NCBI RefSeq assembly: GCF_004403985.1 | Contig: NZ_SOHL01000030.1 | Coordinates: 296-64,295 of the forward strand | DNA: 64,000 bases | Reading direction: 5' to 3' | DNA from: Cryobacterium gelidum | GTDB lineage: Bacteria; Actinomycetota; Actinomycetes; Actinomycetales; Microbacteriaceae | In this document: positions 1 to 64,000 of the stretch, in pieces | Position numbering within the stretch: position 1 is the first letter of the stretch | Layout of the letters: each line of letters opens with the position of its first letter | Program-made: the position numbers and the translations under genes | Notes under the pieces: model-generated | The model's database searches: none | What the model saw: the letters and a program-made list of their open reading frames with translations, nothing else | What the model was told of the DNA's origin: nothing

Positions 1-1
1 A

Positions 2-127
2 CAACATAGGAGCAAGCGAGACGTCATCCGCTGCCTCAAACGATACCTCGCACGCGAAATCTTCACCATCCTCAAAACCATCCCCGACCAGCACAAAAAC
101 CCCGCGCAGCACGAATTGACAACATAG
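2..127 (+). pseudogene. IS110-family transposase, C-terminal remnant
   Basis: An open frame runs in from the window edge and stops at the TAG at 125-127. Its translation contains SKRDVIRCLKRYLAREIF, the usual C-terminal signature of IS110-family (DEDD) transposases. The rest of the gene lies outside the window, so whether it is intact there cannot be seen. The frame ends directly against an IS3-type transposase fragment, so this looks like the right end of an element inserted into, or recombined with, older IS debris. Family assignment rests on motif memory only. Confidence 0.6.
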
Positions 128-128
128 G

Positions 129-365
129 GGCATCAATGCGATGGCCGAGAGCTTCTTCGCGACGCTGAAAACCGAGTTCTACTACCGCCGAGTTTGGCCC
201 ACCCGCGACCGCGCCACCCGCGACCGCGCCACCCGCGAAGTCGGCGCCTGGATCGAGGACCGCTATAACCGCCGACGCCGGCACTCCTCGATCGGGCAGA
301 TCAGCCCAGTCGACTTCGAACTGCAATACTCGTTAGAGACCGCGGAAGTTCAACTCGCCGCTTAA
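129..365 (+). pseudogene. IS3-family transposase (OrfB), C-terminal fragment
   Basis: The frame reads INAMAESFFATLKTE, then the WIEDRYNRRRRHSSIGQISP block that ends the DDE integrase core of IS3-family OrfB proteins, and stops at 363-365. The sequence upstream of INAM, which should hold the first two catalytic Asp residues, is replaced at about 128-131 by the IS110-like tail, so the gene is 5'-truncated. A 15-base stretch is repeated in frame (about 200-235), giving RDRATRDRAT where one copy is usual. Bases 366-392 (GTGTCCACTAACCGGGGGCA) look like the IS3 right terminal end. It cannot be functional. Confidence 0.75.
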
Positions 366-393
366 CCCGTGTCCACTAACCGGGGGCAAGGCC

Positions 394-815
394 AATGTCA
401 TCAATGACAATGGGATCCGCGGAGGATGCGCGCGACGACTCGGGTGACGCTGTCGTCAGCGTGGTGGGCGCGCATCAGCGCGCCGAGGTCATCCAAGCGG
501 AACCATGCCACGCGCATGCCGGCCTCGACGACTTGCTGGCCGAGGGCCTCGAAGACGAACGTCTTTCGTGTGCCGGACGGCCCGCAAACGACAATGTTCT
601 CCTTCCGGCTGATCCACTCAAGGGTGCGGAGGGAGTGCTAGGTCGGTAGCGGCATCGAGGACGCGGCCGGGTCCCAACTGTCGAGGTTCTTCCCCGTCGG
701 GAACCAGCGGCCTTCCGTCGGGTAGCGAGCATCGACCGGGACCGGCCGGTGACCTCCTCAACGAGGAGGGCTTTGACGACTTCGGAGGGTTCCCAACGTT
801 GCGTGCAGTTGACCG
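394..815 (-). pseudogene. IS21-family IstB ATPase remnant
   Basis: Reading the minus strand through several frames gives pieces typical of the IS21 helper ATPase: an N-terminal part with EEVTGRSRSMLATRRKAAG, then FPTGKNLDSWDPAASSMP, an in-frame stop, then LEWISRKENIVVCGPSG and RVAWFRLDDLGAL. The Walker A motif is spoiled (GPSGTRKT instead of GPSGTGKT). A two-base loss near 420-430 shifts the frame just before the Walker B part (DPIVIDDIG), and the gene is cut at 394 by the IS3 fragment. Edges are approximate. It is a dead remnant paired with the istA remnant upstream. Confidence 0.65.
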
Positions 816-1800
816 ATCGCGGCCCAGCCAGGGGTTCCTCTAAGTATGGACTGCGCTTCGCTGGCCGTGTGGGCGCTCGCCTCAGGCCCGCGGCGTTCAG
901 AGGTCCTTGTGGGCAAAGCGGTCGCGGATGGCCGCGACGCCGAGGGCTTGGTCGACGTCGGCCTGCTGCGATCTTCGCCAGCGCGACGGCTTCGGCCATC
1001 TTCTGCGTGATGCACATCGTGCCCACCGCGGCCGCTTCGAGCAGCCAGGTCCGAGCGCCGGCGCCGATCGCAAAGAACTGCGCCTCGGCCGCGCTTCGCG
1101 CTTTCACGGCGTAGTCGCTGAAGATCTTGGGGGCGTGGTCGGGGAAGTGAGCGTCGTCGATGGCCGGGCTGCGGGGCCCGGCGCGGTGGTGCCGAGCGGC
1201 TTCGACGGGTCCGTCGTGGCCCTAGTGGACGACGATGACCTGCTCGTCCAGGCCGAAGCCGTGGCTGCGCACGAACACCAGTGCGCCGAGCAGGTACGAC
1301 GGCACCGAGTATTGCGCGTTCTCGAACGTGACCATCGAGATGTTGTCCGGGACACGGCGGGACATGCCGAAGGAGATGGTGTGGGCAACGTCGGGAACGC
1401 GATGTAACCCGGGGTTTCCTCCAAAAGCATCGCGGCGGGTTCACGGCGGGTGGCGCGGTGCTCGCGGTTTTGACGAGGTCCATGAATTCTTGGCAAGCCG
1501 TTTCGGTATCGGCAGAGGAGTCGTATTCGGGCCGGGGGTTGGTGTCTTGGGGACGATGTCGGCCTTGGCGAGCTTTACAGATGATTCGACCCCGCGCTTG
1601 GGCGCGGGGTTCGCCGGTTGGCAGGTCAGGACCGTGACGCCATAGTGGCAGGCGAATTCAACCGTGGAGACGTTCCCCGCACGGGAACGCCGGCAATATG
1701 GGACACGGTGACCGTTTTCTAGTTGTCGGTCAGGACGTAAGTTGGGGCGCCGCCGATGATGCGGAACGTGCAATCCAGCGCCGCGTAAACACTCCGCGCG
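816..1800 (-). pseudogene. IS21-family IstA transposase remnant
   Basis: Minus-strand pieces in different frames line up with the C-terminal two thirds of an IS21-type IstA. From 1800 downwards they are GGAPTYVLTDN (followed by a stop), GNVSTVEFACHYGVTVLTCQP, ESSVKLAKADIVPKTPTP, then the beta-barrel-like part with NISMVTFENAQYSVPSYLLG, and finally KARSAAEAQFFAIGAGARTW and GWAAIGQ. The catalytic integrase core is split by frameshifts and stops, and the N-terminal DNA-binding part is absent beyond about 1800. The same orientation and spacing as the istB remnant shows that they were one element. Boundaries are approximate. Confidence 0.6.
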
Positions 1801-2132
1801 GTGCAGCCGCGCTCAGGGATTCAAACACTTATCGCCAGGCGCCACACACCCATTGCTTCGCCGCCATCGCGCTACGGAGAGGCATATCTCCCGTCTCTAT
1901 CGTCGTTAGCATGCCGTGACAACATCATCACGGCACCACACCCGCCAGATGCAGGCCCCGCCAGATCGAATTGCTAAGATCTGCCCCGATTCTGACTCAC
2001 ATCTGAACCGAGACGCCCCGAGTCCGATATACCGCGATCTTCATTCAGTGCCTAATCCTAATATCGTTTCTGTCGTTGCCCCGGCCGAGATGCTGCCCTC
2101 AATTTCCTACTTGGCGACTCGCAAGAAACCCT
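1801..2132. other. Intergenic stretch between IS debris and fcl
   Basis: No frame of protein-like composition, RNA gene or clear terminator was seen here. It separates the decayed IS21 remnant from the 3' end of GDP-L-fucose synthase. The original left end of the IS21 element or of the sugar cluster may lie in it but is not recognisable. Confidence 0.5.
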
Positions 2133-3134
2133 CTACCTGACGTCGCGCAAGTTGTCCGCGTGGTCACGGTACCACTGCACTGTGCTGCGGAGCCCCTCTT
2201 CCAAGCCGATCCTAGCGGTCCACCCGATATGAGCGAGTTTGCTAACGTCCAGTAGCTTTTGCGGCGTGCCGTCGGGGTGGTCCGCGTCCCACTCGGTAGT
2301 TCCCTTAAAGCCCACTACGCGGCCAATGGTGTCGGCGATCTCGCTGATCGTGACGTCGCAGCCGGTGCCCACGTTAACCTGCTCAGGACCATCGTAGTGA
2401 TCCAAAAGGTGGAGGCAGGCTTCGGCCATATCGTCCACGTGAAGAAACTCCCGGCGCGGCGTGCCAGTTCCCCAGTTCGTGACGGTCTTTGCGCCAGCCT
2501 TCGCAGCTTCCTCGTAACGACGAATTAGCGCTGGTAGAACATGCGAGCCTGTGGGCGAGAAGTTGTCACCGGGACCGTACAAGTTCGTCGGCATTGCCGA
2601 GATCCACGGTCGACCGTACTGACGGCGAATCGCTTGGATCTGCAATATCCCTGCAATTTTGGCTATGGCGTACGCATCATTCGTGGGCTCAAGGTGGCCG
2701 GTAAGCAGAGAGTCTTCCCGAATGGGCTGTGGCGCTAATCGCGGATAAATGCACGATGAGCCAAGAAACAGGAGCCTTTCGACGCCGTACTTCAATGCCG
2801 CGTCGAGCACGTTGACCTGAACGCGCAGGTTGTCGCTCAGAAAATCCACCGGGTACGTACTGTTCGCCAGAATCCCGCCGACCTTGGCCGCTGCAAGCAC
2901 GACATTCCGAGGCTGGACCTCTTTGAAGAACGCGAACACGGCATCGCGGTCCTTCAAGTCCAGCTCGGCCGACGTACGCCCGACGAGATCCGAAAACCCG
3001 TCTGATTCCAAGCGCCGCCAGATGGCGGAGCCAACTAGTCCCCGGTGCCCGGCGACGTAGAACCGAGCATCTCGGTCTAGGGCCGATGCGTTGAATTTGA
3101 CACGGTCGCGAGCATCCTTAATGGTTTCGGTCAT
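2133..3134 (-). CDS. fcl: GDP-L-fucose synthase
   Basis: This is an NADPH-dependent epimerase/reductase of the extended SDR family that turns GDP-4-keto-6-deoxy-mannose into GDP-L-fucose, a precursor for surface polysaccharide. The 333-residue product has the Rossmann motif GHRGLVG (about 29-35), the serine region GSSCIYP (125-131) and the catalytic pair Y155-x3-K159 (YAIAK). Length is normal for the family. The ATG at 3134 is preferred: GGGAG lies 10 bases upstream, whereas the in-frame TTG at 3138-3140 is only 4 bases from it. Its usual partner, GDP-mannose 4,6-dehydratase (gmd), is not in the window. It points away from the glycosyltransferases, so it is probably a leftover of a rearranged polysaccharide cluster or is fed by a distant gmd. 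Confidence 0.93.
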   Translation of the reverse strand: MTETIKDARDRVKFNASALDRDARFYVAGHRGLVGSAIWRRLESDGFSDLVGRTSAELDLKDRDAVFAFFKEVQPRNVVLAAAKVGGILANSTYPVDFLSDNLRVQVNVLDAALKYGVERLLFLGSSCIYPRLAPQPIREDSLLTGHLEPTNDAYAIAKIAGILQIQAIRRQYGRPWISAMPTNLYGPGDNFSPTGSHVLPALIRRYEEAAKAGAKTVTNWGTGTPRREFLHVDDMAEACLHLLDHYDGPEQVNVGTGCDVTISEIADTIGRVVGFKGTTEWDADHPDGTPQKLLDVSKLAHIGWTARIGLEEGLRSTVQWYRDHADNLRDVR

Positions 3135-3136
3135 GG

Positions 3137-3436
3137 TCAATTAACTCCCAGCCCAACGAGGTTTGCCGCGTCCGCCCCGTGGCTGACGGAGCACGCGAAC
3201 TTGGCTATGTCGGCATCCACCACCATGTGAGCTGAGTCGGGCTTGCCAACCGCGGGCACCCTTATAACTAGAAAATTCTCGGCCATGTGCGACTCGACGT
3301 CGCGAGTGAATGCCGTCCTGACAGCCAAATTATTCAAAAGATCCCCCTTTGCCGACAGGCCTTCTAAAAGCCGATCGGCGCCTACTATGTCCCAGGTCAG
3401 TCTAAGCGAGTTTTTTGGCCGTCCAACGTCACCCAA
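3137..3436 (-). CDS. Unrecognised short ORF upstream of fcl, possibly a gene remnant
   Basis: A 99-codon frame ends at the base pairs where fcl begins, so it could be translationally coupled to fcl. The sequence has a protein-like look (for example DIVGADRLLEGLSAKGDLL and ENFLVIRVPAVGKPDSAHM) but no transmembrane part and no motif I recognise. The frame upstream (3437-3614) is closed by a stop and shows nothing similar, so this may be the 3' end of a longer gene broken by a frameshift. No function is proposed. Confidence 0.35.
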   Translation of the reverse strand: MGDVGRPKNSLRLTWDIVGADRLLEGLSAKGDLLNNLAVRTAFTRDVESHMAENFLVIRVPAVGKPDSAHMVVDADIAKFACSVSHGADAANLVGLGVN

Positions 3437-3947
3437 GATTTTGCAGATCCGTTCCTCGCACCTCAGTACGCTGACCGCGCGGACTCGGTACTGGTTCCCA
3501 AACCTGGAGGGAGTTTGTCACTTGCGCTGGCGGCAGTTGAAAACTCGTTCTATTCAATAGCATTGAGGAGCCGCCGCCCAGTAAATATGCAGGCTGCAGC
3601 GTGGATGAGTCCACTTAGCTCGGCAAGTTCACAGCGATGGTCCGTAGAGACTCGAGATAGAAAGCGTCGACATCGCACGGCACACGATCGCGAAAGCCAC
3701 CAGTTCGGGCAGACTGCTCTTCCCAAGTCTCCGGCCGTGTTTGCCGCAGGAAAAATGTTAAAAACGCACGGTATTACTGAAGAGAATGTACGCCGGACTT
3801 GAGCGACCAAGCAATACAGGACCAACGACCGCGCCTACTTATCAGGGCAAACGGAAGAGAAGCGGCCGCTGGTAAGCTAATCGAATCGCTAGTCCTTTTC
3901 CATATTTATGAAGACGGTTCGACTCGCGTCCGAAGGGAAACCAAAAA
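3437..3947. other. Divergent intergenic region with no convincing gene
   Basis: This stretch lies between the minus-strand fcl side and the plus-strand glycosyltransferase. Only short frames of ordinary composition are present on both strands. It is AT-richer than the flanking housekeeping DNA and should hold the promoter for the plus-strand glycosyltransferase genes, but no clear -35/-10 pair could be assigned. Confidence 0.45.
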
Positions 3948-5150
3948 TTGCGAGTCGATGGTTCTTTGAAGATTTTGCACTTGGATCATACTCAAGCCCC
4001 AGGTGGAGCAGAGCTCGCTCTTCGTCGCACCCTGTCTTACTCGCTTTGGTCCGCCACCATCCTCGTGCCAGCTGACGAAACGAGTATGGAAAACAGCACA
4101 TTTGAGCGTAGGGCGCAGGTCTTTCGGCTGCGGAAAGTCGGCCCCGCCCAAAACTCAGGTGCAAGTCGGGCGCGAACTGGGATAGCGATTGTCAGGTTTG
4201 CCATTCAGATTCTCGGCCAGGCCGTGGCCATTCGTCTGAACAAGGAATTTAGATCTTCAAACATTGTTCACGCGAACACGTCTCGTTCGGCGGTTTACGG
4301 AGCAATTGCCTGCTGGGGAACGCGGAAGCCGCTGGTCGTTCACTTGAGGGATTCAGTGGACATTCCGAGTTTGGGCTCCTTTGGATTTCATGCTTTCACA
4401 AAATTGGCGTTGCGGAGAGCGAATGGAATCATATCTAACTCCGCGGGAACGTTCGCCTCCGCACAGGCATACGTACGTGCATCTATTCCCACAGTAGTTA
4501 TTCCTAGCCCAATTGGGCCGATGTTCACGATACCGGCCCAATCCAAGCCCGAGGTTAGCAGAATAGGCATGGTTGCGAGGCTGGATCCGTGGAAAGGACA
4601 ACGACTTCTGCTTGAGGCCTTCTCCGACAACTTTGCAGGCTCTTCGGTTCGCCTCGTACTCGCAGGCTCGCCCGCATTCGGCAACGAAGCCTTTCTTGCC
4701 GAGTTGCGGAAATTGGCCCGGCAGTTGGGAGTGGAAGGTCAGGTCGACTTCCTCGGGCACGTAACCGACGTTGCAAAATGCATTGACAGTCTAGATATTT
4801 GCGTGCAGTCGTCCCTGAGGCCGGAACCACTCGGCCAGAACATTCTTCAGTATCTCGCTCGGGGAAAGCCGATCATCGCGGCCAACGAAGGAGGACCAAC
4901 GGAATGGATCGAGTCGGGGAAGAATGGTATCTTTTTTCAAGCCCGAGATCGAGCCTCCTTGGCGCGTAAACTCTCGACGCTAGCGGAGGATGCAAAGTTA
5001 CGAGAACGCTTGGCTGACGCGGCTTCGAAAACCGCAGGCTTGATGATTGATGAAGACGTCGCGCACGCGCATTTGGACTTCTTCCGGCGTGTGCTTGACG
5101 ATCCGAGGATGTCGGATCGCGGCCGGCGCGACGGCCAGACACATAAATGA
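3948..5150 (+). CDS. Glycosyltransferase family 4 protein
   Basis: This is a GT-B fold glycosyltransferase of the GT4 type, expected to add a sugar to a lipid-linked surface polysaccharide on the cytoplasmic face of the membrane. The 400-residue product starts with LKILHLDHTQAPGGAEL, the usual GT4 N-terminal strand and GGAE acceptor loop. The nucleotide-sugar half has GMVARLDPWKGQ and the C-terminal donor loop RPEPLGQNILQYLARGKP followed by NEGGPTEW, where the family's E-x7-E type acidic residues lie. The start is a TTG with GAAGGG 10 bases upstream; an alternative TTG lies 15 bases further in. The exact sugar cannot be read. Codon use and base composition are AT-richer than in the ribosomal genes nearby, which suggests transfer. 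Confidence 0.85.
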   Translation: MRVDGSLKILHLDHTQAPGGAELALRRTLSYSLWSATILVPADETSMENSTFERRAQVFRLRKVGPAQNSGASRARTGIAIVRFAIQILGQAVAIRLNKEFRSSNIVHANTSRSAVYGAIACWGTRKPLVVHLRDSVDIPSLGSFGFHAFTKLALRRANGIISNSAGTFASAQAYVRASIPTVVIPSPIGPMFTIPAQSKPEVSRIGMVARLDPWKGQRLLLEAFSDNFAGSSVRLVLAGSPAFGNEAFLAELRKLARQLGVEGQVDFLGHVTDVAKCIDSLDICVQSSLRPEPLGQNILQYLARGKPIIAANEGGPTEWIESGKNGIFFQARDRASLARKLSTLAEDAKLRERLADAASKTAGLMIDEDVAHAHLDFFRRVLDDPRMSDRGRRDGQTHK

Positions 5151-5536
5151 TTTAATTCGAAGCACTGCTGGGCACTCCGGCACACTGCTGGCTGCAGGGA
5201 TGGGCGCTTCAGCGGAGTGCCAGCTCCGAGAAACCACAATGGACTTCGCGACCACCAGTGGTCTTTGCTCCGCGGATTTGATAGATCGAGGCGATCACGC
5301 CTTGGTACCTGTACTGTCTTAGACCGGTTCTGTGAGAAGATTTATTTCTTGGTCTCTTCGGGCCCAACCGATGCATTTCACAATGGGCGCCTGCCTGCCA
5401 TCTGTCAGAGAACGGCATCGCGAATATATACCCTGCCTGAAGACGTTAGTGCTGGTGTTGGAAAAGGGGAGGGCAATATGTCGATTGCATGCCGGTCGTT
5501 CGTTGTCGAGATAGCAATTCACAACTGGGCGGAATT
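5151..5536. other. Gap between the two glycosyltransferase genes
   Basis: No protein-like frame with support was seen. One feature stands out: GGGGAGGG followed by ATG at 5478 opens a 21-codon frame that ends at 5541-5543, overlapping the proposed start of the next gene in another frame. It is either a short leader peptide coupled to that gene or the frameshifted true 5' end of it. Confidence 0.4.
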
Positions 5537-6595
5537 TTGCTAACCGTGCTTGCATGGCCTTCTAGAGTAAACGCTGCAGACAACACATACACAAGTCGCC
5601 TTTCAACAGCGCTGGAATTGTGTGGTGTCATTGTTATCGAATTCTCCATCGGTCGAGCACTCTTTTCTTCATATGACGTCCTCCACGTTCACTGGCCAGA
5701 GGGAGTCTTAAAGAATGGACGTGGCCGGATAAATGGTCTCGCCCGCATACTTGCGGTAGTTGGTGTCCTATTCGTGGTCAGGTTTGTTAGGCGACGTAAA
5801 GTCGTGTGGACGGTTCATAATCTCAGACCGCACGATTTAGACCGCAGGGCGTCACTTGCTCTCCTCAGAGTCGGGCTGGGTTTCACAGTTGGCGGATATA
5901 TTCACCTCAGCAGTGCCAGTGCACCGATCCTCTCCAAAATCATCACTCGATCCAAACAGTCTCTACAAGCCGTTATCCCCATCGGCCGATATTCAGGTGA
6001 ATTCTTTCCGTCAGAGCCGCGTGAAACCACGCGCGCGAGGCACGAAATATTCGGCGAAAACCCCTTAGTGGTATTTGTGGGGCAGGTGGCGCGCTACAAG
6101 GGGGTGCTGGATCTGGCGCAAGTCGTGCATGCCTCAACGAATAAGGAGCTGCGCCTCATAATCGCGGGACGCTGTGCGGACAGAGACTACGCCCAGGAGA
6201 TTGAATGCATCGCCTCCGCTGATTCGAGAATCCAATTCAATGATGAGCGTCTGGGGTCGACAGGTTTTGCCAACCTGATGCAGGCAGCAGACGTAGTCGC
6301 GTATCCATACACGTCGATTCTCAACAGTGCCTCCGTCCTTCCTCCGCTGGAGACGAGGACTAGGGTACTGGCGCCACGAATCGGTGCAATTCCTGAAATG
6401 AGCAAGACCGTGGGCGAGGATTGGATCATCACATATGAACAGCCGTTAACGGGCAGTGCTATTGACGAGGCTCTGCGGACCGCGAGCCTGAAGGGGTCGC
6501 CAGATCTCACGGCACTTGAATGGCCGAAAATTGGAATAGACACAAAAGCTTTTTATTTGGCAGTTATGAATTATCAGGGGGAAAATCAAGCGTGA
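5537..6595 (+). CDS. Glycosyltransferase (GT4-like, GT-B fold)
   Basis: A second sugar transferase of the same cluster. With a TTG start at 5537 the product is 352 residues and opens with LTVLAWPSRVNAADNTYTSR, the expected first strand and acceptor loop of a family that also shows DVLHVHWPE about 45 residues in. The donor half has FVGQVARYKGVLDL and a C-terminal ETRTRVLAPRIGAIPE block. The frame is open back to an ATG at 5489, but that start has no ribosome binding site at proper distance and would add residues unlike the family, so the start is uncertain. The stop overlaps the GTG of the next gene (GTGA), indicating coupled translation. Substrate is unknown. Confidence 0.75.
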   Translation: MLTVLAWPSRVNAADNTYTSRLSTALELCGVIVIEFSIGRALFSSYDVLHVHWPEGVLKNGRGRINGLARILAVVGVLFVVRFVRRRKVVWTVHNLRPHDLDRRASLALLRVGLGFTVGGYIHLSSASAPILSKIITRSKQSLQAVIPIGRYSGEFFPSEPRETTRARHEIFGENPLVVFVGQVARYKGVLDLAQVVHASTNKELRLIIAGRCADRDYAQEIECIASADSRIQFNDERLGSTGFANLMQAADVVAYPYTSILNSASVLPPLETRTRVLAPRIGAIPEMSKTVGEDWIITYEQPLTGSAIDEALRTASLKGSPDLTALEWPKIGIDTKAFYLAVMNYQGENQA

Positions 6596-7944
6596 AGAAT
6601 TACGCTAATAAGGGCACGGGAGGTTTTAGAACCCTGTCCAGCGGGCTGAACCGACTGCGCACCGCCTTCAGAACCCAAAGATTTAGGAGCGCAATCGCAA
6701 TAGCGATTACGTTCCTACTGCCGCTTGGCTCGTTTGGAGTCGGCGGGATCGCGACTCTTAACTTGGGCATATTGATTTCGTTGGCATGCCTGCCGCTATG
6801 GTTTCGGGCGGCAACTTCTTATCTCGGTGCACGAGTGATCCAAGCACTGATGCTTGCATCGATTGTCTGCGGTTTGCTCTTGCTACTCCAAACTTCGACT
6901 ACTCACGAAATCATTCCACAACGCGCGGCTGCACTGCCCGTGACGATGTTATTCTCCGCTCTAACATTAGGCGTCCTCCTTTGGGCGCGGCAAGCGATCA
7001 ACCTGGCTTCACTTGGTGTTGCCTATGGAGCTGGCGCGCTACTCGACAGTGTCATTCGAGCTGGCGAATGGGGTGAGAATGGCTGGAAGTACGGATATGC
7101 ATGGCCGTGCGCTGTAATCGCGCTGTCACTCGTGATTGGCCGAAAAAGAGAACCGCTTTGGACACTCCTGGTCGTTGCGGCCTTGGTCGCGGTCAGTGTG
7201 GGAGGCGGCTACCGGAGCCTGGTGGCGTTCGCCGTGGTCGCAGTGGGGCTATATCTTTGCACGCTCTGGAACAAGAACGGCGGCGACCTGAAGCGAGGAC
7301 TCAGATTCGGGATGTCTGTCCTTGCGATACCCGCCTTGGCGTTTGTCAGCCTTTCCTGGCTATTGCTGGGGGGGGCGCTGGGTTCCATAGCGCAGACGCG
7401 TACGCAGGAGCAGATAGCGGAGTCGGGCTCAATTTTGGTTGGTGGGCGCCAAGAATGGGCCGCAGCAGTTGCACTCTTCCGCCAAAGCCCACTTGGATTC
7501 GGACCGGGAGTCGTTCCTAATCCGGAGGACGTGGCCGTCGGAAAGCGTGGACTCGAAGCAATCGGTGCCAACGAGGATTCGTACCATATAGACACTTATA
7601 TGTTTGGTGGTCAGTTTCGTCTTCACGGTATTGTTTCGGATCTGTGGGCAAACTTTGGACTAGTCGGGCTCGCACTATCGTTAGTGCTTCTCGTCGCGAT
7701 TGCTTGGTTCCTTTGGTATTCGGGTGTAAATGCGTACACCACGGGTCTGCAGACACTCTTGGCAGTTTGGGTAGCTTGGGACATATTTTTTTCTCCGTTC
7801 GACTCGAATTGGCGTTACTTGATTTTTGCTCTTTCCCTCCTTCTCCTTCTCCGGAAAAATCATCCTCAGCAAGAGGATCGGCGGGCGGCTTTCGAGTTTG
7901 GGCAAAAGTCTGGTCCAGAGTTGTCGCCCGCGCAGCACTCATAA
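6592..7944 (+). CDS. O-antigen ligase / polysaccharide polymerase-like membrane protein
   Basis: An integral membrane protein of about 450 residues with roughly eleven hydrophobic segments (for example IAIAITFLLPLGSFGVGG and LVGLALSLVLLVAIAWFLW). Between the late segments a long extracytoplasmic loop (about 270-370) carries GGRQEWAAAVALFRQSPLGFGPG, the usual layout of Wzy polymerases and WaaL-type ligases. It probably joins lipid-linked repeat units outside the membrane. The GTG at 6592 is chosen because it overlaps the preceding stop and has AGGGGGA just upstream; the frame is open further up to 6520 but that would be an extension into the previous gene. Polymerase and ligase cannot be told apart here. 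Confidence 0.75.
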   Translation: MKNYANKGTGGFRTLSSGLNRLRTAFRTQRFRSAIAIAITFLLPLGSFGVGGIATLNLGILISLACLPLWFRAATSYLGARVIQALMLASIVCGLLLLLQTSTTHEIIPQRAAALPVTMLFSALTLGVLLWARQAINLASLGVAYGAGALLDSVIRAGEWGENGWKYGYAWPCAVIALSLVIGRKREPLWTLLVVAALVAVSVGGGYRSLVAFAVVAVGLYLCTLWNKNGGDLKRGLRFGMSVLAIPALAFVSLSWLLLGGALGSIAQTRTQEQIAESGSILVGGRQEWAAAVALFRQSPLGFGPGVVPNPEDVAVGKRGLEAIGANEDSYHIDTYMFGGQFRLHGIVSDLWANFGLVGLALSLVLLVAIAWFLWYSGVNAYTTGLQTLLAVWVAWDIFFSPFDSNWRYLIFALSLLLLLRKNHPQQEDRRAAFEFGQKSGPELSPAQHS

Positions 7945-8941
7945 CTCTGTCCTGTTGGTCGGTGACCAGGAGCACCGTCGAGTGCTTGCGCTTTTGCAGC
8001 ACCGCCCCTATCTTGCCTCCATTGCGAATATTGGCCTTGAAAGGGGCTGCAGGTGGTGCAGGTGAGCGCCTTTACAAGATTCCATTTGGCGCACGTGTGC
8101 GTCAGCGTTGGTGCGGGTGAGCACCACCCGTTGAGAAGGCAGATTGGCGCTGCGTCGATCTTCTGAACGGGCGCCGCCCAGGAATACCCAACTATCGCCG
8201 GTCACGACGACTGCCCGATGGTAACAACGAACCTGCCCACTCATGCCAACAGATCAGCCACGCGGGGCTTGGCAGCATCGTCTATGCACGAAAGCGACAG
8301 ATGGGTCATCACCGTCGTCACGGGCTGCGAGGGCTTGCTTAGGCCTGCGCCAGCCAGCGAGGACGTCCCGGCCTCCGGGCCAGGCTCGAACCAAAGCCTG
8401 CCCAGTCCGCGGCGGTCTGAGTCTGCCGAGGGCGTCAGGGGTTCAATCCACGCGTTTGCTGGTGCGCTCTCGCACGATCCCCCGGCGCTGAACCACTCCA
8501 TTCGCTTGCGCTCAGGACTTTAAATACTCAGCCAACATCGACGAACACGTCGTCGCTAACAAAGTTTTCGAGCACGTCTCCTCGTAGCCTCGTCTCCGGC
8601 GTCAGTCTCGGCCCCATGCTACGAACAACCTCGGCTTTGGACCTAATCGAACCCCTGCCCGTGATCACGCGACGGCAATGAGTCTGGTACCGACGGCCCC
8701 GGTAATCAGCGAACGGGACAACAGTCATACCGGTCCCGACAGGCCGACACCGTCAGACCGTCAGACCGTCAGACCGTCAGATACTGCGAGGTTATGAACA
8801 AGGTGACGAGGCATCGAATGCAACAGTTCGGGGTCGGGCTCAGCCGCCCAACCCCGTTCCGCTGATCAAAGTCGCATTTCGATACTTGGGGTAATATTCC
8901 GGCTATGACGGTCCGGCTACTTTTTTATACATACCAAAGCC
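7945..8941. other. About 1 kb of decayed or non-coding DNA
   Basis: No frame on either strand could be tied to a known family. Minus-strand pieces at about 7850-8500 look faintly protein-like (for example VVVTGDSWVFLGGARSED and VTTVMTHLSLSCIDDAAKP) but lie in different frames separated by stops, as expected of an old gene remnant. The block lies between the polysaccharide genes and ugd and may be the scar of the event that brought them together. Confidence 0.45.
8751..8782. repeat. Four tandem copies of an 8-base unit
   Basis: CGTCAGAC occurs three times in a row and a fourth copy ends in T instead of C. It lies in the non-coding stretch downstream of the sugar genes. The unit length is not a multiple of three and no frame uses it. 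Confidence 0.9.
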
Positions 8942-10255
8942 CTACGGCCGTCCTAGACCCACATACGTCCAGCTAGCGGCTCTCCACGCTGCTGCATCTA
9001 ATGCGTTTCGCCCGTCAATAATTACGGGAGTGCGCACCAGGGTTTTCGCCCAGGCAGGATCAATGCTGAGGTACTCGGGCCATTCCGTCACGAGTACCAC
9101 GGCATCAGCGTCGCGCAGCGCTTCCTCGATCGCCACACAGTAGGTGAGCTGCGGGTGGCGCGCGCGCGAGTTCTCTATACCTTGCGGGTCAGTTGCCACG
9201 ACCCGCGCGCCGAGACCGCTGAGTTGAACCGCGACGTCAAGCGCTGGAGAGTCCCGCACGTCGTCGGAGTTTGGCTTGAAGCTGAGACCCAACACTGCGA
9301 CGTTCGCCTCATAGACCGGGCGCCCAACTTGCGACACCGTCAAGGTCACAACTCGCTGGCGGCGCCTCAGGTTGATCGAGTCCACCTCCTTCAGGAAGGC
9401 TACGGATTCACTTCGGCCCAACTCTTCGGCGCGAGCGGTGAAGGCACGGATATCCTTGGGCAGGCACCCGCCACCAAAGCCGACACCGGCGTTTAGAAAC
9501 CGCCGACCGATGCGGGCGTCATAGCCGATCGCGTCGGCGAGCTGCGTGACGTCTGCACCTGACACTTCGGCGATTTCAGCCATGGCATTGATGAAACTGA
9601 TTTTGGTCGCCAGGAAGGCATTGGCAGCCACCTTCACCAACTCGGCGGTGGCATAGTCGGTTACGACCAGAGGGGTGTTCCGTGCAAGCGCGTCGCGATA
9701 GACCTCGTTTAGCAGTGCTGTGGCCGTCTTTCCCTCAGCCCCTGACGGTACGCCATACACGAGACGGTCCGGCGAAATCGTGTCAGCAACTGCGAAGCCC
9801 TCGCGCAAGAACTCTGGATTCCAGGCCAGCAAGGCGGTGGAGCCCGACGAGGAGATGACCTCAGCCAAGCGCTCTGCGGTACCGACCGGGACCGTGCTCT
9901 TACCCACGACTAAATCGCCGTCACCAAGGTGCGGAAGCAGTGCGGCCACTGCAGCATCCACATAGGTAAGATCTGCGGCGTGACTTCCATTCTTTTGCGG
10001 AGTGCCGACGGCCACAAAATGCACCTGGGCACCCCGTGCATCGGCCATATCGGTGCTGAAACTGAGCCGACTCGAAGCGATCGCTGAGGTCAGAACTGCT
10101 TGGAGTCCCGGTTCAAAAAAGGGCGGCAGACCTAGCGATAGTTGCTTGATCTTCGCCGCATCAATGTCGATTCCGACAACGTCGTGCCCGAGCTCAGCCA
10201 TTGCCGCCGCGTGGACAGCACCCAAATAGCCACAACCAATTACAGAAATTCTCAT
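8942..10255 (-). CDS. ugd: UDP-glucose 6-dehydrogenase family protein
   Basis: An NAD-dependent nucleotide-sugar dehydrogenase that oxidises the C6 hydroxyl of UDP-glucose (or a related NDP-sugar) to the uronate in two steps. The 437-residue product has the Rossmann start ISVIGCGYLG (G7, G9, G12), a central domain with TVPVGTAE and NPEFLREG, and the catalytic loop GFGGGCLPKD with Cys264. The ATG at 10255 follows GAGGGGG; the open frame extends to 10396 but that part would run into the tuf-copy terminator. It supplies UDP-glucuronate for polysaccharide. GDP-mannose dehydrogenase specificity cannot be excluded by eye. It stands alone downstream of the partial tuf copy. Confidence 0.92.
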   Translation of the reverse strand: MRISVIGCGYLGAVHAAAMAELGHDVVGIDIDAAKIKQLSLGLPPFFEPGLQAVLTSAIASSRLSFSTDMADARGAQVHFVAVGTPQKNGSHAADLTYVDAAVAALLPHLGDGDLVVGKSTVPVGTAERLAEVISSSGSTALLAWNPEFLREGFAVADTISPDRLVYGVPSGAEGKTATALLNEVYRDALARNTPLVVTDYATAELVKVAANAFLATKISFINAMAEIAEVSGADVTQLADAIGYDARIGRRFLNAGVGFGGGCLPKDIRAFTARAEELGRSESVAFLKEVDSINLRRRQRVVTLTVSQVGRPVYEANVAVLGLSFKPNSDDVRDSPALDVAVQLSGLGARVVATDPQGIENSRARHPQLTYCVAIEEALRDADAVVLVTEWPEYLSIDPAWAKTLVRTPVIIDGRNALDAAAWRAASWTYVGLGRP

Positions 10256-10357
10256 GATTCCCCCTCTAGACGTTTTACCAAACTTGACACACCCCCGCCG
10301 ACACTTTCGTGTGCCCGTTGCCGTTCCGGTACAGGCCATGGGCGTGCACGTGCGCAC

Positions 10358-10394
10358 AAAAAAAGGGGCCGAGCCCGAAGGCCCGACCCCTTTC
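10358..10394 (-). terminator. Rho-independent terminator of the tuf copy
   Basis: On the minus strand AAAGGGGTCGGGCC, loop TTCG, GGCTCGGCCCC and a run of seven T form a strong hairpin with a U-tract. It is a near copy of the terminator behind the full tuf gene and lies at the same distance behind the tuf fragment, so it was duplicated with it. Confidence 0.9.
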
Positions 10395-10415
10395 ACAGAT
10401 CGAAGTAGAAGAAGA

Positions 10416-10712
10416 CTACTTGATGATCTTGGTCACCGTGCCGGCGGCGACGGTACGGCCACCTTCACGGATAGCGAGGCCGAGGCCCTCTCCCACGGCA
10501 ATCGGCTGAATCAGCGCGACAGTCAGGTCGGTGGTATCGCCAGGCATGACCATCTCGGTGCCCTCGGGCAGCGTGATGACGCCGGTGGTGCGGGAGTAGA
10601 AATGCGGGCGGTAGTTCTTGTAGAACGGGTTGTGACGGCCACCCTCGTTCTTGCTGAGGCTGTACGCGGTGCCTTCGAAAGTCGGTGTGCGGCGTAACCG
10701 AACCCGAACTGA
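10416..10712 (-). pseudogene. Partial tuf copy (EF-Tu C-terminal domain only), frameshifted
   Basis: The last 97 or so codons of EF-Tu are repeated here: [18 protein letters not shown] through to [10 protein letters not shown]-like ends ([10 protein letters not shown]). Compared with the complete gene at 11507 it has several substitutions, a 9-base deletion (RTTDVTGVI becomes RTTGVI) and one extra A near 10677 that puts the preceding [10 protein letters not shown] codons out of frame. There is no GTPase domain or start. It is the 3' remnant of a second tuf, or of a duplication, and ends with the same terminator. Confidence 0.9.
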
Positions 10713-10900
10713 GCACGCGGGCACAAGTCGCGCCCGTGGTGGCGACCTCATTCTCACGCAGGGGGCAAGCATGACGTCCGATCCACGTATGACTGAGTGA
10801 ACGACAATCAGGCGGGAAACGTGCGCTCTGGACGCACCCGCGACCGACCTAAGCGCATGCGACCGCAGGATCGACTGCAGCAGCACCCTAATCTTGCAGA

Positions 10901-11350
10901 TCAACCCTGGGTGATGCCGGCGGCTACTCGGGGGCCCTGGTCGGGGCAGCTCTTGGCGGCAGATTCAGCCAGCACGCGCTGCGCCATCACCTGACGGGAC
11001 TGGTCGGAGAGGCCCGTGGTTGGGTATTGCGTGAGCACGCGGTCCACGATTTGTGGGATGGACACGGCGGAGTACTCCTGCAGGCTGCTGCACACCAGCA
11101 CGCTGTACACACTTACGGTGCTAGCGACGATGTCATCCAGACTATGCTGTTCTGACTTCTGCGTGGGTGTGGGGCTCGGCGTGGGCAGTGCTATCGGCGC
11201 GGGAGTGGGAGTGGCCGTGACTCGGGCCACGGCGGCCGGCTCCGCGGGAGCGGGAGCGACCAGGCGCGGCACGATCACCACGGCAAGAATGCCCACAATG
11301 ACAACCACCATCACCAATAAGATGCGCATTTCAAGCTTTGATAGCTGCAT
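10901..11350 (-). CDS. Small membrane-anchored extracytoplasmic protein (DUF732-like pattern)
   Basis: A 149-residue protein with a single N-terminal hydrophobic segment (about 9-31), a Pro/Thr/Ala-rich linker (about 33-65) and a short outer domain with two cysteines, VCSSLQEYS and SCPDQGP, spaced about 47 residues apart with [18 protein letters not shown] between them. This two-cysteine helical pattern resembles DUF732 proteins of actinobacteria, but that is a pattern comparison, not a search result. No lipobox is present, so it is probably a signal-anchored protein. It sits between two copies of the tuf 3' end, each with its own terminator, so it must be transcribed from its own promoter. 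Function unknown. Confidence 0.65.
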
Positions 11351-11449
11351 ACGACGACACTAACCGAAACTTTCTCACCGTGTCTGCGGGCGTCGCGCCA
11401 CGGCATCCGTTGGGAATGCGCCCGACAACCGGCAGGGCGTCGCGGGTAC

Positions 11450-11485
11450 AAAAAAGGGCCGAGCCCGAAGGCCCGACCCCTTTTT
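11450..11485 (-). terminator. Rho-independent terminator of tuf
   Basis: On the minus strand AAAAAGGGGTCGGGCC, loop TTCG, GGCTCGGCCC and a run of T form a hairpin with one bulged G, about 22 bases behind the tuf stop codon. It ends the str operon. Confidence 0.92.
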
Positions 11486-11506
11486 AGAGATCGAAGTAGA
11501 AGAAGA

Positions 11507-12700
11507 CTACTTGATGATCTTGGTCACCGTACCGGCGCCGACGGTGCGGCCACCTTCACGGATAGCGAAGCCGAGGCCCTCTTCCATGGCGATCGGCTGA
11601 ATCAGCGCGACAGTCAGGTCGGTGGTGTCGCCAGGCATGACCATCTCGGTGCCCTCGGGCAGCGTGATGACGCCGGTGACGTCCGTGGTGCGGAAGTAGA
11701 ACTGCGGGCGATAGTTCGCGTAGAACGGGTTGTGACGGCCACCCTCGTTCTTGCTGAGGATATACGCGGTGCCCTCGAAGTCGGTGTGCGGCGTAACCGA
11801 ACCCGGCTTGACGACGACCTGGCCGCGCTCAACGTCTTCGCGCTTGGTGCCACGAAGAAGAAGTCCACAGTTCTCGCCGGCCCACGCCTCGTCGAGCTGC
11901 TTGTGGAACATCTCAATACCGGTAACCGTGGTCTTCTGCGTCGGGCGGATGCCGACGATCTCGATCTCGGAGTTGATCTTGAGGGTTCCACGCTCGGCGC
12001 GGCCCGTAACAACGGTGCCACGACCGGTGATCGTGAAGACGTCCTCGATCGGCATCAAGAACGGCTTGTCCTTGTCGCGGATGGGGTCGGGGATGAAGTC
12101 GTCAACGGCCTGCATGAGAGTCAGGATGTTGGCGGTCCACTTCTCGTCGCCCTCGAGCGCCTTGAGTGCGGACACCGGAACGACGGGGGCGTTGTCGCCA
12201 TCGAAGCCCTGGCTGGAGAGAAGTTCACGAACTTCGAGCTCAACGAGCTCCATGATCTCTTCGTCGTCAACCATGTCGGCCTTGTTCAGCGCGACGAGCA
12301 GGGTCGGAACGCCGACCTGCTTGGCGAGAAGAACGTGCTCACGGGTCTGAGCCATCGGGCCGTCAGTAGCGGCAACCACGAGGATTGCGCCGTCCATCTG
12401 AGCAGCACCGGTGATCATGTTCTTGATGTAGTCAGCGTGGCCCGGAGCATCGACGTGCGCATAGTGACGCTTGTCGGTCTCGTACTCAACATGCGAAATG
12501 TTGATCGTGATGCCGCGCTGGCGTTCTTCCGGAGCCGAGTCAATCGACGCGAAGTCGCGCTGAACGTTGATCTTGGACGGGAACTTATCGGCAAGAACCT
12601 TGGAGATCGCTGCAGTCAGCGTGGTCTTTCCGTGGTCAACGTGACCGATCGTTCCGATGTTTACGTGCGGCTTTGTCCGCTCGAACTTGGCCTTGGCCAC
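11507..12700 (-). CDS. tuf: Elongation factor Tu
   Basis: The GTPase that carries aminoacyl-tRNA to the ribosomal A site. The product is a full-length 397 residues with G1 GHVDHGKTT (about 19-27), G3 DAPGHADY, G4 NKAD and domains 2 and 3 complete to the end [10 protein letters not shown]. It starts with GTG; GAGGAGGA lies 6 bases upstream. It is the last gene of the str operon, 134 bases behind fusA, with an inverted repeat and probably an own promoter in that gap. A diverged copy of its 3' quarter lies at 10416-10712. Confidence 0.99.
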
Positions 12701-12734
12701 TGTGGGTCCTCCTCAGGACTCGCTTGCAAATGCA

Positions 12735-12756
12735 CGGCCGCCGTTATGAGCGGCCG
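12735..12756 (-). promoter_or_regulatory. Inverted repeat in the fusA-tuf gap
   Basis: CGGCCGC, eight bases, GCGGCCG forms a stem of seven pairs about 35 bases ahead of the tuf GTG. Without a T-run it is not a clear terminator. In the str operon this gap often contains a tuf promoter, so the stem may affect tuf expression or RNA processing. Confidence 0.45.
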
Positions 12757-12834
12757 GTATGCGCTGGATGTGTCTATTTATGGTACTCGGGCCAGGTGGC
12801 CGAAGCGATTCGGCCCGAAGGCCAGAATAGAGGA

Positions 12835-14949
12835 CTATTCGCCCTTGTTCTTGTTGATGATCTCGTCGGCAACTGCCTTCGGGACCTCCGCATAGCTCTC
12901 GAACGTCATCGAGTACACCGCGCGGCCTGAGGTCTTCGACCGCAGGTCACCGATGTATCCGAACATTTCCGACAGTGGAACGTGGGCGCGAATTACCTTC
13001 ACGCCCTGCGCATCCTCCATGGTCTGGATCTGCCCACGACGCGAGTTGAGGTCTCCGATTACGTCACCCATGTATTCCTCAGGGGTACGAACTTCGACCG
13101 CCATCAGCGGCTCGAGCAGAACGGGGTTCGCCTTACGAACGGCTTCCTTGAAGCCCATCGAGCCGGCAATCTTGAAGGCCATCTCCGAGGAGTCAACGTC
13201 GTGCGCAGCACCGTCAAGCAGGCTGGCTCGAACGCCCACCATCGGGTAGCCGGCCAGGACGCCTACGCGCAGCGCATCCTGAATTCCAGCATCCACCGAG
13301 GGGATGTACTCACGCGGGATACGGCCACCGGTGACCTTGTTGAGAAACTCGTACGACTTCTCAGCAGTGATTTCCATCGGCTCGATCGCGATCTGAATCT
13401 TCGCGAACTGGCCGGATCCACCGGTCTGCTTCTTGTGCGTGTAGTCGTGACGCTCAACGGCCTTGCGGATCGTTTCGCGGTACGCCACCTGGGGCTTGCC
13501 GACGTTCGCCTCAACGTTGAATTCACGCTTCATGCGGTCGACGAGGATGTCCAGGTGAAGTTCACCCATTCCCTTGATTACCGTCTGGCCAGTTTCCTGG
13601 TTCTGCTCGGTACGGAAGGTGGGGTCTTCTTCGGCAAGCTTCTGAATGGCAAGGCCCAGCTTTTCCTGGTCCTGCTTGGTCTTGGGCTCGATAGCGACCT
13701 CGATAACCGGGTCAGGGAACGTCATGGACTCGAGTACAACCTGAGCGTTCGGGTCGCACAGGGTGTCGCCCGTGGTGGTGTCCTTGAGGCCGATGACCGC
13801 GTAGATGTGACCGGCGGTGACGAAACCGACCGGGTTCTCCTTGTTGGCGTGCATCTGGAAGATCTTGCCGATGCGCTCCTTCTTGCCCTTGGTCGAGTTG
13901 ATGACCTGGGCTCCAGAGTCGAGACGGCCCGAGTACACGCGCACATAGGTGAGGCGACCGAAGAACGGGTGCACCGCAACCTTGAATGCGAGAGCCGTGA
14001 ACGGCTCCTCGGCATCCGGGTGACGCATGATGACCTTCTCCTCGTCGCGAACGTCGTGCGCCTCAATGGCGGCCACGTCGAGCGGGGTGGGGAGGTAGTC
14101 AACGACAGCATCGAGCATCGGCTGAACGCCGCGGTTCTTGAACGCAGAACCGCAGAGAACCGGGTAGATCTCGCTGTTGATGGTGAGCTTGCGGATGGCG
14201 CCCTTGATCTCGGCAACCGTCAGCTCTTCGCCGGCGAAGTAACGCTCCATGAGGTCGTCGTCGGTTTCGGCGACGGTCTCGAGCAGAAGCTTGCGGTACT
14301 CGGCAGCCTTCTCCACGAGGTCGGCGGGGATCTCTTCGATGGCGTACTTCGAGCCCATCTCCACGTCACCCTTGGAGTCGCCACGCCAGGTCAGCGCACG
14401 CATCTGCACGAGGTCAACGACACCCTCGAAGTCAGACTCTGCACCGATCGGCAACTGGATAACCAGCGGCTTTGCGCCGAGGCGCTTGATGATGGTGTCG
14501 ACCGTGAAGTAGAAGTCGGCGCCGAGCTTGTCCATCTTGTTGACGAAGCAAATGCGGGGCACGTCGTATTTGTCGGCCTGACGCCACACGGTTTCGGACT
14601 GGGGCTCAACGCCCTCCTTGCCGTCGAACACGGCAACGGCACCGTCGAGAACGCGGAGCGAACGCTCCACCTCCACGGTGAAGTCCACGTGTCCGGGGGT
14701 GTCGATGATGTTGATCTGGTTGTTGTCCCAGAAACAGGTCGTCGCAGCGGAGGTGATCGTGATGCCACGTTCCTGCTCCTGCGCCATCCAGTCCATCGTC
14801 GAGGCGCCGTCGTGGGTCTCGCCGATCTTGTGGTTTACACCCGTGTAGAACAGGATGCGCTCAGTTGTGGTGGTCTTGCCAGCATCAATGTGAGCCATGA
14901 TGCCGATGTTGCGGACCTTACTCAGGTCGGTGAGCACGTCAAGTGCCAC
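12835..14949 (-). CDS. fusA: Elongation factor G
   Basis: The translocation GTPase of protein synthesis. The 704-residue product carries G1 [12 protein letters not shown] (about 18-29), G3 DTPGHVDF, G4 NKMD, and the later EF-G domains ending in [11 protein letters not shown]. The start chosen is GTG at 14949, five bases behind GGAGGA; the frame stays open to 15000 but without a better ribosome binding site. It lies third in the str operon, 132 bases after rpsG, with a perfect 13-base inverted repeat between them. Length and domains are normal. Confidence 0.99.
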
Positions 14950-15016
14950 GGGGGTCCTCCAGCGGGTAGGGGTGGGAATGCGGAACAAGGCCGTGAGCAT
15001 CCGCCTTTTCAGCGGG

Positions 15017-15050
15017 CAGGCGCGTGCCGACGCAAGCCGGCACGCGCCTG
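15017..15050 (-). promoter_or_regulatory. Perfect 13-base inverted repeat between rpsG and fusA
   Basis: CAGGCGCGTGCCG and CGGCACGCGCCTG face each other across an 8-base loop in the intercistronic gap. There is no U-tract right behind it on the minus strand, so attenuation or mRNA processing/stability between the ribosomal protein part and the elongation factor part of the operon is more likely than simple termination. Confidence 0.7.
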
Positions 15051-15081
15051 AACCGATGATCAGGAATGCTCGATAGACGAA

Positions 15082-15552
15082 CTACCAGCGGTAGTGAGCG
15101 AAGGCCTTGTTCGCTTCAGCCATCTTGTGAGTGTCTTCACGACGCTTGACAGCGGCACCGAGGCCGTTGCTCGCGTCGAGGATCTCGTTGGTGAGGCGCT
15201 CGGTCATGGTCTTCTCGCGACGCGCCTTGGCGTAGCTGGTCAACCAGCGCAGGGCCAGGGTGTTGGCGCGGTGCGGCTTGACCTCAACCGGAACCTGGTA
15301 CGTGGAACCACCGACGCGGCGCGAACGCACCTCGAGGGTCGGACGAACGTTGTCGAGTGCCTTCTTCAGCGTGACAACGGCATCCAGCTCGTTCTTGGCG
15401 GAGACACCGGCGAGGGCATCGTAAACGATGCGCTCGGCGAGGCCCTTTTTGCCATCGAGAAGGATCTTGTTGACGAGCTGGCTGACGATGGGTGCACCGT
15501 AAACCGGGTCGGCAATGACAGGGCGCTTGGGAGCGGGTCCTTTACGAGGCAT
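15082..15552 (-). CDS. rpsG: 30S ribosomal protein S7
   Basis: A primary 16S rRNA binding protein of the small-subunit head. The 156-residue product starts [10 protein letters not shown] and includes the conserved [19 protein letters not shown] block and the C-terminal end [11 protein letters not shown], as in other actinobacteria. Its ATG shares a base with the rpsL stop (TAATG), so the two are translationally coupled. Confidence 0.99.
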
Positions 15553-15926
15553 TACTTCTTCTCCATCTTTGCGCCGTAGCGGCTACGTGCCTGCTTGCGG
15601 TTCTTGACGGCCTGGGTGTCCAGCGCGCCGCGAATGATTTTGTAACGCACACCGGGGAGGTCCTTAACACGGCCTCCGCGCACAAGCACCATGGAGTGCT
15701 CCTGCAGGTTGTGGCCCTCGCCGGGAATGTAGGCGGTGACCTCGGTGCCGTTGGAGAGCTTGACGCGGGCGACCTTGCGCAGAGCCGAGTTCGGCTTCTT
15801 CGGGGTGGTCGTGTACACGCGGGTGCAAACGCCGCGCTGCTGCGGGTTGGACTTCAGGGCGGGAGCCTTGGTCTTGGTGACCTTGGGGCTACGGCCCTTT
15901 CTGACCAACTGCTGAATGGTGGGCAC
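15552..15926 (-). CDS. rpsL: 30S ribosomal protein S12
   Basis: The decoding-centre protein of the small subunit, 124 residues, first gene of the str operon. It starts with GTG at 15926; AAGGAG lies 6 bases upstream. The conserved loop [12 protein letters not shown] holds Lys43, and [12 protein letters not shown] holds Lys88. Both are the wild-type residues whose change usually gives streptomycin resistance. Confidence 0.99.
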
Positions 15927-16281
15927 TAATTACTCCTTGTTATTGCTGCACGGTGACAGCTTTGTGATGGTTAGCATTCGACCTCGCGATCGAGTTCATC
16001 TGGACCCGCTTGAACCCACACGATTGCTCGTGCGTGTTTTGGTGGGTATGCCGTGGGGGTTAGCTCGAAGAGTCAACCCTGCATGTGTGGAATTTCGCCC
16101 TAACCTGGTGCTACCTCGATGCGAACATCGGGAGGGCATAATTCAGGCGCACGACAAAGCGCACACTGCGTAATCCTAGCCCGGCGGAGCATCTACGGTC
16201 AAATGGGTTGCGCCCCGCATGCTGCCGCTTCGTGCGATCCGTTATGCGTGCCTGGCCCAGGCAGCGGATGCGGCGGCTCGG
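15927..16281. promoter_or_regulatory. Upstream region of the str operon
   Basis: About 350 bases without a supported gene lie between rpsL and the minus-strand gene that ends at 16282. Frames here are short and of no coding quality. The region must carry the promoter(s) of the str operon, but I could not assign -35/-10 boxes with confidence. Confidence 0.5.
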
Positions 16282-17001
16282 CTAGGGATTACGCGGCCAG
16301 AGCGGGGAATCGAGGGTGCTTTCCAGGTCGGCGAGCAGGGCCTGCACCTGGGGCTCGACGAACTGGGCGATCGCAGCGAGGAGGCGGGGCCGCTGCTGGG
16401 TGAGCTCGGCGCAGACTCGACGGCCGACCTGGGTGGCAAACGTGTCGGCGAGGCGCAACTCGGCGCTGAGCGCCGCCTTCTCCTCCGGGGTGAGCGGGGG
16501 CAGGAGGGCGGACTGCTCGTCGTCGTCGTTGGCCTGTGTGGGCGTCGGCTGGGGGTCGGCGGGCTGCTGGTCGGCGGGCTGCTGGTCGGCGAGCTGCTGG
16601 TCGGCGAGCTCGCTGAAGGTGAAGAGGTAGGGGGCATCCGCTGTCGGTTGCGGATCGAGGTCGAGGCCACGAAACTCCGGGTCGAGGCCCTCGGCGGGCC
16701 GGTAGGCTCGGGCAGATTCGCGGCGCTCGCTCAGGTTGAGTTCGTGCGCGAGCAACGGCAGGTTGAGCTCGGTGTATTCGTCGACCGACGCGTCGATCAC
16801 AATCCTCATGCGCATCGACAGCGCGTGCTGCACGACGTGGGGCACGTCGACGGCGAGCCCGGCGGCAGAAACGATGGGCGAGCCGAAGCATTGCCGGCAC
16901 AGTCGGGACCGCCCGCGATGAGTCGCGGGGCGCCAGCGGGTGATCCAGCGCAGCCAGTTCTCCACCTCGTGCTCGACGCGCGTCTCGATGGACCTGTCCA
17001 T
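16282..17001 (-). CDS. Hypothetical cytoplasmic protein with a CxxC pair
   Basis: A 239-residue soluble protein that I cannot place in a named family. The N-terminal half has WLRWITRWRPATHRGRSRL followed by a CRQC pair (about 35-38), a likely half of a metal site. The middle has a low-complexity stretch made of repeated ADQQP/LADQQ units (about 131-152), then an acidic run and a helical C-terminal part. The opposite strand has an equally long frame, but its composition is that of an antisense shadow. The neighbours (str operon and membrane proteins) give no clue to function. Confidence 0.6.
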   Translation of the reverse strand: MDRSIETRVEHEVENWLRWITRWRPATHRGRSRLCRQCFGSPIVSAAGLAVDVPHVVQHALSMRMRIVIDASVDEYTELNLPLLAHELNLSERRESARAYRPAEGLDPEFRGLDLDPQPTADAPYLFTFSELADQQLADQQPADQQPADPQPTPTQANDDDEQSALLPPLTPEEKAALSAELRLADTFATQVGRRVCAELTQQRPRLLAAIAQFVEPQVQALLADLESTLDSPLWPRNP

Positions 17002-17063
17002 AGTGCCTAAGAGTACTCGCCCGGCGTGCTTTCCGAGATGTCAAGAATGGCCCAAGCGCGCGG

Positions 17064-17555
17064 CTAGTTGTTGTCGTTTTTCTCCCAGGGCCACGCGGGG
17101 GCGCCGGAGCCCGCGGGTTTGGCCAGGAGCACGGCGAAGAACAGAAAGGCGATGAGCCAGCCACTGACCGCGATGGCGATTGCGAACGGGCTCGTCATTT
17201 CACCGCCTATGAAGACGACCGAGCGAAAGAGTTCCCCGGCGCCGAGGCTGTAGAGGACTCCCCCGGAGATGCAATAGCCGAGGTACGCGGCCACGCCGGC
17301 CATGAAAATCGGCAGCGGCGGTATGTGCCTCAGGCGCTCGGGCGAGCGCAGAACCGCGCTAAGAACGACCCAGACCAGCGCGAGGGCCGCGATGGTGACC
17401 ATGATGGGGCCGAGGAGGGCGCCGGCATCCGTTTGGTTGATGACGTCACGATTGAGCAGCAGACTGAGCACTCCGAACGCCGCCACGATGAAGGCCGCGT
17501 AGAGGGCGGCCGCGAAGGCCGCCATGGTGATCGCGTACTTTCGGTATTCCCGCAT
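17064..17555 (-). CDS. Small four-helix membrane protein, unknown function
   Basis: A 163-residue protein with four hydrophobic segments (about 9-33, 47-67, 81-104, 124-146) and a short hydrophilic tail. No motif points to a transport or enzyme role. It resembles small conserved membrane proteins found in Microbacteriaceae genomes, but that is an impression and not a search result. It lies 62 bases before the preceding hypothetical gene in the same direction, so a shared transcript is possible. A hairpin at 17591-17617 separates it from the gene upstream. Confidence 0.65.
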   Translation of the reverse strand: MREYRKYAITMAAFAAALYAAFIVAAFGVLSLLLNRDVINQTDAGALLGPIMVTIAALALVWVVLSAVLRSPERLRHIPPLPIFMAGVAAYLGYCISGGVLYSLGAGELFRSVVFIGGEMTSPFAIAIAVSGWLIAFLFFAVLLAKPAGSGAPAWPWEKNDNN

Positions 17556-17590
17556 GGCACCAGCGTAGGCCCACCGGTGAAGCGAGCGAA

Positions 17591-17617
17591 GCCCCGGCTG
17601 CCGAAAGGGCAGCCGGG
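17591..17617 (-). terminator. Strong hairpin between two membrane protein genes
   Basis: CCCCGGCTGCC, loop GAAA or TTTC, GGGCAGCCGGGG forms an 11-12 pair stem just behind the gene that ends at 17640. No clear U-tract follows, so it may be a weak terminator or a processing/stability stem. Confidence 0.55.
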
Positions 17618-17639
17618 GCCGGAAAGCGCGAATCGAACG

Positions 17640-18716
17640 CTAGGGTCGTGTTACCTGCGGGCCCTCGGCGAGCAGACGCTCGTATTCGGTGCGCGCCTCG
17701 AGGTTGCGGGCGGTGACGCGGCGTCCGCGGTGGGCGATCCAGGCTCCGGCCCAGATCGGTACCTCGCGGGCGATGAGGCCGGCGGCAATGGCGCCGGGGT
17801 TCAGCCACAGGGACTGCACGATGCGGCCCATTTCGGCGGGGCTGAGGCCGTCGGCCCGGCCGTCGATCACGAGGCCGAGCAGCGCTCCGCCTATATAGGA
17901 GAAATACACCACGGCGCCGACGACGAATCCGAAGAGTACGTAGCCCCACCAGCCGCCCCGATTGATCAGGGCGATCAGGCCGCTGTAGGCGAGGAAGAAG
18001 AAGATGACGGGAATGTAGAACACCGGCAGCGAGGCAAAGGCGGTGAAGCCGGCCACGGTCATGGCGATGGTCGCGCTCGTCACACCGATGATAATGAACG
18101 CTGCGACGGCGTAGAGCACCGCGAAGACCACCGTGGCGAGCAGGGCGATCAGGATGCCGCCGCCCCGGTTGCCGCGGTCCTTGGGCTTGGTGGGCGCCTG
18201 CACGTAGATGGGCGATTGGGCCTGCGGCGTGTACGACGGCGCCGTGTTGACGGGAGCGTCATCGACGGGCGGCGCGGCAGCCGCGGTTGTTGTGGCGACG
18301 TACGCCACCGGCGCGATCAGAACTTCGTGATCAGGATCGACGGTGGAGCTGTTCGCCGGCACGGTTTCGGCGGGCGCAGAAGTGTGTGCGTAGTCGTCGG
18401 CGAGGCTCGGCGCGGAGGCGTCGGCATCGGCATCGGTCGAAGACGTGAGAGGCAGGTGGCGGGCGGGAGCGGAGGCGGGCGTCTCGTCGCCGCGTTCGGC
18501 CGCGCTCAGGTTGGCATTGATGGCGTCGTAGTCGATGACTAGGGGTTCGTGCTCAGGCTCCGGCACGACAGTCTCGTTCGCGCCCGACTCCGGGGCGGCG
18601 TGGTCGGGGGCACCGGTCTGGTCGGTGGACGTGGGCTCTCGGCTCGCCGGATCGGGCGCTGCTGCAGCATCCGGCTCATGATTCTTCTTGCCGTCGGTTG
18701 GCGTGTTGTCGCTCAT
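17640..18716 (-). CDS. Membrane protein with long disordered acidic N-terminus
   Basis: A 358-residue protein. Residues 1 to about 165 are a low-complexity Ala/Pro/Asp/Glu-rich segment with no fold signal. The rest has about five hydrophobic segments, such as GILIALLATVVFAVLYAVAAFI and AYSGLIALINRGGWWGYVLF, ending in a short basic tail. The ATG at 18716 is chosen because AAGGAG lies 6 bases upstream; the frame is open to 18755. No family motif was recognised and the layout only says that it is an integral membrane protein with a cytoplasmic or external tether. Confidence 0.65.
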   Translation of the reverse strand: MSDNTPTDGKKNHEPDAAAAPDPASREPTSTDQTGAPDHAAPESGANETVVPEPEHEPLVIDYDAINANLSAAERGDETPASAPARHLPLTSSTDADADASAPSLADDYAHTSAPAETVPANSSTVDPDHEVLIAPVAYVATTTAAAAPPVDDAPVNTAPSYTPQAQSPIYVQAPTKPKDRGNRGGGILIALLATVVFAVLYAVAAFIIIGVTSATIAMTVAGFTAFASLPVFYIPVIFFFLAYSGLIALINRGGWWGYVLFGFVVGAVVYFSYIGGALLGLVIDGRADGLSPAEMGRIVQSLWLNPGAIAAGLIAREVPIWAGAWIAHRGRRVTARNLEARTEYERLLAEGPQVTRP

Positions 18717-19042
18717 GCTGAACTCCTTGTGGCCTTCGCCGTGACTGACCTCCACTGTACCAATCGTGCGCTTGAATTCCGGGACACGTCGACACGCGGC
18801 GCATCTTTCGATCGAGTCGACAGCCAGCAGCCTCGTGGTTACGGAGGCGAAACGCAGGACGCCCTGAACAAGTGTTGCGCGATGGAATTCGCGCCCGAAT
18901 TCATTCGATCACGCCCAATGTAGGGCTCAACGACCGTATGTTTGCACCCCCCATTCTGGGTAATGCACCCGCCACCAGTGGCCCATATCTTTTCGTTCAC
19001 CGAGCGACTACCTAGGTCAGCTCCACACAGAATGGAAAACCC
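18717..19042. promoter_or_regulatory. Divergent promoter region ahead of the Tad operon
   Basis: A gap of about 325 bases between two genes pointing away from each other, so promoters in both directions are expected. It is locally AT-richer toward 18930-19040. No gene is supported in it. Confidence 0.5.
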
Positions 19043-19234
19043 GTGAAGTTCTATACCAAGGTCCAGGCCCTCATCAACAGCATGCGCAGCGAGGAAGAAG
19101 GCGCCACCGCGGTGGAGTACGGCCTGATGGTCTCCCTGATTGCCGTCGCCGTCATCGTCGCCGTCACCCTGATCGGCACGAACCTCAACACCATGTTCGG
19201 CAACGTCGCGACCAGAATTCGCGTCACTCCCTAA
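19043..19234 (+). CDS. flp: Flp-type pilin
   Basis: The main subunit of the Tad pilus. The 63-residue product has a charged leader ending in SEEEG, then ATAVEYGLMVSLIAVAVIV, the class III prepilin pattern: cleavage after Gly20, with Glu25 and Tyr26 in the mature N-terminus. The start is GTG with only a weak upstream GGA. It opens a plus-strand operon that runs without a break to 26080. The 116-base gap to the next gene is the widest in the operon, as usual for a pilin made in excess. Confidence 0.95.
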   Translation: MKFYTKVQALINSMRSEEEGATAVEYGLMVSLIAVAVIVAVTLIGTNLNTMFGNVATRIRVTP

Positions 19235-19350
19235 GTTCCCTCGCCACATTCGGCCGATGCTCGGTCACCCGCACGATCGTGTAGTGGCGGCGGCTTCCCG
19301 TTCGAAGTCGCCGCTACACACAACTACCGCCCACCCGAAGGGGCACAGAC

Positions 19351-19740
19351 ATGCTTCATCAGCGCATCAAACCAGGCGAACGCGGCGCGGCAGCGGTGGA
19401 GTTCGCACTCATCCTCCCCGTGCTTCTCGTCCTGGTCATGGGTCTCATCGAGTTCAGCCTGCTCTTCAACAACCAAATCTCCCTGACCAACGCGGCCCGC
19501 GAGGGTGCCAGGTTCATGGCCATCAAAAACAATTCGGCGAACGCGAAGTCCGCCGTTATCGCGGCGGCACCGTCGGTCAACCCGCGGATCTCCGCCGGCG
19601 ATATCAGCGTCAGCCCGTCGAACTGTACGTCCGGCTCGACCGTGACCGTGACCATCGTCTACAACGCACGGCTCCTCACCGGATTTTTTGGCACCGTCCT
19701 GCCACTGACCGGCAAGGGGGTAATGCTGTGCGGTGGTTGA
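19351..19740 (+). CDS. tadE: TadE-like minor pilin
   Basis: A pseudopilin of the Tad pilus, 129 residues. ERGAAAVEFALILPVLLVLVMGLIEF near the N-terminus (about 10-36) is the TadE-type processing site and membrane helix with the conserved AAxxEFA pattern; the rest is a small external domain with a pair of cysteines. It overlaps the start of the next gene by 13 bases. Confidence 0.93.
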   Translation: MLHQRIKPGERGAAAVEFALILPVLLVLVMGLIEFSLLFNNQISLTNAAREGARFMAIKNNSANAKSAVIAAAPSVNPRISAGDISVSPSNCTSGSTVTVTIVYNARLLTGFFGTVLPLTGKGVMLCGG

Positions 19741-20702
19741 ATTCCCGACTCCGCTCGGAGCGCGGCGCGAGCGCCGTCTTCTTAGGCATCCTGCTGGTAC
19801 CGCTTATTGGCTTCCTGGCCATTGCACTCGACGTCGGCGCCCTCTACGCCGAACGCGCCCAGCTGCAAAACGGGGCGGACGCCGCGGCCCTCGCGATCGC
19901 CCGGGACTGCGCTGACGGCGTCTGCAGTAACTCCTCAGGCTTGGCAGCCGGCTACACCAATGCGAATGCCAATGACGGCGCCGCCAACGTTCTCGCGCCG
20001 CACATCAACCTGATCGACCAAACCGTCACGGTGTCCGACTCGACCCGAACCGACACCGGGGCGAATGCCATCCGACATCCGTTCGCCTCGCTCATCGGCA
20101 TAGACTCGACGACCGTTGGCGCCACCGCTACCGCGGAGTGGGGCCCACCCGGCGACGGCCCGGCAGTTTTACCACTCGCACTCTCGTACTGTGAGTTTCT
20201 ACTGTTCGGCTCCCTCATCAACGAGGTCAAGATCACGATTCGTTACGATGAAAACCATCCGTGCAGGCGGGATGGCCATGACATCCCGGGCGGGTTCGGC
20301 TGGCTCGACCAGGTTCCCGGCCAGTGCGACGTACTGGTAGACCTCGACGCCGCCGAGGTGCCAAGCCGACCCGGTAACAGCCAGCCTGTTGACTGTGAGG
20401 AAACTCTGGCCAACCTTGAGGGTCGAACGATCCTCATTCCCATTTTCGATTCGTCCACCGGCACCGGCGCTAACGGGGTCTTCCACATTTACGCCTTCGC
20501 GTCCTTCAAGGTCACCGGCTGGAAATTCGGCGGCGGAAACCGCATGCCACTCGTGAACGTCGATAACTACCCGGGGTGTCTCTGCACTGGCGGCGACTAT
20601 CGATTCATCCAGGGATACTTCCAAGACTGGGTGTCCGTGGACAGCGCCTTCGAACTCGGCGGACCCAACCTCAACGCCGACGCCGTCAGACTTATCAATT
20701 AG
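19728..20702 (+). CDS. tadG: TadG-like pilus assembly protein
   Basis: A 324-residue membrane-anchored protein. The first 60 residues contain RSERGASAVFLGILLVPLIGF and ALDVGALYAERAQLQNGADAAALA, the hallmark of the TadG/TadE-N (Flp pilus assembly) family; the remaining part is an external domain with several cysteine pairs. The GTG at 19728 is chosen since it overlaps the tadE stop and has AAGGGGG ahead of it. The frame is open much further upstream but there it only shadows tadE. Confidence 0.88.
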   Translation: MRWLNSRLRSERGASAVFLGILLVPLIGFLAIALDVGALYAERAQLQNGADAAALAIARDCADGVCSNSSGLAAGYTNANANDGAANVLAPHINLIDQTVTVSDSTRTDTGANAIRHPFASLIGIDSTTVGATATAEWGPPGDGPAVLPLALSYCEFLLFGSLINEVKITIRYDENHPCRRDGHDIPGGFGWLDQVPGQCDVLVDLDAAEVPSRPGNSQPVDCEETLANLEGRTILIPIFDSSTGTGANGVFHIYAFASFKVTGWKFGGGNRMPLVNVDNYPGCLCTGGDYRFIQGYFQDWVSVDSAFELGGPNLNADAVRLIN

Positions 20703-20710
20703 GAGAAGCC

Positions 20711-21457
20711 ATGAAAACCCGACTCATTGGAGCAATCCTTGCGATCGTGCTTGCCGTCGTCGGCACCGTCGTGCTCACCGGATATGTGCAGGGCGCAGAT
20801 GCCCGTGCCACCAACGGCGCCGAGATGGTATCCGTCTATGTCGTGACCGAAGAGATCCCCGCCGGTACCGCCGCGGAGAAGATTGGCGAGCTCATCGCCG
20901 AGAAGAAGATGCCCGCGGTTGCCGCAGTGCCCGGTCGCGTAACAAAGCTGAGCGCCCTGGCCGGCCGGGTGGCGGATACCACCCTCCAGCCCGGCGAGCA
21001 GCTCCTCACCTCACGCTGGGTGAACTCGGCCGAGCTCGCCGCCCGCGGCGACGTCAAAGTGCCTGATGGCATGCAGGCCGTGACCATCGCGCTTCCCGTC
21101 GAACATGTCGTCGGCGGCACCATCAAGGCGGGAGACACCGTCGGCGTCGTGATCACCGCGTCGATCAAGCCCGCTGGCGGCAGCGAGGAGCGGCCGGTGA
21201 GCAAGCAGGTCTTCCATAAGGTGCTCGTGACCGCTGTACAGGAAGGAACCATGACGTCGCCCGCGAAGGGTCAGGACGGAGCCGATGCGGCGTCCGAGCC
21301 GGTCAGCTCGGTCATGGTCACCCTCGCCCGCACCACGCCAGACATCGAGAAACTCGTCTGGGGCCAGGAGTTCGGCTCCGTGTGGCTCACCCTGGATAAC
21401 GCGAAGGCCGAGGAGACCGGCTCACGCATCGTCGACGGCAACGCGGTGTTCGAATGA
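20711..21457 (+). CDS. cpaB: Flp pilus assembly protein CpaB (SAF domain)
   Basis: A 248-residue protein with an N-terminal membrane helix (about 5-25) followed by a SAF domain, visible as VYVVTEEIPAGTAAEKIGEL through LQPGEQLLTSRWV, and a C-terminal RcpC-type domain with VPDGMQAVTIALPVEHVVGG. In Tad systems it forms part of the envelope channel. The ATG follows AGGAGAAGCC directly. Its TGA overlaps the ATG of the next gene (ATGA). Confidence 0.93.
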   Translation: MKTRLIGAILAIVLAVVGTVVLTGYVQGADARATNGAEMVSVYVVTEEIPAGTAAEKIGELIAEKKMPAVAAVPGRVTKLSALAGRVADTTLQPGEQLLTSRWVNSAELAARGDVKVPDGMQAVTIALPVEHVVGGTIKAGDTVGVVITASIKPAGGSEERPVSKQVFHKVLVTAVQEGTMTSPAKGQDGADAASEPVSSVMVTLARTTPDIEKLVWGQEFGSVWLTLDNAKAEETGSRIVDGNAVFE

Positions 21458-22745
21458 GTCGCTTACTACTCATCGGCAACAGCCATGGATTCGAGACCCG
21501 TCTCAACATTCTGCTCGGAGCCGCTCTCAGCCTGGTCAAGGGGCAGTTTCTGGCCTTCGGACCCTCGGCCGTGCTCGACCGACTGCACGCGGCAGACCGA
21601 CCGGACGTGGCCCTGCTCGGATCGGCTCTCTCCCTCGCGCAAACGAACGTACTCTCGACCGGACTCGCCATCCTCTACCCCGGCGTGGGCATCGTGATCG
21701 TGCGCGGAAACCGGGCGGGAACCGACCAGTGGGTCTCCGATCTGACCATCCACACGGTCCTAAGCCCGAGCGACGAGCAGGCGGTGGCTCCCACACCCAC
21801 CGGTGCCCGGTACTCCTGCGGTGTACCGTGCAGCGTGCGTAATCCGCACCGGCCAGACGCGGAGAAAACACCGCAACTTGCGCTCGAATCGGACTTTTTT
21901 CCGGCTTCAGCCAAGGAGCCCGACGTCGCCACGCTCATTCCGCCGGCCATCGAGACGGTCGCCGCGGCCGCCGGCATCCGCTGCCAGGTCATCGCCGTCG
22001 TGTCGGCCAAGGGTGGCGTCGGCAAGACGACGGTCGCCACCAACCTCGCCGTGGGACTGGCCAAGCAGGCGCCAATGTCGGTGGTGCTCGTCGATGCCGA
22101 CGTGCAGTTCGGCGACGTCGCCACTGCCCTGTCTCTGTCGCCCGTGCATACCCTTCCCGACGCGGTCACGGAAGCAGCGCAACTCGACACGATGGTGCTC
22201 AAGACCTACCTCACCCCGCACGAGCGCGGCTTCTATACCGTGTGCGGTGCGAACACCCCGGTCGAAGGGGACCGGGTGACCGGCGACCAGCTCAGCCATC
22301 TGATCAAGCAACTCAGAGAAGTGTTCCGATTCGTCGTGATCGACACGGCGCCCGGGCTCGGCGACCACGCCCTGGCCGCGCTCGAGCTGGCTACCGACGC
22401 CGTGATCGTCTGCGACATGTCGGTACCGAGTGCGCGAGGACTGCGCAAGGAGCTGGCCGCACTGGTGAGTATCGGCATAATGCCTTCCGCCCGCCACGTC
22501 GTGCTGAATCTGGGCGACCACACCAGTGGCATTTCCGTGCGCGATATTGAGGCGACGATCGGAGCGCCGGTAGATATCGCCATTCGGCGATCCAAGTTGG
22601 TGGCATTGTCGACGAACCGTGGCGTGCCGATCCTGGCTGACGGTGCCAGAAACCCCGCATCAACCGCGCTCACCGCTCTGGTGCGCCGATTCGACCCATC
22701 GGCTTCGCTCAAACGCGGCCGCCTACACCGAAGGGTGGTTGTGGC

Positions 22746-22749
<4 letters not shown>
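21454..22749 (+). CDS. cpaE: CpaE/TadZ-like ParA-family ATPase
   Basis: A 431-residue P-loop ATPase that places the Tad machine in the cell. The N-terminal about 150 residues look like the degenerate receiver domain of TadZ, followed by a linker. The ATPase half begins VIAVVSAKGGVGKTTVATNL with the deviant Walker A KGGVGKTT near residue 187, then VVLVDADVQFGDVATAL and VVIDTAPGLGDH. Both stop and start overlap neighbours by ATGA, so translation is coupled through the operon. Confidence 0.93.
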
Positions 22750-24253
<1,504 letters not shown>

Positions 24254-24257
<4 letters not shown>

Positions 24258-25210
24258 GCGAGATTATTCTCTACTCCGGGATCGGGGCCGGTTTAATCGC
24301 CCTGCTGGTTCTCGTGTTCGTGGTAATCGCGCCGCCGGCCCCCCGCGTGTCTTTGGAACGCCGTCGCGCCCCCGGCGTGATCGAGACGTCCACCCTGACC
24401 AAGATGACCGACCGCACGGTCGAAGCGATCGATGGCGCGCTCCGCCGGGGCGGCCGGGCGCCGTTCAGCGCGGCGGAACTGGAGCAGGCGGGCATTCGGA
24501 TGCAGCCCTCGGGATTCGTGCTCATGGTCATCTCTGCCGCCATCGTTCTGTCGCTGTTCGGACTCATTCTCGGCACCGGCTCACCCTGGGTCGTGCCACT
24601 CATGGTCACGTTCGCCGCGTTCGCCCCGATCGGTGCCAAGGTACTGATCAACCTTCGCGCCGGGCGCAGGCGAGCCAAATTCGCCGAACAGCTCGACGAA
24701 TCACTCACCCTTCTCGCCGGTTCACTGCGCGCTGGCCACAGCCTGCTCCGTGCCGTCGACGCTGCCTCGCACGATACGGAGTCACCGACGGCCGATGAGC
24801 TCGCCCGGGTCGTGAACGAAACCCGAATCGGGCGCGATCTGGGCGACGCACTCGACAACACCGCGACGCGGATGCGCAGCGACGATTTTCAATGGGTCGC
24901 CCAGGCGATCGCAATCAACCGTGAAGTCGGCGGCAACCTGTCCCAGGTGCTCGACCAGGTGAGCCACACCATCCGTGAACGCAACGAAATTCGGCGGCAG
25001 GTGAAAGCGTTGGCCGCGGAGGGCAAGATGAGCGCCTGGGTGCTGATCTTGCTACCCATCGGCGTCTTCACCTTTCTGTTGTTGACCCAGCCGGGCTATT
25101 TCGGCGGCTTCTTCAGCAGCATCTGGGGAATCGCCGCCCTCGTCGTCGCCGCCATCCTGCTCGGGATCGGCTCGCTGTGGATGATGGTCGTCGTCAAAGT
25201 GAAGTTCTAG
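24254..25210 (+). CDS. tadB: Tad inner membrane platform protein TadB
   Basis: A 318-residue protein of the T2SSF family. It has an N-terminal helix (about 5-26), a helix pair near 90-135, a cytoplasmic domain with LDESLTLLAGSLRAGHSLL, and a C-terminal pair of helices (about 258-310). It forms the membrane platform with TadC above the CpaF motor. Starts at ATGA with cpaF. Confidence 0.94.
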
Positions 25211-25219
25211 GAGAATCCC

Positions 25220-26080
25220 ATGCCCCCTTTCATAACCATCCTCGCCGCCCTCGCCGTTGCCGGCGGGCTCGGAGCTCTCGTCGGCATCCTGGTCGGCGGT
25301 CGCGAGCCGCGCGAGGTCACCGCAGGCACCGGCGCACCCGCGGGTTCGGTCTTCACTGGCGGTTCGTTCATCACGGGCGTGCGCGACGCCGCCCCCAAGG
25401 GTTATCTCGGCATGCTCGATCATCGACTCGCACTCGCCGGGCGGCCACCAGCGTGGACCATCGACAAGATCCTCATTGCGAAGCTGATCCTGGCCGCTTG
25501 CGGTGCGCTCCTCGCGGTGTTGTGGATCAGCGGCGACCCGGTCCTGCTACGGTTCGGGCTCGGCGGCGCGCTCACGGTGCTGTGCTTCTTCGTGCCCGAC
25601 CTGCTCATTCAAAGTCGGGGGCAAGAGCGGCAGGAGAAGATTCAGCTCGCCCTCGCCGACACCCTCGACCAGATGACGATTGCTGTGGAGGCGGGCCTCG
25701 GCTTCGAGGCGGCCATGGTCAAGGCAGCGACGAACGGCAAGGGGCCGCTCGCTGAGGAATTCGTTCGCACCCTGCAGGACATGAGCATTGGCCGCGCACG
25801 CAAGGACGCCTACCAATCACTGAGCGCGCGCACCTCGTCACCGGACCTGCGCCGGTTCACGCGCTCCGTCATCCAGGCCGATACCTATGGCATCGCAATC
25901 GCCGACGTGCTCCGGGTGCAAGCGGCGGAAATGCGACTGCGTCGCCGCCAGCGGGCCGAGGAGAAGGCGATGAAGATCCCGGTCAAGGTGCTGTTCCCGC
26001 TTATCTTCTGCATCCTGCCGGTGTTGTTCATCGTGCTGCTCACACCCGCCGTGCTCAGTATGGTCAAAGCCTTCTCGTAG
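25220..26080 (+). CDS. tadC: Tad inner membrane platform protein TadC
   Basis: A 286-residue T2SSF-family protein, partner of TadB. The cytoplasmic domain has LADTLDQMTIAVEAGLGFEA and DMSIGRARKDAYQSL, and the last helix is VLFPLIFCILPVLFIVLL. AGGAGAATCCC precedes the ATG. This is the last gene of the Tad operon; the type IV pilus operon meets it head-on 52 bases further. No Tad-type peptidase (TadV) follows. Confidence 0.94.
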   Translation: MPPFITILAALAVAGGLGALVGILVGGREPREVTAGTGAPAGSVFTGGSFITGVRDAAPKGYLGMLDHRLALAGRPPAWTIDKILIAKLILAACGALLAVLWISGDPVLLRFGLGGALTVLCFFVPDLLIQSRGQERQEKIQLALADTLDQMTIAVEAGLGFEAAMVKAATNGKGPLAEEFVRTLQDMSIGRARKDAYQSLSARTSSPDLRRFTRSVIQADTYGIAIADVLRVQAAEMRLRRRQRAEEKAMKIPVKVLFPLIFCILPVLFIVLLTPAVLSMVKAFS

Positions 26081-26132
26081 GCGCCCGGCTCCATCTGCTT
26101 GCCGTTCGAATTGACGCGCCACCCGCGTGGGG

Positions 26133-26825
26133 CTACGCGGCGCCGTTCAGAAGCACGTAGATCAGAGCGGTGATGGTGCCGGTGACCATGCCGGGCGCGT
26201 CCGCAGTGGCTGTGGTACCGAACGCACTGACCGTCACGAGCCGCTCGCCCTGCTGCAGACCACTAATGAAGTCGAGCACATTCTGGTAGCCGCCCTCGAC
26301 CGAGAGGGAGATGGGAATGGCGATGAGGTTGTCGGCGGGAGTCACAACCGGGGCAACCGGTACGGCAGCGTCGGCAGCCGCAGTAGCACCAGCGGCGGCA
26401 TCCTCGGCAGGCACAGCCGCAGCGGCAGCACCCTCGGCAGGCGGCGCAGCCTCTGGCGCAGCTGTCGTCGCCAGCGCTGCTGCGTAGGACTGTGCGTCGC
26501 TGACCGTGATCGTCGTGAGCTTCACAGTGTTCTGGAGGGCAATCGAGTCGAGCTGGCCCACGAATTGGGGAATGTTCGCGCCCTGCGGAACGGACTCCCG
26601 AAGGTCGGCCAGGTCAACCTGGAGACCATCGATGCTCTCGAATTGTTGCTTGAGCGTGGCGAGCTGGAGCTCGTAGCTGGTGTTCTGCGCCTCCACGGCT
26701 ACCCGCTCGGCCGCGGCATCACGCGATTCGCCGAGCTTCGGAGAGATACCGAGCGACCACCCCATGAGGGCGACAACGGACATCAGCAGCACGGCGCCGA
26801 GAACCCATAATCTATTCACGTTCAC
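26133..26825 (-). CDS. pilO: PilO-like type IV pilus assembly protein
   Basis: A 230-residue inner membrane protein with one N-terminal helix (about 5-24), a coiled-coil stretch (SRDAAAERVAVEAQNTSYEL) and a ferredoxin-like external domain interrupted by a long Ala/Pro/Glu-rich insert (about 130-175). This layout is that of PilO, which pairs with PilN to form the alignment complex. The GTG at 26825 comes just behind the pilN stop; GGAAGG lies about 9 bases ahead. It is the last gene of the minus-strand pilus operon. Confidence 0.8.
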   Translation of the reverse strand: MNVNRLWVLGAVLLMSVVALMGWSLGISPKLGESRDAAAERVAVEAQNTSYELQLATLKQQFESIDGLQVDLADLRESVPQGANIPQFVGQLDSIALQNTVKLTTITVSDAQSYAAALATTAAPEAAPPAEGAAAAAVPAEDAAAGATAAADAAVPVAPVVTPADNLIAIPISLSVEGGYQNVLDFISGLQQGERLVTVSAFGTTATADAPGMVTGTITALIYVLLNGAA

Positions 26826-26827
26826 GA

Positions 26828-27496
26828 CTATTTTCCTTCCGCGGCGACGGCGAAGCGGTTTGAACGCGCGCCTTCGTCGATGTGCACGGTGAGAGTCACC
26901 AGGTATGCCCCGGTCTCGTTCTGGGTTATCGAACCGGGCGTGCTGTCCGCGTAGCCGGGCAGTGTCTTGATCGCGTTCAGCCACTCGGGTACCGTGGGCA
27001 GGCTCGGGCTGGTCAGACCGATCACCAGGGTCGCGATTCGCGCCTCTTGCAGGGGCGCCTCGGGCTGACCGTACGCCACGAGCGGCGATTCCGAGTCGAC
27101 CGCGAGCGAATCGATGGTCACGTCCGCTGGGATGACTGCGCGAACGCCCGCGAAGTAGCCTTGCCAGTCCACCTCGGTCGACGCACCGATCTGTCGAGCA
27201 GCGCCGACCGCATCCACTTCATCTTGCACCGTGCGAACCTCGACGAACTTTGTCTGTTCCAGAAGAAGTTCGGCCGTTCGCGCCTGGGTCACGGCAAGTT
27301 GTTCTCGGCTCACGCTGGCCTGCCAGCTGGCCGCGGCCACGCCGGCCCCGACCACTATGACCACGGCAACGACGGATGCGCCCAGGATCTTGCGCAGGGT
27401 CTTGGCCTTCTGCCGGGCCTTGACGACCGGCGGCAGGAGGTCGACTCGCGGTTCCCCGCCGATGACCAGGTCATCGACGCCGCTGTGCCGGCTCAT
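26828..27496 (-). CDS. pilN: PilN-like type IV pilus assembly protein
   Basis: A 222-residue protein with the cytoplasmic N-terminal motif PRVDLLPP, which is the PilM-binding peptide of PilN, then one membrane helix (about 40-58) and an external domain with coiled coil and ferredoxin-like fold. Start and stop fit between pilM (ATGA overlap) and pilO. Confidence 0.87.
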   Translation of the reverse strand: MSRHSGVDDLVIGGEPRVDLLPPVVKARQKAKTLRKILGASVVAVVIVVGAGVAAASWQASVSREQLAVTQARTAELLLEQTKFVEVRTVQDEVDAVGAARQIGASTEVDWQGYFAGVRAVIPADVTIDSLAVDSESPLVAYGQPEAPLQEARIATLVIGLTSPSLPTVPEWLNAIKTLPGYADSTPGSITQNETGAYLVTLTVHIDEGARSNRFAVAAEGK

Positions 27497-28542
27497 GCCT
27501 TGCTTCCCAGGGCCAGGCCCAGTGCAACGAGATAGGTGCCCATGGTGCTCTTGAGGGCACTCGCGTCGACTCCCCGGCCGAGGGAGAGGGTTCCCACTGC
27601 ATCCGGGACGAAGACCGGAATCCGTGTCATCTCGCCAAGCGCTTCGCCAAAGCCGTGCAATTGTGCGCCACCGCCGGTGAGTACGATGCGCGTGACGCTC
27701 ACCTGGTTGCGCGTATTGATGAAGTAGTTGACGGTGTTTCGCAGGCTATTGAGCAGCTCAACGGTGACCTCGTGAATAATAATCGCCGCCGCCGGATTCT
27801 CTGACACGTTCCCCGTGGCGGCAAGGCCCAGCGATCTCTTCAGCGTCTCTGCCTCTGCCAGGTCAATGACGAGCCGGTCGGCGAGGGCCTGGGTGAGATC
27901 GCCGCCGCCGGTCGGAATGAAGCGCACGAACTGCGGCACACCTGCAACGCAGATAACGACGCTGGTGGTGCCCGCGCCGACGTCAATCTGCACTACGGCA
28001 CCATCCGTTGTTTCTCCCCGGCGGGTGACTCGACTAAGAGCGAACGGAATGAGGTCGACATCAATGGGGGTCAGCCCCGCCAGTTCTACGGCCCGAACGT
28101 TGCCGAGCACGGCTTCTTTGACAGCGGCAATCAGGAGACCGTTGACCTGTGGCCCGGTGTCACCCGCGCTCTCAGAGAGCGGGTAGAAGTCGAGGAGCGC
28201 GTCGGCAACCGGAAGGGGAAGCAGGTCTTGCACCTGATAAGGCAATGCTTCACGGATGAGTTTCATCGAGGTCTTGGGAACGGTCAGCTCACGGGCGAGC
28301 ACACGGTGGTTGCCCATGCCGAGTACCACCCGCTTGGTTTTGAAACCGCCGGCAGACCACAGCTGTTTGAGCGCGGCCGCGACGGTATTGGGTTCAAGCA
28401 CCTCGCCGCGATTCACCGCACCCACCGGCAGTTCTACCTGGTGATAGCGCACGATCGTGGGTTTGTCCTGGCGCGAACTGCTCAACTCGACCGCGCGCAC
28501 GGAACCCTTGCCGATATCGATCCCGACGACACTTGCAGTCAT
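27493..28542 (-). CDS. pilM: PilM-like type IV pilus assembly ATPase-fold protein
   Basis: A 349-residue cytoplasmic protein of the actin/FtsA fold. It shows the phosphate-1 loop VVGIDIGKGSVRAVEL, a 1C region with PYQVQDLLPLP, the phosphate-2 loop VQIDVGAGTTSVVI and the adenosine motif VLTGGGAQL. It links PilN/PilO to the cytoplasmic motor parts. AAGGA precedes the ATG. Confidence 0.93.
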   Translation of the reverse strand: MTASVVGIDIGKGSVRAVELSSSRQDKPTIVRYHQVELPVGAVNRGEVLEPNTVAAALKQLWSAGGFKTKRVVLGMGNHRVLARELTVPKTSMKLIREALPYQVQDLLPLPVADALLDFYPLSESAGDTGPQVNGLLIAAVKEAVLGNVRAVELAGLTPIDVDLIPFALSRVTRRGETTDGAVVQIDVGAGTTSVVICVAGVPQFVRFIPTGGGDLTQALADRLVIDLAEAETLKRSLGLAATGNVSENPAAAIIIHEVTVELLNSLRNTVNYFINTRNQVSVTRIVLTGGGAQLHGFGEALGEMTRIPVFVPDAVGTLSLGRGVDASALKSTMGTYLVALGLALGSKA

Positions 28543-28567
28543 TGCGTTTTCCTTACTGATGTTGCCG

Positions 28568-29425
28568 TCATGTCAGTCCGTACAGCGCGAGATAGCCCGC
28601 GGCAATCTGCTCGCCGCCGAAGATTCCGAGCCACGCCCCCGCGAGCATCCATGGGCCGAAGGGGATGCTGCTCTTGCGGTTTGCTCGCCGCGTGATGACT
28701 AGTACCAGACTAAACACCCCACCGAGCAGGAACGCGGAGAACGCGCCGACGACCAACGGCCCCCAGCCCAGAAAACCCAGGAAGAGGCCGAGCACTCCGG
28801 CCAGCTTCACATCGCCAAGACCCATTCCGCCGGGGTACAGGAGCGCCAGAGTGAGATAGAGGGCGAACAGGGCGGCGCCGCCGATTACCGCGGGGACTAA
28901 CCGGCCGGGCTCGCCGAGGAGCAGCGCGGCCGTCACCAACAGAGCCGCGCTCACCGGGTAGGCCGGCACGACGATCTTGTTGGGGAGCGTGTAGGTGTCG
29001 AGGTCGATCATGGCCAGTGCAACGCTCACCGCGGCCAGATAGAGGAACACCACCAGGGTGACGGCAATCCCAATGATCGCACCGGTCGAACTAATCGAGA
29101 CCACGCCCAACATGCCGGTCGAGCCAAAGCCGCTGCTGGTGACCACCCACCAGGCGACAGCCCCGAAGAACACCGCGGTTCCGAGCTCCACGAGCGGATA
29201 CCGGATCGAGATTCGCTCCCCGCAGTCGCGGCATTTGGCGCGCAACGCCAGCCAGGAGATCACCGGCACGTTGTCCCACGGGCGGATGCGTGCACCGCAG
29301 CTGGCGCACGCGCTGGGCGGCGACACGATGGATCGCCTGGCCGGCACCCGGTAGATCACGACGTTCAAAAACGACCCGATCAGCAAACCGATTGTGGCAG
29401 CGAGGATGACCGCAAAGCTAGCCAA
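28568..29425 (-). CDS. pilD: Prepilin peptidase (A24 family) with methylase domain
   Basis: A bifunctional membrane aspartic peptidase that cleaves type IV prepilin leaders and N-methylates the new end. The 285-residue product has a cytoplasmic loop with two CxxC pairs (Cys40/43 and 65/68), and the two catalytic aspartates in AMIDLDTYTLPN (Asp141) and GGMGLGDVKL (Asp205), within about eight membrane helices. The start is TTG at 29425, overlapping the end of the pilX-like gene by 8 bases. It is the only prepilin peptidase in the window, so it may process both the type IV and the Flp pilins. Confidence 0.95.
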   Translation of the reverse strand: MASFAVILAATIGLLIGSFLNVVIYRVPARRSIVSPPSACASCGARIRPWDNVPVISWLALRAKCRDCGERISIRYPLVELGTAVFFGAVAWWVVTSSGFGSTGMLGVVSISSTGAIIGIAVTLVVFLYLAAVSVALAMIDLDTYTLPNKIVVPAYPVSAALLVTAALLLGEPGRLVPAVIGGAALFALYLTLALLYPGGMGLGDVKLAGVLGLFLGFLGWGPLVVGAFSAFLLGGVFSLVLVITRRANRKSSIPFGPWMLAGAWLGIFGGEQIAAGYLALYGLT

Positions 29426-30839
29426 CCGGCACCATCTCCCGCCGACTCAAGAATTCACCGAGGGCCGCCCCCGAGATCCTGGGGACCGTTATTCCTTCGG
29501 TGAGGTCGACTCCGGCAATACCCACGGGAACGAATACGAGCTGCGCTTGCTGGCCGAACTCGACTTCTCCGGCGTAGATCTGCCCGCGAAACCCGTTCCG
29601 GTCGCTGTAGACCTTGCAGGGCGTATAGATCATGGCAGAAATATTACTGCCGAAATCCGCCTCGTTCGAGAGCGTGATACCGCCAGTGAGCAGGGGCGGA
29701 GGAACGCATGTCGGCGCGCGATTGGGCAGGTCATCGGGCACGATGAACGAGACTTGGCGGGCGGCCGCCGCCGAGAAATAGAGCCTGTCGAACTTGAATT
29801 CTTTGGCGACGAAGACAATATCAGCGCTCAGCGCCACGTTGTCCATGTTGTTGCTCGTGGTCACCGCAGTAAGCGGGCATTTGGAAAGAAAGTTAATGAC
29901 GGTCTTCGAGGTGTAGTTCTTGATGTTTGCCCACTCAGTTGACGCCTTCGAGATGGCACACGATCCCGTCCAGTCAACAACGTTGTAACCTCGAGCGGTC
30001 CAGGTCAGCGGGTTGAAACCAACGTCAACCCAACCCGGCACGATGGGAGCGGGAACGGTCGGTCCCGATTGAATGCTGCCGGTGACGACGGAGTCAGTAA
30101 CCGTCGCGATCCCGGATGCCTTGACGTCTCCGCCGATCTTGCTCTTGTTCACCACTGCATCCTTGGACACATGCACCGAGCCGGCAACGTCGCACATATC
30201 GAGTTTTGCACTACCGTCGCCGAGCACGAGATCGCCACCGATGCTCGCGTTATTGGTGCATTCCACGTCACCCGTTTTGATCATGACGGATGTGGCCACG
30301 CTATTGTCGCCCGACGACAGCACGAATTTCTTCAGGACCCCGTCGACTTTGTAGGCATAAACCGCGACACCCGCCATCGGCACCTGCACCACGATCTGGT
30401 CGTACGAATAAAGAACCTCGACGGTCGATTTGTCACCCGAGGTAGCCCCGGCGACGCCCGAATTAACCGCCGACCCGGTGGAGGTGATGCGCACCGACGT
30501 GGATGCGATGTCGGGGCAGCCATTCTTGTTATTGGGCTTGATCAGGATTTTGGATATCGGAACGCCGGCGACAGGAGCGAACACCAAAATACCGTTGTCT
30601 CCCGCCGTGCAACCCCCCGCGGTTCGCAATGCCGTGAGAGCAACGTCGATGCCAGCTTCGGCCGCGGCCAGTGATTGCACCGACGCGCGGGTTGAGCTCG
30701 TGACGCTGAGCGCGTTGATCGACGCGGCGGTGAGAGTCATGCCCACGATCGCGGTCACGGCCATGACGCCGAGAACGGCCATGAGGGCGCTGCCCCGCTC
30801 ATCGCGATAAATGACGCATAGTCGTTTTATGGGAAGCAT
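29418..30839 (-). CDS. PilX-like pilus protein with a bactofilin-like repeat region
   Basis: A 473-residue protein. The N-terminus, RDERGSALMAVLGVMAVT and then ASVQSLAAAEAGIDVAL, is the usual start of PilX-type pilus proteins with a processed or retained membrane helix. Residues about 195-275 are a run of short beta repeats (NASIGGDLVLGDGSAK, then CDVAGSVHVSKDAVV, then SKIGGDVKASGIAT) that look like the right-handed beta-helix of bactofilins. The C-terminal part is unassigned. It overlaps the pilW-like gene by 13 bases. Probably a surface or tip component of the pilus. Confidence 0.7.
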   Translation of the reverse strand: MLPIKRLCVIYRDERGSALMAVLGVMAVTAIVGMTLTAASINALSVTSSTRASVQSLAAAEAGIDVALTALRTAGGCTAGDNGILVFAPVAGVPISKILIKPNNKNGCPDIASTSVRITSTGSAVNSGVAGATSGDKSTVEVLYSYDQIVVQVPMAGVAVYAYKVDGVLKKFVLSSGDNSVATSVMIKTGDVECTNNASIGGDLVLGDGSAKLDMCDVAGSVHVSKDAVVNKSKIGGDVKASGIATVTDSVVTGSIQSGPTVPAPIVPGWVDVGFNPLTWTARGYNVVDWTGSCAISKASTEWANIKNYTSKTVINFLSKCPLTAVTTSNNMDNVALSADIVFVAKEFKFDRLYFSAAAARQVSFIVPDDLPNRAPTCVPPPLLTGGITLSNEADFGSNISAMIYTPCKVYSDRNGFRGQIYAGEVEFGQQAQLVFVPVGIAGVDLTEGITVPRISGAALGEFLSRREMVPVG

Positions 30840-31429
30840 GTGGGCAGCCCTCCTATCGATGTGGTCGGCTGCCTGCTGACCGACGACGTACTGATGAGCA
30901 CCGGCCGCCCTGCGCCGGTGCTCATGTCGAGCGCAAGGTCGACGCGCCGACCGGCCACGGTGAACACTGGAGCGGGGACCGCGGCAACAATAAGCGGTTG
31001 CGCGCCCTCAGCCAGGATCATCCACGATTTCACCGACGTCGAGGTCTGGATCATTGAGATCGCCCCGGTGGAGTACTTGGTGCGAACTTCCCCGTTGTCG
31101 TAGGACCATGCCTGGCAACGCCAGTTCGGAGTTTCCGCCGAACCGACCGTGCGCACCATAAGAATCTGTGGGACGACCCCGGGAGCGCTTTGCCAGATAC
31201 CGCTGGCATTACGCACACCGAGGCTAACGGATGACGCCACCAGCTGACCGGCGCTACTGGCCTGGCTGGCCTCTCGCACGGAGCGCTCAACTCTGAGCGA
31301 GTTGATGAGGATCCCGCCGACAATCAGGAGAACAACAACGGAGAGTACCGAGTAGATGAGGAGCTCGACGAGCGTGAAGCCAGCTTCGGTGGATCGGCGT
31401 TCTGCGAGCGTGCTGATAAGTTTCTTCAT
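30827..31429 (-). CDS. PilW-like minor prepilin
   Basis: A 200-residue type IV prepilin. The leader ends in STEAG, cleavage is expected before FTLVELLIYSVLSVV, and Glu at mature position 5 is present. The remaining domain has one cysteine pair (WRCQAWS and the C-terminal PTCFP). Its ATG overlaps the stop of the preceding pilV-like gene (ATGA). Minor pilins in a row between pilA and the peptidase usually prime pilus assembly. Confidence 0.85.
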   Translation of the reverse strand: MKKLISTLAERRSTEAGFTLVELLIYSVLSVVVLLIVGGILINSLRVERSVREASQASSAGQLVASSVSLGVRNASGIWQSAPGVVPQILMVRTVGSAETPNWRCQAWSYDNGEVRTKYSTGAISMIQTSTSVKSWMILAEGAQPLIVAAVPAPVFTVAGRRVDLALDMSTGAGRPVLISTSSVSRQPTTSIGGLPTCFP

Positions 31430-31857
31430 GGCGCCCGCAGGTAGACGAGGGTCGCCGCGGTCACCGGCGGCTGCGCGGAGCCGACCATGGACACTGTGAC
31501 CTTCACGCTAACCGTTTTCGGGTAGTCCGTGAGCAGCACAGAACAAGCCCCCACGGTTCGTGTCGGCCGATAGCGCACTCCGCGGGAATCGGTAACAGCG
31601 GGAGGCGTGACGCTGCCATAAACGCTCAATGCAACACAGGTATCGCCGGCCGATCGGGCCTGTTCGAGTTGTTGTCCGACGAGCTGTGTCGCGGTGGCGA
31701 TCGTCGAATTACGAACGGTCGTCTGCATGGAAGCGATGAGGAGCGGTAGGAAGGCCACGGCGAGTAAACCCAGAAGAAACATCGAAATAACGATTTCAAT
31801 TAGACCGAAGCCAGATTCTGATACTCTGACGCGGCGAACCGGCTTACGTATCCTCAT
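31426..31857 (-). CDS. PilV-like minor prepilin
   Basis: A 143-residue type IV prepilin with leader RVRVSESG, cleavage before FGLIEIVISMFLLGLL and Glu5 of the mature protein present. A cysteine pair occurs in the external part (DTCVALS and GACSVLL). AGGTG precedes the ATG. It follows pilA after about 100 bases. Confidence 0.85.
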   Translation of the reverse strand: MRIRKPVRRVRVSESGFGLIEIVISMFLLGLLAVAFLPLLIASMQTTVRNSTIATATQLVGQQLEQARSAGDTCVALSVYGSVTPPAVTDSRGVRYRPTRTVGACSVLLTDYPKTVSVKVTVSMVGSAQPPVTAATLVYLRAP

Positions 31858-31957
31858 GATTCACCTATTCAAGAGAGCAAATCTCAAAGCGATTTGATGG
31901 GGCGACATCAAAACTGGCACCCCACCCAGTCACGAACGAGCGTGGACTACGGTGCGA

Positions 31958-32371
31958 TTACGGAGTCGCAACGTTGCCAGTGCATTTGCCCTTGATGACG
32001 CCACTCTTGTCATCCGCAGCCCACGAATCCGTCGTTGCAGTGAGGTCGCTGTGCTTTCCAAGGATGCAGAAAGCTGCCACAGTTCCGCTGATAGTGAGAG
32101 TCACTTTCGAATCGCCAGATGCGACCGCAGTCGGGAACGCATCCCCTTTCACTATCCCAGAGACAACATTCACTTTCGCAGTCGCGATAGCCGACTCGAC
32201 AGCGCTTCCCTTTGCGGATGCTTGCTGGCCGAGGAAGATCGGAACAGCAATCGCAGCGAGGATGCCGATAATGATGACGACGACGAGGAGCTCGATCAGG
32301 GTGAAGCCCTTTTCTTTCTTGCCGAGTTCTGAACGCTTGCGGGCAAGCGCAGCCGTGATGGAGCTGGTCAT
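31958..32371 (-). CDS. pilA: Type IV prepilin, probable major pilin
   Basis: The likely main subunit of the type IV pilus: 137 residues, leader MTSSITAALARKRSELGKKE plus KG, cleavage between Gly22 and Phe23, then FTLIELLVVVIIIGILAAI, with Glu27 as the conserved Glu5. The globular part is small, with a cysteine pair (FCILGK and GKCTGN) forming the usual disulfide loop near the C-terminus. The ATG at 32371 follows GAGGA closely; the frame is open to 32434 without a better start. The gap ahead of it holds an inverted repeat and probably its own promoter. Confidence 0.92.
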   Translation of the reverse strand: MTSSITAALARKRSELGKKEKGFTLIELLVVVIIIGILAAIAVPIFLGQQASAKGSAVESAIATAKVNVVSGIVKGDAFPTAVASGDSKVTLTISGTVAAFCILGKHSDLTATTDSWAADDKSGVIKGKCTGNVATP

Positions 32372-32445
32372 GTGAAGTCCTCTTCGCTGTGTGGTGGCCG
32401 ATAAAGGGCTCCTTATCGCCCCCACGATGAGCATATGGTGACTGA

Positions 32446-32463
32446 TAGTGCTTTAAGCCACTA
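32446..32463. promoter_or_regulatory. Near-perfect inverted repeat ahead of pilA
   Basis: TAGTGCTTTAAGCCACTA is an 18-base near-palindrome about 75 bases ahead of the pilA ATG, in the AT-rich gap between pilC and pilA. It could be an operator or part of a promoter region for the major pilin. No partner regulator is visible nearby. Confidence 0.4.
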
Positions 32464-32508
32464 TTTCTAGGAAATTATTGCAGCGCCGTACCCCCACTTT
32501 TGGGGAGA

Positions 32509-33738
32509 CTACTTGATGTACTCGAAAATGCTAAACATCGGCATGTAAAGAGCCACGATCATGCCACCGACCACGACACCGATGAAGGCGATCATGAGCG
32601 GTTCGATCAGTGCGGTGAGCTGCTCGGCCGTGGCCTGCACCTCCTGATCGTAGAAGTCCGCGATCTTACCGAGCATCTGTTGCAGGGCACCGGCATCTTC
32701 CCCGACCGCGATCATCTGCGTCACCATTGCCGGAAAGACCGGCTCAAGGCTGAGCGGACCGGCAATCGACTTGCCCTCGCGCACCGACTCCTGCACCTTG
32801 CGCAGCGCCGACTCCACCACCCAGTTGCCTGAGGTCTCCCCCACGATCGCGAGCGACTGCAAAATGGGCACACCCGCGCCGATCATGGTGGAGAAGTTGC
32901 GGCTGAAGCGCGCAATAGCGAGCTTGGTCAAAAGCGGGCCAAACACGGGGAGCTTGAGCTTGAGCGGGTCAACGACCCTGCGCACCCGCTCGGTGTTCTT
33001 GTTCTTACGCCACCAGATCGTGAATGCGATTCCGCCTACGATGAGCACCGGCAGCAGCCACACCATGGCCTTCGACAGCACCACCAGCACCTGGGTGGGC
33101 AGCGGCAGCTCGCCGCCGAAACCGGCGAACATCTTCTCGAACACCGGCACGATGAAGGTGAGCATGCCGATCACGGCCAGCACGGCCATGATCAGCACGA
33201 TGGTGGGGTAGGCCATGGCCGACTTGATGGTGTCGCGCAGCTTTCCCTCCGCTTCGAAGTTAGCGGCCACCGAGTTGAGCGAGCTCTCCAGGAATCCGCC
33301 GGTCTCGCCGGCCCTGACCAGGTTGATCATGATCGGCGGAAAGACGATGGAATGTTTCTCCAGCGCCTCCGACAGCGAAATGCCGGTCTCCACATCGTTG
33401 CGGATCGTCGTGAGAATCTTCGCCAGGTCTTTGTTCTCGGTCTGCGCGGCGAGAATGTTCAGGGTGCGCAGCAACGACAAGCCGGCCGAGGTCATCGTCG
33501 CCATCTGCCGGCTCATAATTGCGAGGTCTTTGAGTCCGATCCCCTTGCCCAGGCCGGGGATCTTGATCTCCATGCTCAGCCCGGTGCCCACCGCCACCTC
33601 AGTCACCGAGATCGGCGACAGCCCCATGGTGCGCACGCGCGTCGTGGCCACGCTCTGCGACGGGGCATCTACTCGCCCCTTCACAACCTTGCCCGCGGCG
33701 TTGCGTCCCTTATAGGCGTAGGCCAGGCTGATCGTCAT
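32509..33738 (-). CDS. pilC: Type IV pilus platform protein PilC
   Basis: A 409-residue inner membrane platform protein of the T2SSF family. Its two homologous halves each hold a cytoplasmic helical domain (MSRQMATMTSAGLSLLRTL and FSRNFSTMIGAGVPILQSL) followed by membrane helices, with VGEDAGALQQMLGKIADFY near the end. All of this is typical of GspF/PilC. It overlaps the pilT stop by ATGA. Confidence 0.96.
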   Translation of the reverse strand: MTISLAYAYKGRNAAGKVVKGRVDAPSQSVATTRVRTMGLSPISVTEVAVGTGLSMEIKIPGLGKGIGLKDLAIMSRQMATMTSAGLSLLRTLNILAAQTENKDLAKILTTIRNDVETGISLSEALEKHSIVFPPIMINLVRAGETGGFLESSLNSVAANFEAEGKLRDTIKSAMAYPTIVLIMAVLAVIGMLTFIVPVFEKMFAGFGGELPLPTQVLVVLSKAMVWLLPVLIVGGIAFTIWWRKNKNTERVRRVVDPLKLKLPVFGPLLTKLAIARFSRNFSTMIGAGVPILQSLAIVGETSGNWVVESALRKVQESVREGKSIAGPLSLEPVFPAMVTQMIAVGEDAGALQQMLGKIADFYDQEVQATAEQLTALIEPLMIAFIGVVVGGMIVALYMPMFSIFEYIK

Positions 33739-35072
33739 TGGGTATCCCGCGGGGAGAAGGAGTCACCGAAGTCGATCCCGCCGGTGAGCATCGGATTAGC
33801 CGCAGGGTCGGACACATCGATCCGGCGAATGAGCTGCGCCAGCCCCTCGAGATCCTGCGCCTTCTCCTCCGCCGACTGTCGGGTGATTAGACCGTCATTG
33901 ACGAGCTCGGCCAGGTGCTGGTCCAGGGTCTGCATCCCGAGCGCACGACCGGCCTGCATCGACGACGCGACCTGATACGTCTTACCTTCGCGAATCAGGT
34001 TCGACACGGCGGGGGTCGTCACCAGAATCTCGGTGGCCACGACCCGACCACCACCCACCTTCTTGACCAGGGCCTGACAGACGACGCCCCGCAGGGTCGC
34101 GGCCAGCTGCGTGCGCACCTGCCCCTGCTGATGCGGCGGGTAGACATCGATAATGCGGTCGATGGTCTGAGCCGCCGACTGCGTGTGCAGGGTCGCAAAC
34201 ACGAGGTGGCCGGTCTCGGCCGCGGTCAGCGCCACCGAGATCGTCTCCAGGTCGCGCAGCTCACCGATCAGGATGACGTCGGGGTCTTGACGCAGAACGT
34301 GCTTGAGCGCGGATGCGAAACTGTGCGTATCGTGCCCCACCTCACGCTGGTTGACGATCGACTTCTGATGCTGGTGCAGAAACTCGATCGGGTCTTCCAC
34401 CGTGACGATGTGCTCCGCGCGCGTGCGATTCACCACGTCGATGAGGGCGGCCAGGGTCGTCGACTTGCCCGATCCGGTTGGTCCGGTCACCAGCACGAGG
34501 CCGCGCGACAGTTTCGCGAACTGGGACACCGAATCGGGAACCCCCAGTTCTTTCAATTGCTTGATTCCGCGCGGGATCAGTCGGAAAGCCGCGCCGATGG
34601 AATTGCGCTGATGGTAATAATTCACCCGAAAACGCGCGCCACCCGCCGTGTAGGCGAAATCCAGCTCGAGTTCTTCCTCGAACTGTGCGCGCTGTTTCGG
34701 CGAGAGGATGCTGTAGAGCGCCGAGGTAACCTTATCGCCCATCCAGCGGGTGGAGCCCTCGATGGGTTGAAGGCTCCCATCGACCCGGATGCTCGGGGGC
34801 GCGCCGACCGTGATGTGCAGGTCGGAGGCGTTGAGGTCGAGAACCCCGGATAGCGCGTTCAGCAGGTCGAGGTCGGAGACCTCGTCACCGCCAGATCGTC
34901 GATGTTCCCGGCGACCGCCCGCGCCGTCGGCCGGAGCCGGGTGAGCCTCCGGCTGCGCCACGAGGTCTGGCGCTTCATTGCCACCATGGGGGCGATCGTC
35001 CTCCGCCGGATTCCACCCCGCCGCAGAATCCCCCGCTGGCGAAAATGGTATGTCATAAATTGGCTGGCTCAC
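33735..35072 (-). CDS. pilT: Twitching motility retraction ATPase PilT
   Basis: The ATPase that retracts type IV pili. With the GTG at 35072 the product has 445 residues. The first about 80 residues are an added low-complexity Asp/Pro/Gly-rich segment; then come the PilT N-domain (DLHITVGAPPSIRVDG), Walker A GPTGSGKST near residue 197, the Asp box VTVEDPIEFLH, Walker B DPDVILIGELRD, the His box ATLHTQSA and the PilT-specific AVSNLIREGKTYQ. GGGGAG precedes the GTG. A PilT beside PilB predicts a dynamic, retractable pilus. Confidence 0.95.
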   Translation of the reverse strand: MSQPIYDIPFSPAGDSAAGWNPAEDDRPHGGNEAPDLVAQPEAHPAPADGAGGRREHRRSGGDEVSDLDLLNALSGVLDLNASDLHITVGAPPSIRVDGSLQPIEGSTRWMGDKVTSALYSILSPKQRAQFEEELELDFAYTAGGARFRVNYYHQRNSIGAAFRLIPRGIKQLKELGVPDSVSQFAKLSRGLVLVTGPTGSGKSTTLAALIDVVNRTRAEHIVTVEDPIEFLHQHQKSIVNQREVGHDTHSFASALKHVLRQDPDVILIGELRDLETISVALTAAETGHLVFATLHTQSAAQTIDRIIDVYPPHQQGQVRTQLAATLRGVVCQALVKKVGGGRVVATEILVTTPAVSNLIREGKTYQVASSMQAGRALGMQTLDQHLAELVNDGLITRQSAEEKAQDLEGLAQLIRRIDVSDPAANPMLTGGIDFGDSFSPRDTQ

Positions 35073-35091
35073 GCAAAACTCCCCTTGTGCA

Positions 35092-36765
35092 CTATGCGAC
35101 AACTCGCAAAATTTCCTCGATCGAGGTCAAACCCATCTGGACCTTCATCCAGCCGTCCTCGCGCAGGGTGATCATTCCCTGCTCGCGCGCCGTGCGGCCG
35201 ATTTCAGAACTGGAGGCACGGGCGACAGCCATCCGCTCGATTTCTTCGGTGACCGTCATTACCTCGTGCACCGCGATGCGGCCGCGGTAACCGGTCTTGG
35301 AACAGTGCGCACAGCCTACCGGCAGAAAAGTCTGCGGCAGCGGCTGCCCGGGGTCGAACGTGAAGCGCAACCGGGCGAGCTGTTCGGAGTCGTGTTCGGC
35401 CGGAGCCTTGCAGCGGTCGCAGAGGCGGCGGGCCAGACGTTGGGCAACCACACAGTCCAGCGCCGACCCGACCAGAAACGGCTCGATGTCCATCTCCGTC
35501 AGTCGGGTGATCGCGCTCGGCGCGTCGTTGGTGTGCAGGGTCGAGAGCACGAGGTGACCGGTAAGCGAGGCCTCGATGGCGATCTGCGCGGTCTCGTGGT
35601 CGCGGATTTCACCCAGCAGAACGACATCCGGGTCGCTGCGCAGGATGGAACGCAGGGCGCTCGCGAAGGTGAGCCCCGCCTTCGGATTCACCTGCACCTG
35701 GTTGATGCCGGCCATGCGGTACTCGACCGGGTCTTCGACCGTGATCACGTTGATCTCGGGGCGGGCGACCGCGCCGAGGGTGGTGTACAGGGTGGTCGAC
35801 TTGCCCGAGCCGGTCGGACCCGTGATCAAAATCATGCCGTAGGGCTTGGAATAGGAGGTCTGGTAGGCCTCGAAGTTGTGCTCGAGCAGTGCCAGTGCGC
35901 GCACGTCCAGGGTCGTGTTCGAGTTGTCGAGAATACGCATGACGACTTTTTCGCCCCACACGGTGGGCAGGGTTGCAACGCGCAGGTCGATCTGGCGGCC
36001 CGCGTGACGCACCGTCATGCGGCCGTCCTGCGGTTTGCGCCGCTCGGCGATGTCGATGTCGCTCATGATCTTGAGCCGGGAGATCACGCCGTTCTGGATA
36101 TTCTTGGGTGCGGTCTGCATCTCGTGCAGCACACCGTCGATGCGGTAGCGCACCCGCAGGCTGTGTTCGCCGGGTTCGATGTGAATGTCGGAAGCCAGGT
36201 CCTGAATGGCCTGACTCACGAGCAGGTTCACGAATCGCACGATCGGGGCCGAGTCATCGGTTGACTCGGGGCCGCCCATGGTGACGGCCTCGGGCGCGTT
36301 CTCTTCCTCGAGGGTGGTCGTGAGGTTGCTGAGCTCGTCATCGGCGCGATGATGGCGGGTGATCGCCGCGAGCAGGTCTCCGCGTTCGGCGACGACCGGG
36401 GCCACGCGCATGCGTGCCGCTTCGCCCACGTCATCGAGGGCGAAGACGTTGCCGGGGTCGACCATCGCCAGCACCAGGCGGCCGTCTTCGATGGCGATCG
36501 GCAGGATTTCGTGTCGACGGCAGACTGCGGCGGTCACCTTGGAAATGGCCAGCCGGTCGACAGGATAGTCGATGAGCTCCACGAAGGGCAGCCCGGCTTG
36601 CTCGGCCCGAGCCCTGGCGAATTGCAGCTCGGTGATCACCGCACTGTCTACGAGGGCGCGCACGGCCTTCTCATCGGCGGGGTCACCGACCGCGAGTGAG
36701 TCGAGATGCTCGATCGGGAGCAGGCCGTGCAAAATGAGAATCTCGGTCAGGCTTGGCACAACCAT
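35092..36765 (-). CDS. pilB: Type IV pilus extension ATPase PilB
   Basis: The assembly motor ATPase (GspE family), about 557 residues. An N-terminal MshEN-type domain (LPIEHLDSLAVGDPADEKAV) is followed by the N-domain (DIHIEPGEHSLRVRYRIDG), Walker A GPTGSGKSTT near 317, Asp box ITVEDPVEYRM, Walker B DPDVVLLGEIRD, His box STLHTNDA, and a zinc site with two CxxC pairs (CDRC and CAHC). The ATG at 36765 is listed, but GTG at 36759 fits better to the GGGGG that precedes it; the difference is two codons. It is the first gene of the pilus operon. Confidence 0.95.
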   Translation of the reverse strand: MVVPSLTEILILHGLLPIEHLDSLAVGDPADEKAVRALVDSAVITELQFARARAEQAGLPFVELIDYPVDRLAISKVTAAVCRRHEILPIAIEDGRLVLAMVDPGNVFALDDVGEAARMRVAPVVAERGDLLAAITRHHRADDELSNLTTTLEEENAPEAVTMGGPESTDDSAPIVRFVNLLVSQAIQDLASDIHIEPGEHSLRVRYRIDGVLHEMQTAPKNIQNGVISRLKIMSDIDIAERRKPQDGRMTVRHAGRQIDLRVATLPTVWGEKVVMRILDNSNTTLDVRALALLEHNFEAYQTSYSKPYGMILITGPTGSGKSTTLYTTLGAVARPEINVITVEDPVEYRMAGINQVQVNPKAGLTFASALRSILRSDPDVVLLGEIRDHETAQIAIEASLTGHLVLSTLHTNDAPSAITRLTEMDIEPFLVGSALDCVVAQRLARRLCDRCKAPAEHDSEQLARLRFTFDPGQPLPQTFLPVGCAHCSKTGYRGRIAVHEVMTVTEEIERMAVARASSSEIGRTAREQGMITLREDGWMKVQMGLTSIEEILRVVA

Positions 36766-36891
36766 CCCCCGGGTCAATCTGCTGCGGAAACCTGCCAAAA
36801 CACACACGGCGTGGCCGCTACACCTGTGAGCACTGGGGGCTTATCGATAGATCCTTAGGCTACCTCAACCAGCCAGCCCACACCCCCTTCC

Positions 36892-36914
36892 CACGGCCCC
36901 TTTCGGGGGTGTTA
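36892..36914 (-). terminator. Possible terminator hairpin ahead of pilB
   Basis: On the minus strand ACACCCCC, GAAA-containing loop region and later GGGGGTGT can pair in the 145-base gap between the last gene of the type VII-like locus and pilB. There is no clean U-tract, so it is a weak call; it may insulate the two minus-strand operons from each other. Confidence 0.35.
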
Positions 36915-36951
36915 TGCGCACCGTGAAAGGTATTGCACAATGGGCCTGCTG

Positions 36952-37728
36952 TCACCAGGTCGTGATGGCGAACGCGATGAAGGTTGCCGCCCCGAGCAAC
37001 ACCAGGAGGGTGCTCGTGACGATCGCGGTCAGGGTGAGGCGTCGACGGCGCCGAGATTTGGCCAGGGTACGCTGCCGGATGAGGGCGGCCGCCGCGGCGA
37101 GCGCGATGCGAGCCAGATCGGGCGTGTTGGCTGGTGCTGATGCTGATGCTGATGCTGATACTGATACTGATACTGATACTGATACTGATACTGATACTGA
37201 TACTGATACTGATACTGATGCTGAGGCTGATGCTGAGGCTGAGGCTGATGCTGATGCCGGTGCTTCGGCGATGACCGGGGCCGGCCGCGCCGCATAGCGC
37301 ACACTCGACCCGCTCCGCACCTGTGGCGGCTCGTAGCGGCGTTGCAGTGCGTCGACGACGGGAGTGGGTGCGGCTGACGCCGCCCTCCGACCGCTGAGGA
37401 GCGTGTCGTTGCTCGTGCTGTCCCGGGAAGAACGCACTGTGGAGTCATCGGTTGGATCTGCGTCGTCGCTGGGAGCTTCTGATGCCTCACCTGGGCCGCT
37501 CGCCGCGGACTTTCTTTCCACGACGAGGGTGTGTTCGTCGGTGGTGCGCTGCACGATTCGCGTCTGGTCGTCGTCGGGTTCAGCGGGTTGGTTGGACTCG
37601 CTACTTGGCGCCGGCACCGAAGCGCCATGGCGCGGCGCGCCTCGGCGAACAATGCGGGTTGCCTCGTCGAGGTCGTCGGCCGTCTCGGGCGCTGGCACCG
37701 AGGCCGGGCGTCGCGGGTCACCGGACGG
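36952..37728 (-). CDS. Tail-anchored acidic protein with three D-x-T-x-[IV]-V-x-R motifs and a Ser-Val/Ser-Ala repeat
   Basis: A protein of about 258 residues, mostly low complexity and probably disordered, with one membrane helix at the very C-terminus (LTAIVTSTLLVLLGAATFIA), preceded by a basic RRRRR stretch, so it should be tail-anchored with the N-terminus in the cytoplasm. Three similar motifs occur: DEATRIVRR (Thr25), DDQTRIVQR (Thr57) and DEHTLVVER (Thr68). A run of 20 hexamers encodes alternating Ser-Ala and Ser-Val before the helix. The start at 37728 overlaps the PP2C stop by 11 bases. The frame extends to 37848 with other ATGs, none with a good ribosome binding site, so the start is uncertain. 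It is the last gene of the locus. No family was recognised; a phospho-substrate of the local kinase is inferred. Confidence 0.65.
   Translation of the reverse strand, partial: PSGDPRRPASVPAPETADDLDEATRIVRRGAPRHGASVPAPSSESNQPAEPDDDQTRIVQRTTDEHTLVVERKSAASGPGEASEAPSDDADPTDDSTVRSSRDSTSNDTLLSGRRAASAAPTPVVDALQRRYEPPQVRSGSSVRYAARPAPVIAEAPASASASASASASASVSVSVSVSVSVSVSVSVSVSASASASAPANTPDLARIALAAAAALIRQRTLAKSRRRRRLTLTAIVTSTLLVLLGAATFIAFAITTW
37136..37255. repeat. Tandem hexanucleotide repeat, 20 units, within a gene
   Basis: Four GCTGAT units, ten ACTGAT units (37160-37219) and six GCTGAT/GCTGAG units follow each other without a break. On the minus strand they encode Ser-Ala and Ser-Val dipeptides. The ten identical units are an ideal substrate for slipped-strand changes, each of which would add or remove two residues without a frameshift. 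Confidence 0.97.
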
Positions 37729-38584
37729 CATGGCGGGCCACGCGTTGCACCGGTCGGGTGTCGTCGGTGCGGGTGTCTCCGATATGCGCATGATCGTCGC
37801 CATCGATCGGGACGCCGTGCCACGAGCTGACCCCGCCAGCGATGACATCGATGACGATCACCGACACGTTGTCTCGCCCGCCGTGTTCGAGCGCTCCGGC
37901 GAGCAGCATGTCAGCCGTCTGCTGAACGGTGCCGCCGAGGGTCAGTTTGGCCTTGATGCTCTCGTCGGAGAGTTCGCCGCTGAGTCCGTCGGAGCACACC
38001 AGCAGGCGTTCGCCCGTCACGACCGGGCGCAGCCAGTAGTCCGGGCTGCTGTTGTCGGCGCCCATGGCGCGGGTGATGACGTTCTTGCGCGCGAAGGTGG
38101 CGACATCCGCTTTGAGCAGGGACCCGGCGTCGATGAGTTCCTGGGCCAGGGAATGATCGACCGTGAGCTGCTGCAAGTTTCCGCCGTGCAAACGGTAGAC
38201 CCGCGAGTCGCCCACGTTTACGATGAGCCAGTGCGGGGCATCCTCGTGGTCGATGAGCACGAGACCGGTCAGCGTGCTGCCGGCGCCGCGCCCGGTCGAA
38301 TCCGACACGACGCGCACCGCGCGGTGGGCGCGCTCCACCGCGGCCACCACGTCGCCAGCCAGAACGCCGGTGCCGGCGACGCAGGTCTGAAATTCGGCGA
38401 TCACGGCGGCGCTGGCGCGGTGGCCGGCTTCGAGCCCGCCCATTCCGTCGGCGACGAGGAACACCGGAGACGCCGCCAGCAGGGAGTCTTCGTTCTCGTT
38501 CCGCTTGCGGCCGACGTCGGTGCGCGCGCCGTACCGCAGCGACACTTCAGCGCTGGTTACTCGCTGGTCGGCAAGGTGGGTCAT
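37718..38584 (-). CDS. PP2C-family Ser/Thr protein phosphatase
   Basis: A metal-dependent phosphatase of 288 residues (PstP/Stp type, without a membrane helix). The PP2C motifs are all there: RYGARTDVGRKRNENED, VADGMGGLEAG, GSTLTGLVLI, NVGDSRVYRLHGG, LLVCSDGLSGEL and GGRDNVSVIVIDV, with the aspartates that bind Mn/Mg. It sits directly behind the FHA gene and belongs to the same unit as a Ser/Thr kinase, so it should reverse that kinase's phosphorylation. Residues after about 260 are a variable tail. Confidence 0.95.
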   Translation of the reverse strand: MTHLADQRVTSAEVSLRYGARTDVGRKRNENEDSLLAASPVFLVADGMGGLEAGHRASAAVIAEFQTCVAGTGVLAGDVVAAVERAHRAVRVVSDSTGRGAGSTLTGLVLIDHEDAPHWLIVNVGDSRVYRLHGGNLQQLTVDHSLAQELIDAGSLLKADVATFARKNVITRAMGADNSSPDYWLRPVVTGERLLVCSDGLSGELSDESIKAKLTLGGTVQQTADMLLAGALEHGGRDNVSVIVIDVIAGGVSSWHGVPIDGDDHAHIGDTRTDDTRPVQRVARHAVR

Positions 38585-38587
38585 GGC

Positions 38588-39808
38588 TCAGGCCTCCAGG
38601 TAGATGCGCGCCGCGAGTTCCCCGAGCAGGAACCGGTCGGTCAGGGGCGCGGTCGCACCCGCATCGAGCTCGTTCTCGATGCCGCCGCCGTCGATGAGCA
38701 CGATGCCGTTGGTCGAGTGCAGGTCGTGAATTTCCCAGGCTCCCTCGACGAAGTCGAGGCGGGCGTGGGTCTTCGAGACTGTCCTTCCGGGGTCGTGCAG
38801 CAGTACTAACTGCGCGTCGGCGTGTGCGCCGTCACGCACGGGGTTGCGCCCGAGGAGCACGACCGGTTTGGTGAGCGAGACCTTCAGGCCGTGTTCGGTT
38901 TCGAGGGTCCACGGCTTCATACGACGCACCACGATCATGGTCTGGTCGAGGTCATCGTCGTCGGCTTCGGCGCCCGAGTCGAGGGCGACGGAAGGGGCGG
39001 ATGCGGCCTCATTGACGGATGCTGCGGCGTGCGCCGGAAAAGACGGAGCGGTCGCGCCTCCGGCAGCGGTAGGTGCCGCGGGCGGTGCCGCGACCGCGGA
39101 GGCATCCGTTGCCGCGGGCGGTGCGGACGACTCGGAGACGGCTGGTGGAACAGGCCGGGCGCTCACATAGAACGGCGGCGGCCCGGTGGGCAGACCACGC
39201 ACGGCCGGCGGTGCGGGAGAAGCAGGAGGTACCAAAGGTGCGGTCTCCAGCACTGCGGGGGGCCGGGCCGGGGGCAGGGGCGGCTCGGCCAGCGGAGGCA
39301 CTGCCAGCGGAGGCACTGCCAGCGGTGGCGGCGTCGGCGTCATGACGCTTTGGCCCGCCGGCGCGGATGCTGCCAACATCATTGACAGCGGCGTCACCGG
39401 GACAAACGGAACGTAACCGGTCGCGGCGGTCGCGGGCATCCAGCCGGTGTCTACGGACCTGCCGAATCCGAGCACGCCGGCCCAGAGGGGAAAGGACACC
39501 AGGCAGAGCAGGGTGAACCCGCCGCCGTGGCCCAGCCGTCGATTGACGTTGTTGACCGCCATGATGAAGACGACGAGGGCCACCAGATTTGCGGCCGGTA
39601 TGAACAGGCCAAGCACCCACAGGGCCGAATACCGACCGAGCTCGAACAGGGTGATGCTGTTGACGATCGGAATCCAGCCCTTCCAGGCCTGCTCCCCGAG
39701 CTTCACAAAGACCTTGCCGAGGGCGATCGACGAGACGACGTAGACGCCGACACTGAACAGCAGGACCACCATGATGATCGCGATCATCGCTCCAGATGAT
39801 TCATCCAT
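38588..39808 (-). CDS. Membrane protein with C-terminal FHA domain
   Basis: A 406-residue protein in three parts: about four membrane helices at 8-125 (DUF5684-like layout, with GWIPIVNSITLFELG), a long Ala/Pro-rich linker (about 140-285), and a C-terminal FHA domain (about 310-385) with VLLGRNPVRDG, TVSKTHARL and DLHSTNGIVLIDG. These carry the Arg, Ser/Thr, His and Asn residues that read phosphothreonine. Just before the FHA domain is DDLDQTMIVVRR (Thr290), the same motif seen in the tail-anchored protein; it resembles the self-regulating phospho-site of GarA/Rv1827-type FHA proteins. It ends one base before the transglutaminase-like gene's end region and 3 bases ahead of PP2C. Confidence 0.9.
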   Translation of the reverse strand: MDESSGAMIAIIMVVLLFSVGVYVVSSIALGKVFVKLGEQAWKGWIPIVNSITLFELGRYSALWVLGLFIPAANLVALVVFIMAVNNVNRRLGHGGGFTLLCLVSFPLWAGVLGFGRSVDTGWMPATAATGYVPFVPVTPLSMMLAASAPAGQSVMTPTPPPLAVPPLAVPPLAEPPLPPARPPAVLETAPLVPPASPAPPAVRGLPTGPPPFYVSARPVPPAVSESSAPPAATDASAVAAPPAAPTAAGGATAPSFPAHAAASVNEAASAPSVALDSGAEADDDDLDQTMIVVRRMKPWTLETEHGLKVSLTKPVVLLGRNPVRDGAHADAQLVLLHDPGRTVSKTHARLDFVEGAWEIHDLHSTNGIVLIDGGGIENELDAGATAPLTDRFLLGELAARIYLEA

Positions 39809-42436
39809 TTATGATTCGCGGCCGCTGGTGGGCGACCGCTCCCCCATTCTGTTCGTGTCGCGCCGGTTCAGGCGCTCGGTGGTGACGTCGCGTCGAGATG
39901 CGCTGGGTCGAAAAGTGTAGAGTCGGCGGGCATCCGCTAGCCGAGAAAAGGAGCGCAGCGAGATGGCCGCGCGCAGCCGTTGGCGCCGGGTTCCGCTCGC
40001 CGCGAGCCCAGCGCGTTCGGCCGTGACGAGGGCCCAGAAGGCATCGCTCTCGGCGGCACGCGGCGGGGTCGCCCCAAAGACGGCCCGGTCGGCCAGGGTC
40101 GCCAGGTGCGCGCCACCGACCGATTGGTAGTGCGCGGCGATCTCGACCCGGGTCATGCTGCCCTGGTCGGCGAGGCCGCGGTCGACGGCGGCGTCGATGT
40201 ATTCGTCCCAGCCGCCGGCGAACCGGGCCGAGACGGTGGCAGCACGGGCCCGGTCACGGCGACGCTTGAGTTTGGCACCGAGAATGACCAGGAACGGGGT
40301 GCTGATTGCGAGCAGCGTGGCCAGGCTGATGCCGGCAATCTTGAGGGCCGCGAACAGCCAGGCGAGGTCGGGGGCGGTGACCGGGTCCTGTTCCTGCTGG
40401 TCTTCGCCGCTGGTCGGATCAGCTTCGGGAGCACGCTGCTCGGTGGCGCCCTCCGCGATGACCTCGGTGTTGAATTGCGGGTCGCGGGTCGCGTCGTCCA
40501 TGGGCGACAGTGGGTTCTGAAACTGCGGGGTCACGTCTACCGTGGCCCAGTTGCCGTCGGCGCTGGCCACTTCCACCCAGGCGGCGAGGTTCTGCCCCGA
40601 GCAGACGCCCTGCGGGCAGGCGCCGGGGGCGCCCGAAACTGCAGCGCCCGCCGCATCGAGGGTGAAGCCCACCACCACCCGGGATTCAAACCCGAGGTGG
40701 CGAGCGAGCAGGGCGGTGGCGACGGCGAATTGTTCGTCGTCGCCGATGGCGGCCACGAGCTGGGAATTCTCGGTGGCGGTCGTGCTGTTCTGCTTCTCGA
40801 GCAGGGCGGTGAACAGTGCGTCGATGCGGGCGACCGAGTGTCCAGACCGGCTGGGCGAGAACTGGTAGTCGCCGAGGTCGGCGGTCCAGGAGTCCACGGC
40901 CGGCACGGTCAGGGCGTGGCTGAGGTAGCCGCGCTCGCGCAGGCGGGTGACGAGTTCGGCCAGTCCGGCGCCATCGCGCGTGACGGCCTGGGCGTCGACC
41001 CAGTCGCTCAGGCTCTGCGGAATGAGCGTCTCGTCGATGGCGTCACCGGCCGGGCGGGTGACGCCGGCCAGGGCCGTCGCATCCGCTGGCTGCTGCGAGA
41101 TGATCGTGTAGCGGTCACCGCGGGCGAGGGCGTTGAGTTGAATTGCGGATGCCGTACCCGCGTTGTAGAAGAATCCGTCGCTCAGGTCACCGGCCCGGTC
41201 ACCGGCAAAGCGGATGCTGGCCAGCGCGCCGGCCCCCGGCATCCAGACGCCGGTGTACCCGGCAATGTTGAACCCGGTGGACACGCTGTTCGGTGTCGCC
41301 CCGCGCGCGTGGGGCACCCGGGCGAAGGCGGTGGCCTGGTCTCGTTCGCCCGCGGCGGGGTTCATAACCCGAAAGACCTCGCCGTCGTAGTAGCTGAGCA
41401 CGGCCAGGCGCACACGCGACCCCGTGCCGTTCTCGACAGCCGCGCCGGTCACCGTGAATAGTTCCTTGTCGTACTGTTCGGCGCTGAAGTAGCCCCGGTA
41501 CTGGCTGAGCGGGCTGACGTATTCGCGCAGTTCGACGGCCGGATCGATGCTGCTGCGCAGCACCTCACGGGCCGGCGTCGCGGCAGCCATCGAGAGCCCG
41601 CCGAGCGTGACGCCGACGGCGAGCACGAGAACGCCCCCGGCGAGGGCGGCCCGGCGCAGGCGACCGCCGAGACCGCCGGGCGTGCGCCGCACCCCGCTCG
41701 TGCGGGCGGCAAGGTCGAGCGCCTCGCTGCGGGCCAGGTGGGTGCGCCAGGCGAGAAAGCCGAAGGCGAGCAGCAACGCGGCGAGGCCGATCAGGCTTTC
41801 GCGCGGTGCCGGCACGCTGACACCGAACACGGTCAGCGGAATGCTCACGGCACTCGAACCGAAGAGCAGCCCGAACAGTTGCACCGCAAAGATCAGGGGA
41901 ACGGCGAGGGCGAAGAGTCGCCCGCCGCGCCAGACCAGCGACAGGGCGAGCGTGCTGCCGCCGAGAAACAGCAGAAAGGCCGGCACGAGCAGGGTCTGGT
42001 AGGAGCCGACCGGCAGCTGGATGGTGACGAGTTCTTTCCAGCTGAACACCGTGGCCGTCACCAGATCGAGCAGACCGCCGAGAGCGTTCGGCACGCCCGT
42101 CGATCCGCTGAACAGTGCGGCAGGCACCGCGAGCGGAACGCCCAGCAGCAGGTACGTGCCGAGCACGCTCAGCAGCATGGTGAACCAGGACCAGCCGCGG
42201 CGGGCACCGAGCCAGGCCAGCACCAGACCGGCCGCAATCGCGCCGGCCGCCATGATCAGGTAGCTGGAGTCCTGATAGATCGGCCAGGCCGCGCCGACGG
42301 CGACGAGCATCATCGCCACGACGAACAGGGCGTTGATCGCTCGGGCACGGCGGCCGCCGGGTGCCCGGCGCGCACGAACCGTCGGCACGACGCCGGTTAC
42401 GGGTCGGCCAGCGACGGGCGTTTCGAAGGCGCTCAT
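39809..42436 (-). CDS. Membrane transglutaminase-fold protein, probable pseudoenzyme
   Basis: An 875-residue membrane protein: about eight N-terminal helices (30-270), a large external region with a transglutaminase-like domain (about 520-640), one further helix (about 705-725) and a cytoplasmic tail with a DUF4129-like stretch. The architecture is TgpA/PFNA-Tgm type. The domain ends correctly in NWATVDVTPQ with the catalytic Asp, but the Cys site reads GDDEQFAVATALL (no Cys) and the His site reads LAAWVEV where HAWxEV is normal. It should therefore be inactive. The ATG at 42436 overlaps the DUF58 stop (ATGA). The open frame upstream to 43624 is only a shadow of the DUF58 gene. Confidence 0.9.
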   Translation of the reverse strand: MSAFETPVAGRPVTGVVPTVRARRAPGGRRARAINALFVVAMMLVAVGAAWPIYQDSSYLIMAAGAIAAGLVLAWLGARRGWSWFTMLLSVLGTYLLLGVPLAVPAALFSGSTGVPNALGGLLDLVTATVFSWKELVTIQLPVGSYQTLLVPAFLLFLGGSTLALSLVWRGGRLFALAVPLIFAVQLFGLLFGSSAVSIPLTVFGVSVPAPRESLIGLAALLLAFGFLAWRTHLARSEALDLAARTSGVRRTPGGLGGRLRRAALAGGVLVLAVGVTLGGLSMAAATPAREVLRSSIDPAVELREYVSPLSQYRGYFSAEQYDKELFTVTGAAVENGTGSRVRLAVLSYYDGEVFRVMNPAAGERDQATAFARVPHARGATPNSVSTGFNIAGYTGVWMPGAGALASIRFAGDRAGDLSDGFFYNAGTASAIQLNALARGDRYTIISQQPADATALAGVTRPAGDAIDETLIPQSLSDWVDAQAVTRDGAGLAELVTRLRERGYLSHALTVPAVDSWTADLGDYQFSPSRSGHSVARIDALFTALLEKQNSTTATENSQLVAAIGDDEQFAVATALLARHLGFESRVVVGFTLDAAGAAVSGAPGACPQGVCSGQNLAAWVEVASADGNWATVDVTPQFQNPLSPMDDATRDPQFNTEVIAEGATEQRAPEADPTSGEDQQEQDPVTAPDLAWLFAALKIAGISLATLLAISTPFLVILGAKLKRRRDRARAATVSARFAGGWDEYIDAAVDRGLADQGSMTRVEIAAHYQSVGGAHLATLADRAVFGATPPRAAESDAFWALVTAERAGLAASGTRRQRLRAAISLRSFSRLADARRLYTFRPSASRRDVTTERLNRRDTNRMGERSPTSGRES

Positions 42437-43839
42437 GCGGCTCTGCGGCTGAGCAGGGAACGAAAGTCGTCGAGCACGCCGATGGTCAGCACGCTCGTGC
42501 CGGCCAGGTCGCGAAAGCTCGGCTGCTCGTTGGGGTTGCACAGCACGGCGACGACCTGCACGTTCCCGGCGAATTTCAGGGTGAGCGCCTGCAGACGCCG
42601 CGCGGTCATCGTGGAGCCGCACACCACGAACGCGATGGAAATATCGGGCACCACGCTCGATGCGAGCTCGCAGACGTCTTCGACGTTCATGGCGTGCGGG
42701 CTCACCGCGATCGCGGTGAGGTCGTCGAGCAGGGTACGCGTCGACACGACACTCAGGCTGCGCACCGAACGGATGCTGCGGCGCACGATGCCGGGGATCT
42801 CCGCGCTTGCCACGACGGCCAGGTCTCGACCGTCCCGGATGGCACGCACACCGAGCGAGCCGGTCGCGCTGACCGCCATTTCGAACTCGTCCTCCGAGGC
42901 ATATTCCGCGGCGTTCAGGCTCAGCACGATGGCCAGGCGCGAGCGCCGGCTTTCTTCGAACTGCCGCACCATGAGCTGGCCGGTCTTCGCGGTGGACTTC
43001 CAGTGGATGTGGCGCTGCCCGTCGCCGGGCGCGTACTCGCGAATGGCGTGAAAGGAGATGTCGGAATCGACGATGTCGCTCGTGGGGTTGCCCTCGAGGT
43101 CGCGCACGAAACCGGCGCTCGTACTCGGAATCGACACGGTCACCGGGTGCACGAACAGGCGGTTGACGTCGGCCCAGGGCCGTGAGCGGCCGAGCACACC
43201 GAGCGGGTCGCTGCGCACGGTCGTGACCGGGCCGACATCGATGACGCCGCGGCGGTAGGCGGGCACGCGCACCCGCTCCTCGTGCACCTGGCCGGAGCGC
43301 AACAGCGGCACGTAGACATCCGCCAGACCCTTGCCGATGGGAACGTCGACGCGACCCGGCAGCTCGAGGCGCTTGGACACGTTGGTGACGGTGAGGGTGC
43401 CGAGCACCTCGGTACCGGCTACGACCCGGTCGGCCGGCAGCACGAAGTCCACGCGGTAGGCGCGGCCCCCGGCCAAAAACGGCAGCGAGAGCAGAACGAG
43501 GGCGACCGCCACACACCCGGTCACGATCAGCTCGGTCCAGCCGAAGACGAGGCCGAGCGGCAGCAAGACGATCGCGGCCGCGACCACCACCCAGCCGGCC
43601 GGAGTGACCGTTTCGCCGATCCATTCAACGGATGCCTGCACACCGTTTCGCACAGCGCGCGCGACCTTCATCCAGAGCACCACCGCGCCAACCAGGGTCG
43701 ACGTCGTCGATTTGCTCGTGCGCCCCGAGTAGTTGGTGTGCGTCGCGGAGTACCGGGTGTGCGTGGCAGACCTGGTCTGGGTGTCGCGGCGCGCCGGCCT
43801 CGATGTGGGCGACTGGCGCGATTCGGTGTGAAAGCTCAC
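42433..43839 (-). CDS. DUF58 domain protein
   Basis: A 468-residue membrane protein. The N-terminal 60 residues are rich in Ser, Thr and Arg, with the imperfect repeat SATHTRYSATHTNYSG; then come two close membrane helices (about 68-110), a beta-rich segment, and the DUF58 core with VDSDISFHAIREYAPGDGQRHIHWK followed by TGQLMVRQFEESRRSRLAIVL, a vWA-like fold. DUF58 proteins work together with MoxR ATPases, and here the MoxR gene precedes it with an ATGA overlap and the transglutaminase-like gene follows with another. Confidence 0.93.
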   Translation of the reverse strand: MSFHTESRQSPTSRPARRDTQTRSATHTRYSATHTNYSGRTSKSTTSTLVGAVVLWMKVARAVRNGVQASVEWIGETVTPAGWVVVAAAIVLLPLGLVFGWTELIVTGCVAVALVLLSLPFLAGGRAYRVDFVLPADRVVAGTEVLGTLTVTNVSKRLELPGRVDVPIGKGLADVYVPLLRSGQVHEERVRVPAYRRGVIDVGPVTTVRSDPLGVLGRSRPWADVNRLFVHPVTVSIPSTSAGFVRDLEGNPTSDIVDSDISFHAIREYAPGDGQRHIHWKSTAKTGQLMVRQFEESRRSRLAIVLSLNAAEYASEDEFEMAVSATGSLGVRAIRDGRDLAVVASAEIPGIVRRSIRSVRSLSVVSTRTLLDDLTAIAVSPHAMNVEDVCELASSVVPDISIAFVVCGSTMTARRLQALTLKFAGNVQVVAVLCNPNEQPSFRDLAGTSVLTIGVLDDFRSLLSRRAA

Positions 43840-44801
43840 GCCAGGTCGCTCCGACTGGGCGGGACGACGTCGAGCAGAATCTGACCGATGACGGCGCTCG
43901 CGGTGACACCGTCGAACTCGGCTTCGGGTTCGAGCGCCATCCGGTGCGCCAGCACCCGATCGGCGAGGGCCTTCACGTCGTCGGGAGTGACGAAGGCGCG
44001 GCCGTGCGCCACGGCCCAGGTCTTGGCGGCCTTGGTGAGGGCGCGCGCGCCACGCACGCTGACCCCCATGCGCACTTGGCGGGCCAGACGGGTGGCCTCC
44101 ACCAGGCGGCCGATGTAGTCGTAGACGAGCGGATTCACGAACACACCGCGGGCGATGTCGCTCATGCTCACGAGCGCCTGCGGAGTGATGACGGGGGCGA
44201 GTTCGTGGCGCACGTCGGCGGTGCCCTCGAGGATGCGAATGGTCGCGGCGAGGTCGGGGTAGCCGAGCGAGGCCTTCATCATGAACCGGTCGAGCTGGGC
44301 CTCGGGCAGCCGGTAGGTACCGGCCTGCTCGATCGGGTTCTGGGTGGCGATGACGAGAAATGGCACCCCGGTGGAACGGGTGACGCCGTCGATGGTGACG
44401 TTGCCCTCTTCCATCGCTTCGAGCAGCGCCGACTGGGTTTTGGGGCTGGCCCGGTTGATCTCGTCGGCGAGCACGACGTTGGCGAAGATCGGTCCGCTGT
44501 GAAACTCGAACTCGCCGGTCTTCTGGTCGTAAACGGTGATGCCGGTCACGTCGCCGGGCAGCAGGTCGGGGGTGAACTGGATGCGGGTCGAGACGCCCTG
44601 CACGGTCTGCGACATGGCGCGGGCGAGCGAGGTCTTGCCGGTGCCCGGGTAGTCCTCGAGCAGCAGATGGCCTTCGCTGACCATTGCGGTGAAGGCGAGT
44701 TCGATCACGTGGCGCTTGCCGAGAACGACCTGCTCCACGTTGTCGACCATCATCGTGAAGGTCGCGGCGAACCAGTCTGACTGCTCCGGGGTGATTGTCA
44801 T
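43836..44801 (-). CDS. MoxR-family AAA+ ATPase
   Basis: A 321-residue AAA+ ATPase with Walker A LEDYPGTGKTSLARA (about 49-63), Walker B VVLADEINRASPKTQSALLEA, sensor region FLVIATQNPIEQAGTYRLPEAQ and the AAA lid. MoxR ATPases act as chaperone-like remodelers of vWA/DUF58 partners. It follows the giant surface protein gene after 19 bases, with GAAAGAG ahead of the ATG, and overlaps the DUF58 gene by ATGA. Confidence 0.95.
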   Translation of the reverse strand: MTITPEQSDWFAATFTMMVDNVEQVVLGKRHVIELAFTAMVSEGHLLLEDYPGTGKTSLARAMSQTVQGVSTRIQFTPDLLPGDVTGITVYDQKTGEFEFHSGPIFANVVLADEINRASPKTQSALLEAMEEGNVTIDGVTRSTGVPFLVIATQNPIEQAGTYRLPEAQLDRFMMKASLGYPDLAATIRILEGTADVRHELAPVITPQALVSMSDIARGVFVNPLVYDYIGRLVEATRLARQVRMGVSVRGARALTKAAKTWAVAHGRAFVTPDDVKALADRVLAHRMALEPEAEFDGVTASAVIGQILLDVVPPSRSDLA

Positions 44802-44820
44802 GTGTGTAGCTCTTTCATTG

Positions 44821-47800
44821 TCACGGAGACGGAGACGGTGTCGAAGACGGCGATGGTGTCGAAGACGGAGATGGAGACGCTGTCGGAGACGGTTGCGGAG
44901 ACGGAGACGGCTTCGGGGACGGTTTCGGCAGGTTGGACGTGCAGTCGACGGGGGTCGGTGTGGTCGTGCCGGCTACTTCGTTTAGGCCTGAGGTTTCGGG
45001 CGCGTGCCAGGTGATGGTCCAGGCCACGTCTTTGACCTGCGTGGCCCCGGCGGGAGCCACCGCGCCCGGGTACTCGTTCCAGCGCGGCCCGTTTTCATCC
45101 GGCACGTTGTAGAAGGCGGAGGTGACCCGGGCCCTGGCCAGTCCGGCGGAGGTCGCGTCCACGGCGACTGCGAGGGTGCCGCCAGCGACGCATCCGTTGT
45201 TATTCAGGCTCGGCACCGCGTACTCCACCTGCCAGGCGCGGTTGGGGTCGGCTGCCGTGACCGTCGACCACGCGCTGCACAGGGTTGAATCGGCGCTCAG
45301 GCAGTACCGCACGCGGATGCCAGGGTCGGCGCCGAAAACGGTCGAGCCGGTGGTCTCGTCGAAGCGCTCGAAGTCGGTCTGGAAGCCGGTCGGCACCGGC
45401 GCCGACGACGTAGGCGCCTCGATCAGGTACTGGCCATTGGCCGGCGGCGCCACCAGGTAGGTGTACTCGCTGTCGCCCGGGGCTGCCGGCGCCTGCCACG
45501 TCGTGATCGATCCGGCGGTGGCCGACGTGACGCCGTAGCCGTTGGAATAGCAGAGCGTCACGAAGTATTTCTTATGCTGGGCGAGGTTGCCGATTGTGGG
45601 GTCGTCCGAGGTGGCCGCTCCAGCCGAGGTGAAGCCGGCCGGAGTGAGTCTGCAGATTGCGCCCTCGGTGAGCGAGGCGACGTACAGCACGTCTGCTGGC
45701 AGTGTGCTGGAATTCGCGTCAAACCGGGCGTCTCGCACGGTGATCGACCGGTTTTGCGAGCTCAGCGAACCGGCACTGGTAATCGCGGGCGATCCGGCAA
45801 CGCGCACGGCCTGAGACGTCGTCTCCTCGGTCGGGCCGCTGCCAGCGGGCTGGTCGTCCCGGCTGAGGGGGGTCACGACCACGGTCTGGTTGCCGACACC
45901 GAGCGCGAGGGTGAGTTCGGTCGTTCCGGTACCGGGCGTCTGTACCCGTTGTTCCCTGCCGTTGACGCTGTAGCGGTTGGTTGATGGGTCGTTGTTCTCG
46001 ATCGTCACGGAGACGGCACCGGTCGACGCGCTCGTGATGCCCTGCTGGAAGACCGGTTCGGTCGTGAGCTGGCCCATGCCGGGCGTGTCATACGACCAGG
46101 CCGTCACGTTGACGGCGGTGCGCGATTCACCGACGGCGTTCACGGCTTTCGCTTCGTAGCGGTCTTTCTGGCCATTCGCGGTCGTTCGGATCACGCCGCA
46201 GTCTCCCGACGTGTCGCAGCGGCCGACCGACGCACCGTTGCGGTACAGGTTGAAGCCGGCCAGGGCCGGGTAGGCGGCGTTGGCAGCGCCGGGACTGACC
46301 GAGAGGGTGATTGCTCGGTCATCGTAGGCGATCTGCGCCACCGCGTTCGGCGCTTTCGGGTAGCCCCGCAGGTCAACCGTCACCGACCCGTCGCGGCTTC
46401 CGGCGCTGAGCTTGCCCTGGGCGTCGCGCACCACAAAGCTCGCCTCGCATACCCCGCCGGCGGTGTCACCCGACCAGGTGGCCCGCACGTTACGCGAATT
46501 CTCGACCGCGAACGACACGCCGACGCAGGTACTGGGAGCACTGACGGCGACCAGCACGAGCGGGGTGCCACGGTAGAGGTTGACCTCGCCGGCCGTACCG
46601 ACGACCGCGATCGAGCAGCCCGATCCCGACGATTGGGTGCAGGTCGTAGCCACGGTGCCGCCCTTGGGCAGTTCGCTCGGCGCCGGCCCCACCTTGAGGG
46701 AGAGTACCGCCGGAGACGCCGCACGATGGCTCGACAGGCTCACCGTGACGGCAGCCTCACGCCCGGTCACGGCGTTGTCGGCGACACCGATCGTGAGAAT
46801 CGCGCCGTCCTGCGTCACGCTGAACTGGTCGGAGGAATAGTCGATGGCAAAGGTCAAGGCCGGCACGGCGCCCTTGCCCTGCCACTCGACCATGTGGCTG
46901 AGATCGTAGCGCAAGGCGTCGGCCCCTGGGCTCTCGGTCAGCGCCGCCGGGCGCAGCTCTGGTTGGGGGTCGAGCGGCTCGACCACGATCAAAATGACCA
47001 GCTGAGTGAAGTCCTCCTGCCCGTCGATGCGCACCGGCACCGTACAGGAGTCGGTCCACGGCGCATCGGATCCGGCCGCATAGGTGACCGTCGTGTCGGA
47101 GTTGTAGGTGCAGGTCGCGTTGCCGCGCTCCCCCGACGAGCGGACGCCCGTGCGCTGCAGTTCCAGCGTCGTTCCGGCCGGAATCGACACGAGGCTTTTC
47201 ATGTCGAACGTGACGGAGGCGTCTTCCCGCACGCTCTGCGGGGCGCTGCCCTTTTTGAGCGAGAGGATGATCACATCCTTCGCCGGAATGCGCAGGAACC
47301 CGTAGGTGGTCACCTCGACACCTTGAAAATTCAGCCCGGTCAGGGCGAACGGGGCGAGCACTCCCTCGTCGGGGACCCTGCCGCTGATCTTCCAGCCTGA
47401 TACTTCGAGGCCGGGGTGGCGGCCCCACAAGCTCAGGGTGAGGCCGGAGACGTCACCGGAGTTCCAGGACACCTTGTCGGTGACCACGTCGACGCCAGCG
47501 GGGAGCATGTCACGTTCGCCCGAGGCCAGCGTCGTGTCGAGCACGACCGGATAGTCGGGAACCCACGAGCGCACCACCTTGACCACGATGAGGCCCTGCC
47601 CGACGTCGTCGTTGGCGTTGGTCACCGAGTAGACGAAAGTGAGCAAGCCCGGCTCCGTGCCGGCCGTGAACACCACATGCTCGTCGGTGACGGAGTCGAT
47701 GCGTTGCGCCAGCGCGTCGAACTCGGCGGTACCGGCCGCCGCGTCGGGGGCGACCGTGCTCAGGGTCAGGCTGCCGCCACCCGGCTCGATGTCGTTGGCT

Positions 47801-50800
47801 GCGGGAAAGACGACGACCTGGTTACTGGCTCCGACCTGCACCTCGACGTAGTCGCTGAAGGTGATCGGGCTCGGATTGGAGCGCTGGTCGAGCACTCCGA
47901 TGCGCACGAGGGCGAGGGCGGTGGCGCCGACGCTGTCGCGCACCCGGTACTGGAATTCGATGGCGCCGTGATAGTCGAGCGGGCTCGAATACACGATGGC
48001 GTCGCCGGTGGCATTGATCGACGCCGTGCCGCGGGCCGGCTGGGTGAGCACCCCATCGAGCACGACGGTATCGCCGTCGGGGTCGACGCCGAAGCTGTCG
48101 AAGGGAATCTCGGTCGACTCCCCCGACAGCACCCGACCGAAGAGGGTGTGCGGCTGCGGCGCCGTGTTGTCGCCGTCGGCGAGCACCTCGACCGAGACCA
48201 CGGCCGAGTCGATTAGTTCCGGCGCTCCCGCGGTGTAGACGCTGTAGGCGAGTTCGTAGCTGCCCGGTTCGCCGGGGGCGAGGTAACGCAGCTCGGCGCC
48301 GGCCGCGAAGGCAAGGCCGCGCTCGCTGCGATTCTGCACCGATTCGGCGTTGAGTATCACGATGTTGCCGTCTGGCGCCACATCGTTGATCAGTACCGGA
48401 ATGTCGACCTGGGCGCCCACGCGCACCGACACGCGGTCGTTCATGGCGATCGGAGCCTGCGGAACGGACGGCCCCAGCAGGTACACGGTGGCCTCGCCGC
48501 GCACGGTGTACAGCGGGTTTTCGGTGCCGTCCGACACGGTGTACCGCACGGTGCCGAGCTTGCCGGGCCGTTCATCGGCGGTGGAGCCGCGCACGCGCAG
48601 AATGTTCTGCCCGACCACGTCGACGCTGAGCGAGGCGCCGAGGACGGTCTCGGGGATGGCTTCACCGAGCAGCAGCACCCGGCCGGCCGGGTTGGAGACG
48701 GCGGTGAAGACGTCAACACTGGTGTCGGCCTTTGGCCGCACGAAAACCGTCACCGGGGAGGTGGTGAGCGCCTGCGCATCCGCGCTCAGCACCGAAATGC
48801 GCACGAGCGACACGACCTCGCTCACCTCGTCGGCGATCGTGACGCTGACCGTGTAGTTGCCGACAACGGTCGAGGCAAAGTCGAAGGCGGTGCCGTTCGC
48901 GGAAATGCCCACGGTGGATCCGTCGGCGCTCGTCGGGATCGTGGCCGACGTGATGCGATACAAGCCGGCGGCGCCGGAAACGTATTCGGCCGGGTTCACC
49001 GTGAGGCGCTCGTTCACCGAGGCGAGCAGCGCAAATGGTACGGCCGTGAGCCGTGGGGTCGGTGTGACCGCAATCGTGAGCACCTTGTCGGCCCCGGCGC
49101 CGTGAATGTCTAAGACGCGCACCAGAATCGCGGTCGACTGCACGGCCTGCTCGGCCTGTTGGGGGTGCTGGTACACGAGCACGCCGGCCGGCGTCACGCT
49201 GACCGAACCGGTATCGGTGGTATTCCGAGCGGATGCGACGAAGATCGGATCGCCGTCGGGATCGACCCAGCCCGGCAGCACCGGAACGGTCACGGTTCCG
49301 CCCGGTCGCACCTCGGGGCTCGGCCAGTCTTGCAGGCAGCCGTCGGTGCCGCACCAGACCGGCGCAGAATTCACGTCGTCGCCGTGCACGGTGAGCGTGA
49401 CCGTGGTCGACGCAGAATCGAGGCCGCCGGTGCGCGAACCGTCGGTAATGGCGTAGTTGAAGGTTGCCGAGCCGCGAGCACCGGGGGCGACCTGCACGGC
49501 GAGCGCCTGGTTCTGATCGGTGACGGTGACCGTGCCGAATGCGGGGTCGAGGCCGGTGACCGAGGCGGGTACGACGCTGAGCACGTCGTCGTTGGCGTCG
49601 TGGTCGTTGAGCAGGACCGGCAGCGGCACGAGCTGGTCGAGGCGCACGCCGAAGGCATCCGGCACGGCGATCGGAGCCTTGGGCTCGGCGGGCGAGGCGG
49701 CTTCTTCGACGTCATCCTGGCGCTGTGGTTCCGAGTCTTCGGCCAGGGTCCAGTCCTGGGAACCGGCGACGAGGGCTCCGTCGGGAACGGTCCACACCCA
49801 TCCGCTCCGGGTGTCGTTGAGAATCATGAGCGATTCGTTGGCGCGAAACGCGGGGGTGGCGTCGCCGTTCGGTGTGACCGCCCCGTAGCTGAGCATCGAT
49901 TCGCCGGCGCTCTCGCTGAACAGGGTGCCGCCGGTGCCGGTGGCGGGCAGCCAGGCCGCGTAGCGTTCTCCTCGAAAGGGCGCCGGAGCGGCGGGGGCGC
50001 CGAGCACCGTTTCAAAGTCGCCGACCAGTTCGGTGCGGGCACCGTCGGCGAGCGCAAAGGAGACGAGGCCGGTCTGGTCGGCGATGAGCACGTCGGTGGC
50101 GGTCGCGCTCGGGCGTTGCAGCACGGCCAGTTCACTCAGGTTTGTCGGGGTCGGTGCGTTTTGGCCGGCCAGCCACAGTGCGTCGCCGGCCGCGCCGAGC
50201 AGCGCCCAGGTCTCGCCGACCACGCTCAGCTGACTTTCGGGTTCGGCCGGACCGTCGATGACGGCGTCACGCCGCAGAATCTTGTCGCCGGCGATATCGA
50301 AGCTCAGCACGCTCTCGGCCTCGCTTGAGTAGCTGTAGAGCACACCGTCCGGGGTGATCGCGATCGCGTCGGACCGATAGGCGTGCGGGGTGTCGCCCTC
50401 GGCTACCGCGTCGTCGGGGTTCACCGGGCGGGGCGCCTCGGTCGCGCCCACCGCACCGGCGAAGACCGTTCCCGCGCTCGTGAGGTAGCCGACCCACGAG
50501 CTCGACGACACGATGGTTCGGGTACCGGCCGGCGTGCTGTCGTAGTCGGCCGCGTTGTCACCGAGGTCGATCGGCGCGGCGAGGCTCACGTCGACGACCT
50601 TTTCGTTGTTCTGCGCGTAGAGCAGCACGGTGGAATCGGTCTGCACCAGTTCGCTCGGTGCCGGCACGGACTTCACGGTGTCGAGTTCGCCCAGGTCGGT
50701 GTTGATGCGGGCGTACCGGTTGCCGTCGCCGCTCTGCAAGGCCCAGATCGAACTCGCGTTGACCGGCGTCTGTTTCACGTCGAAACCATCGACGACGATG

Positions 50801-50910
50801 GCCACGGTGGCCAGCAGCGCGCCGATCGCGGCCACCGCGGCGATGCGAATGACCTTGAGGCGCGCTTTCGACAGCGCGGGGAGGAGGCGACGAGCCCGTT
50901 TGCGGGCCAT
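44821..50910 (-). CDS. Giant membrane-anchored Ig/cadherin/FN3-like surface protein
   Basis: A 2029-residue protein. A basic cytoplasmic N-terminus and one membrane helix (about 22-40) make it type II. The external part starts with a beta-propeller-like region (about 45-400) and an acidic linker, then several Ig/cadherin-like repeats, recognisable by PVLLNDHDANDDVL, PVLPGWVDPDGDPIFV, PVLINDVAPDGNIVIL and AANDIEPGGGSLTL. FN3-like parts with FNLYRNGASVGRCDTSGDC follow. It ends in a Pro/Ser/Thr-rich tail of SP repeats with no LPxTG signal. In bifidobacterial PFNA clusters the protein at this position is the FN3 protein that binds outside partners. Its start overlaps the kinase stop (TGATG). Confidence 0.92.
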   Translation of the reverse strand: MARKRARRLLPALSKARLKVIRIAAVAAIGALLATVAIVVDGFDVKQTPVNASSIWALQSGDGNRYARINTDLGELDTVKSVPAPSELVQTDSTVLLYAQNNEKVVDVSLAAPIDLGDNAADYDSTPAGTRTIVSSSSWVGYLTSAGTVFAGAVGATEAPRPVNPDDAVAEGDTPHAYRSDAIAITPDGVLYSYSSEAESVLSFDIAGDKILRRDAVIDGPAEPESQLSVVGETWALLGAAGDALWLAGQNAPTPTNLSELAVLQRPSATATDVLIADQTGLVSFALADGARTELVGDFETVLGAPAAPAPFRGERYAAWLPATGTGGTLFSESAGESMLSYGAVTPNGDATPAFRANESLMILNDTRSGWVWTVPDGALVAGSQDWTLAEDSEPQRQDDVEEAASPAEPKAPIAVPDAFGVRLDQLVPLPVLLNDHDANDDVLSVVPASVTGLDPAFGTVTVTDQNQALAVQVAPGARGSATFNYAITDGSRTGGLDSASTTVTLTVHGDDVNSAPVWCGTDGCLQDWPSPEVRPGGTVTVPVLPGWVDPDGDPIFVASARNTTDTGSVSVTPAGVLVYQHPQQAEQAVQSTAILVRVLDIHGAGADKVLTIAVTPTPRLTAVPFALLASVNERLTVNPAEYVSGAAGLYRITSATIPTSADGSTVGISANGTAFDFASTVVGNYTVSVTIADEVSEVVSLVRISVLSADAQALTTSPVTVFVRPKADTSVDVFTAVSNPAGRVLLLGEAIPETVLGASLSVDVVGQNILRVRGSTADERPGKLGTVRYTVSDGTENPLYTVRGEATVYLLGPSVPQAPIAMNDRVSVRVGAQVDIPVLINDVAPDGNIVILNAESVQNRSERGLAFAAGAELRYLAPGEPGSYELAYSVYTAGAPELIDSAVVSVEVLADGDNTAPQPHTLFGRVLSGESTEIPFDSFGVDPDGDTVVLDGVLTQPARGTASINATGDAIVYSSPLDYHGAIEFQYRVRDSVGATALALVRIGVLDQRSNPSPITFSDYVEVQVGASNQVVVFPAANDIEPGGGSLTLSTVAPDAAAGTAEFDALAQRIDSVTDEHVVFTAGTEPGLLTFVYSVTNANDDVGQGLIVVKVVRSWVPDYPVVLDTTLASGERDMLPAGVDVVTDKVSWNSGDVSGLTLSLWGRHPGLEVSGWKISGRVPDEGVLAPFALTGLNFQGVEVTTYGFLRIPAKDVIILSLKKGSAPQSVREDASVTFDMKSLVSIPAGTTLELQRTGVRSSGERGNATCTYNSDTTVTYAAGSDAPWTDSCTVPVRIDGQEDFTQLVILIVVEPLDPQPELRPAALTESPGADALRYDLSHMVEWQGKGAVPALTFAIDYSSDQFSVTQDGAILTIGVADNAVTGREAAVTVSLSSHRAASPAVLSLKVGPAPSELPKGGTVATTCTQSSGSGCSIAVVGTAGEVNLYRGTPLVLVAVSAPSTCVGVSFAVENSRNVRATWSGDTAGGVCEASFVVRDAQGKLSAGSRDGSVTVDLRGYPKAPNAVAQIAYDDRAITLSVSPGAANAAYPALAGFNLYRNGASVGRCDTSGDCGVIRTTANGQKDRYEAKAVNAVGESRTAVNVTAWSYDTPGMGQLTTEPVFQQGITSASTGAVSVTIENNDPSTNRYSVNGREQRVQTPGTGTTELTLALGVGNQTVVVTPLSRDDQPAGSGPTEETTSQAVRVAGSPAITSAGSLSSQNRSITVRDARFDANSSTLPADVLYVASLTEGAICRLTPAGFTSAGAATSDDPTIGNLAQHKKYFVTLCYSNGYGVTSATAGSITTWQAPAAPGDSEYTYLVAPPANGQYLIEAPTSSAPVPTGFQTDFERFDETTGSTVFGADPGIRVRYCLSADSTLCSAWSTVTAADPNRAWQVEYAVPSLNNNGCVAGGTLAVAVDATSAGLARARVTSAFYNVPDENGPRWNEYPGAVAPAGATQVKDVAWTITWHAPETSGLNEVAGTTTPTPVDCTSNLPKPSPKPSPSPQPSPTASPSPSSTPSPSSTPSPSP

Positions 50911-52052
50911 CAGATCAGCCCGGCTATCAGCAGCGCGCCCACCGTGGCGCCGCCGCCGATGACGACCGCACCGGCCAGGAGCAGAGTCAGCACAAGCGGG
51001 GAGAACTGCCTACGCCCGGCGTCGCCCCCGTCGGGCAGGGTGCCTTCGCGGGTATGCGAGGCGGGGCGGCGAATGCTGCGCTGGGGGCCCGGGCGCAGCG
51101 TGGGAATGCTGACATCGGAGATGACGGTGCCACGGGACTCGAGGTTGTCAAAGTCGATGGGGGAACCAGCGGATGCCCAGGCTTCGTCCGCCACCTCGAG
51201 CGCGGTGAGGGGCAGTCCGAGGTCCCGCTCCACGCGCTGCAGGTCGTAGGCGCATTCGAGCAGGCTCACCTGGCGGGCGGCCGGGTCGCGGCTCATCATG
51301 CGGGCGAGGGCGCTCTCTAGGGAGGCGGGAACATCCGCCCGCCCGATGCTGGTGTATTTGGCTCGGCCGATGCGCTGCTGCAGCGCGCGCGATCCGTTCG
51401 AGCCTGCTGGCAACTCAAACGGGGCGCGGTCGGCCAACAGCGAGTACAGGGTGGCACCGAACGACCAGACCTCGGTCGCGACCGTGCCGGTGGTGCGTTC
51501 GTCGACGACCTCGGGGGCGCTCCACGGCAGCGACATGGCGAACAGTTCGCCCTGGGCGTTACCGGCGAGCGACGCTGCGATGCCGAAGTCGCCCAGTACC
51601 GGGCCGCCGAAGGTGGTGGTCAAAATGTTCGACGGCTTGATGTCGCGGTGCAGCACCTGCGAGCGGTGGGCTGTCTCGAGGGCGCCGGCAATTCGTACGG
51701 CAACATTGAGCACTGTTGCCACGGGCAGCGGTTCCGCACGCCCGCGAGACGAGTAGGAGCCGGGACAGTATTCCATCACGAGGTACGGGCGACCATCGGC
51801 CGAGATGCTCGCGTCGTAGACGGTGAGAATCGACGGATGCGAGCTGAGTCGCGCCATGACGTCTGCTTCGGCGTTGAACGAGCGCAGCACGTTGTCGTCG
51901 ACGATGTCCTGCAGCAGGACCTTGACGGCCACGGAACGCCGGGGCATGTTCTGTTCGAACAGAAAAACGTCGGCGAACCCGCCGGTGCCGAGGGGGCGTA
52001 CGTAGGTGTAGCCCGACAATACGGGCGGAGAAGAAGGGAGTCGCCTGCCCAT
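50910..52052 (-). CDS. Membrane Ser/Thr protein kinase (Pkb2/PknB-like, no PASTA)
   Basis: A 380-residue Hanks-type kinase. The Gly loop PLGTGGFADVF, Lys44 in VAVKVLL, the catalytic VLHRDIKPSN (Asp137), the Mg-binding DFG (Asp155) and SLPWSAPEV are all in place. After a linker it has one membrane helix at the C-terminal end (about 353-378) with almost nothing outside, so it has no PASTA or other outer sensor. It probably takes its signal from a partner such as the giant surface protein encoded next. GGGGGCAGCG precedes the ATG. Confidence 0.96.
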   Translation of the reverse strand: MGRRLPSSPPVLSGYTYVRPLGTGGFADVFLFEQNMPRRSVAVKVLLQDIVDDNVLRSFNAEADVMARLSSHPSILTVYDASISADGRPYLVMEYCPGSYSSRGRAEPLPVATVLNVAVRIAGALETAHRSQVLHRDIKPSNILTTTFGGPVLGDFGIAASLAGNAQGELFAMSLPWSAPEVVDERTTGTVATEVWSFGATLYSLLADRAPFELPAGSNGSRALQQRIGRAKYTSIGRADVPASLESALARMMSRDPAARQVSLLECAYDLQRVERDLGLPLTALEVADEAWASAGSPIDFDNLESRGTVISDVSIPTLRPGPQRSIRRPASHTREGTLPDGGDAGRRQFSPLVLTLLLAGAVVIGGGATVGALLIAGLI

Positions 52053-52205
52053 CGCTGCCCCCGACCTGCATTGGTTCTGTAGTGCGCCTGTGTTTTCACT
52101 CGCAAAGACGCGGCTGATCTAGGATTCAAGCTTAACAATGGCGCCCGACCGCGTCACCCACTCGGGGAAGTGGGGTACCCCCACAATGGGGGTGCCGGCG
52201 GAGGC

Positions 52206-52502
52206 CTAGCCGCGGATTGCGTTGCCGAGCTCGGTGTCGGTGTTGCCGAGGGCGTCGGCAGCGGCGGTAAGGAACTGGCTCATGCCGTCGATGCCGTTCA
52301 CCGCGAGGGTCGTGCCCTGCGTGAAAGCGTCATAGGACGTCTGGAAGGCACCCGAAGCGGAATCGGTCACGAAGCCGGAACCGACCAGGTTGTTCACGAG
52401 CGTCTGCAGGTCGGTGAGCTTGGTGATCAGCTCTTCTTTGCCGGAGCTCAGGCGACCGGCGGCATCCGTCATATCGGAATAGGTCACGTTGAGATTGGCC
52501 AT
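52206..52502 (-). CDS. WXG100-like type VII secretion substrate lacking the WXG residues
   Basis: A 98-residue all-helical protein between the EccC-like ATPase and the kinase. Two helices are joined by the turn GSGFVTDSASGAF at about 41-53, the place where WXG100 proteins have W-x-G; here it is Phe-Val-Thr. Length, helical pattern and location all fit the ESAT-6 family. The ATG at 52502 is preferred since GGGGGACACC precedes it; the frame extends six codons further. It is the only small Esx-type gene in the window. Confidence 0.85.
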   Translation of the reverse strand: MANLNVTYSDMTDAAGRLSSGKEELITKLTDLQTLVNNLVGSGFVTDSASGAFQTSYDAFTQGTTLAVNGIDGMSQFLTAAADALGNTDTELGNAIRG

Positions 52503-52594
52503 GGTGTCCCCCAAATGCATGAGCCCGAGCGGGCCGCGTGTCGTCCCAATCTAGTGCCAATACCCCTATGGGGTGAATGGGGGATCTCGGTTAG

Positions 52595-55500
52595 TCACAC
52601 CTGTTCGACCAGCGGAAGCTGTACCCGGACCACCTTGCCGCCAGTCACCATCATGCCGCGACCGGGTGGAAACTCGGCGCGGTTCAAGCGCGGCAGCGGA
52701 GTCTTCAGCAGAATGTCGCCCTCGATGGTGTCGGGCTGCAACAGCAGGCCGCGCCTGGTGTTCTTCATCTCGGCAAACAACGGCCAGGACGAGTTCCATG
52801 ATGCCGTCTCACCGTCGGCGACCAGAAAGTGATCGCTGCGCTTGACCTGTTTGATGAGCTCGACGAGCACAGCATCGGCCGGGGTCTGCAGAAAGTCCGC
52901 GAGGTTTTCGATGACAATTGCGATGCGGGGGGTGGCCGGGTCGGCGCTCACCACCTGCGTCAGCTCCTTGGCCAGGTCGACGGCTTCGGCGATGGTCGTC
53001 GCGGCAGCCACCCAGCCGTGCAGCCCGGCCAAACCAGACCGCGCATTGCCGATGTAGTACCGCGCGACCAGGGGGTCGAACCGCACGAGGGCATGCATAA
53101 GCGCGCGTAGTGCGGTGCTGCGCCCACTGGCGGGCGGGCCAGACAGCAGCAGCGTGCCGCGCGGCTCGAAACCGACCGGGGTGAGAGTTTCATCGCTCAG
53201 GCCCAGCGCCGGGCGGTTCGTGACCCGGTCGGGCAGCTCACTCGCCGCATACTGCCGGGACAGGCTGCCGATGGGCACGGCGGCCTGCATGTTCTGCGCC
53301 CGCAACTCTTCGGCCAGCACGCGCACCGCTGCCGCCTGCTCTGCAGCCACCGCGGAGCCGCCCCAGACCGCGATCTGGGTTTCCAGGCCGTCGAAAATCG
53401 CGCGGCCGGGCGCTGATTTCGCGTTCAGGATGTCTCCGGCCACGTCGAGCAGGTTGTAGCCGGTATCGTCGGCCAGGCGCAGCACCACGCGCCGCTGCAC
53501 GCTGGAGCGCACCGAACTCGGTACCGAGCCGGAACGGTCAGCGGTGAACGCCACGTGGATTCCGAGCTGACGGCCATCCGCGAGGATGCTGCGGAACACG
53601 TCGTACCAGTTCGACCGGCCGCTCGCGACCTCCCACTCTTCGCGGAACGTCGCAAACCCGTCGATGAGCAGCAGGATGCGCGGCTCGTTCGGGCGGTTCG
53701 CCAGGGCGCGGTATTCGGCGATGGTCGACGCGGTGGCCTCGGCGAACCGGTTGCCGCGGGATGCGAGCTCGGCCCGCAGCAGGCGGAACAGCCGAATAAT
53801 GCGCTCCGTGTCATCGCCGCCGATGATGCTGCCCACGTGCGGCAGCGGTTCCAACATGCGCAGGCTGCCCGCGGCGAAGTCGAGCCCGTACACCGCCACT
53901 GGCCCACCGTCGCTCGTACTACCGGCGGCGATCGCGAGGGTGCGCAGCGCGACGCTCTTGCCGGATCCACCGGTGCCGTAGATGCCGATGTGCCCGTCGA
54001 CGTCGGGCAGAAAGCACACCGGTCGCTGCTGCTGTTCGGTCGGTGCGTCGGCCAGGCCGAGCGTGAGCGCTGCATCCGTTCGCTGCAGGATGCTCCCCAG
54101 GTCGCAGAGCAACGGCAGTTCGTCGAGCCAGGGCCGCCGCGGCGCCGGGATCTGCGCCGAACCGGCGGCACCGACCAGGGCGGCGACGAGCTTATGCTGG
54201 TCGGTCGGGCCGAGCTCTCGCTCCTGACCGGCGAGCGGGTTGCTCGGCGGTTCCCACGCGGTCTCGCCGCCGAAGCGCAACTCGGCGATGCCGATTTCGG
54301 CCCTCTCGGGTTCGCGGGAGGTCCAACCGCCGGCGTAGCCGGATTGGAACTGCTGCAGCCGCCCCGGTCCGGTCTTGGCGATGGCACGGCCGGGTAGGCC
54401 CGGGTCGAAGTGGGCGGCATCCTTCACCCCGACGACGTCGTTGCTGTCGGATTCGTCGGCCATGCGCAACGCGACGCGCAGGTTGGTATTGGCCCGCAGG
54501 TTGTCTCTGATGACGCCGGCAGGGCGCTGGGTGGCCATGATCAAGTGGATGCCGAGCGAACGGCCGCGCTGGGCGATGTCAACGACGCCGTCGACGAACT
54601 CGGGTACCTCGCTCACGAGGGCCGCGAACTCATCGATGACGAGCACGAGGGCTGGCGGGCTGTCCGGATCGCCGCGCTTCTCGAGCTCGATGAGGTCTTT
54701 GGCCTTCTTGGAGTTGAGCAGGTGCTCCCGGTAGCGCAGTTCGGCGCGCAGGCTGGTCAGTGCTCGACGCACCAGGTGCGGGCTCAGGTCGGTGACCAGG
54801 CCAACGCAGTGCGGCAGCGACACGCAGTCCGCAAAGGCCGAGCCGCCCTTGTAGTCGACGAACAGAAAGGAGACCCGGTCTGGACTGTATTCGGCGGCCA
54901 TGCCGAGCACCCAGGCTTGCAGGAATTCGCTCTTGCCGGCGCCGGTGGTGCCGCCGACCAGCGCATGCGGGCCCTGGGTGCGCAGGTCGAGGTGCATGGA
55001 CTGCACGCCGATGGAACCGACAATGGCCCGCAGGGTTCCGGCACGTTTGGAGCACGGCACCGCGCCGGGGGTGCGATCGTGCATGGACGCGTTCTGCCGC
55101 CACCGGTCGATCACGGCGTCGTGCGCCGCAATCAGGTCGTGGCCGAGCAGCGTGACCATCGATACGGAGCGGGGCAGGTCGCTCGAATCGGCGATAAGTG
55201 CACCGGCGTCGATGACCGGAGCGAGGCGGCGTGCGAAGTGCAGGGCGGTGGCTGCGTCGACCGACTCGACCACGACATCCGCTATCGTCTCACCGAGCCG
55301 CACGAACGAGACCGTACCGAGCCCGGTGCTCTCGTCGATTTCGATGGCGGTGCGGCACACGGCGGGAAGTGCCGCCACGGTGCGAGCGATCCAGACCGGA
55401 TACACGCCGGCGTCGGCGCCGTTCTCGGCGAGCTGCACGAGTCGCGATCGGTCAACGGCCACATCGTCGGAGATGACCACGATGATGGCTGGAATCGGCG

Positions 55501-57091
55501 ATTTGGTGCCATCGCCGGTGCTGTGCAACCCCACTTCTTCTCCGCGCTCGAGCGCTGCGCGCTCCTGGTCCATGGCGCCGCGCCGCGCCGATCTCTTCGA
55601 TTGCTGCCGCTGCGTGATGACCTCTTCCAGGGCGGCGAGAACGGATGCCGCACTCGACGCGCTGTCGGCCAGGTGGCCGCCGGCGAGCGGGCTCTGCGGC
55701 GAGGAAGTGTGCGGCAGCCATTTCAGCCACTCGAGCTCGCTCGACCAGTGCGGTGTCACGAGCGAGGCGACGGCCAGTTCGGCGGGCGAGTGCAGGGCGG
55801 TGAGCTGAACGAGCAGCGAATTCACGGTGCCGGCGCACGCGGCGGCGGTGCCGGCCACACCGACGGCACCGGCATCGAACAGATTGTCGATGAGCGGAAC
55901 CTGATCAACCGTGGCGTGCTCGGTGATGACGGTATCGAGACGCTCCTGAAATTCGGGCAGCAGTTCACCGCGCAGGGAAGCGTCGGTCGTGTTGCGCGAG
56001 CGCATCGTGCCGAGACCGAGCCGCACATTGAGAAAGGACCAGTGCTCGGGCCGGCGGGTCCACATGAGCGGGCCGCGCTGCAGCGACTGGCTGAGCGCAT
56101 CATGGGTCGAGGGCGACTCTCCGAGCCGCGCCTGCTGTTCCCTGCTACGTTCGGTGAGCAGTTGCGCGCGGAGCGCAGCCAGACGCACGTCGAAACGGCC
56201 GATCGATCGCTTCAGCAGGCGCTTGTCTTTGGAGCGGTTCATGAAGAAGTTGCCGATGAGCATCATCGGGCTCATCAGCACGAACAGCAACGCCGCCGGG
56301 CGATTAAAAATGAGCCACATGCTCACTCCGAGCAACACCGGTGCCACCATGGCCAGCCAGGGGAACGGCTGGTCGTCTTTCTCGGTCGGCACCTCGGGCG
56401 CCGTGAACTCCTGGCCGGCGTAACGTCCTTCCACCCGCGGTGACCGGTTGAAGTACACCGGACCGTCGCGGTGTTGGTCGCCGATCGCGGCCACGGTCTG
56501 CACGACCGTGATGCGCAGCTGGGTGTCGCCGATCTGCACCGTCTCGCCCTGCTCGATGTGCAACCGGGTGACCAGTCCGCCGTCGATGACGACACCGTTG
56601 GCCGATCCGAGGTCCACCAGATCGATACCCGCGGCGACTTCGAGACGTACATGGCGTTTCGACACCAGCTTGTCACTGAGCACCACGTCGCACTCGGCGT
56701 CGCGCCCAATGATGGTCGTTCCGCGGCTGAGGGCAATCTGCGCTCCGGCGTCCGGACCGGTCAGCACGTGGATCACGGCCAGGGTCGCGGCGGCACCGTG
56801 CTCGTGAGAGAGAAAAAACGTGCCGGAGTCCGCCAGGGCAACGCTCGCGCCAGAGCCGACCCAGTCCTCGCCGATCAGGGCGTCCGGCGGCAGGAGCAAC
56901 CAGTCGGTGCCTCCGGGAGCGACCGTGCGCAGGGTGAGCGGCCGGTCGGCGGCGCCGGGCGCGAGCGCCGAGCGCGGATCGACCCTGGCGATCGTACCGG
57001 CGACATCGGAAATGCTGGCCGCGGCATCCGCTGTGACGACGATGTCGTCGTTCTGACCGTTGGACCGGGCCAACGTGACTTTCAACCGCAC
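52595..57091 (-). CDS. EccC/EssC-like FtsK/SpoIIIE ATPase of a type VII secretion system
   Basis: A 1498-residue motor protein. Residues 1-100 form a small beta-rich domain; an FHA domain follows (about 105-198: TTIIGRDAECDVVL, VSKRHVRL, DLGSANGVVIDG). Two membrane helices lie at about 252-292. Three ATPase domains follow: D1 with GGTTGAGKSEFL near 715 and VLVIDEFAALV; D2 with GTGGSGKSVALRT near 1040; and D3 with GPPASGRSTALRA near 1317, where the Walker A Lys is Arg. FHA plus FtsK repeats is the EssC/EccC layout. The start is GTG. No EccB, EccD, EccE or mycosin genes are nearby, so the channel is either minimal or built from other genes. Confidence 0.93.
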   Translation of the reverse strand: MRLKVTLARSNGQNDDIVVTADAAASISDVAGTIARVDPRSALAPGAADRPLTLRTVAPGGTDWLLLPPDALIGEDWVGSGASVALADSGTFFLSHEHGAAATLAVIHVLTGPDAGAQIALSRGTTIIGRDAECDVVLSDKLVSKRHVRLEVAAGIDLVDLGSANGVVIDGGLVTRLHIEQGETVQIGDTQLRITVVQTVAAIGDQHRDGPVYFNRSPRVEGRYAGQEFTAPEVPTEKDDQPFPWLAMVAPVLLGVSMWLIFNRPAALLFVLMSPMMLIGNFFMNRSKDKRLLKRSIGRFDVRLAALRAQLLTERSREQQARLGESPSTHDALSQSLQRGPLMWTRRPEHWSFLNVRLGLGTMRSRNTTDASLRGELLPEFQERLDTVITEHATVDQVPLIDNLFDAGAVGVAGTAAACAGTVNSLLVQLTALHSPAELAVASLVTPHWSSELEWLKWLPHTSSPQSPLAGGHLADSASSAASVLAALEEVITQRQQSKRSARRGAMDQERAALERGEEVGLHSTGDGTKSPIPAIIVVISDDVAVDRSRLVQLAENGADAGVYPVWIARTVAALPAVCRTAIEIDESTGLGTVSFVRLGETIADVVVESVDAATALHFARRLAPVIDAGALIADSSDLPRSVSMVTLLGHDLIAAHDAVIDRWRQNASMHDRTPGAVPCSKRAGTLRAIVGSIGVQSMHLDLRTQGPHALVGGTTGAGKSEFLQAWVLGMAAEYSPDRVSFLFVDYKGGSAFADCVSLPHCVGLVTDLSPHLVRRALTSLRAELRYREHLLNSKKAKDLIELEKRGDPDSPPALVLVIDEFAALVSEVPEFVDGVVDIAQRGRSLGIHLIMATQRPAGVIRDNLRANTNLRVALRMADESDSNDVVGVKDAAHFDPGLPGRAIAKTGPGRLQQFQSGYAGGWTSREPERAEIGIAELRFGGETAWEPPSNPLAGQERELGPTDQHKLVAALVGAAGSAQIPAPRRPWLDELPLLCDLGSILQRTDAALTLGLADAPTEQQQRPVCFLPDVDGHIGIYGTGGSGKSVALRTLAIAAGSTSDGGPVAVYGLDFAAGSLRMLEPLPHVGSIIGGDDTERIIRLFRLLRAELASRGNRFAEATASTIAEYRALANRPNEPRILLLIDGFATFREEWEVASGRSNWYDVFRSILADGRQLGIHVAFTADRSGSVPSSVRSSVQRRVVLRLADDTGYNLLDVAGDILNAKSAPGRAIFDGLETQIAVWGGSAVAAEQAAAVRVLAEELRAQNMQAAVPIGSLSRQYAASELPDRVTNRPALGLSDETLTPVGFEPRGTLLLSGPPASGRSTALRALMHALVRFDPLVARYYIGNARSGLAGLHGWVAAATTIAEAVDLAKELTQVVSADPATPRIAIVIENLADFLQTPADAVLVELIKQVKRSDHFLVADGETASWNSSWPLFAEMKNTRRGLLLQPDTIEGDILLKTPLPRLNRAEFPPGRGMMVTGGKVVRVQLPLVEQV

Positions 57092-57217
57092 GTGCTCGCC
57101 CCCCCAGGAACAAGTTCGGGCGCATCGGCAACAAACTCGTCCCTCGAGCGTACCCCGCGAGGCGGCGCGGGCGCTTCCACGGTACCCACCACCCTTTCCG
57201 GGTGTCTTAACGACGGA

Positions 57218-57247
57218 TGGCCCCTGCCGAAGCAGGGGCCATCCGTG
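57218..57247 (-). terminator. Terminator-like hairpin behind rpoC
   Basis: GGATGGCCCCTGC, loop CGAA/TTCG, GCAGGGGCCATCC forms a perfect 13-pair stem 16 bases behind the rpoC stop. No U-tract follows, but its strength and position between rpoC and the next minus-strand gene support a role as transcript end. Confidence 0.75.
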
Positions 57248-57262
57248 TAGAGCTGCCGGGGA

Positions 57263-61186
<3,924 letters not shown>

Positions 61187-61228
61187 TTTCTCTCCTTGGA
61201 AAGTTTTCGAAGTTTCTTTGGGCCAGGC

Positions 61229-64000
61229 TTAGATGTCGTCGATGGACGACGACTCAAACCGGGTGGAAATGTTGATGCCGAGCTCTTCCGCAGCGCGGAA
61301 CACCTCGTCATCCGTGTCGCGCAGGCTGACTGCGGTGCCATCGGCCGAGAGCACCTCGACGTTCAAGCACAGCGACTGCATTTCCTTGATCAGAACCTTG
61401 AAGCTCTCGGGAATGCCGGGTTCCTGGATGTTCTCACCCTTGACGATGGCTTCGTACACCTTGACGCGGCCGAGGATATCGTCAGATTTGATGGTCAGGA
61501 GTTCCTGCAGGGCGTAAGCGGCTCCGTATGCTTCGAGCGCCCACACCTCCATCTCACCGAAACGCTGTCCACCGAACTGCGCCTTACCACCCAGCGGCTG
61601 CTGCGTGATCATGGAGTACGGGCCGGTCGAACGAGCGTGGATCTTGTCGTCGACGAGGTGGTGGAGCTTCAGGATGTACATGTATCCAACGGACACCGGC
61701 ATCGGGAACGGCTCGCCGGAGCGGCCGTCGAAGAGCTGGGTCTTTCCGGTGGAACCGATGAGGCGTTCGCCGTCGCGGGTCAGGGTCGTGGAGTCCAGGA
61801 GACCCTCGATCTCGATCTCGAGCGCACCGTCGAATACCGGGGTGGCGACCTTCGTGCCGGGGGCGGCACTGAAGGCGTGCTCCGGAAGACGAGCAGCCCA
61901 TTTCGGCTTGCCCTCGACGTTCCAGCCCTGCTTCGCAATCCAGCCGAGGTGTGTTTCCAGCACCTGGCCGAAGTTCATGCGACCGGGGATACCGAGCGGG
62001 TTGAGGATGATGTCGACCGGGGTTCCGTCGGCGAGGAACGGCATGTCCTCGATCGGCAGAATGCGGGAGATGACACCCTTGTTGCCGTGACGGCCGGCGA
62101 GCTTGTCGCCCTCGGTGATCTTGCGCTTCTGGGCGATGAACACGACCACGCGCTGGTTGACGCCCGAGCCGAGCTCGTCGTCGCCGTCCTGCGAGTCGAA
62201 CACCTTGACACCGATGATGGTGCCGCGCTCACCGTGGGGAACCTTGAGCGAGGTGTCGCGAACTTCGCGGCTCTTCTCGTTGAAGATGGCGCGCAGCAGG
62301 CGCTCCTCGGCGGAGAGCTCGGTCTCGCCCTTGGGCGTGACCTTGCCGACGAGGATGTCACCGGGGCGAACCTCGGCTCCGATGCGAATGATGCCACGCT
62401 CGTCGAGGTCGGCGAGGAAGTCCGGAGACACGTTGGGAAGGTCGCGAGTGATCTCTTCCTTACCCAGCTTGGTGTCGCGGGCATCCACTTCGTACTCTTC
62501 GATGTGAATCGAGGAGAGGGTGTCGTCCTTGACCAGGTTCTGGCTCAGGATGATCGCGTCCTCGAAGTTGTAGCCTTCCCACGGCATGAATGCCACGAGC
62601 AGGTTCTTTCCGAGGGCGAGCTCGCCCTGGTCGGTGGCGGGCCCGTCGGCGATAACCTCGCCGGCTTCGATGCGCTCACCGGCGTTGACGATCACGCGGT
62701 GGTTGAAGCTCGTGCCCTGGTTGGAGCGCGAGAACTTGCGCAGGTAGTAGTCCTGCGTGCCGCCCTCATCGAGCTGAATGGTGACGACGTCCGCCGACAC
62801 CTCGGAGACCACACCGGGCTTCGACGCGGTGAGCACGTCACCGGCGTCGATGGCCGTGTAGACCTCCATGCCGGTTCCGACGAGCGGGCTGTCGCTCAGA
62901 AGCAGCGGCACCGCCTGACGCTGCATGTTGGCACCCATGAGCGCGCGGTTTGCATCGTCGTGCTCGAGGAACGGGATGAGGCTGGTCGCGACCGAGACCA
63001 TCTGGCGCGGCGAGACATCCATGTAGCCGATGTCTTCAGCGGGAACGAGGTCGACCTCGCCACCCTTCTTACGAGCCAGCACGCGGGCCTCGGCGAAGTG
63101 CGAGTCCTTGGTGAGCGGCGCGTTGGCCTGGGCGACGATGAAGTCGTCTTCTTCACTCGCGGTGAGGTAGTCGATCGTCTCGGTGACCTTGTTGCCCTGC
63201 ACGCGACGGTACGGCGTCTCGATGAAACCGAACGCATTGATCTGCGCGAACGAGGCAAGCGAACCGATCAGGCCGATGTTCGGGCCTTCCGGGGTCTCGA
63301 TGGGGCACATGCGGCCGTAGTGCGAGGGGTGAACGTCTCGCACCTCGACGCCGGCGCGGTCACGGGACAGACCACCCGGGCCCAGCGCGGACAGGCGACG
63401 CTTGTGCGTCAATCCGGCGAGCGGGTTGTTCTGGTCCATGAACTGCGAGAGCTGCGACGTACCGAAGAATTCCTTGATCGCCGCCACGACGGGGCGCACG
63501 TTGATCAGGGTCTGCGGGGTGATCGCTTCAATGTCCTGCGTGGTCATGCGCTCGCGAACGACGCGCTCCATGCGGGACAGGCCGGTACGAACCTGGTTCT
63601 GGATGAGCTCGCCAACGGCACGGATACGACGGTTACCGAAGTGGTCGATGTCGTCGATGTCGATGTTGATGTCGGTCATCTTGCCGTCGCGCAGACCCTT
63701 GAGGGTGGTCTGGTTGTCGTGCAGGGCGACGAGGTACTTGATGGTGGCCAGGATGTCCTGGAGCGTCAGTACGGAGTCACTCAGCGGCGCTTCGAGGCCG
63801 AGCTTGCGGTTGATCTTGTAACGACCAACCTTGGCCAGGTCGTAGCGCTTGGAGTTGAAGAAGAAGTTGTCGAGGAGCGCACGTGCGGCCTCGGCGGCAA
63901 CCTGCTCGCCAGGACGAAGCTTGCGGTAGATGTCCTTGAGGGCTTCTTCCTTGGTGAGGATGTTGTCCTTCTCGAGGGTGAGCTCGATGGACGCGTAGCC
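61229..64000 (-). CDS. rpoB: DNA-directed RNA polymerase subunit beta (5' end outside the window)
   Basis: The last 923 residues of the beta subunit; the frame runs to the window edge with [17 protein letters not shown], so about the first 240 residues are missing. The rifampicin region reads [19 protein letters not shown], then [14 protein letters not shown], which is wild type at the Asp, His and Ser positions that usually mutate to resistance. The C-terminal part with [14 protein letters not shown] is complete. Co-transcribed with rpoC. Confidence 0.99.

Follow-up and report, generated by a model that had tools for sequence, protein, structure and literature searches.

A predicted beta-solenoid in the K-type minor pilin of a type IVa pilus operon of Cryobacterium gelidum, a probable tip adhesin or receptor

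Results and Discussion

Pilus genes of the locus

The window, which is the whole stretch of 64,000 nucleotides of Cryobacterium gelidum DNA that was analysed, contains a complete type IVa pilus (T4aP) operon on the minus strand, and an open reading frame of 473 codons occupies its GspK/PilX ("K") slot. From high to low coordinates, the operon reads:

35092..36807, minus strand: PilB-type extension ATPase with an MshEN domain (T2SSE, E 2.5e-137; MshEN, E 1.3e-21)
33735..35102, minus strand: PilT-type ATPase (T2SSE, E 1.8e-48)
32509..33738, minus strand: platform protein of the PilC/PilG type (T2SSF, E 1.2e-61)
31958..32434, minus strand: pilin with Glu5, probably the major pilin (N_methyl, E 1.5e-9)
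31426..31857, minus strand: minor pilin with Glu5, presumably of the I type (N_methyl PF07963 over its cut-off)
30827..31429, minus strand: minor pilin with Glu5, presumably of the J type (N_methyl PF07963 over its cut-off)
29418..30839, minus strand: K-type minor pilin, 473 amino acids
28568..29425, minus strand: prepilin peptidase PilD (A24_N_bact, E 3.2e-35; Peptidase_A24, E 3e-14)
27493..28542, minus strand: PilM (PilM_2, E 9.7e-42)
26828..27496, minus strand: PilN-like protein, named from position alone
26133..26984, minus strand: PilO (E 9.6e-9)

The letters I and J are our assumption, assigned by position. The PilN-like frame, for which no Pfam match of weight was found, lies between the genes of PilM and PilO, a place conserved in related loci. 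The gene that follows the K gene in 59 related loci is that of PilD in 47, of PilM in eight and of another pilin in two, and the contig ends there in the remaining two (counted by hand).

A Tad/Flp pilus cluster (19043-26080, plus strand) runs towards the T4aP operon, the two meeting at their 3' ends. From reading of the sequence, we take its members to include a Flp-like pilin (19043-19234), a TadE-like protein (19351-19740) and a CpaB-like protein (20576); further members are a CpaE-like protein (21454), a TadA-type ATPase (22746) and two T2SSF proteins of the TadB/C type. On the other side, an open reading frame at 36952-37848 (minus strand), which adjoins the genes of a PP2C phosphatase and an FHA protein, encodes a long run of Ser-Ala and Ser-Val dipeptides in a hexanucleotide repeat (37130-37257, 21 copies, 94% match), the length of which may vary by slippage.

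Homologues of the K protein

Homologues of the K protein were detected in 41 of 100 related genomes (37 of the 57 genomes of the genus and four others, counted by hand). PilM is encoded in 69 of the 100, including 40 of the 41 genomes with a homologue (the exception is G028), and 29 PilM-positive genomes have no detectable K homologue. A profile search with a 12-row alignment (A2) found 59 loci in the named collection, many of them from Cryobacterium and others from Salinibacterium, Microbacterium, Microcella, Cellulomonas, Demequina, Mycetocola, Pseudolysinimonas and records labelled Actinomycetota; a preliminary description of this DNA had proposed to look for the fusion in other Actinobacteria, and homologues occur, for example, in Cellulomonas, Microbacterium and Demequina. 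Two alignments were made. A1 holds 53 of 55 extracted proteins (L001 being the window protein; L056 and L057 were left out because the N-terminus is missing from them as extracted), and A3 holds 53 of 62 proteins plus the window protein, 54 rows in all, with L095, L097, L105, L107 (twice), L109, L114, L116 and L117 left out because they were truncated, carried frameshifts or diverged strongly. The two alignments overlap in many species and are not independent of each other; 88 distinct sequences are found in the pair.

Domain architecture of the K protein

The K protein was modelled with AlphaFold from 54 sequences as input (mean pLDDT 88.3). The following features of the gene, all on the minus strand, are distinguished from the alignments, the model and its structural matches:

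30792..30839, minus strand: class III prepilin leader (residues 1-16), its last residue being the invariant Gly16
30624..30791, minus strand: long N-terminal helix, residues 17-72 (AlphaFold model), with Ala at +5
30378..30611, minus strand: predicted strands of the pilin module, residues 77-154 (AlphaFold model), with Cys77 and Cys108
29490..30377, minus strand: predicted beta-solenoid module, residues 155-450 (VIA-align ranges)
30054..30293, minus strand: regular coils within the solenoid, residues ~183-262, delimited by the spacing of G-[DSN]-[LVI] turns and corresponding to the coils of the preliminary description
29433..29489, minus strand: predicted last strand, residues 451-469 (AlphaFold model)

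Gly16 is invariant in both alignments (53/53 rows of A1 and 54/54 of A3), and the prepilin pattern suggests cleavage after this residue. Glu at +5 is present in none of the 53 rows of A1 or the 54 of A3, whereas it occurs in the other three pilins of the operon. Three features of a K-type subunit are present: the class III prepilin leader followed by a long helix, the lack of Glu5, and a gene beside those of I and J, in the window as in related loci. The minor pilin of the preliminary description is supported. Profile matches of the window protein lie below the cut-offs: the model NF037980, which describes the whole GspK of type II secretion, matches residues 14-73 of the window protein (E 1.3e-4; 21.7 bits against a cut-off of 130 bits) and is matched by 41 of 54 family members, and PilX_N gives 10.5 bits, far below its cut-off of 25.5. 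A single homologue of 53 matches DUF7305 (E 0.01), and searches with PADLOC and PHROGs gave zero matches. A minor-pilin tip complex is described as capped by a subunit without Glu5 in a review (PMC10191384), and the lack of this residue in every aligned homologue makes the tip placement suggested in the preliminary description probable.

Six cysteines (residues 77, 108, 194, 216, 294 and 321) are invariant in A1 and A3, and two more are nearly so: Cys378 is kept in 53/53 rows of A1 and 46/54 of A3, and Cys408 in 52/53 and 53/54. Disulfides may pair them in sequence order.

Repeats and predicted fold

The preliminary description reported bactofilin-like repeats at 29900-30280 (residues 187-313), the repeats being placed at about residues 195-275. 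The turns G-[DSN]-[LVI] do recur, at residues 190, 202, 220, 237 and 254 (spacings of 12, 18, 17 and 17), so that regular turns, mostly 17-18 residues apart, are found over residues 190-258; residues 259-275, by contrast, are a Pro-rich linker. A looser related motif, defined post hoc when the sequence and the preliminary description were already known, occurs nine times in the K protein against a mean of 1.3 in shuffled sequences, a count reached in none of 5000 shuffles, whereas the motif-free autocorrelation of hydrophobicity in the protein is not significant (p 0.29). Stronger evidence than the motif count is the AlphaFold model, in which residues 190-260 form short strands at regular steps with pLDDT of 95-97; the repeat is taken as real because the prediction is a regular beta-helix, the very outcome on which the preliminary description had staked its claim. 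The protein can accordingly be described, as it had been, as a pilin with a predicted beta-helix and of unusual size for its kind.

The extent of the beta-helix has to be revised. Instead of ending near residue 275, the predicted solenoid spans residues ~155-450, as judged from the ranges over which VIA-align superposes ice-binding proteins (154-439), tapirins (155-450) and ComZ (50-472) on the model. Pilins 1oqw and 4bhr align over residues 23-473 and 54-472, respectively, reaching the C-terminal residues of the K protein, as expected if strand 451-469 closes the pilin sheet; we take it to do so, as in the arrangement of ComZ. In the model, then, the solenoid is larger than first described and sits before the last strand of the pilin module.

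Structural matches

In a Foldseek search with the K model, the single PDB chain at E <= 0.001 is ComZ of Thermus thermophilus (E 2.3e-4), which VIA-align (6qvi) superposes across both pilin module and solenoid (Z 16.8, 329 residues). Taken together, the two domains superpose loosely (rmsd 7.6), so that the angle between them differs or is poorly predicted. ComZ is described as a pilin with a solenoid set in before its last strand (PMC6561018), and the K model has its solenoid inserted ahead of the last strand of the pilin sheet in the same way. The two have in common a GspK-like pilin module, a large inserted beta-solenoid and a gene beside those of other pilins; they differ in that comZ belongs to a five-ORF competence locus (PMC6561018) and the K gene to a full T4aP operon, and in the conserved cysteines and variable coil number on the K side. 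No sequence similarity was found, ComZ being absent among the matches at E <= 10 to the profiles of A1 and A3.

The solenoid by itself resembles two further groups. Ice-binding proteins of the DUF3494 family (4nu2 and others) share its arrangement over K residues 154-439 (Z ~15; 4nu2, rmsd 2.7 over 187 residues), but they are free-standing, and the K protein has neither a PF11999 match (at E <= 10; none is listed for homologues either) nor profile similarity to them, comparison of the K family with three Ice_binding sequences of its own genome by hhalign giving E 0.22. The tapirins of Caldicellulosiruptor (4wa0, 6n2b and 6n2c), the genes of which adjoin type IV pilus loci, superpose at Z ~12 (12.4), but these entries comprise the C-terminal domain only. 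The window protein does not match the tapirin model NF051896 at E <= 10, and two of 54 homologues do at E <= 0.1 (best E 0.032). A separate model of the homologue L088, which has more coils (mean pLDDT 81.1), gives ComZ at a Foldseek E of 1.8e-6 and Z 15.3, and tapirins at Z 17.6 (range 16-18).

The protein is thus probably the K subunit of an actinobacterial T4aP, a tip cap that carries an exposed ComZ/tapirin-like solenoid and would most likely act as an adhesin or receptor. PilD would cut the leader after Gly16, the helix of residues 17-72 would enter the filament core, and the subunit, because it is without Glu5, would be inserted first and cap the tip on top of the minor pilins I and J. 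The solenoid of ~300 residues, set in the pilin sheet and presumably locked by the conserved cysteines, would then project from the tip and form the contact surface with the environment. Counting against this reading are the lack of ComZ among the profile matches, the PilX_N and GspK scores of the window protein far below the cut-offs, the loose superposition with ComZ, and the 29 of 69 PilM-positive genomes with no detectable homologue.

Relation to bactofilins

The preliminary description saw in the repeats a bactofilin-like beta-helix within the pilin, serving as a stalk or assembly module. At the level of the family there is a likeness: the bactofilin BacA (2n3d) has coils of similar length and G-D-V turns, it is the top match of the A1 profile among PDB sequences (E 2.1e-5; E 0.0022 with A3), and PF04519 is matched by 27 of 53 homologues at E <= 1 and by 22 of 54 at E <= 0.1, although among ten homologues tested the cut-off was passed by one (L078, 31.2 bits), with L082 falling 0.1 short. 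The window protein taken alone has no PF04519 match at E <= 10 in a Pfam search. By structure, BacA covers residues 157-261 of the K model (89 aligned, Z 5.7, rmsd 2.5; Z 6.4 on the model of L088), against Z 16.8 for ComZ, and the solenoid continues to ~450.

The PF04519 model cross-reacts with other solenoids, because the one place in the genome that it matches below E 0.1 (C25:58153-58320) falls within an Ice_binding domain. This domain (L139, G000:C25:58108-58362) is a short Ice_binding fragment that doubles as the best weak PF04519 match of the genome. The label of a bactofilin fusion was dropped, as weak PF04519 matches arise from ice-binding solenoids too. No bactofilin was found at 1e-5 in any of 59 genomes of the order. 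Bactofilins are cytosolic, and the K protein, with its prepilin-type leader, long hydrophobic helix, conserved cysteines and place in a pilus operon, is contrary to a cytosolic bactofilin without an export signal. Bactofilins are described as proteins that attach to the membrane, form fibres and are connected with the cytoskeleton (PMC4376143). The K protein is most probably not a true cytoskeletal bactofilin, and a fused bactofilin domain with a polymerising or assembly role is very improbable.

Variation and exchange of the module

Between conserved landmarks, one segment of the K protein varies greatly in length: residues 216-268 correspond to 15-182 amino acids in the relatives of A1 and to 16-221 in those of A3, and all other segments are of nearly constant length in both alignments. 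Variation of this kind would be expected if coils were gained and lost, and whole coils seem to have been gained and lost at residues ~183-262 in relatives.

Of the 29 PilM-positive genomes in which no K homologue was detected, 19 were examined and gave 20 loci; in these, the open reading frame directly upstream of pilD encodes another large PilX-type protein. Four of these proteins (L121, L124, L127 and L136) are ricin-type lectins, with Ricin_B_lectin over its Pfam cut-off; in an hhalign comparison with the K family they have residues 12-163, the pilin module, in common and nothing beyond (E 5.6e-8). The same Pfam model has no match in the genome of C. gelidum, and none in any control genome either, so that absence does not follow from this result. 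The other 16 (L118, L119, L120, L122, L123, L125, L126, L128 to L135 and L137) are a third type of K protein, ~580-710 amino acids long and in many cases with a GPxHSND motif, which has residues 9-76 alone in common with the K family (E 2e-9). No Pfam family was over its cut-off in six of these that were tested, L120 being the sole one with a weak DUF4900 match, below the cut-off. Genome G021 has the ricin-lectin type and the third type in two loci.

It is possible, though somewhat short of an even case, that the K gene of these Actinobacteria is an exchange slot, in which one pilin module bears unrelated receptor modules, and that the version with a solenoid adjusts its reach as whole coils come and go; module swapping within one genus would then turn the pilus tip towards new surfaces. 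The variable coil number would fit a stalk, and the constant second half and the alternative modules would better fit a ligand-facing module. Grafting of modules on pilins is an accepted theme, given that more than 1,200 modular pilins in 264 architectures are reported (PMC8179133).

Possible ligands of the solenoid

The K protein is best read as a receptor at the pilus tip, with a module that can be exchanged; ComZ, the tapirins and the lectins of the same slot have in common that they make contact with a ligand outside the cell. As to the nature of this ligand, an adhesin for a surface polymer is weakly favoured over a DNA receptor, mainly because the solenoid has an acidic pI (4.9; the median in the family is 4.8, n = 56) and lectins replace it in relatives. 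Adhesion to polysaccharide or cellulose, in the manner of tapirins, is a tentative candidate: the tapirin fold is recovered with both models, two family members match NF051896 and the replacing lectins suit this role, but the window protein itself has no tapirin match by sequence and a common fold does not prove a common ligand. A role as DNA receptor in natural transformation, like that suggested for ComZ, appears unlikely. The best fold match is a protein reported to bind DNA (PMC6561018), and the genome encodes ComEC; this marker is not discriminating, however, because 97 of 100 genomes encode ComEC, whether or not they have a K protein of this family, and the acidic solenoid and the lectins in its place argue against DNA. 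The charge alone cannot decide the matter, since ComZ itself is described as lacking a distinct positively charged patch (PMC6561018).

That the pilus tip binds ice in this cold-living genus is conceivable by fold and habitat, considering the superposition of DUF3494 proteins, the true Ice_binding domains of the genome and the many homologues in Cryobacterium records. By sequence it is unlikely, and overall we hold it to be extremely improbable: PF11999 and the hhalign comparison give no support, homologues occur also in Cellulomonas, Microbacterium and Demequina, no regular TxT ladder is seen by eye in the first coils, and ComZ, of the same fold, is reported to lack conservation at the ice-binding positions (PMC6561018). 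One locus of the genome (L138, G000:C17:124892-126643) has three tandem Ice_binding (DUF3494) domains in one open frame of 1013 codons.

Relation to other pilins

A fold of this kind had been called not normal for pili in the preliminary description, but pilins with solenoid and bactofilin-like modules are already in print (PMC6561018, PMC4376143), among them SO_0850 (PilBac5) of Shewanella oneidensis, which differs from the K protein in its Gram-negative host (PMC4376143). Literature searches, judged by title and the start of the abstract, found no paper on the actinobacterial family of K proteins with a solenoid. The contents of T4aP tips in Actinobacteria appear little studied, because, according to a 2019 review, every type IV pilus studied in this phylum belongs to the Tad/Flp kind (PMC6916266). 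The K family ties three solved solenoid folds, those of ComZ, tapirins and ice-binding proteins, to a conserved position of the T4aP operon, and a genus in which tip modules differ between close relatives makes module and ligand directly comparable. A parallel in a monoderm pilus is provided by PilB and PilC of Streptococcus sanguinis, large modular pilins with effector domains that are proposed to lie at the tip, although their vWA and lectin-like modules are described as appended to the pilin module (PMC8179133), whereas the solenoid of the K protein is predicted to be inserted within it.

Follow-up and report, generated by a model that had tools for sequence, protein, structure and literature searches.

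A conserved threonine motif in two membrane proteins of a Cryobacterium PFNA-type locus as a candidate FHA docking site

Genes for a kinase, a PP2C phosphatase and FHA proteins are frequent beside actinobacterial secretion loci and PFNA-type loci. Phospho-control of these systems has been suggested by others, without a ligand for the FHA domains. The 64,000-nucleotide stretch of Cryobacterium gelidum analysed here (the window) raises the question of which threonines such FHA domains could read. In it, a PFNA-type cluster adjoins a T7SSd-like secretion ATPase, and the genes at one end follow the order fha, PP2C, tail-anchored (TA) protein (Table 1). The original prediction placed three copies of a D-x-T consensus in the TA protein and a fourth in the DUF5684-FHA protein, immediately ahead of its FHA domain. 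All four motifs were found at these places on the minus strand, with the amendment that position -2 is D or E and not always D.

The locus and its motif-bearing proteins

The enzymes and binding modules that a phospho-switch would need are intact: the kinase, the PP2C and both FHA domains keep their catalytic or FHA hallmark residues. The kinase chain stops directly after its C-terminal membrane helix and has no extracellular domain. The secretion ATPase scored higher against the NCBIfam EssC model than against EccCa (514 versus 348 bits), all scores being below cut-off.

The TA protein, which found no match in Pfam or NCBIfam, likely starts at M40, near which the alignment of its relatives begins; with that start, the reading frame shares 14 bases with the end of the PP2C gene. 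An AlphaFold2 model of a 258-residue construct contained a C-terminal helix (residues 203-257, pLDDT up to 94), the remainder, including the motif region, being coil. At site 3 the hydrophobic residues are exchanged in some relatives (DEHTRRVLR). The two weaker sites of the TA protein listed in Table 1 were absent from the original prediction. In the DUF5684-FHA protein, the motif directly precedes a conserved WTLETEHG, which is followed by the FHA domain. Searching the pre-FHA and FHA profile against solved structures gave no sequence match, and the AlphaFold2 model of this region (mean pLDDT 36) was too poor for use.

Table 1. Features of the locus, in positions of the window
Feature	Position	Strand	Remarks
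TA protein ORF	36952..37848	-	likely true start M40 at 37731
TA Arg cluster and C-terminal transmembrane helix	36955..37053	-	
Second conserved TA-family stretch RYEPPQVRSGSSVRYAARP	37282..37338	-	between Thr sites and membrane helix
Weaker TA site SNDTLLSGRR	37384..37413	-	conserved in Cryobacterium relatives
Weaker TA site DDSTVRSSR	37423..37449	-	T-V-R-S-S-R invariant in 5 Cryobacterium sequences
TA site 3 DEHTLVVER (Thr107)	37513..37539	-	Thr and closing Arg invariant, Cryobacterium alignment
TA site 2 DDQTRIVQR (Thr96)	37546..37572	-	Thr, Val, Arg invariant, Cryobacterium alignment
TA site 1 DEATRIVRR (Thr64)	37642..37668	-	site type repeated in 40 relatives
PP2C phosphatase	37718..38584	-	Pfam PP2C_2 E=7e-9; below-cut-off NCBIfam hit to Stp1 family
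DUF5684 (N-terminal) and FHA (C-terminal) membrane protein	38588..39808	-	PF18936 E=4.5e-12, PF00498 E=2.8e-7
FHA pThr-binding hallmarks GR (LGRN), SxxH (TVSKTH), NG (HSTNG)	38705..38854	-	
Pre-FHA motif DLDQTMIVVRR (Thr290)	38921..38953	-	Thr invariant in 19 Cryobacterium relatives
PFNA-type core genes	39809..50910	-	domain matches
Transglutaminase-like gene, PFNA-type core	end at 39809	-	
DUF58 gene, PFNA-type core	42433-43839	-	
MoxR gene, PFNA-type core	43836-44801	-	
Ig-domain giant, PFNA-type core	44821-50910	-	2029 aa; Big_9 and cadherin-like domains
Ser/Thr protein kinase	50910..52052	-	Pfam Pkinase E=4.8e-38; HRDIKPSN, DFG present
WXG100 protein	52206..52520	-	Pfam WXG100 E=6.1e-12
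EccC/EssC-like FtsK/SpoIIIE ATPase, N-terminal FHA	52595..57091	-	GR, SxxH, NG kept

Conservation and threonine specificity of the motif

We counted the motif genome-wide with a degenerate DNA pattern for [DE]xTx[IVM]VxR. It had 26 matches in the 3,468,075-base genome, compared with 22 for the reversed control, and 4 of the 26 fall within 1.43 kb at this locus (Poisson P about 5e-10, for a pattern defined after the sites had been seen). Because the pattern is post hoc, a comparison of relatives is the stronger test. In 40 TA proteins from Actinomycetales, the motif sites numbered 190 with Thr and 1 with Ser, as against 3.6 in shuffled sequences, while Thr and Ser each make up about 7.5% of the residues of these proteins; all non-Thr residues together accounted for 21 sites of the same pattern. 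The copy number per TA protein ranged from 2 to 15, which strengthens the earlier idea of a multi-site scaffold; a caveat is that the repeats may have multiplied by duplication.

The pre-FHA motif behaved similarly. It was present in 44 of 54 related proteins (13.0 expected), and when Arg was required at +5, there were 28 cases with Thr and none with Ser (0.85 expected). Among the 19 Cryobacterium relatives, two different Thr codons are used at the position of Thr290, and the Thr is 100% conserved next to a poorly conserved preceding linker. The Thr mostly lies 10 to 14 residues ahead of the start of the FHA profile, at a distance that varies between relatives. Some PFNA-type FHA proteins are without the motif.

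The relatives also refined the consensus to acid(-2)-x-T-[V/R]-[IVL]-[V or S/T/A]-x-R(+5). Its constant features are the acid at -2, the hydrophobic residue at +2 and the Arg at +5, and these three are enriched around acid-preceded Thr but not around acid-preceded Ser. The orthologs thus bear out the expectation that the Thr would be kept, with almost no exceptions and no replacement by Ser, and that the acidic lead would be conserved but the surrounding linker would not. On the other hand, the hydrophobic residue at +3 had to be given up as a rule: since about half of the sites have V or I there and most others S, T, A or G, it is not general. For FHA ligands, the +3 'rule' is in dispute in any case (PMC4037201). 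The motif is real and Thr-specific across Actinomycetales and has been preserved for a very long time. FHA domains tell pThr from pSer by the methyl group of Thr (PMC4037201), and a Thr-only motif is therefore what would be predicted for an FHA ligand. Overall, the motif has the look of a switchable tag to which an FHA domain, as a binder of phosphothreonine, could dock.

The gene content of the loci pointed the same way. The pre-FHA motif was found in 33 of the 35 PP2C-bearing loci and in 11 of the 19 loci that lack PP2C (P=0.002). It also accompanies the TA protein (P=0.0004), shared ancestry not being corrected for in either comparison. In one genome PP2C and the TA protein are fused (L136): a single frame encodes the phosphatase, four DATVV-type sites and the tail helix. 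We also asked whether the motif forms of the TA and FHA proteins co-evolve. Their similarity within a genome exceeded that of mismatched pairs (6.70 versus 3.41, P=1e-4). However, the signal was largely lost once PP2C distance was controlled (partial r 0.13, partial Mantel P=0.051), and a genome's own TA protein beat the average over its three closest relatives in 14 cases out of 21. The similarity is therefore poor evidence for co-evolution and reflects mostly shared ancestry. The juxtamembrane RGTVISDV of the kinase was considered as a further site and rejected, its Thr not being conserved in relatives.

Possible readers of the motif

We consider it probable, although phosphorylation and binding are inferred, that the Thr motifs serve as phospho-acceptor and FHA-docking sites in a small system for reversible assembly. 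Two membrane proteins would be phosphorylated by the local kinase at the Thr of the refined consensus: the TA protein at several sites of its disordered cytoplasmic tail, and the DUF5684-FHA protein at one site beside its FHA domain. This FHA domain would then bind pThr of the TA tail as well as of further DUF5684-FHA copies, giving a multivalent membrane patch, which would dissolve when PP2C strips the phosphates. An FHA-bearing EccC, where present as it is here, may join the same patch. The responsible kinase, the binding partners and any effect on secretion are putative.

The position of the pre-FHA motif immediately ahead of the domain would also suit a cis switch as in GarA, whose phospho-Thr sites lie N-terminal to its FHA domain (PMC12321487); the phosphorylated Thr would block its own FHA domain, and the TA protein would independently compete for the pocket. 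Both are actinobacterial FHA proteins with such a motif, but GarA, with its ETTS motif, regulates metabolism as a small soluble protein, whereas the DUF5684-FHA protein is a membrane protein whose motif lies nearer the domain and which scored 15.9 bits against the OdhI family model (cut-off 200). In FHA folds the termini are remote from the loops that bind pThr, and a cis contact would therefore need a longer tether than the usual 10 to 14 residues. A precedent for binding in trans is kanadaptin, where the N-terminal segment of a neighbouring molecule fills the FHA site (PMC4157861). With the Thr much nearer the FHA domain than in GarA, trans binding seems at least as likely as an intramolecular switch, and we regard the full GarA-type explanation as unlikely. 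A role without phosphate, as a short linear motif or beta-strand add-on with Thr retained for shape, would agree with the beta-prone T-V-V-V-type cores and with the way the FHA-protein motif continues straight into the conserved domain start. Such a role would allow swaps to Val, Ile, Ser or Ala, contrary to the 21 non-Thr against 190 Thr sites; the variable distance to the FHA domain also speaks against it, and the constant acidic lead and the PP2C association point to phosphorylation, making this explanation improbable.

If the sites are phosphorylated, the question is by what they are read. The original prediction included the FHA domain of EccC, and as the main reader it would make the motif proteins servants of T7SS assembly. 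This domain keeps its pThr-binding residues and is encoded within the same gene cluster of the window, and the FHA domains of T7SSd are predicted to bind pThr, with no known ligand (PMC11217815). The EccC sequence itself carries no Thr motif. However, the EccC N-terminal region had no match at E<=1e-12 in seven genomes (G049, G037, G119, G081, G088, G214 and G198), most of which have TA proteins and/or pre-FHA motifs, and several hold whole kinase/PP2C/FHA/TA modules. Conversely, in G108 an adjacent EccC is 73% identical, but the FHA protein is motif-free, and neither a PP2C nor a TA protein was seen in the neighbourhood. EccC is therefore not a general reader, and we think it quite unlikely to be the main one. 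Among the distant T7SS-like EccC loci examined from a phylum-wide search, none had a motif-rich TA protein. Reading by FHA proteins elsewhere in the cell (FhaA/FhaB or GarA type), or a mere role as decoy substrate for the kinase, could draw on the six FHA matches across the genome and on a pknB-type locus (L108) with FHA proteins and a PP2C ending in DATAIVKR. Yet the motif is bound to this locus and its FHA protein in many genomes, and its genome-wide count is at chance level, so such reading elsewhere has a low probability.

Relation to known systems and meaning

The proposed docking at the locus's own DUF5684-FHA protein has a parallel in the Thr phosphorylation pathway of type VI secretion (PpkA, PppA, Fha), which likewise unites a membrane kinase, a PP2C and an FHA protein in a single locus. 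There the kinase also acts on the FHA protein, which multimerises, one Fha Thr being the sole PpkA target in Serratia (PMC6082577), and in Agrobacterium pThr on the membrane protein TssL is bound by Fha (PMC3953482). That pathway belongs to an unrelated secretion system in another phylum; here, unlike there, the FHA protein is a DUF5684 membrane protein, and a separate TA protein carries the 2-15 sites. With the bifidobacterial PFNA cluster (pkb2, fn3, aaa-atp, duf58, tgm, prpC, hypothetical, fha), the locus shares five core genes in the same order (kinase, FN3/Ig giant, MoxR, DUF58, transglutaminase) as well as PP2C and FHA genes. The giant is Big_9/cadherin-like here and not FN3, and the order prpC-hypothetical-fha is replaced by fha-PP2C-TA. 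The seventh bifidobacterial gene was rejected as a TA homolog: the gene that follows PP2C in the bifidobacterium-like genomes examined specifies a soluble protein unrelated to TA. The part of the bifidobacterial PFNA literature available to us describes no Thr motif. With T7SSd (TsdA, TsdC, TsdD, TsdH, TsdI), the common elements are WXG100, an FHA-ATPase with a conserved pThr site, a kinase and a giant Ig-domain protein like TsdI. The T7SSd kinase has an extracellular helical C-terminal region that the kinase here does not have. TsdH, with a single helix and a short unstructured cytoplasmic part, is similar to the TA protein in layout.

Because the motif is concrete and conserved and the two proteins that carry it are named, the question of the FHA ligand can be tested with short peptides, and the 2 to 15 near-identical sites form a natural series for studying multivalency in bacterial phospho-signalling. 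We tentatively suggest a kind of scaffold not described before, in which a tail-anchored disordered protein with an evolvable number of identical pThr sites (2-15), when phosphorylated, might gather FHA membrane proteins into a multivalent membrane patch, joined in some genomes by the T7SS ATPase. The number of repeats would then fix the size or the threshold of this patch. If that reading is true, it would supply the missing phospho-ligand for T7SSd-type FHA domains.

The locus and its motifs

On the minus strand of the window, rpoB and rpoC are followed by an FHA-bearing ATPase that resembles EccC/EssC, a WXG100 protein and a Ser/Thr kinase, then by a 2029-residue Ig-domain protein, MoxR, DUF58 and a transglutaminase-like protein, and last by a membrane protein with DUF5684 and FHA domains (the DUF5684-FHA protein), the phosphatase PP2C and the tail-anchored (TA) protein. 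The five genes from kinase to transglutaminase share their order with the PFNA cluster of bifidobacteria (PMC8430577), and the secretion genes are similar to T7SSd, a type VII secretion variant of Actinomycetota (PMC11217815). HRDIKPSN and DFG are intact in the kinase, as are GR, SxxH and NG in the FHA domains of both the DUF5684-FHA protein and EccC. Type IV pilus genes lie directly beyond the TA gene.

All four motifs of the original prediction were present at the positions given there: DEATRIVRR, DDQTRIVQR and DEHTLVVER in the TA protein, which has two further, weaker sites that the prediction overlooked, and DLDQTMIVVRR before the FHA domain of the DUF5684-FHA protein. The corresponding DNA pattern matched 26 times genome-wide, compared with 22 for the reversed pattern, i.e. 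at chance level; four of the 26 fell inside 1.43 kb (Poisson P about 5e-10, for a pattern derived from the same sites). Neither the kinase nor EccC contained a Thr motif of its own.

Relatives were sampled with a single genome per species. By the criterion of PP2C identity of at least 60%, 19 of the 57 genomes of Cryobacterium, the closest annotated relatives, carry an orthologous locus; further related loci came from Microbacteriaceae outside the genus and from additional families within the order. Every Cryobacterium TA protein had at least one strict-form site, and each FHA protein with the region covered had one site before its FHA domain.

Features of the locus and of related loci
Feature	Location	Positions	Strand	Description
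Type IV pilus genes	window	29418-36807		prepilins, PilC-, PilT- and PilB-like, assigned by sequence
(SV)n/(SA)n tract	window, TA gene, residues about 202-230	37160-37240	minus	long tract from a 6-base in-frame repeat
PPxVxSGxxxRYAxRP	window, TA gene	37282-37338		second conserved TA-family stretch, between Thr sites and membrane helix
Second locus, same genome	L109, contig 28	about 6951-10902		PP2C, zinc-ribbon FHA protein, EccC relative
Fused frame	L136	6752-9200	plus	PP2C, four DATVV-type Thr sites, C-terminal tail helix in one open frame
pknB-type locus PP2C	L108	10834-12064	plus	DATAIVKR motif match near C-terminus

Threonine specificity of the sites

Outside Cryobacterium, a looser pattern, [DE]x(0,1)-T-x-[IVFLM]-x-x-R, occurred 2 to 15 times per TA protein, with ten sites of DDETVVTGR type in L082 and fifteen of EEATVFVARR type in L089. 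In 40 TA proteins it matched 190 distinct Thr and, with Ser substituted, a single site; the proteins were picked partly by their Thr motifs, which inflates the Thr count by itself and leaves the Ser count unaffected. Shuffled sequences gave 3.6 and 3.4 matches respectively, so that the Ser count lies below chance, and the cytoplasmic parts are nearly equal in Thr (7.5%) and Ser (7.4%). The Thr codons are mixed (ACC 89, ACG 85, ACA 9, ACT 7), so recent copying of a single DNA repeat does not by itself account for the sites. With +2 and +5 unconstrained, acid-preceded Thr had an acid at -2 in 88%, a hydrophobic +2 in 75% and Arg/Lys at +5 in 70%, with V, S, A and T most frequent at +3; acid-preceded Ser showed none of the -2, +2 and +5 preferences.

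Structure prediction, informative for the TA protein only, gave coil for the motif region and a confident C-terminal helix. The PPxVxSGxxxRYAxRP stretch is retained even in other genera. The (SV)n/(SA)n tract is not in four aligned Cryobacterium relatives; a change in its length would lengthen or shorten the membrane linker while keeping the reading frame.

Before the FHA domain, we scored acid-led Thr with a hydrophobic +2 at most 45 residues upstream in 54 dereplicated PFNA-type FHA proteins. Such a site was found in 44 of them, where shuffled regions gave 13.0; when +5 Arg was also required, the counts were 28 for Thr and 0 for Ser (0.85 expected). Thr, +2 Ile and +5 Arg were invariant in 19 Cryobacterium sequences, positions beyond -6 were mostly less than 50% conserved, and the spacing to the domain was variable, mostly 10-14 residues. 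Several distant or repeat-poor loci (L121, L124, L125, L127, L082 and L090) have two acid-led Thr sites before FHA in the FHA protein itself.

Partners and candidate readers of the motif

With loci taken as independent and absence meaning absence from the fetched stretch, the pre-FHA motif was present in 33 of 35 loci with PP2C found and 11 of 19 without (Fisher P=0.002), and its strict form was associated with presence of the TA protein (P=0.0004). A partial Mantel test, the one analysis that modelled ancestry, removed most of the signal of co-variation in motif form between the TA and FHA proteins of a genome. PP2C, Thr sites and tail helix are joined in one locus (L136), and a pknB-type PP2C (L108) has a motif match of its own. 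The seventh PFNA gene, which follows PP2C, was rejected as a TA homolog: in the bifidobacterium-like L152-L165 its product is soluble, with repeated DPNADPxLLAKIAYENPEFG-type stretches.

In nearly all loci, the DUF5684-FHA protein is the sole FHA protein found adjoining the TA protein. At E<=1e-12, the EccC N-terminal region had no match in 7 of 34 checked genomes drawn from the motif-bearing set (G049, G037, G119, G081, G088, G214 and G198), nor in G149, which is only 82% complete, and the FHA protein that neighbours the EccC ortholog of G108 lacks the motif. EccC, which is thus not general, would at best be an additional client of the motif system.

In a second locus of this genome (L109), which also has a PP2C and an EccC relative, NDTTIIARL precedes the FHA domain of the zinc-ribbon protein; the arrangement therefore recurs.

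Proposed assembly at the membrane

FHA domains tell pThr from pSer (PMC4037201), and nothing ties the sequence statistics to the proposed mechanism more strongly than this discrimination; whatever goes beyond those statistics we infer. A GarA-like contact in cis is conceivable, though it is not the favoured reading. The best-supported reading is a reversible pThr/FHA assembly at the membrane, which would work like the threonine phosphorylation pathway of T6SS, in which Fha multimerises once phosphorylated and PppA undoes the multimerisation (PMC6082577).
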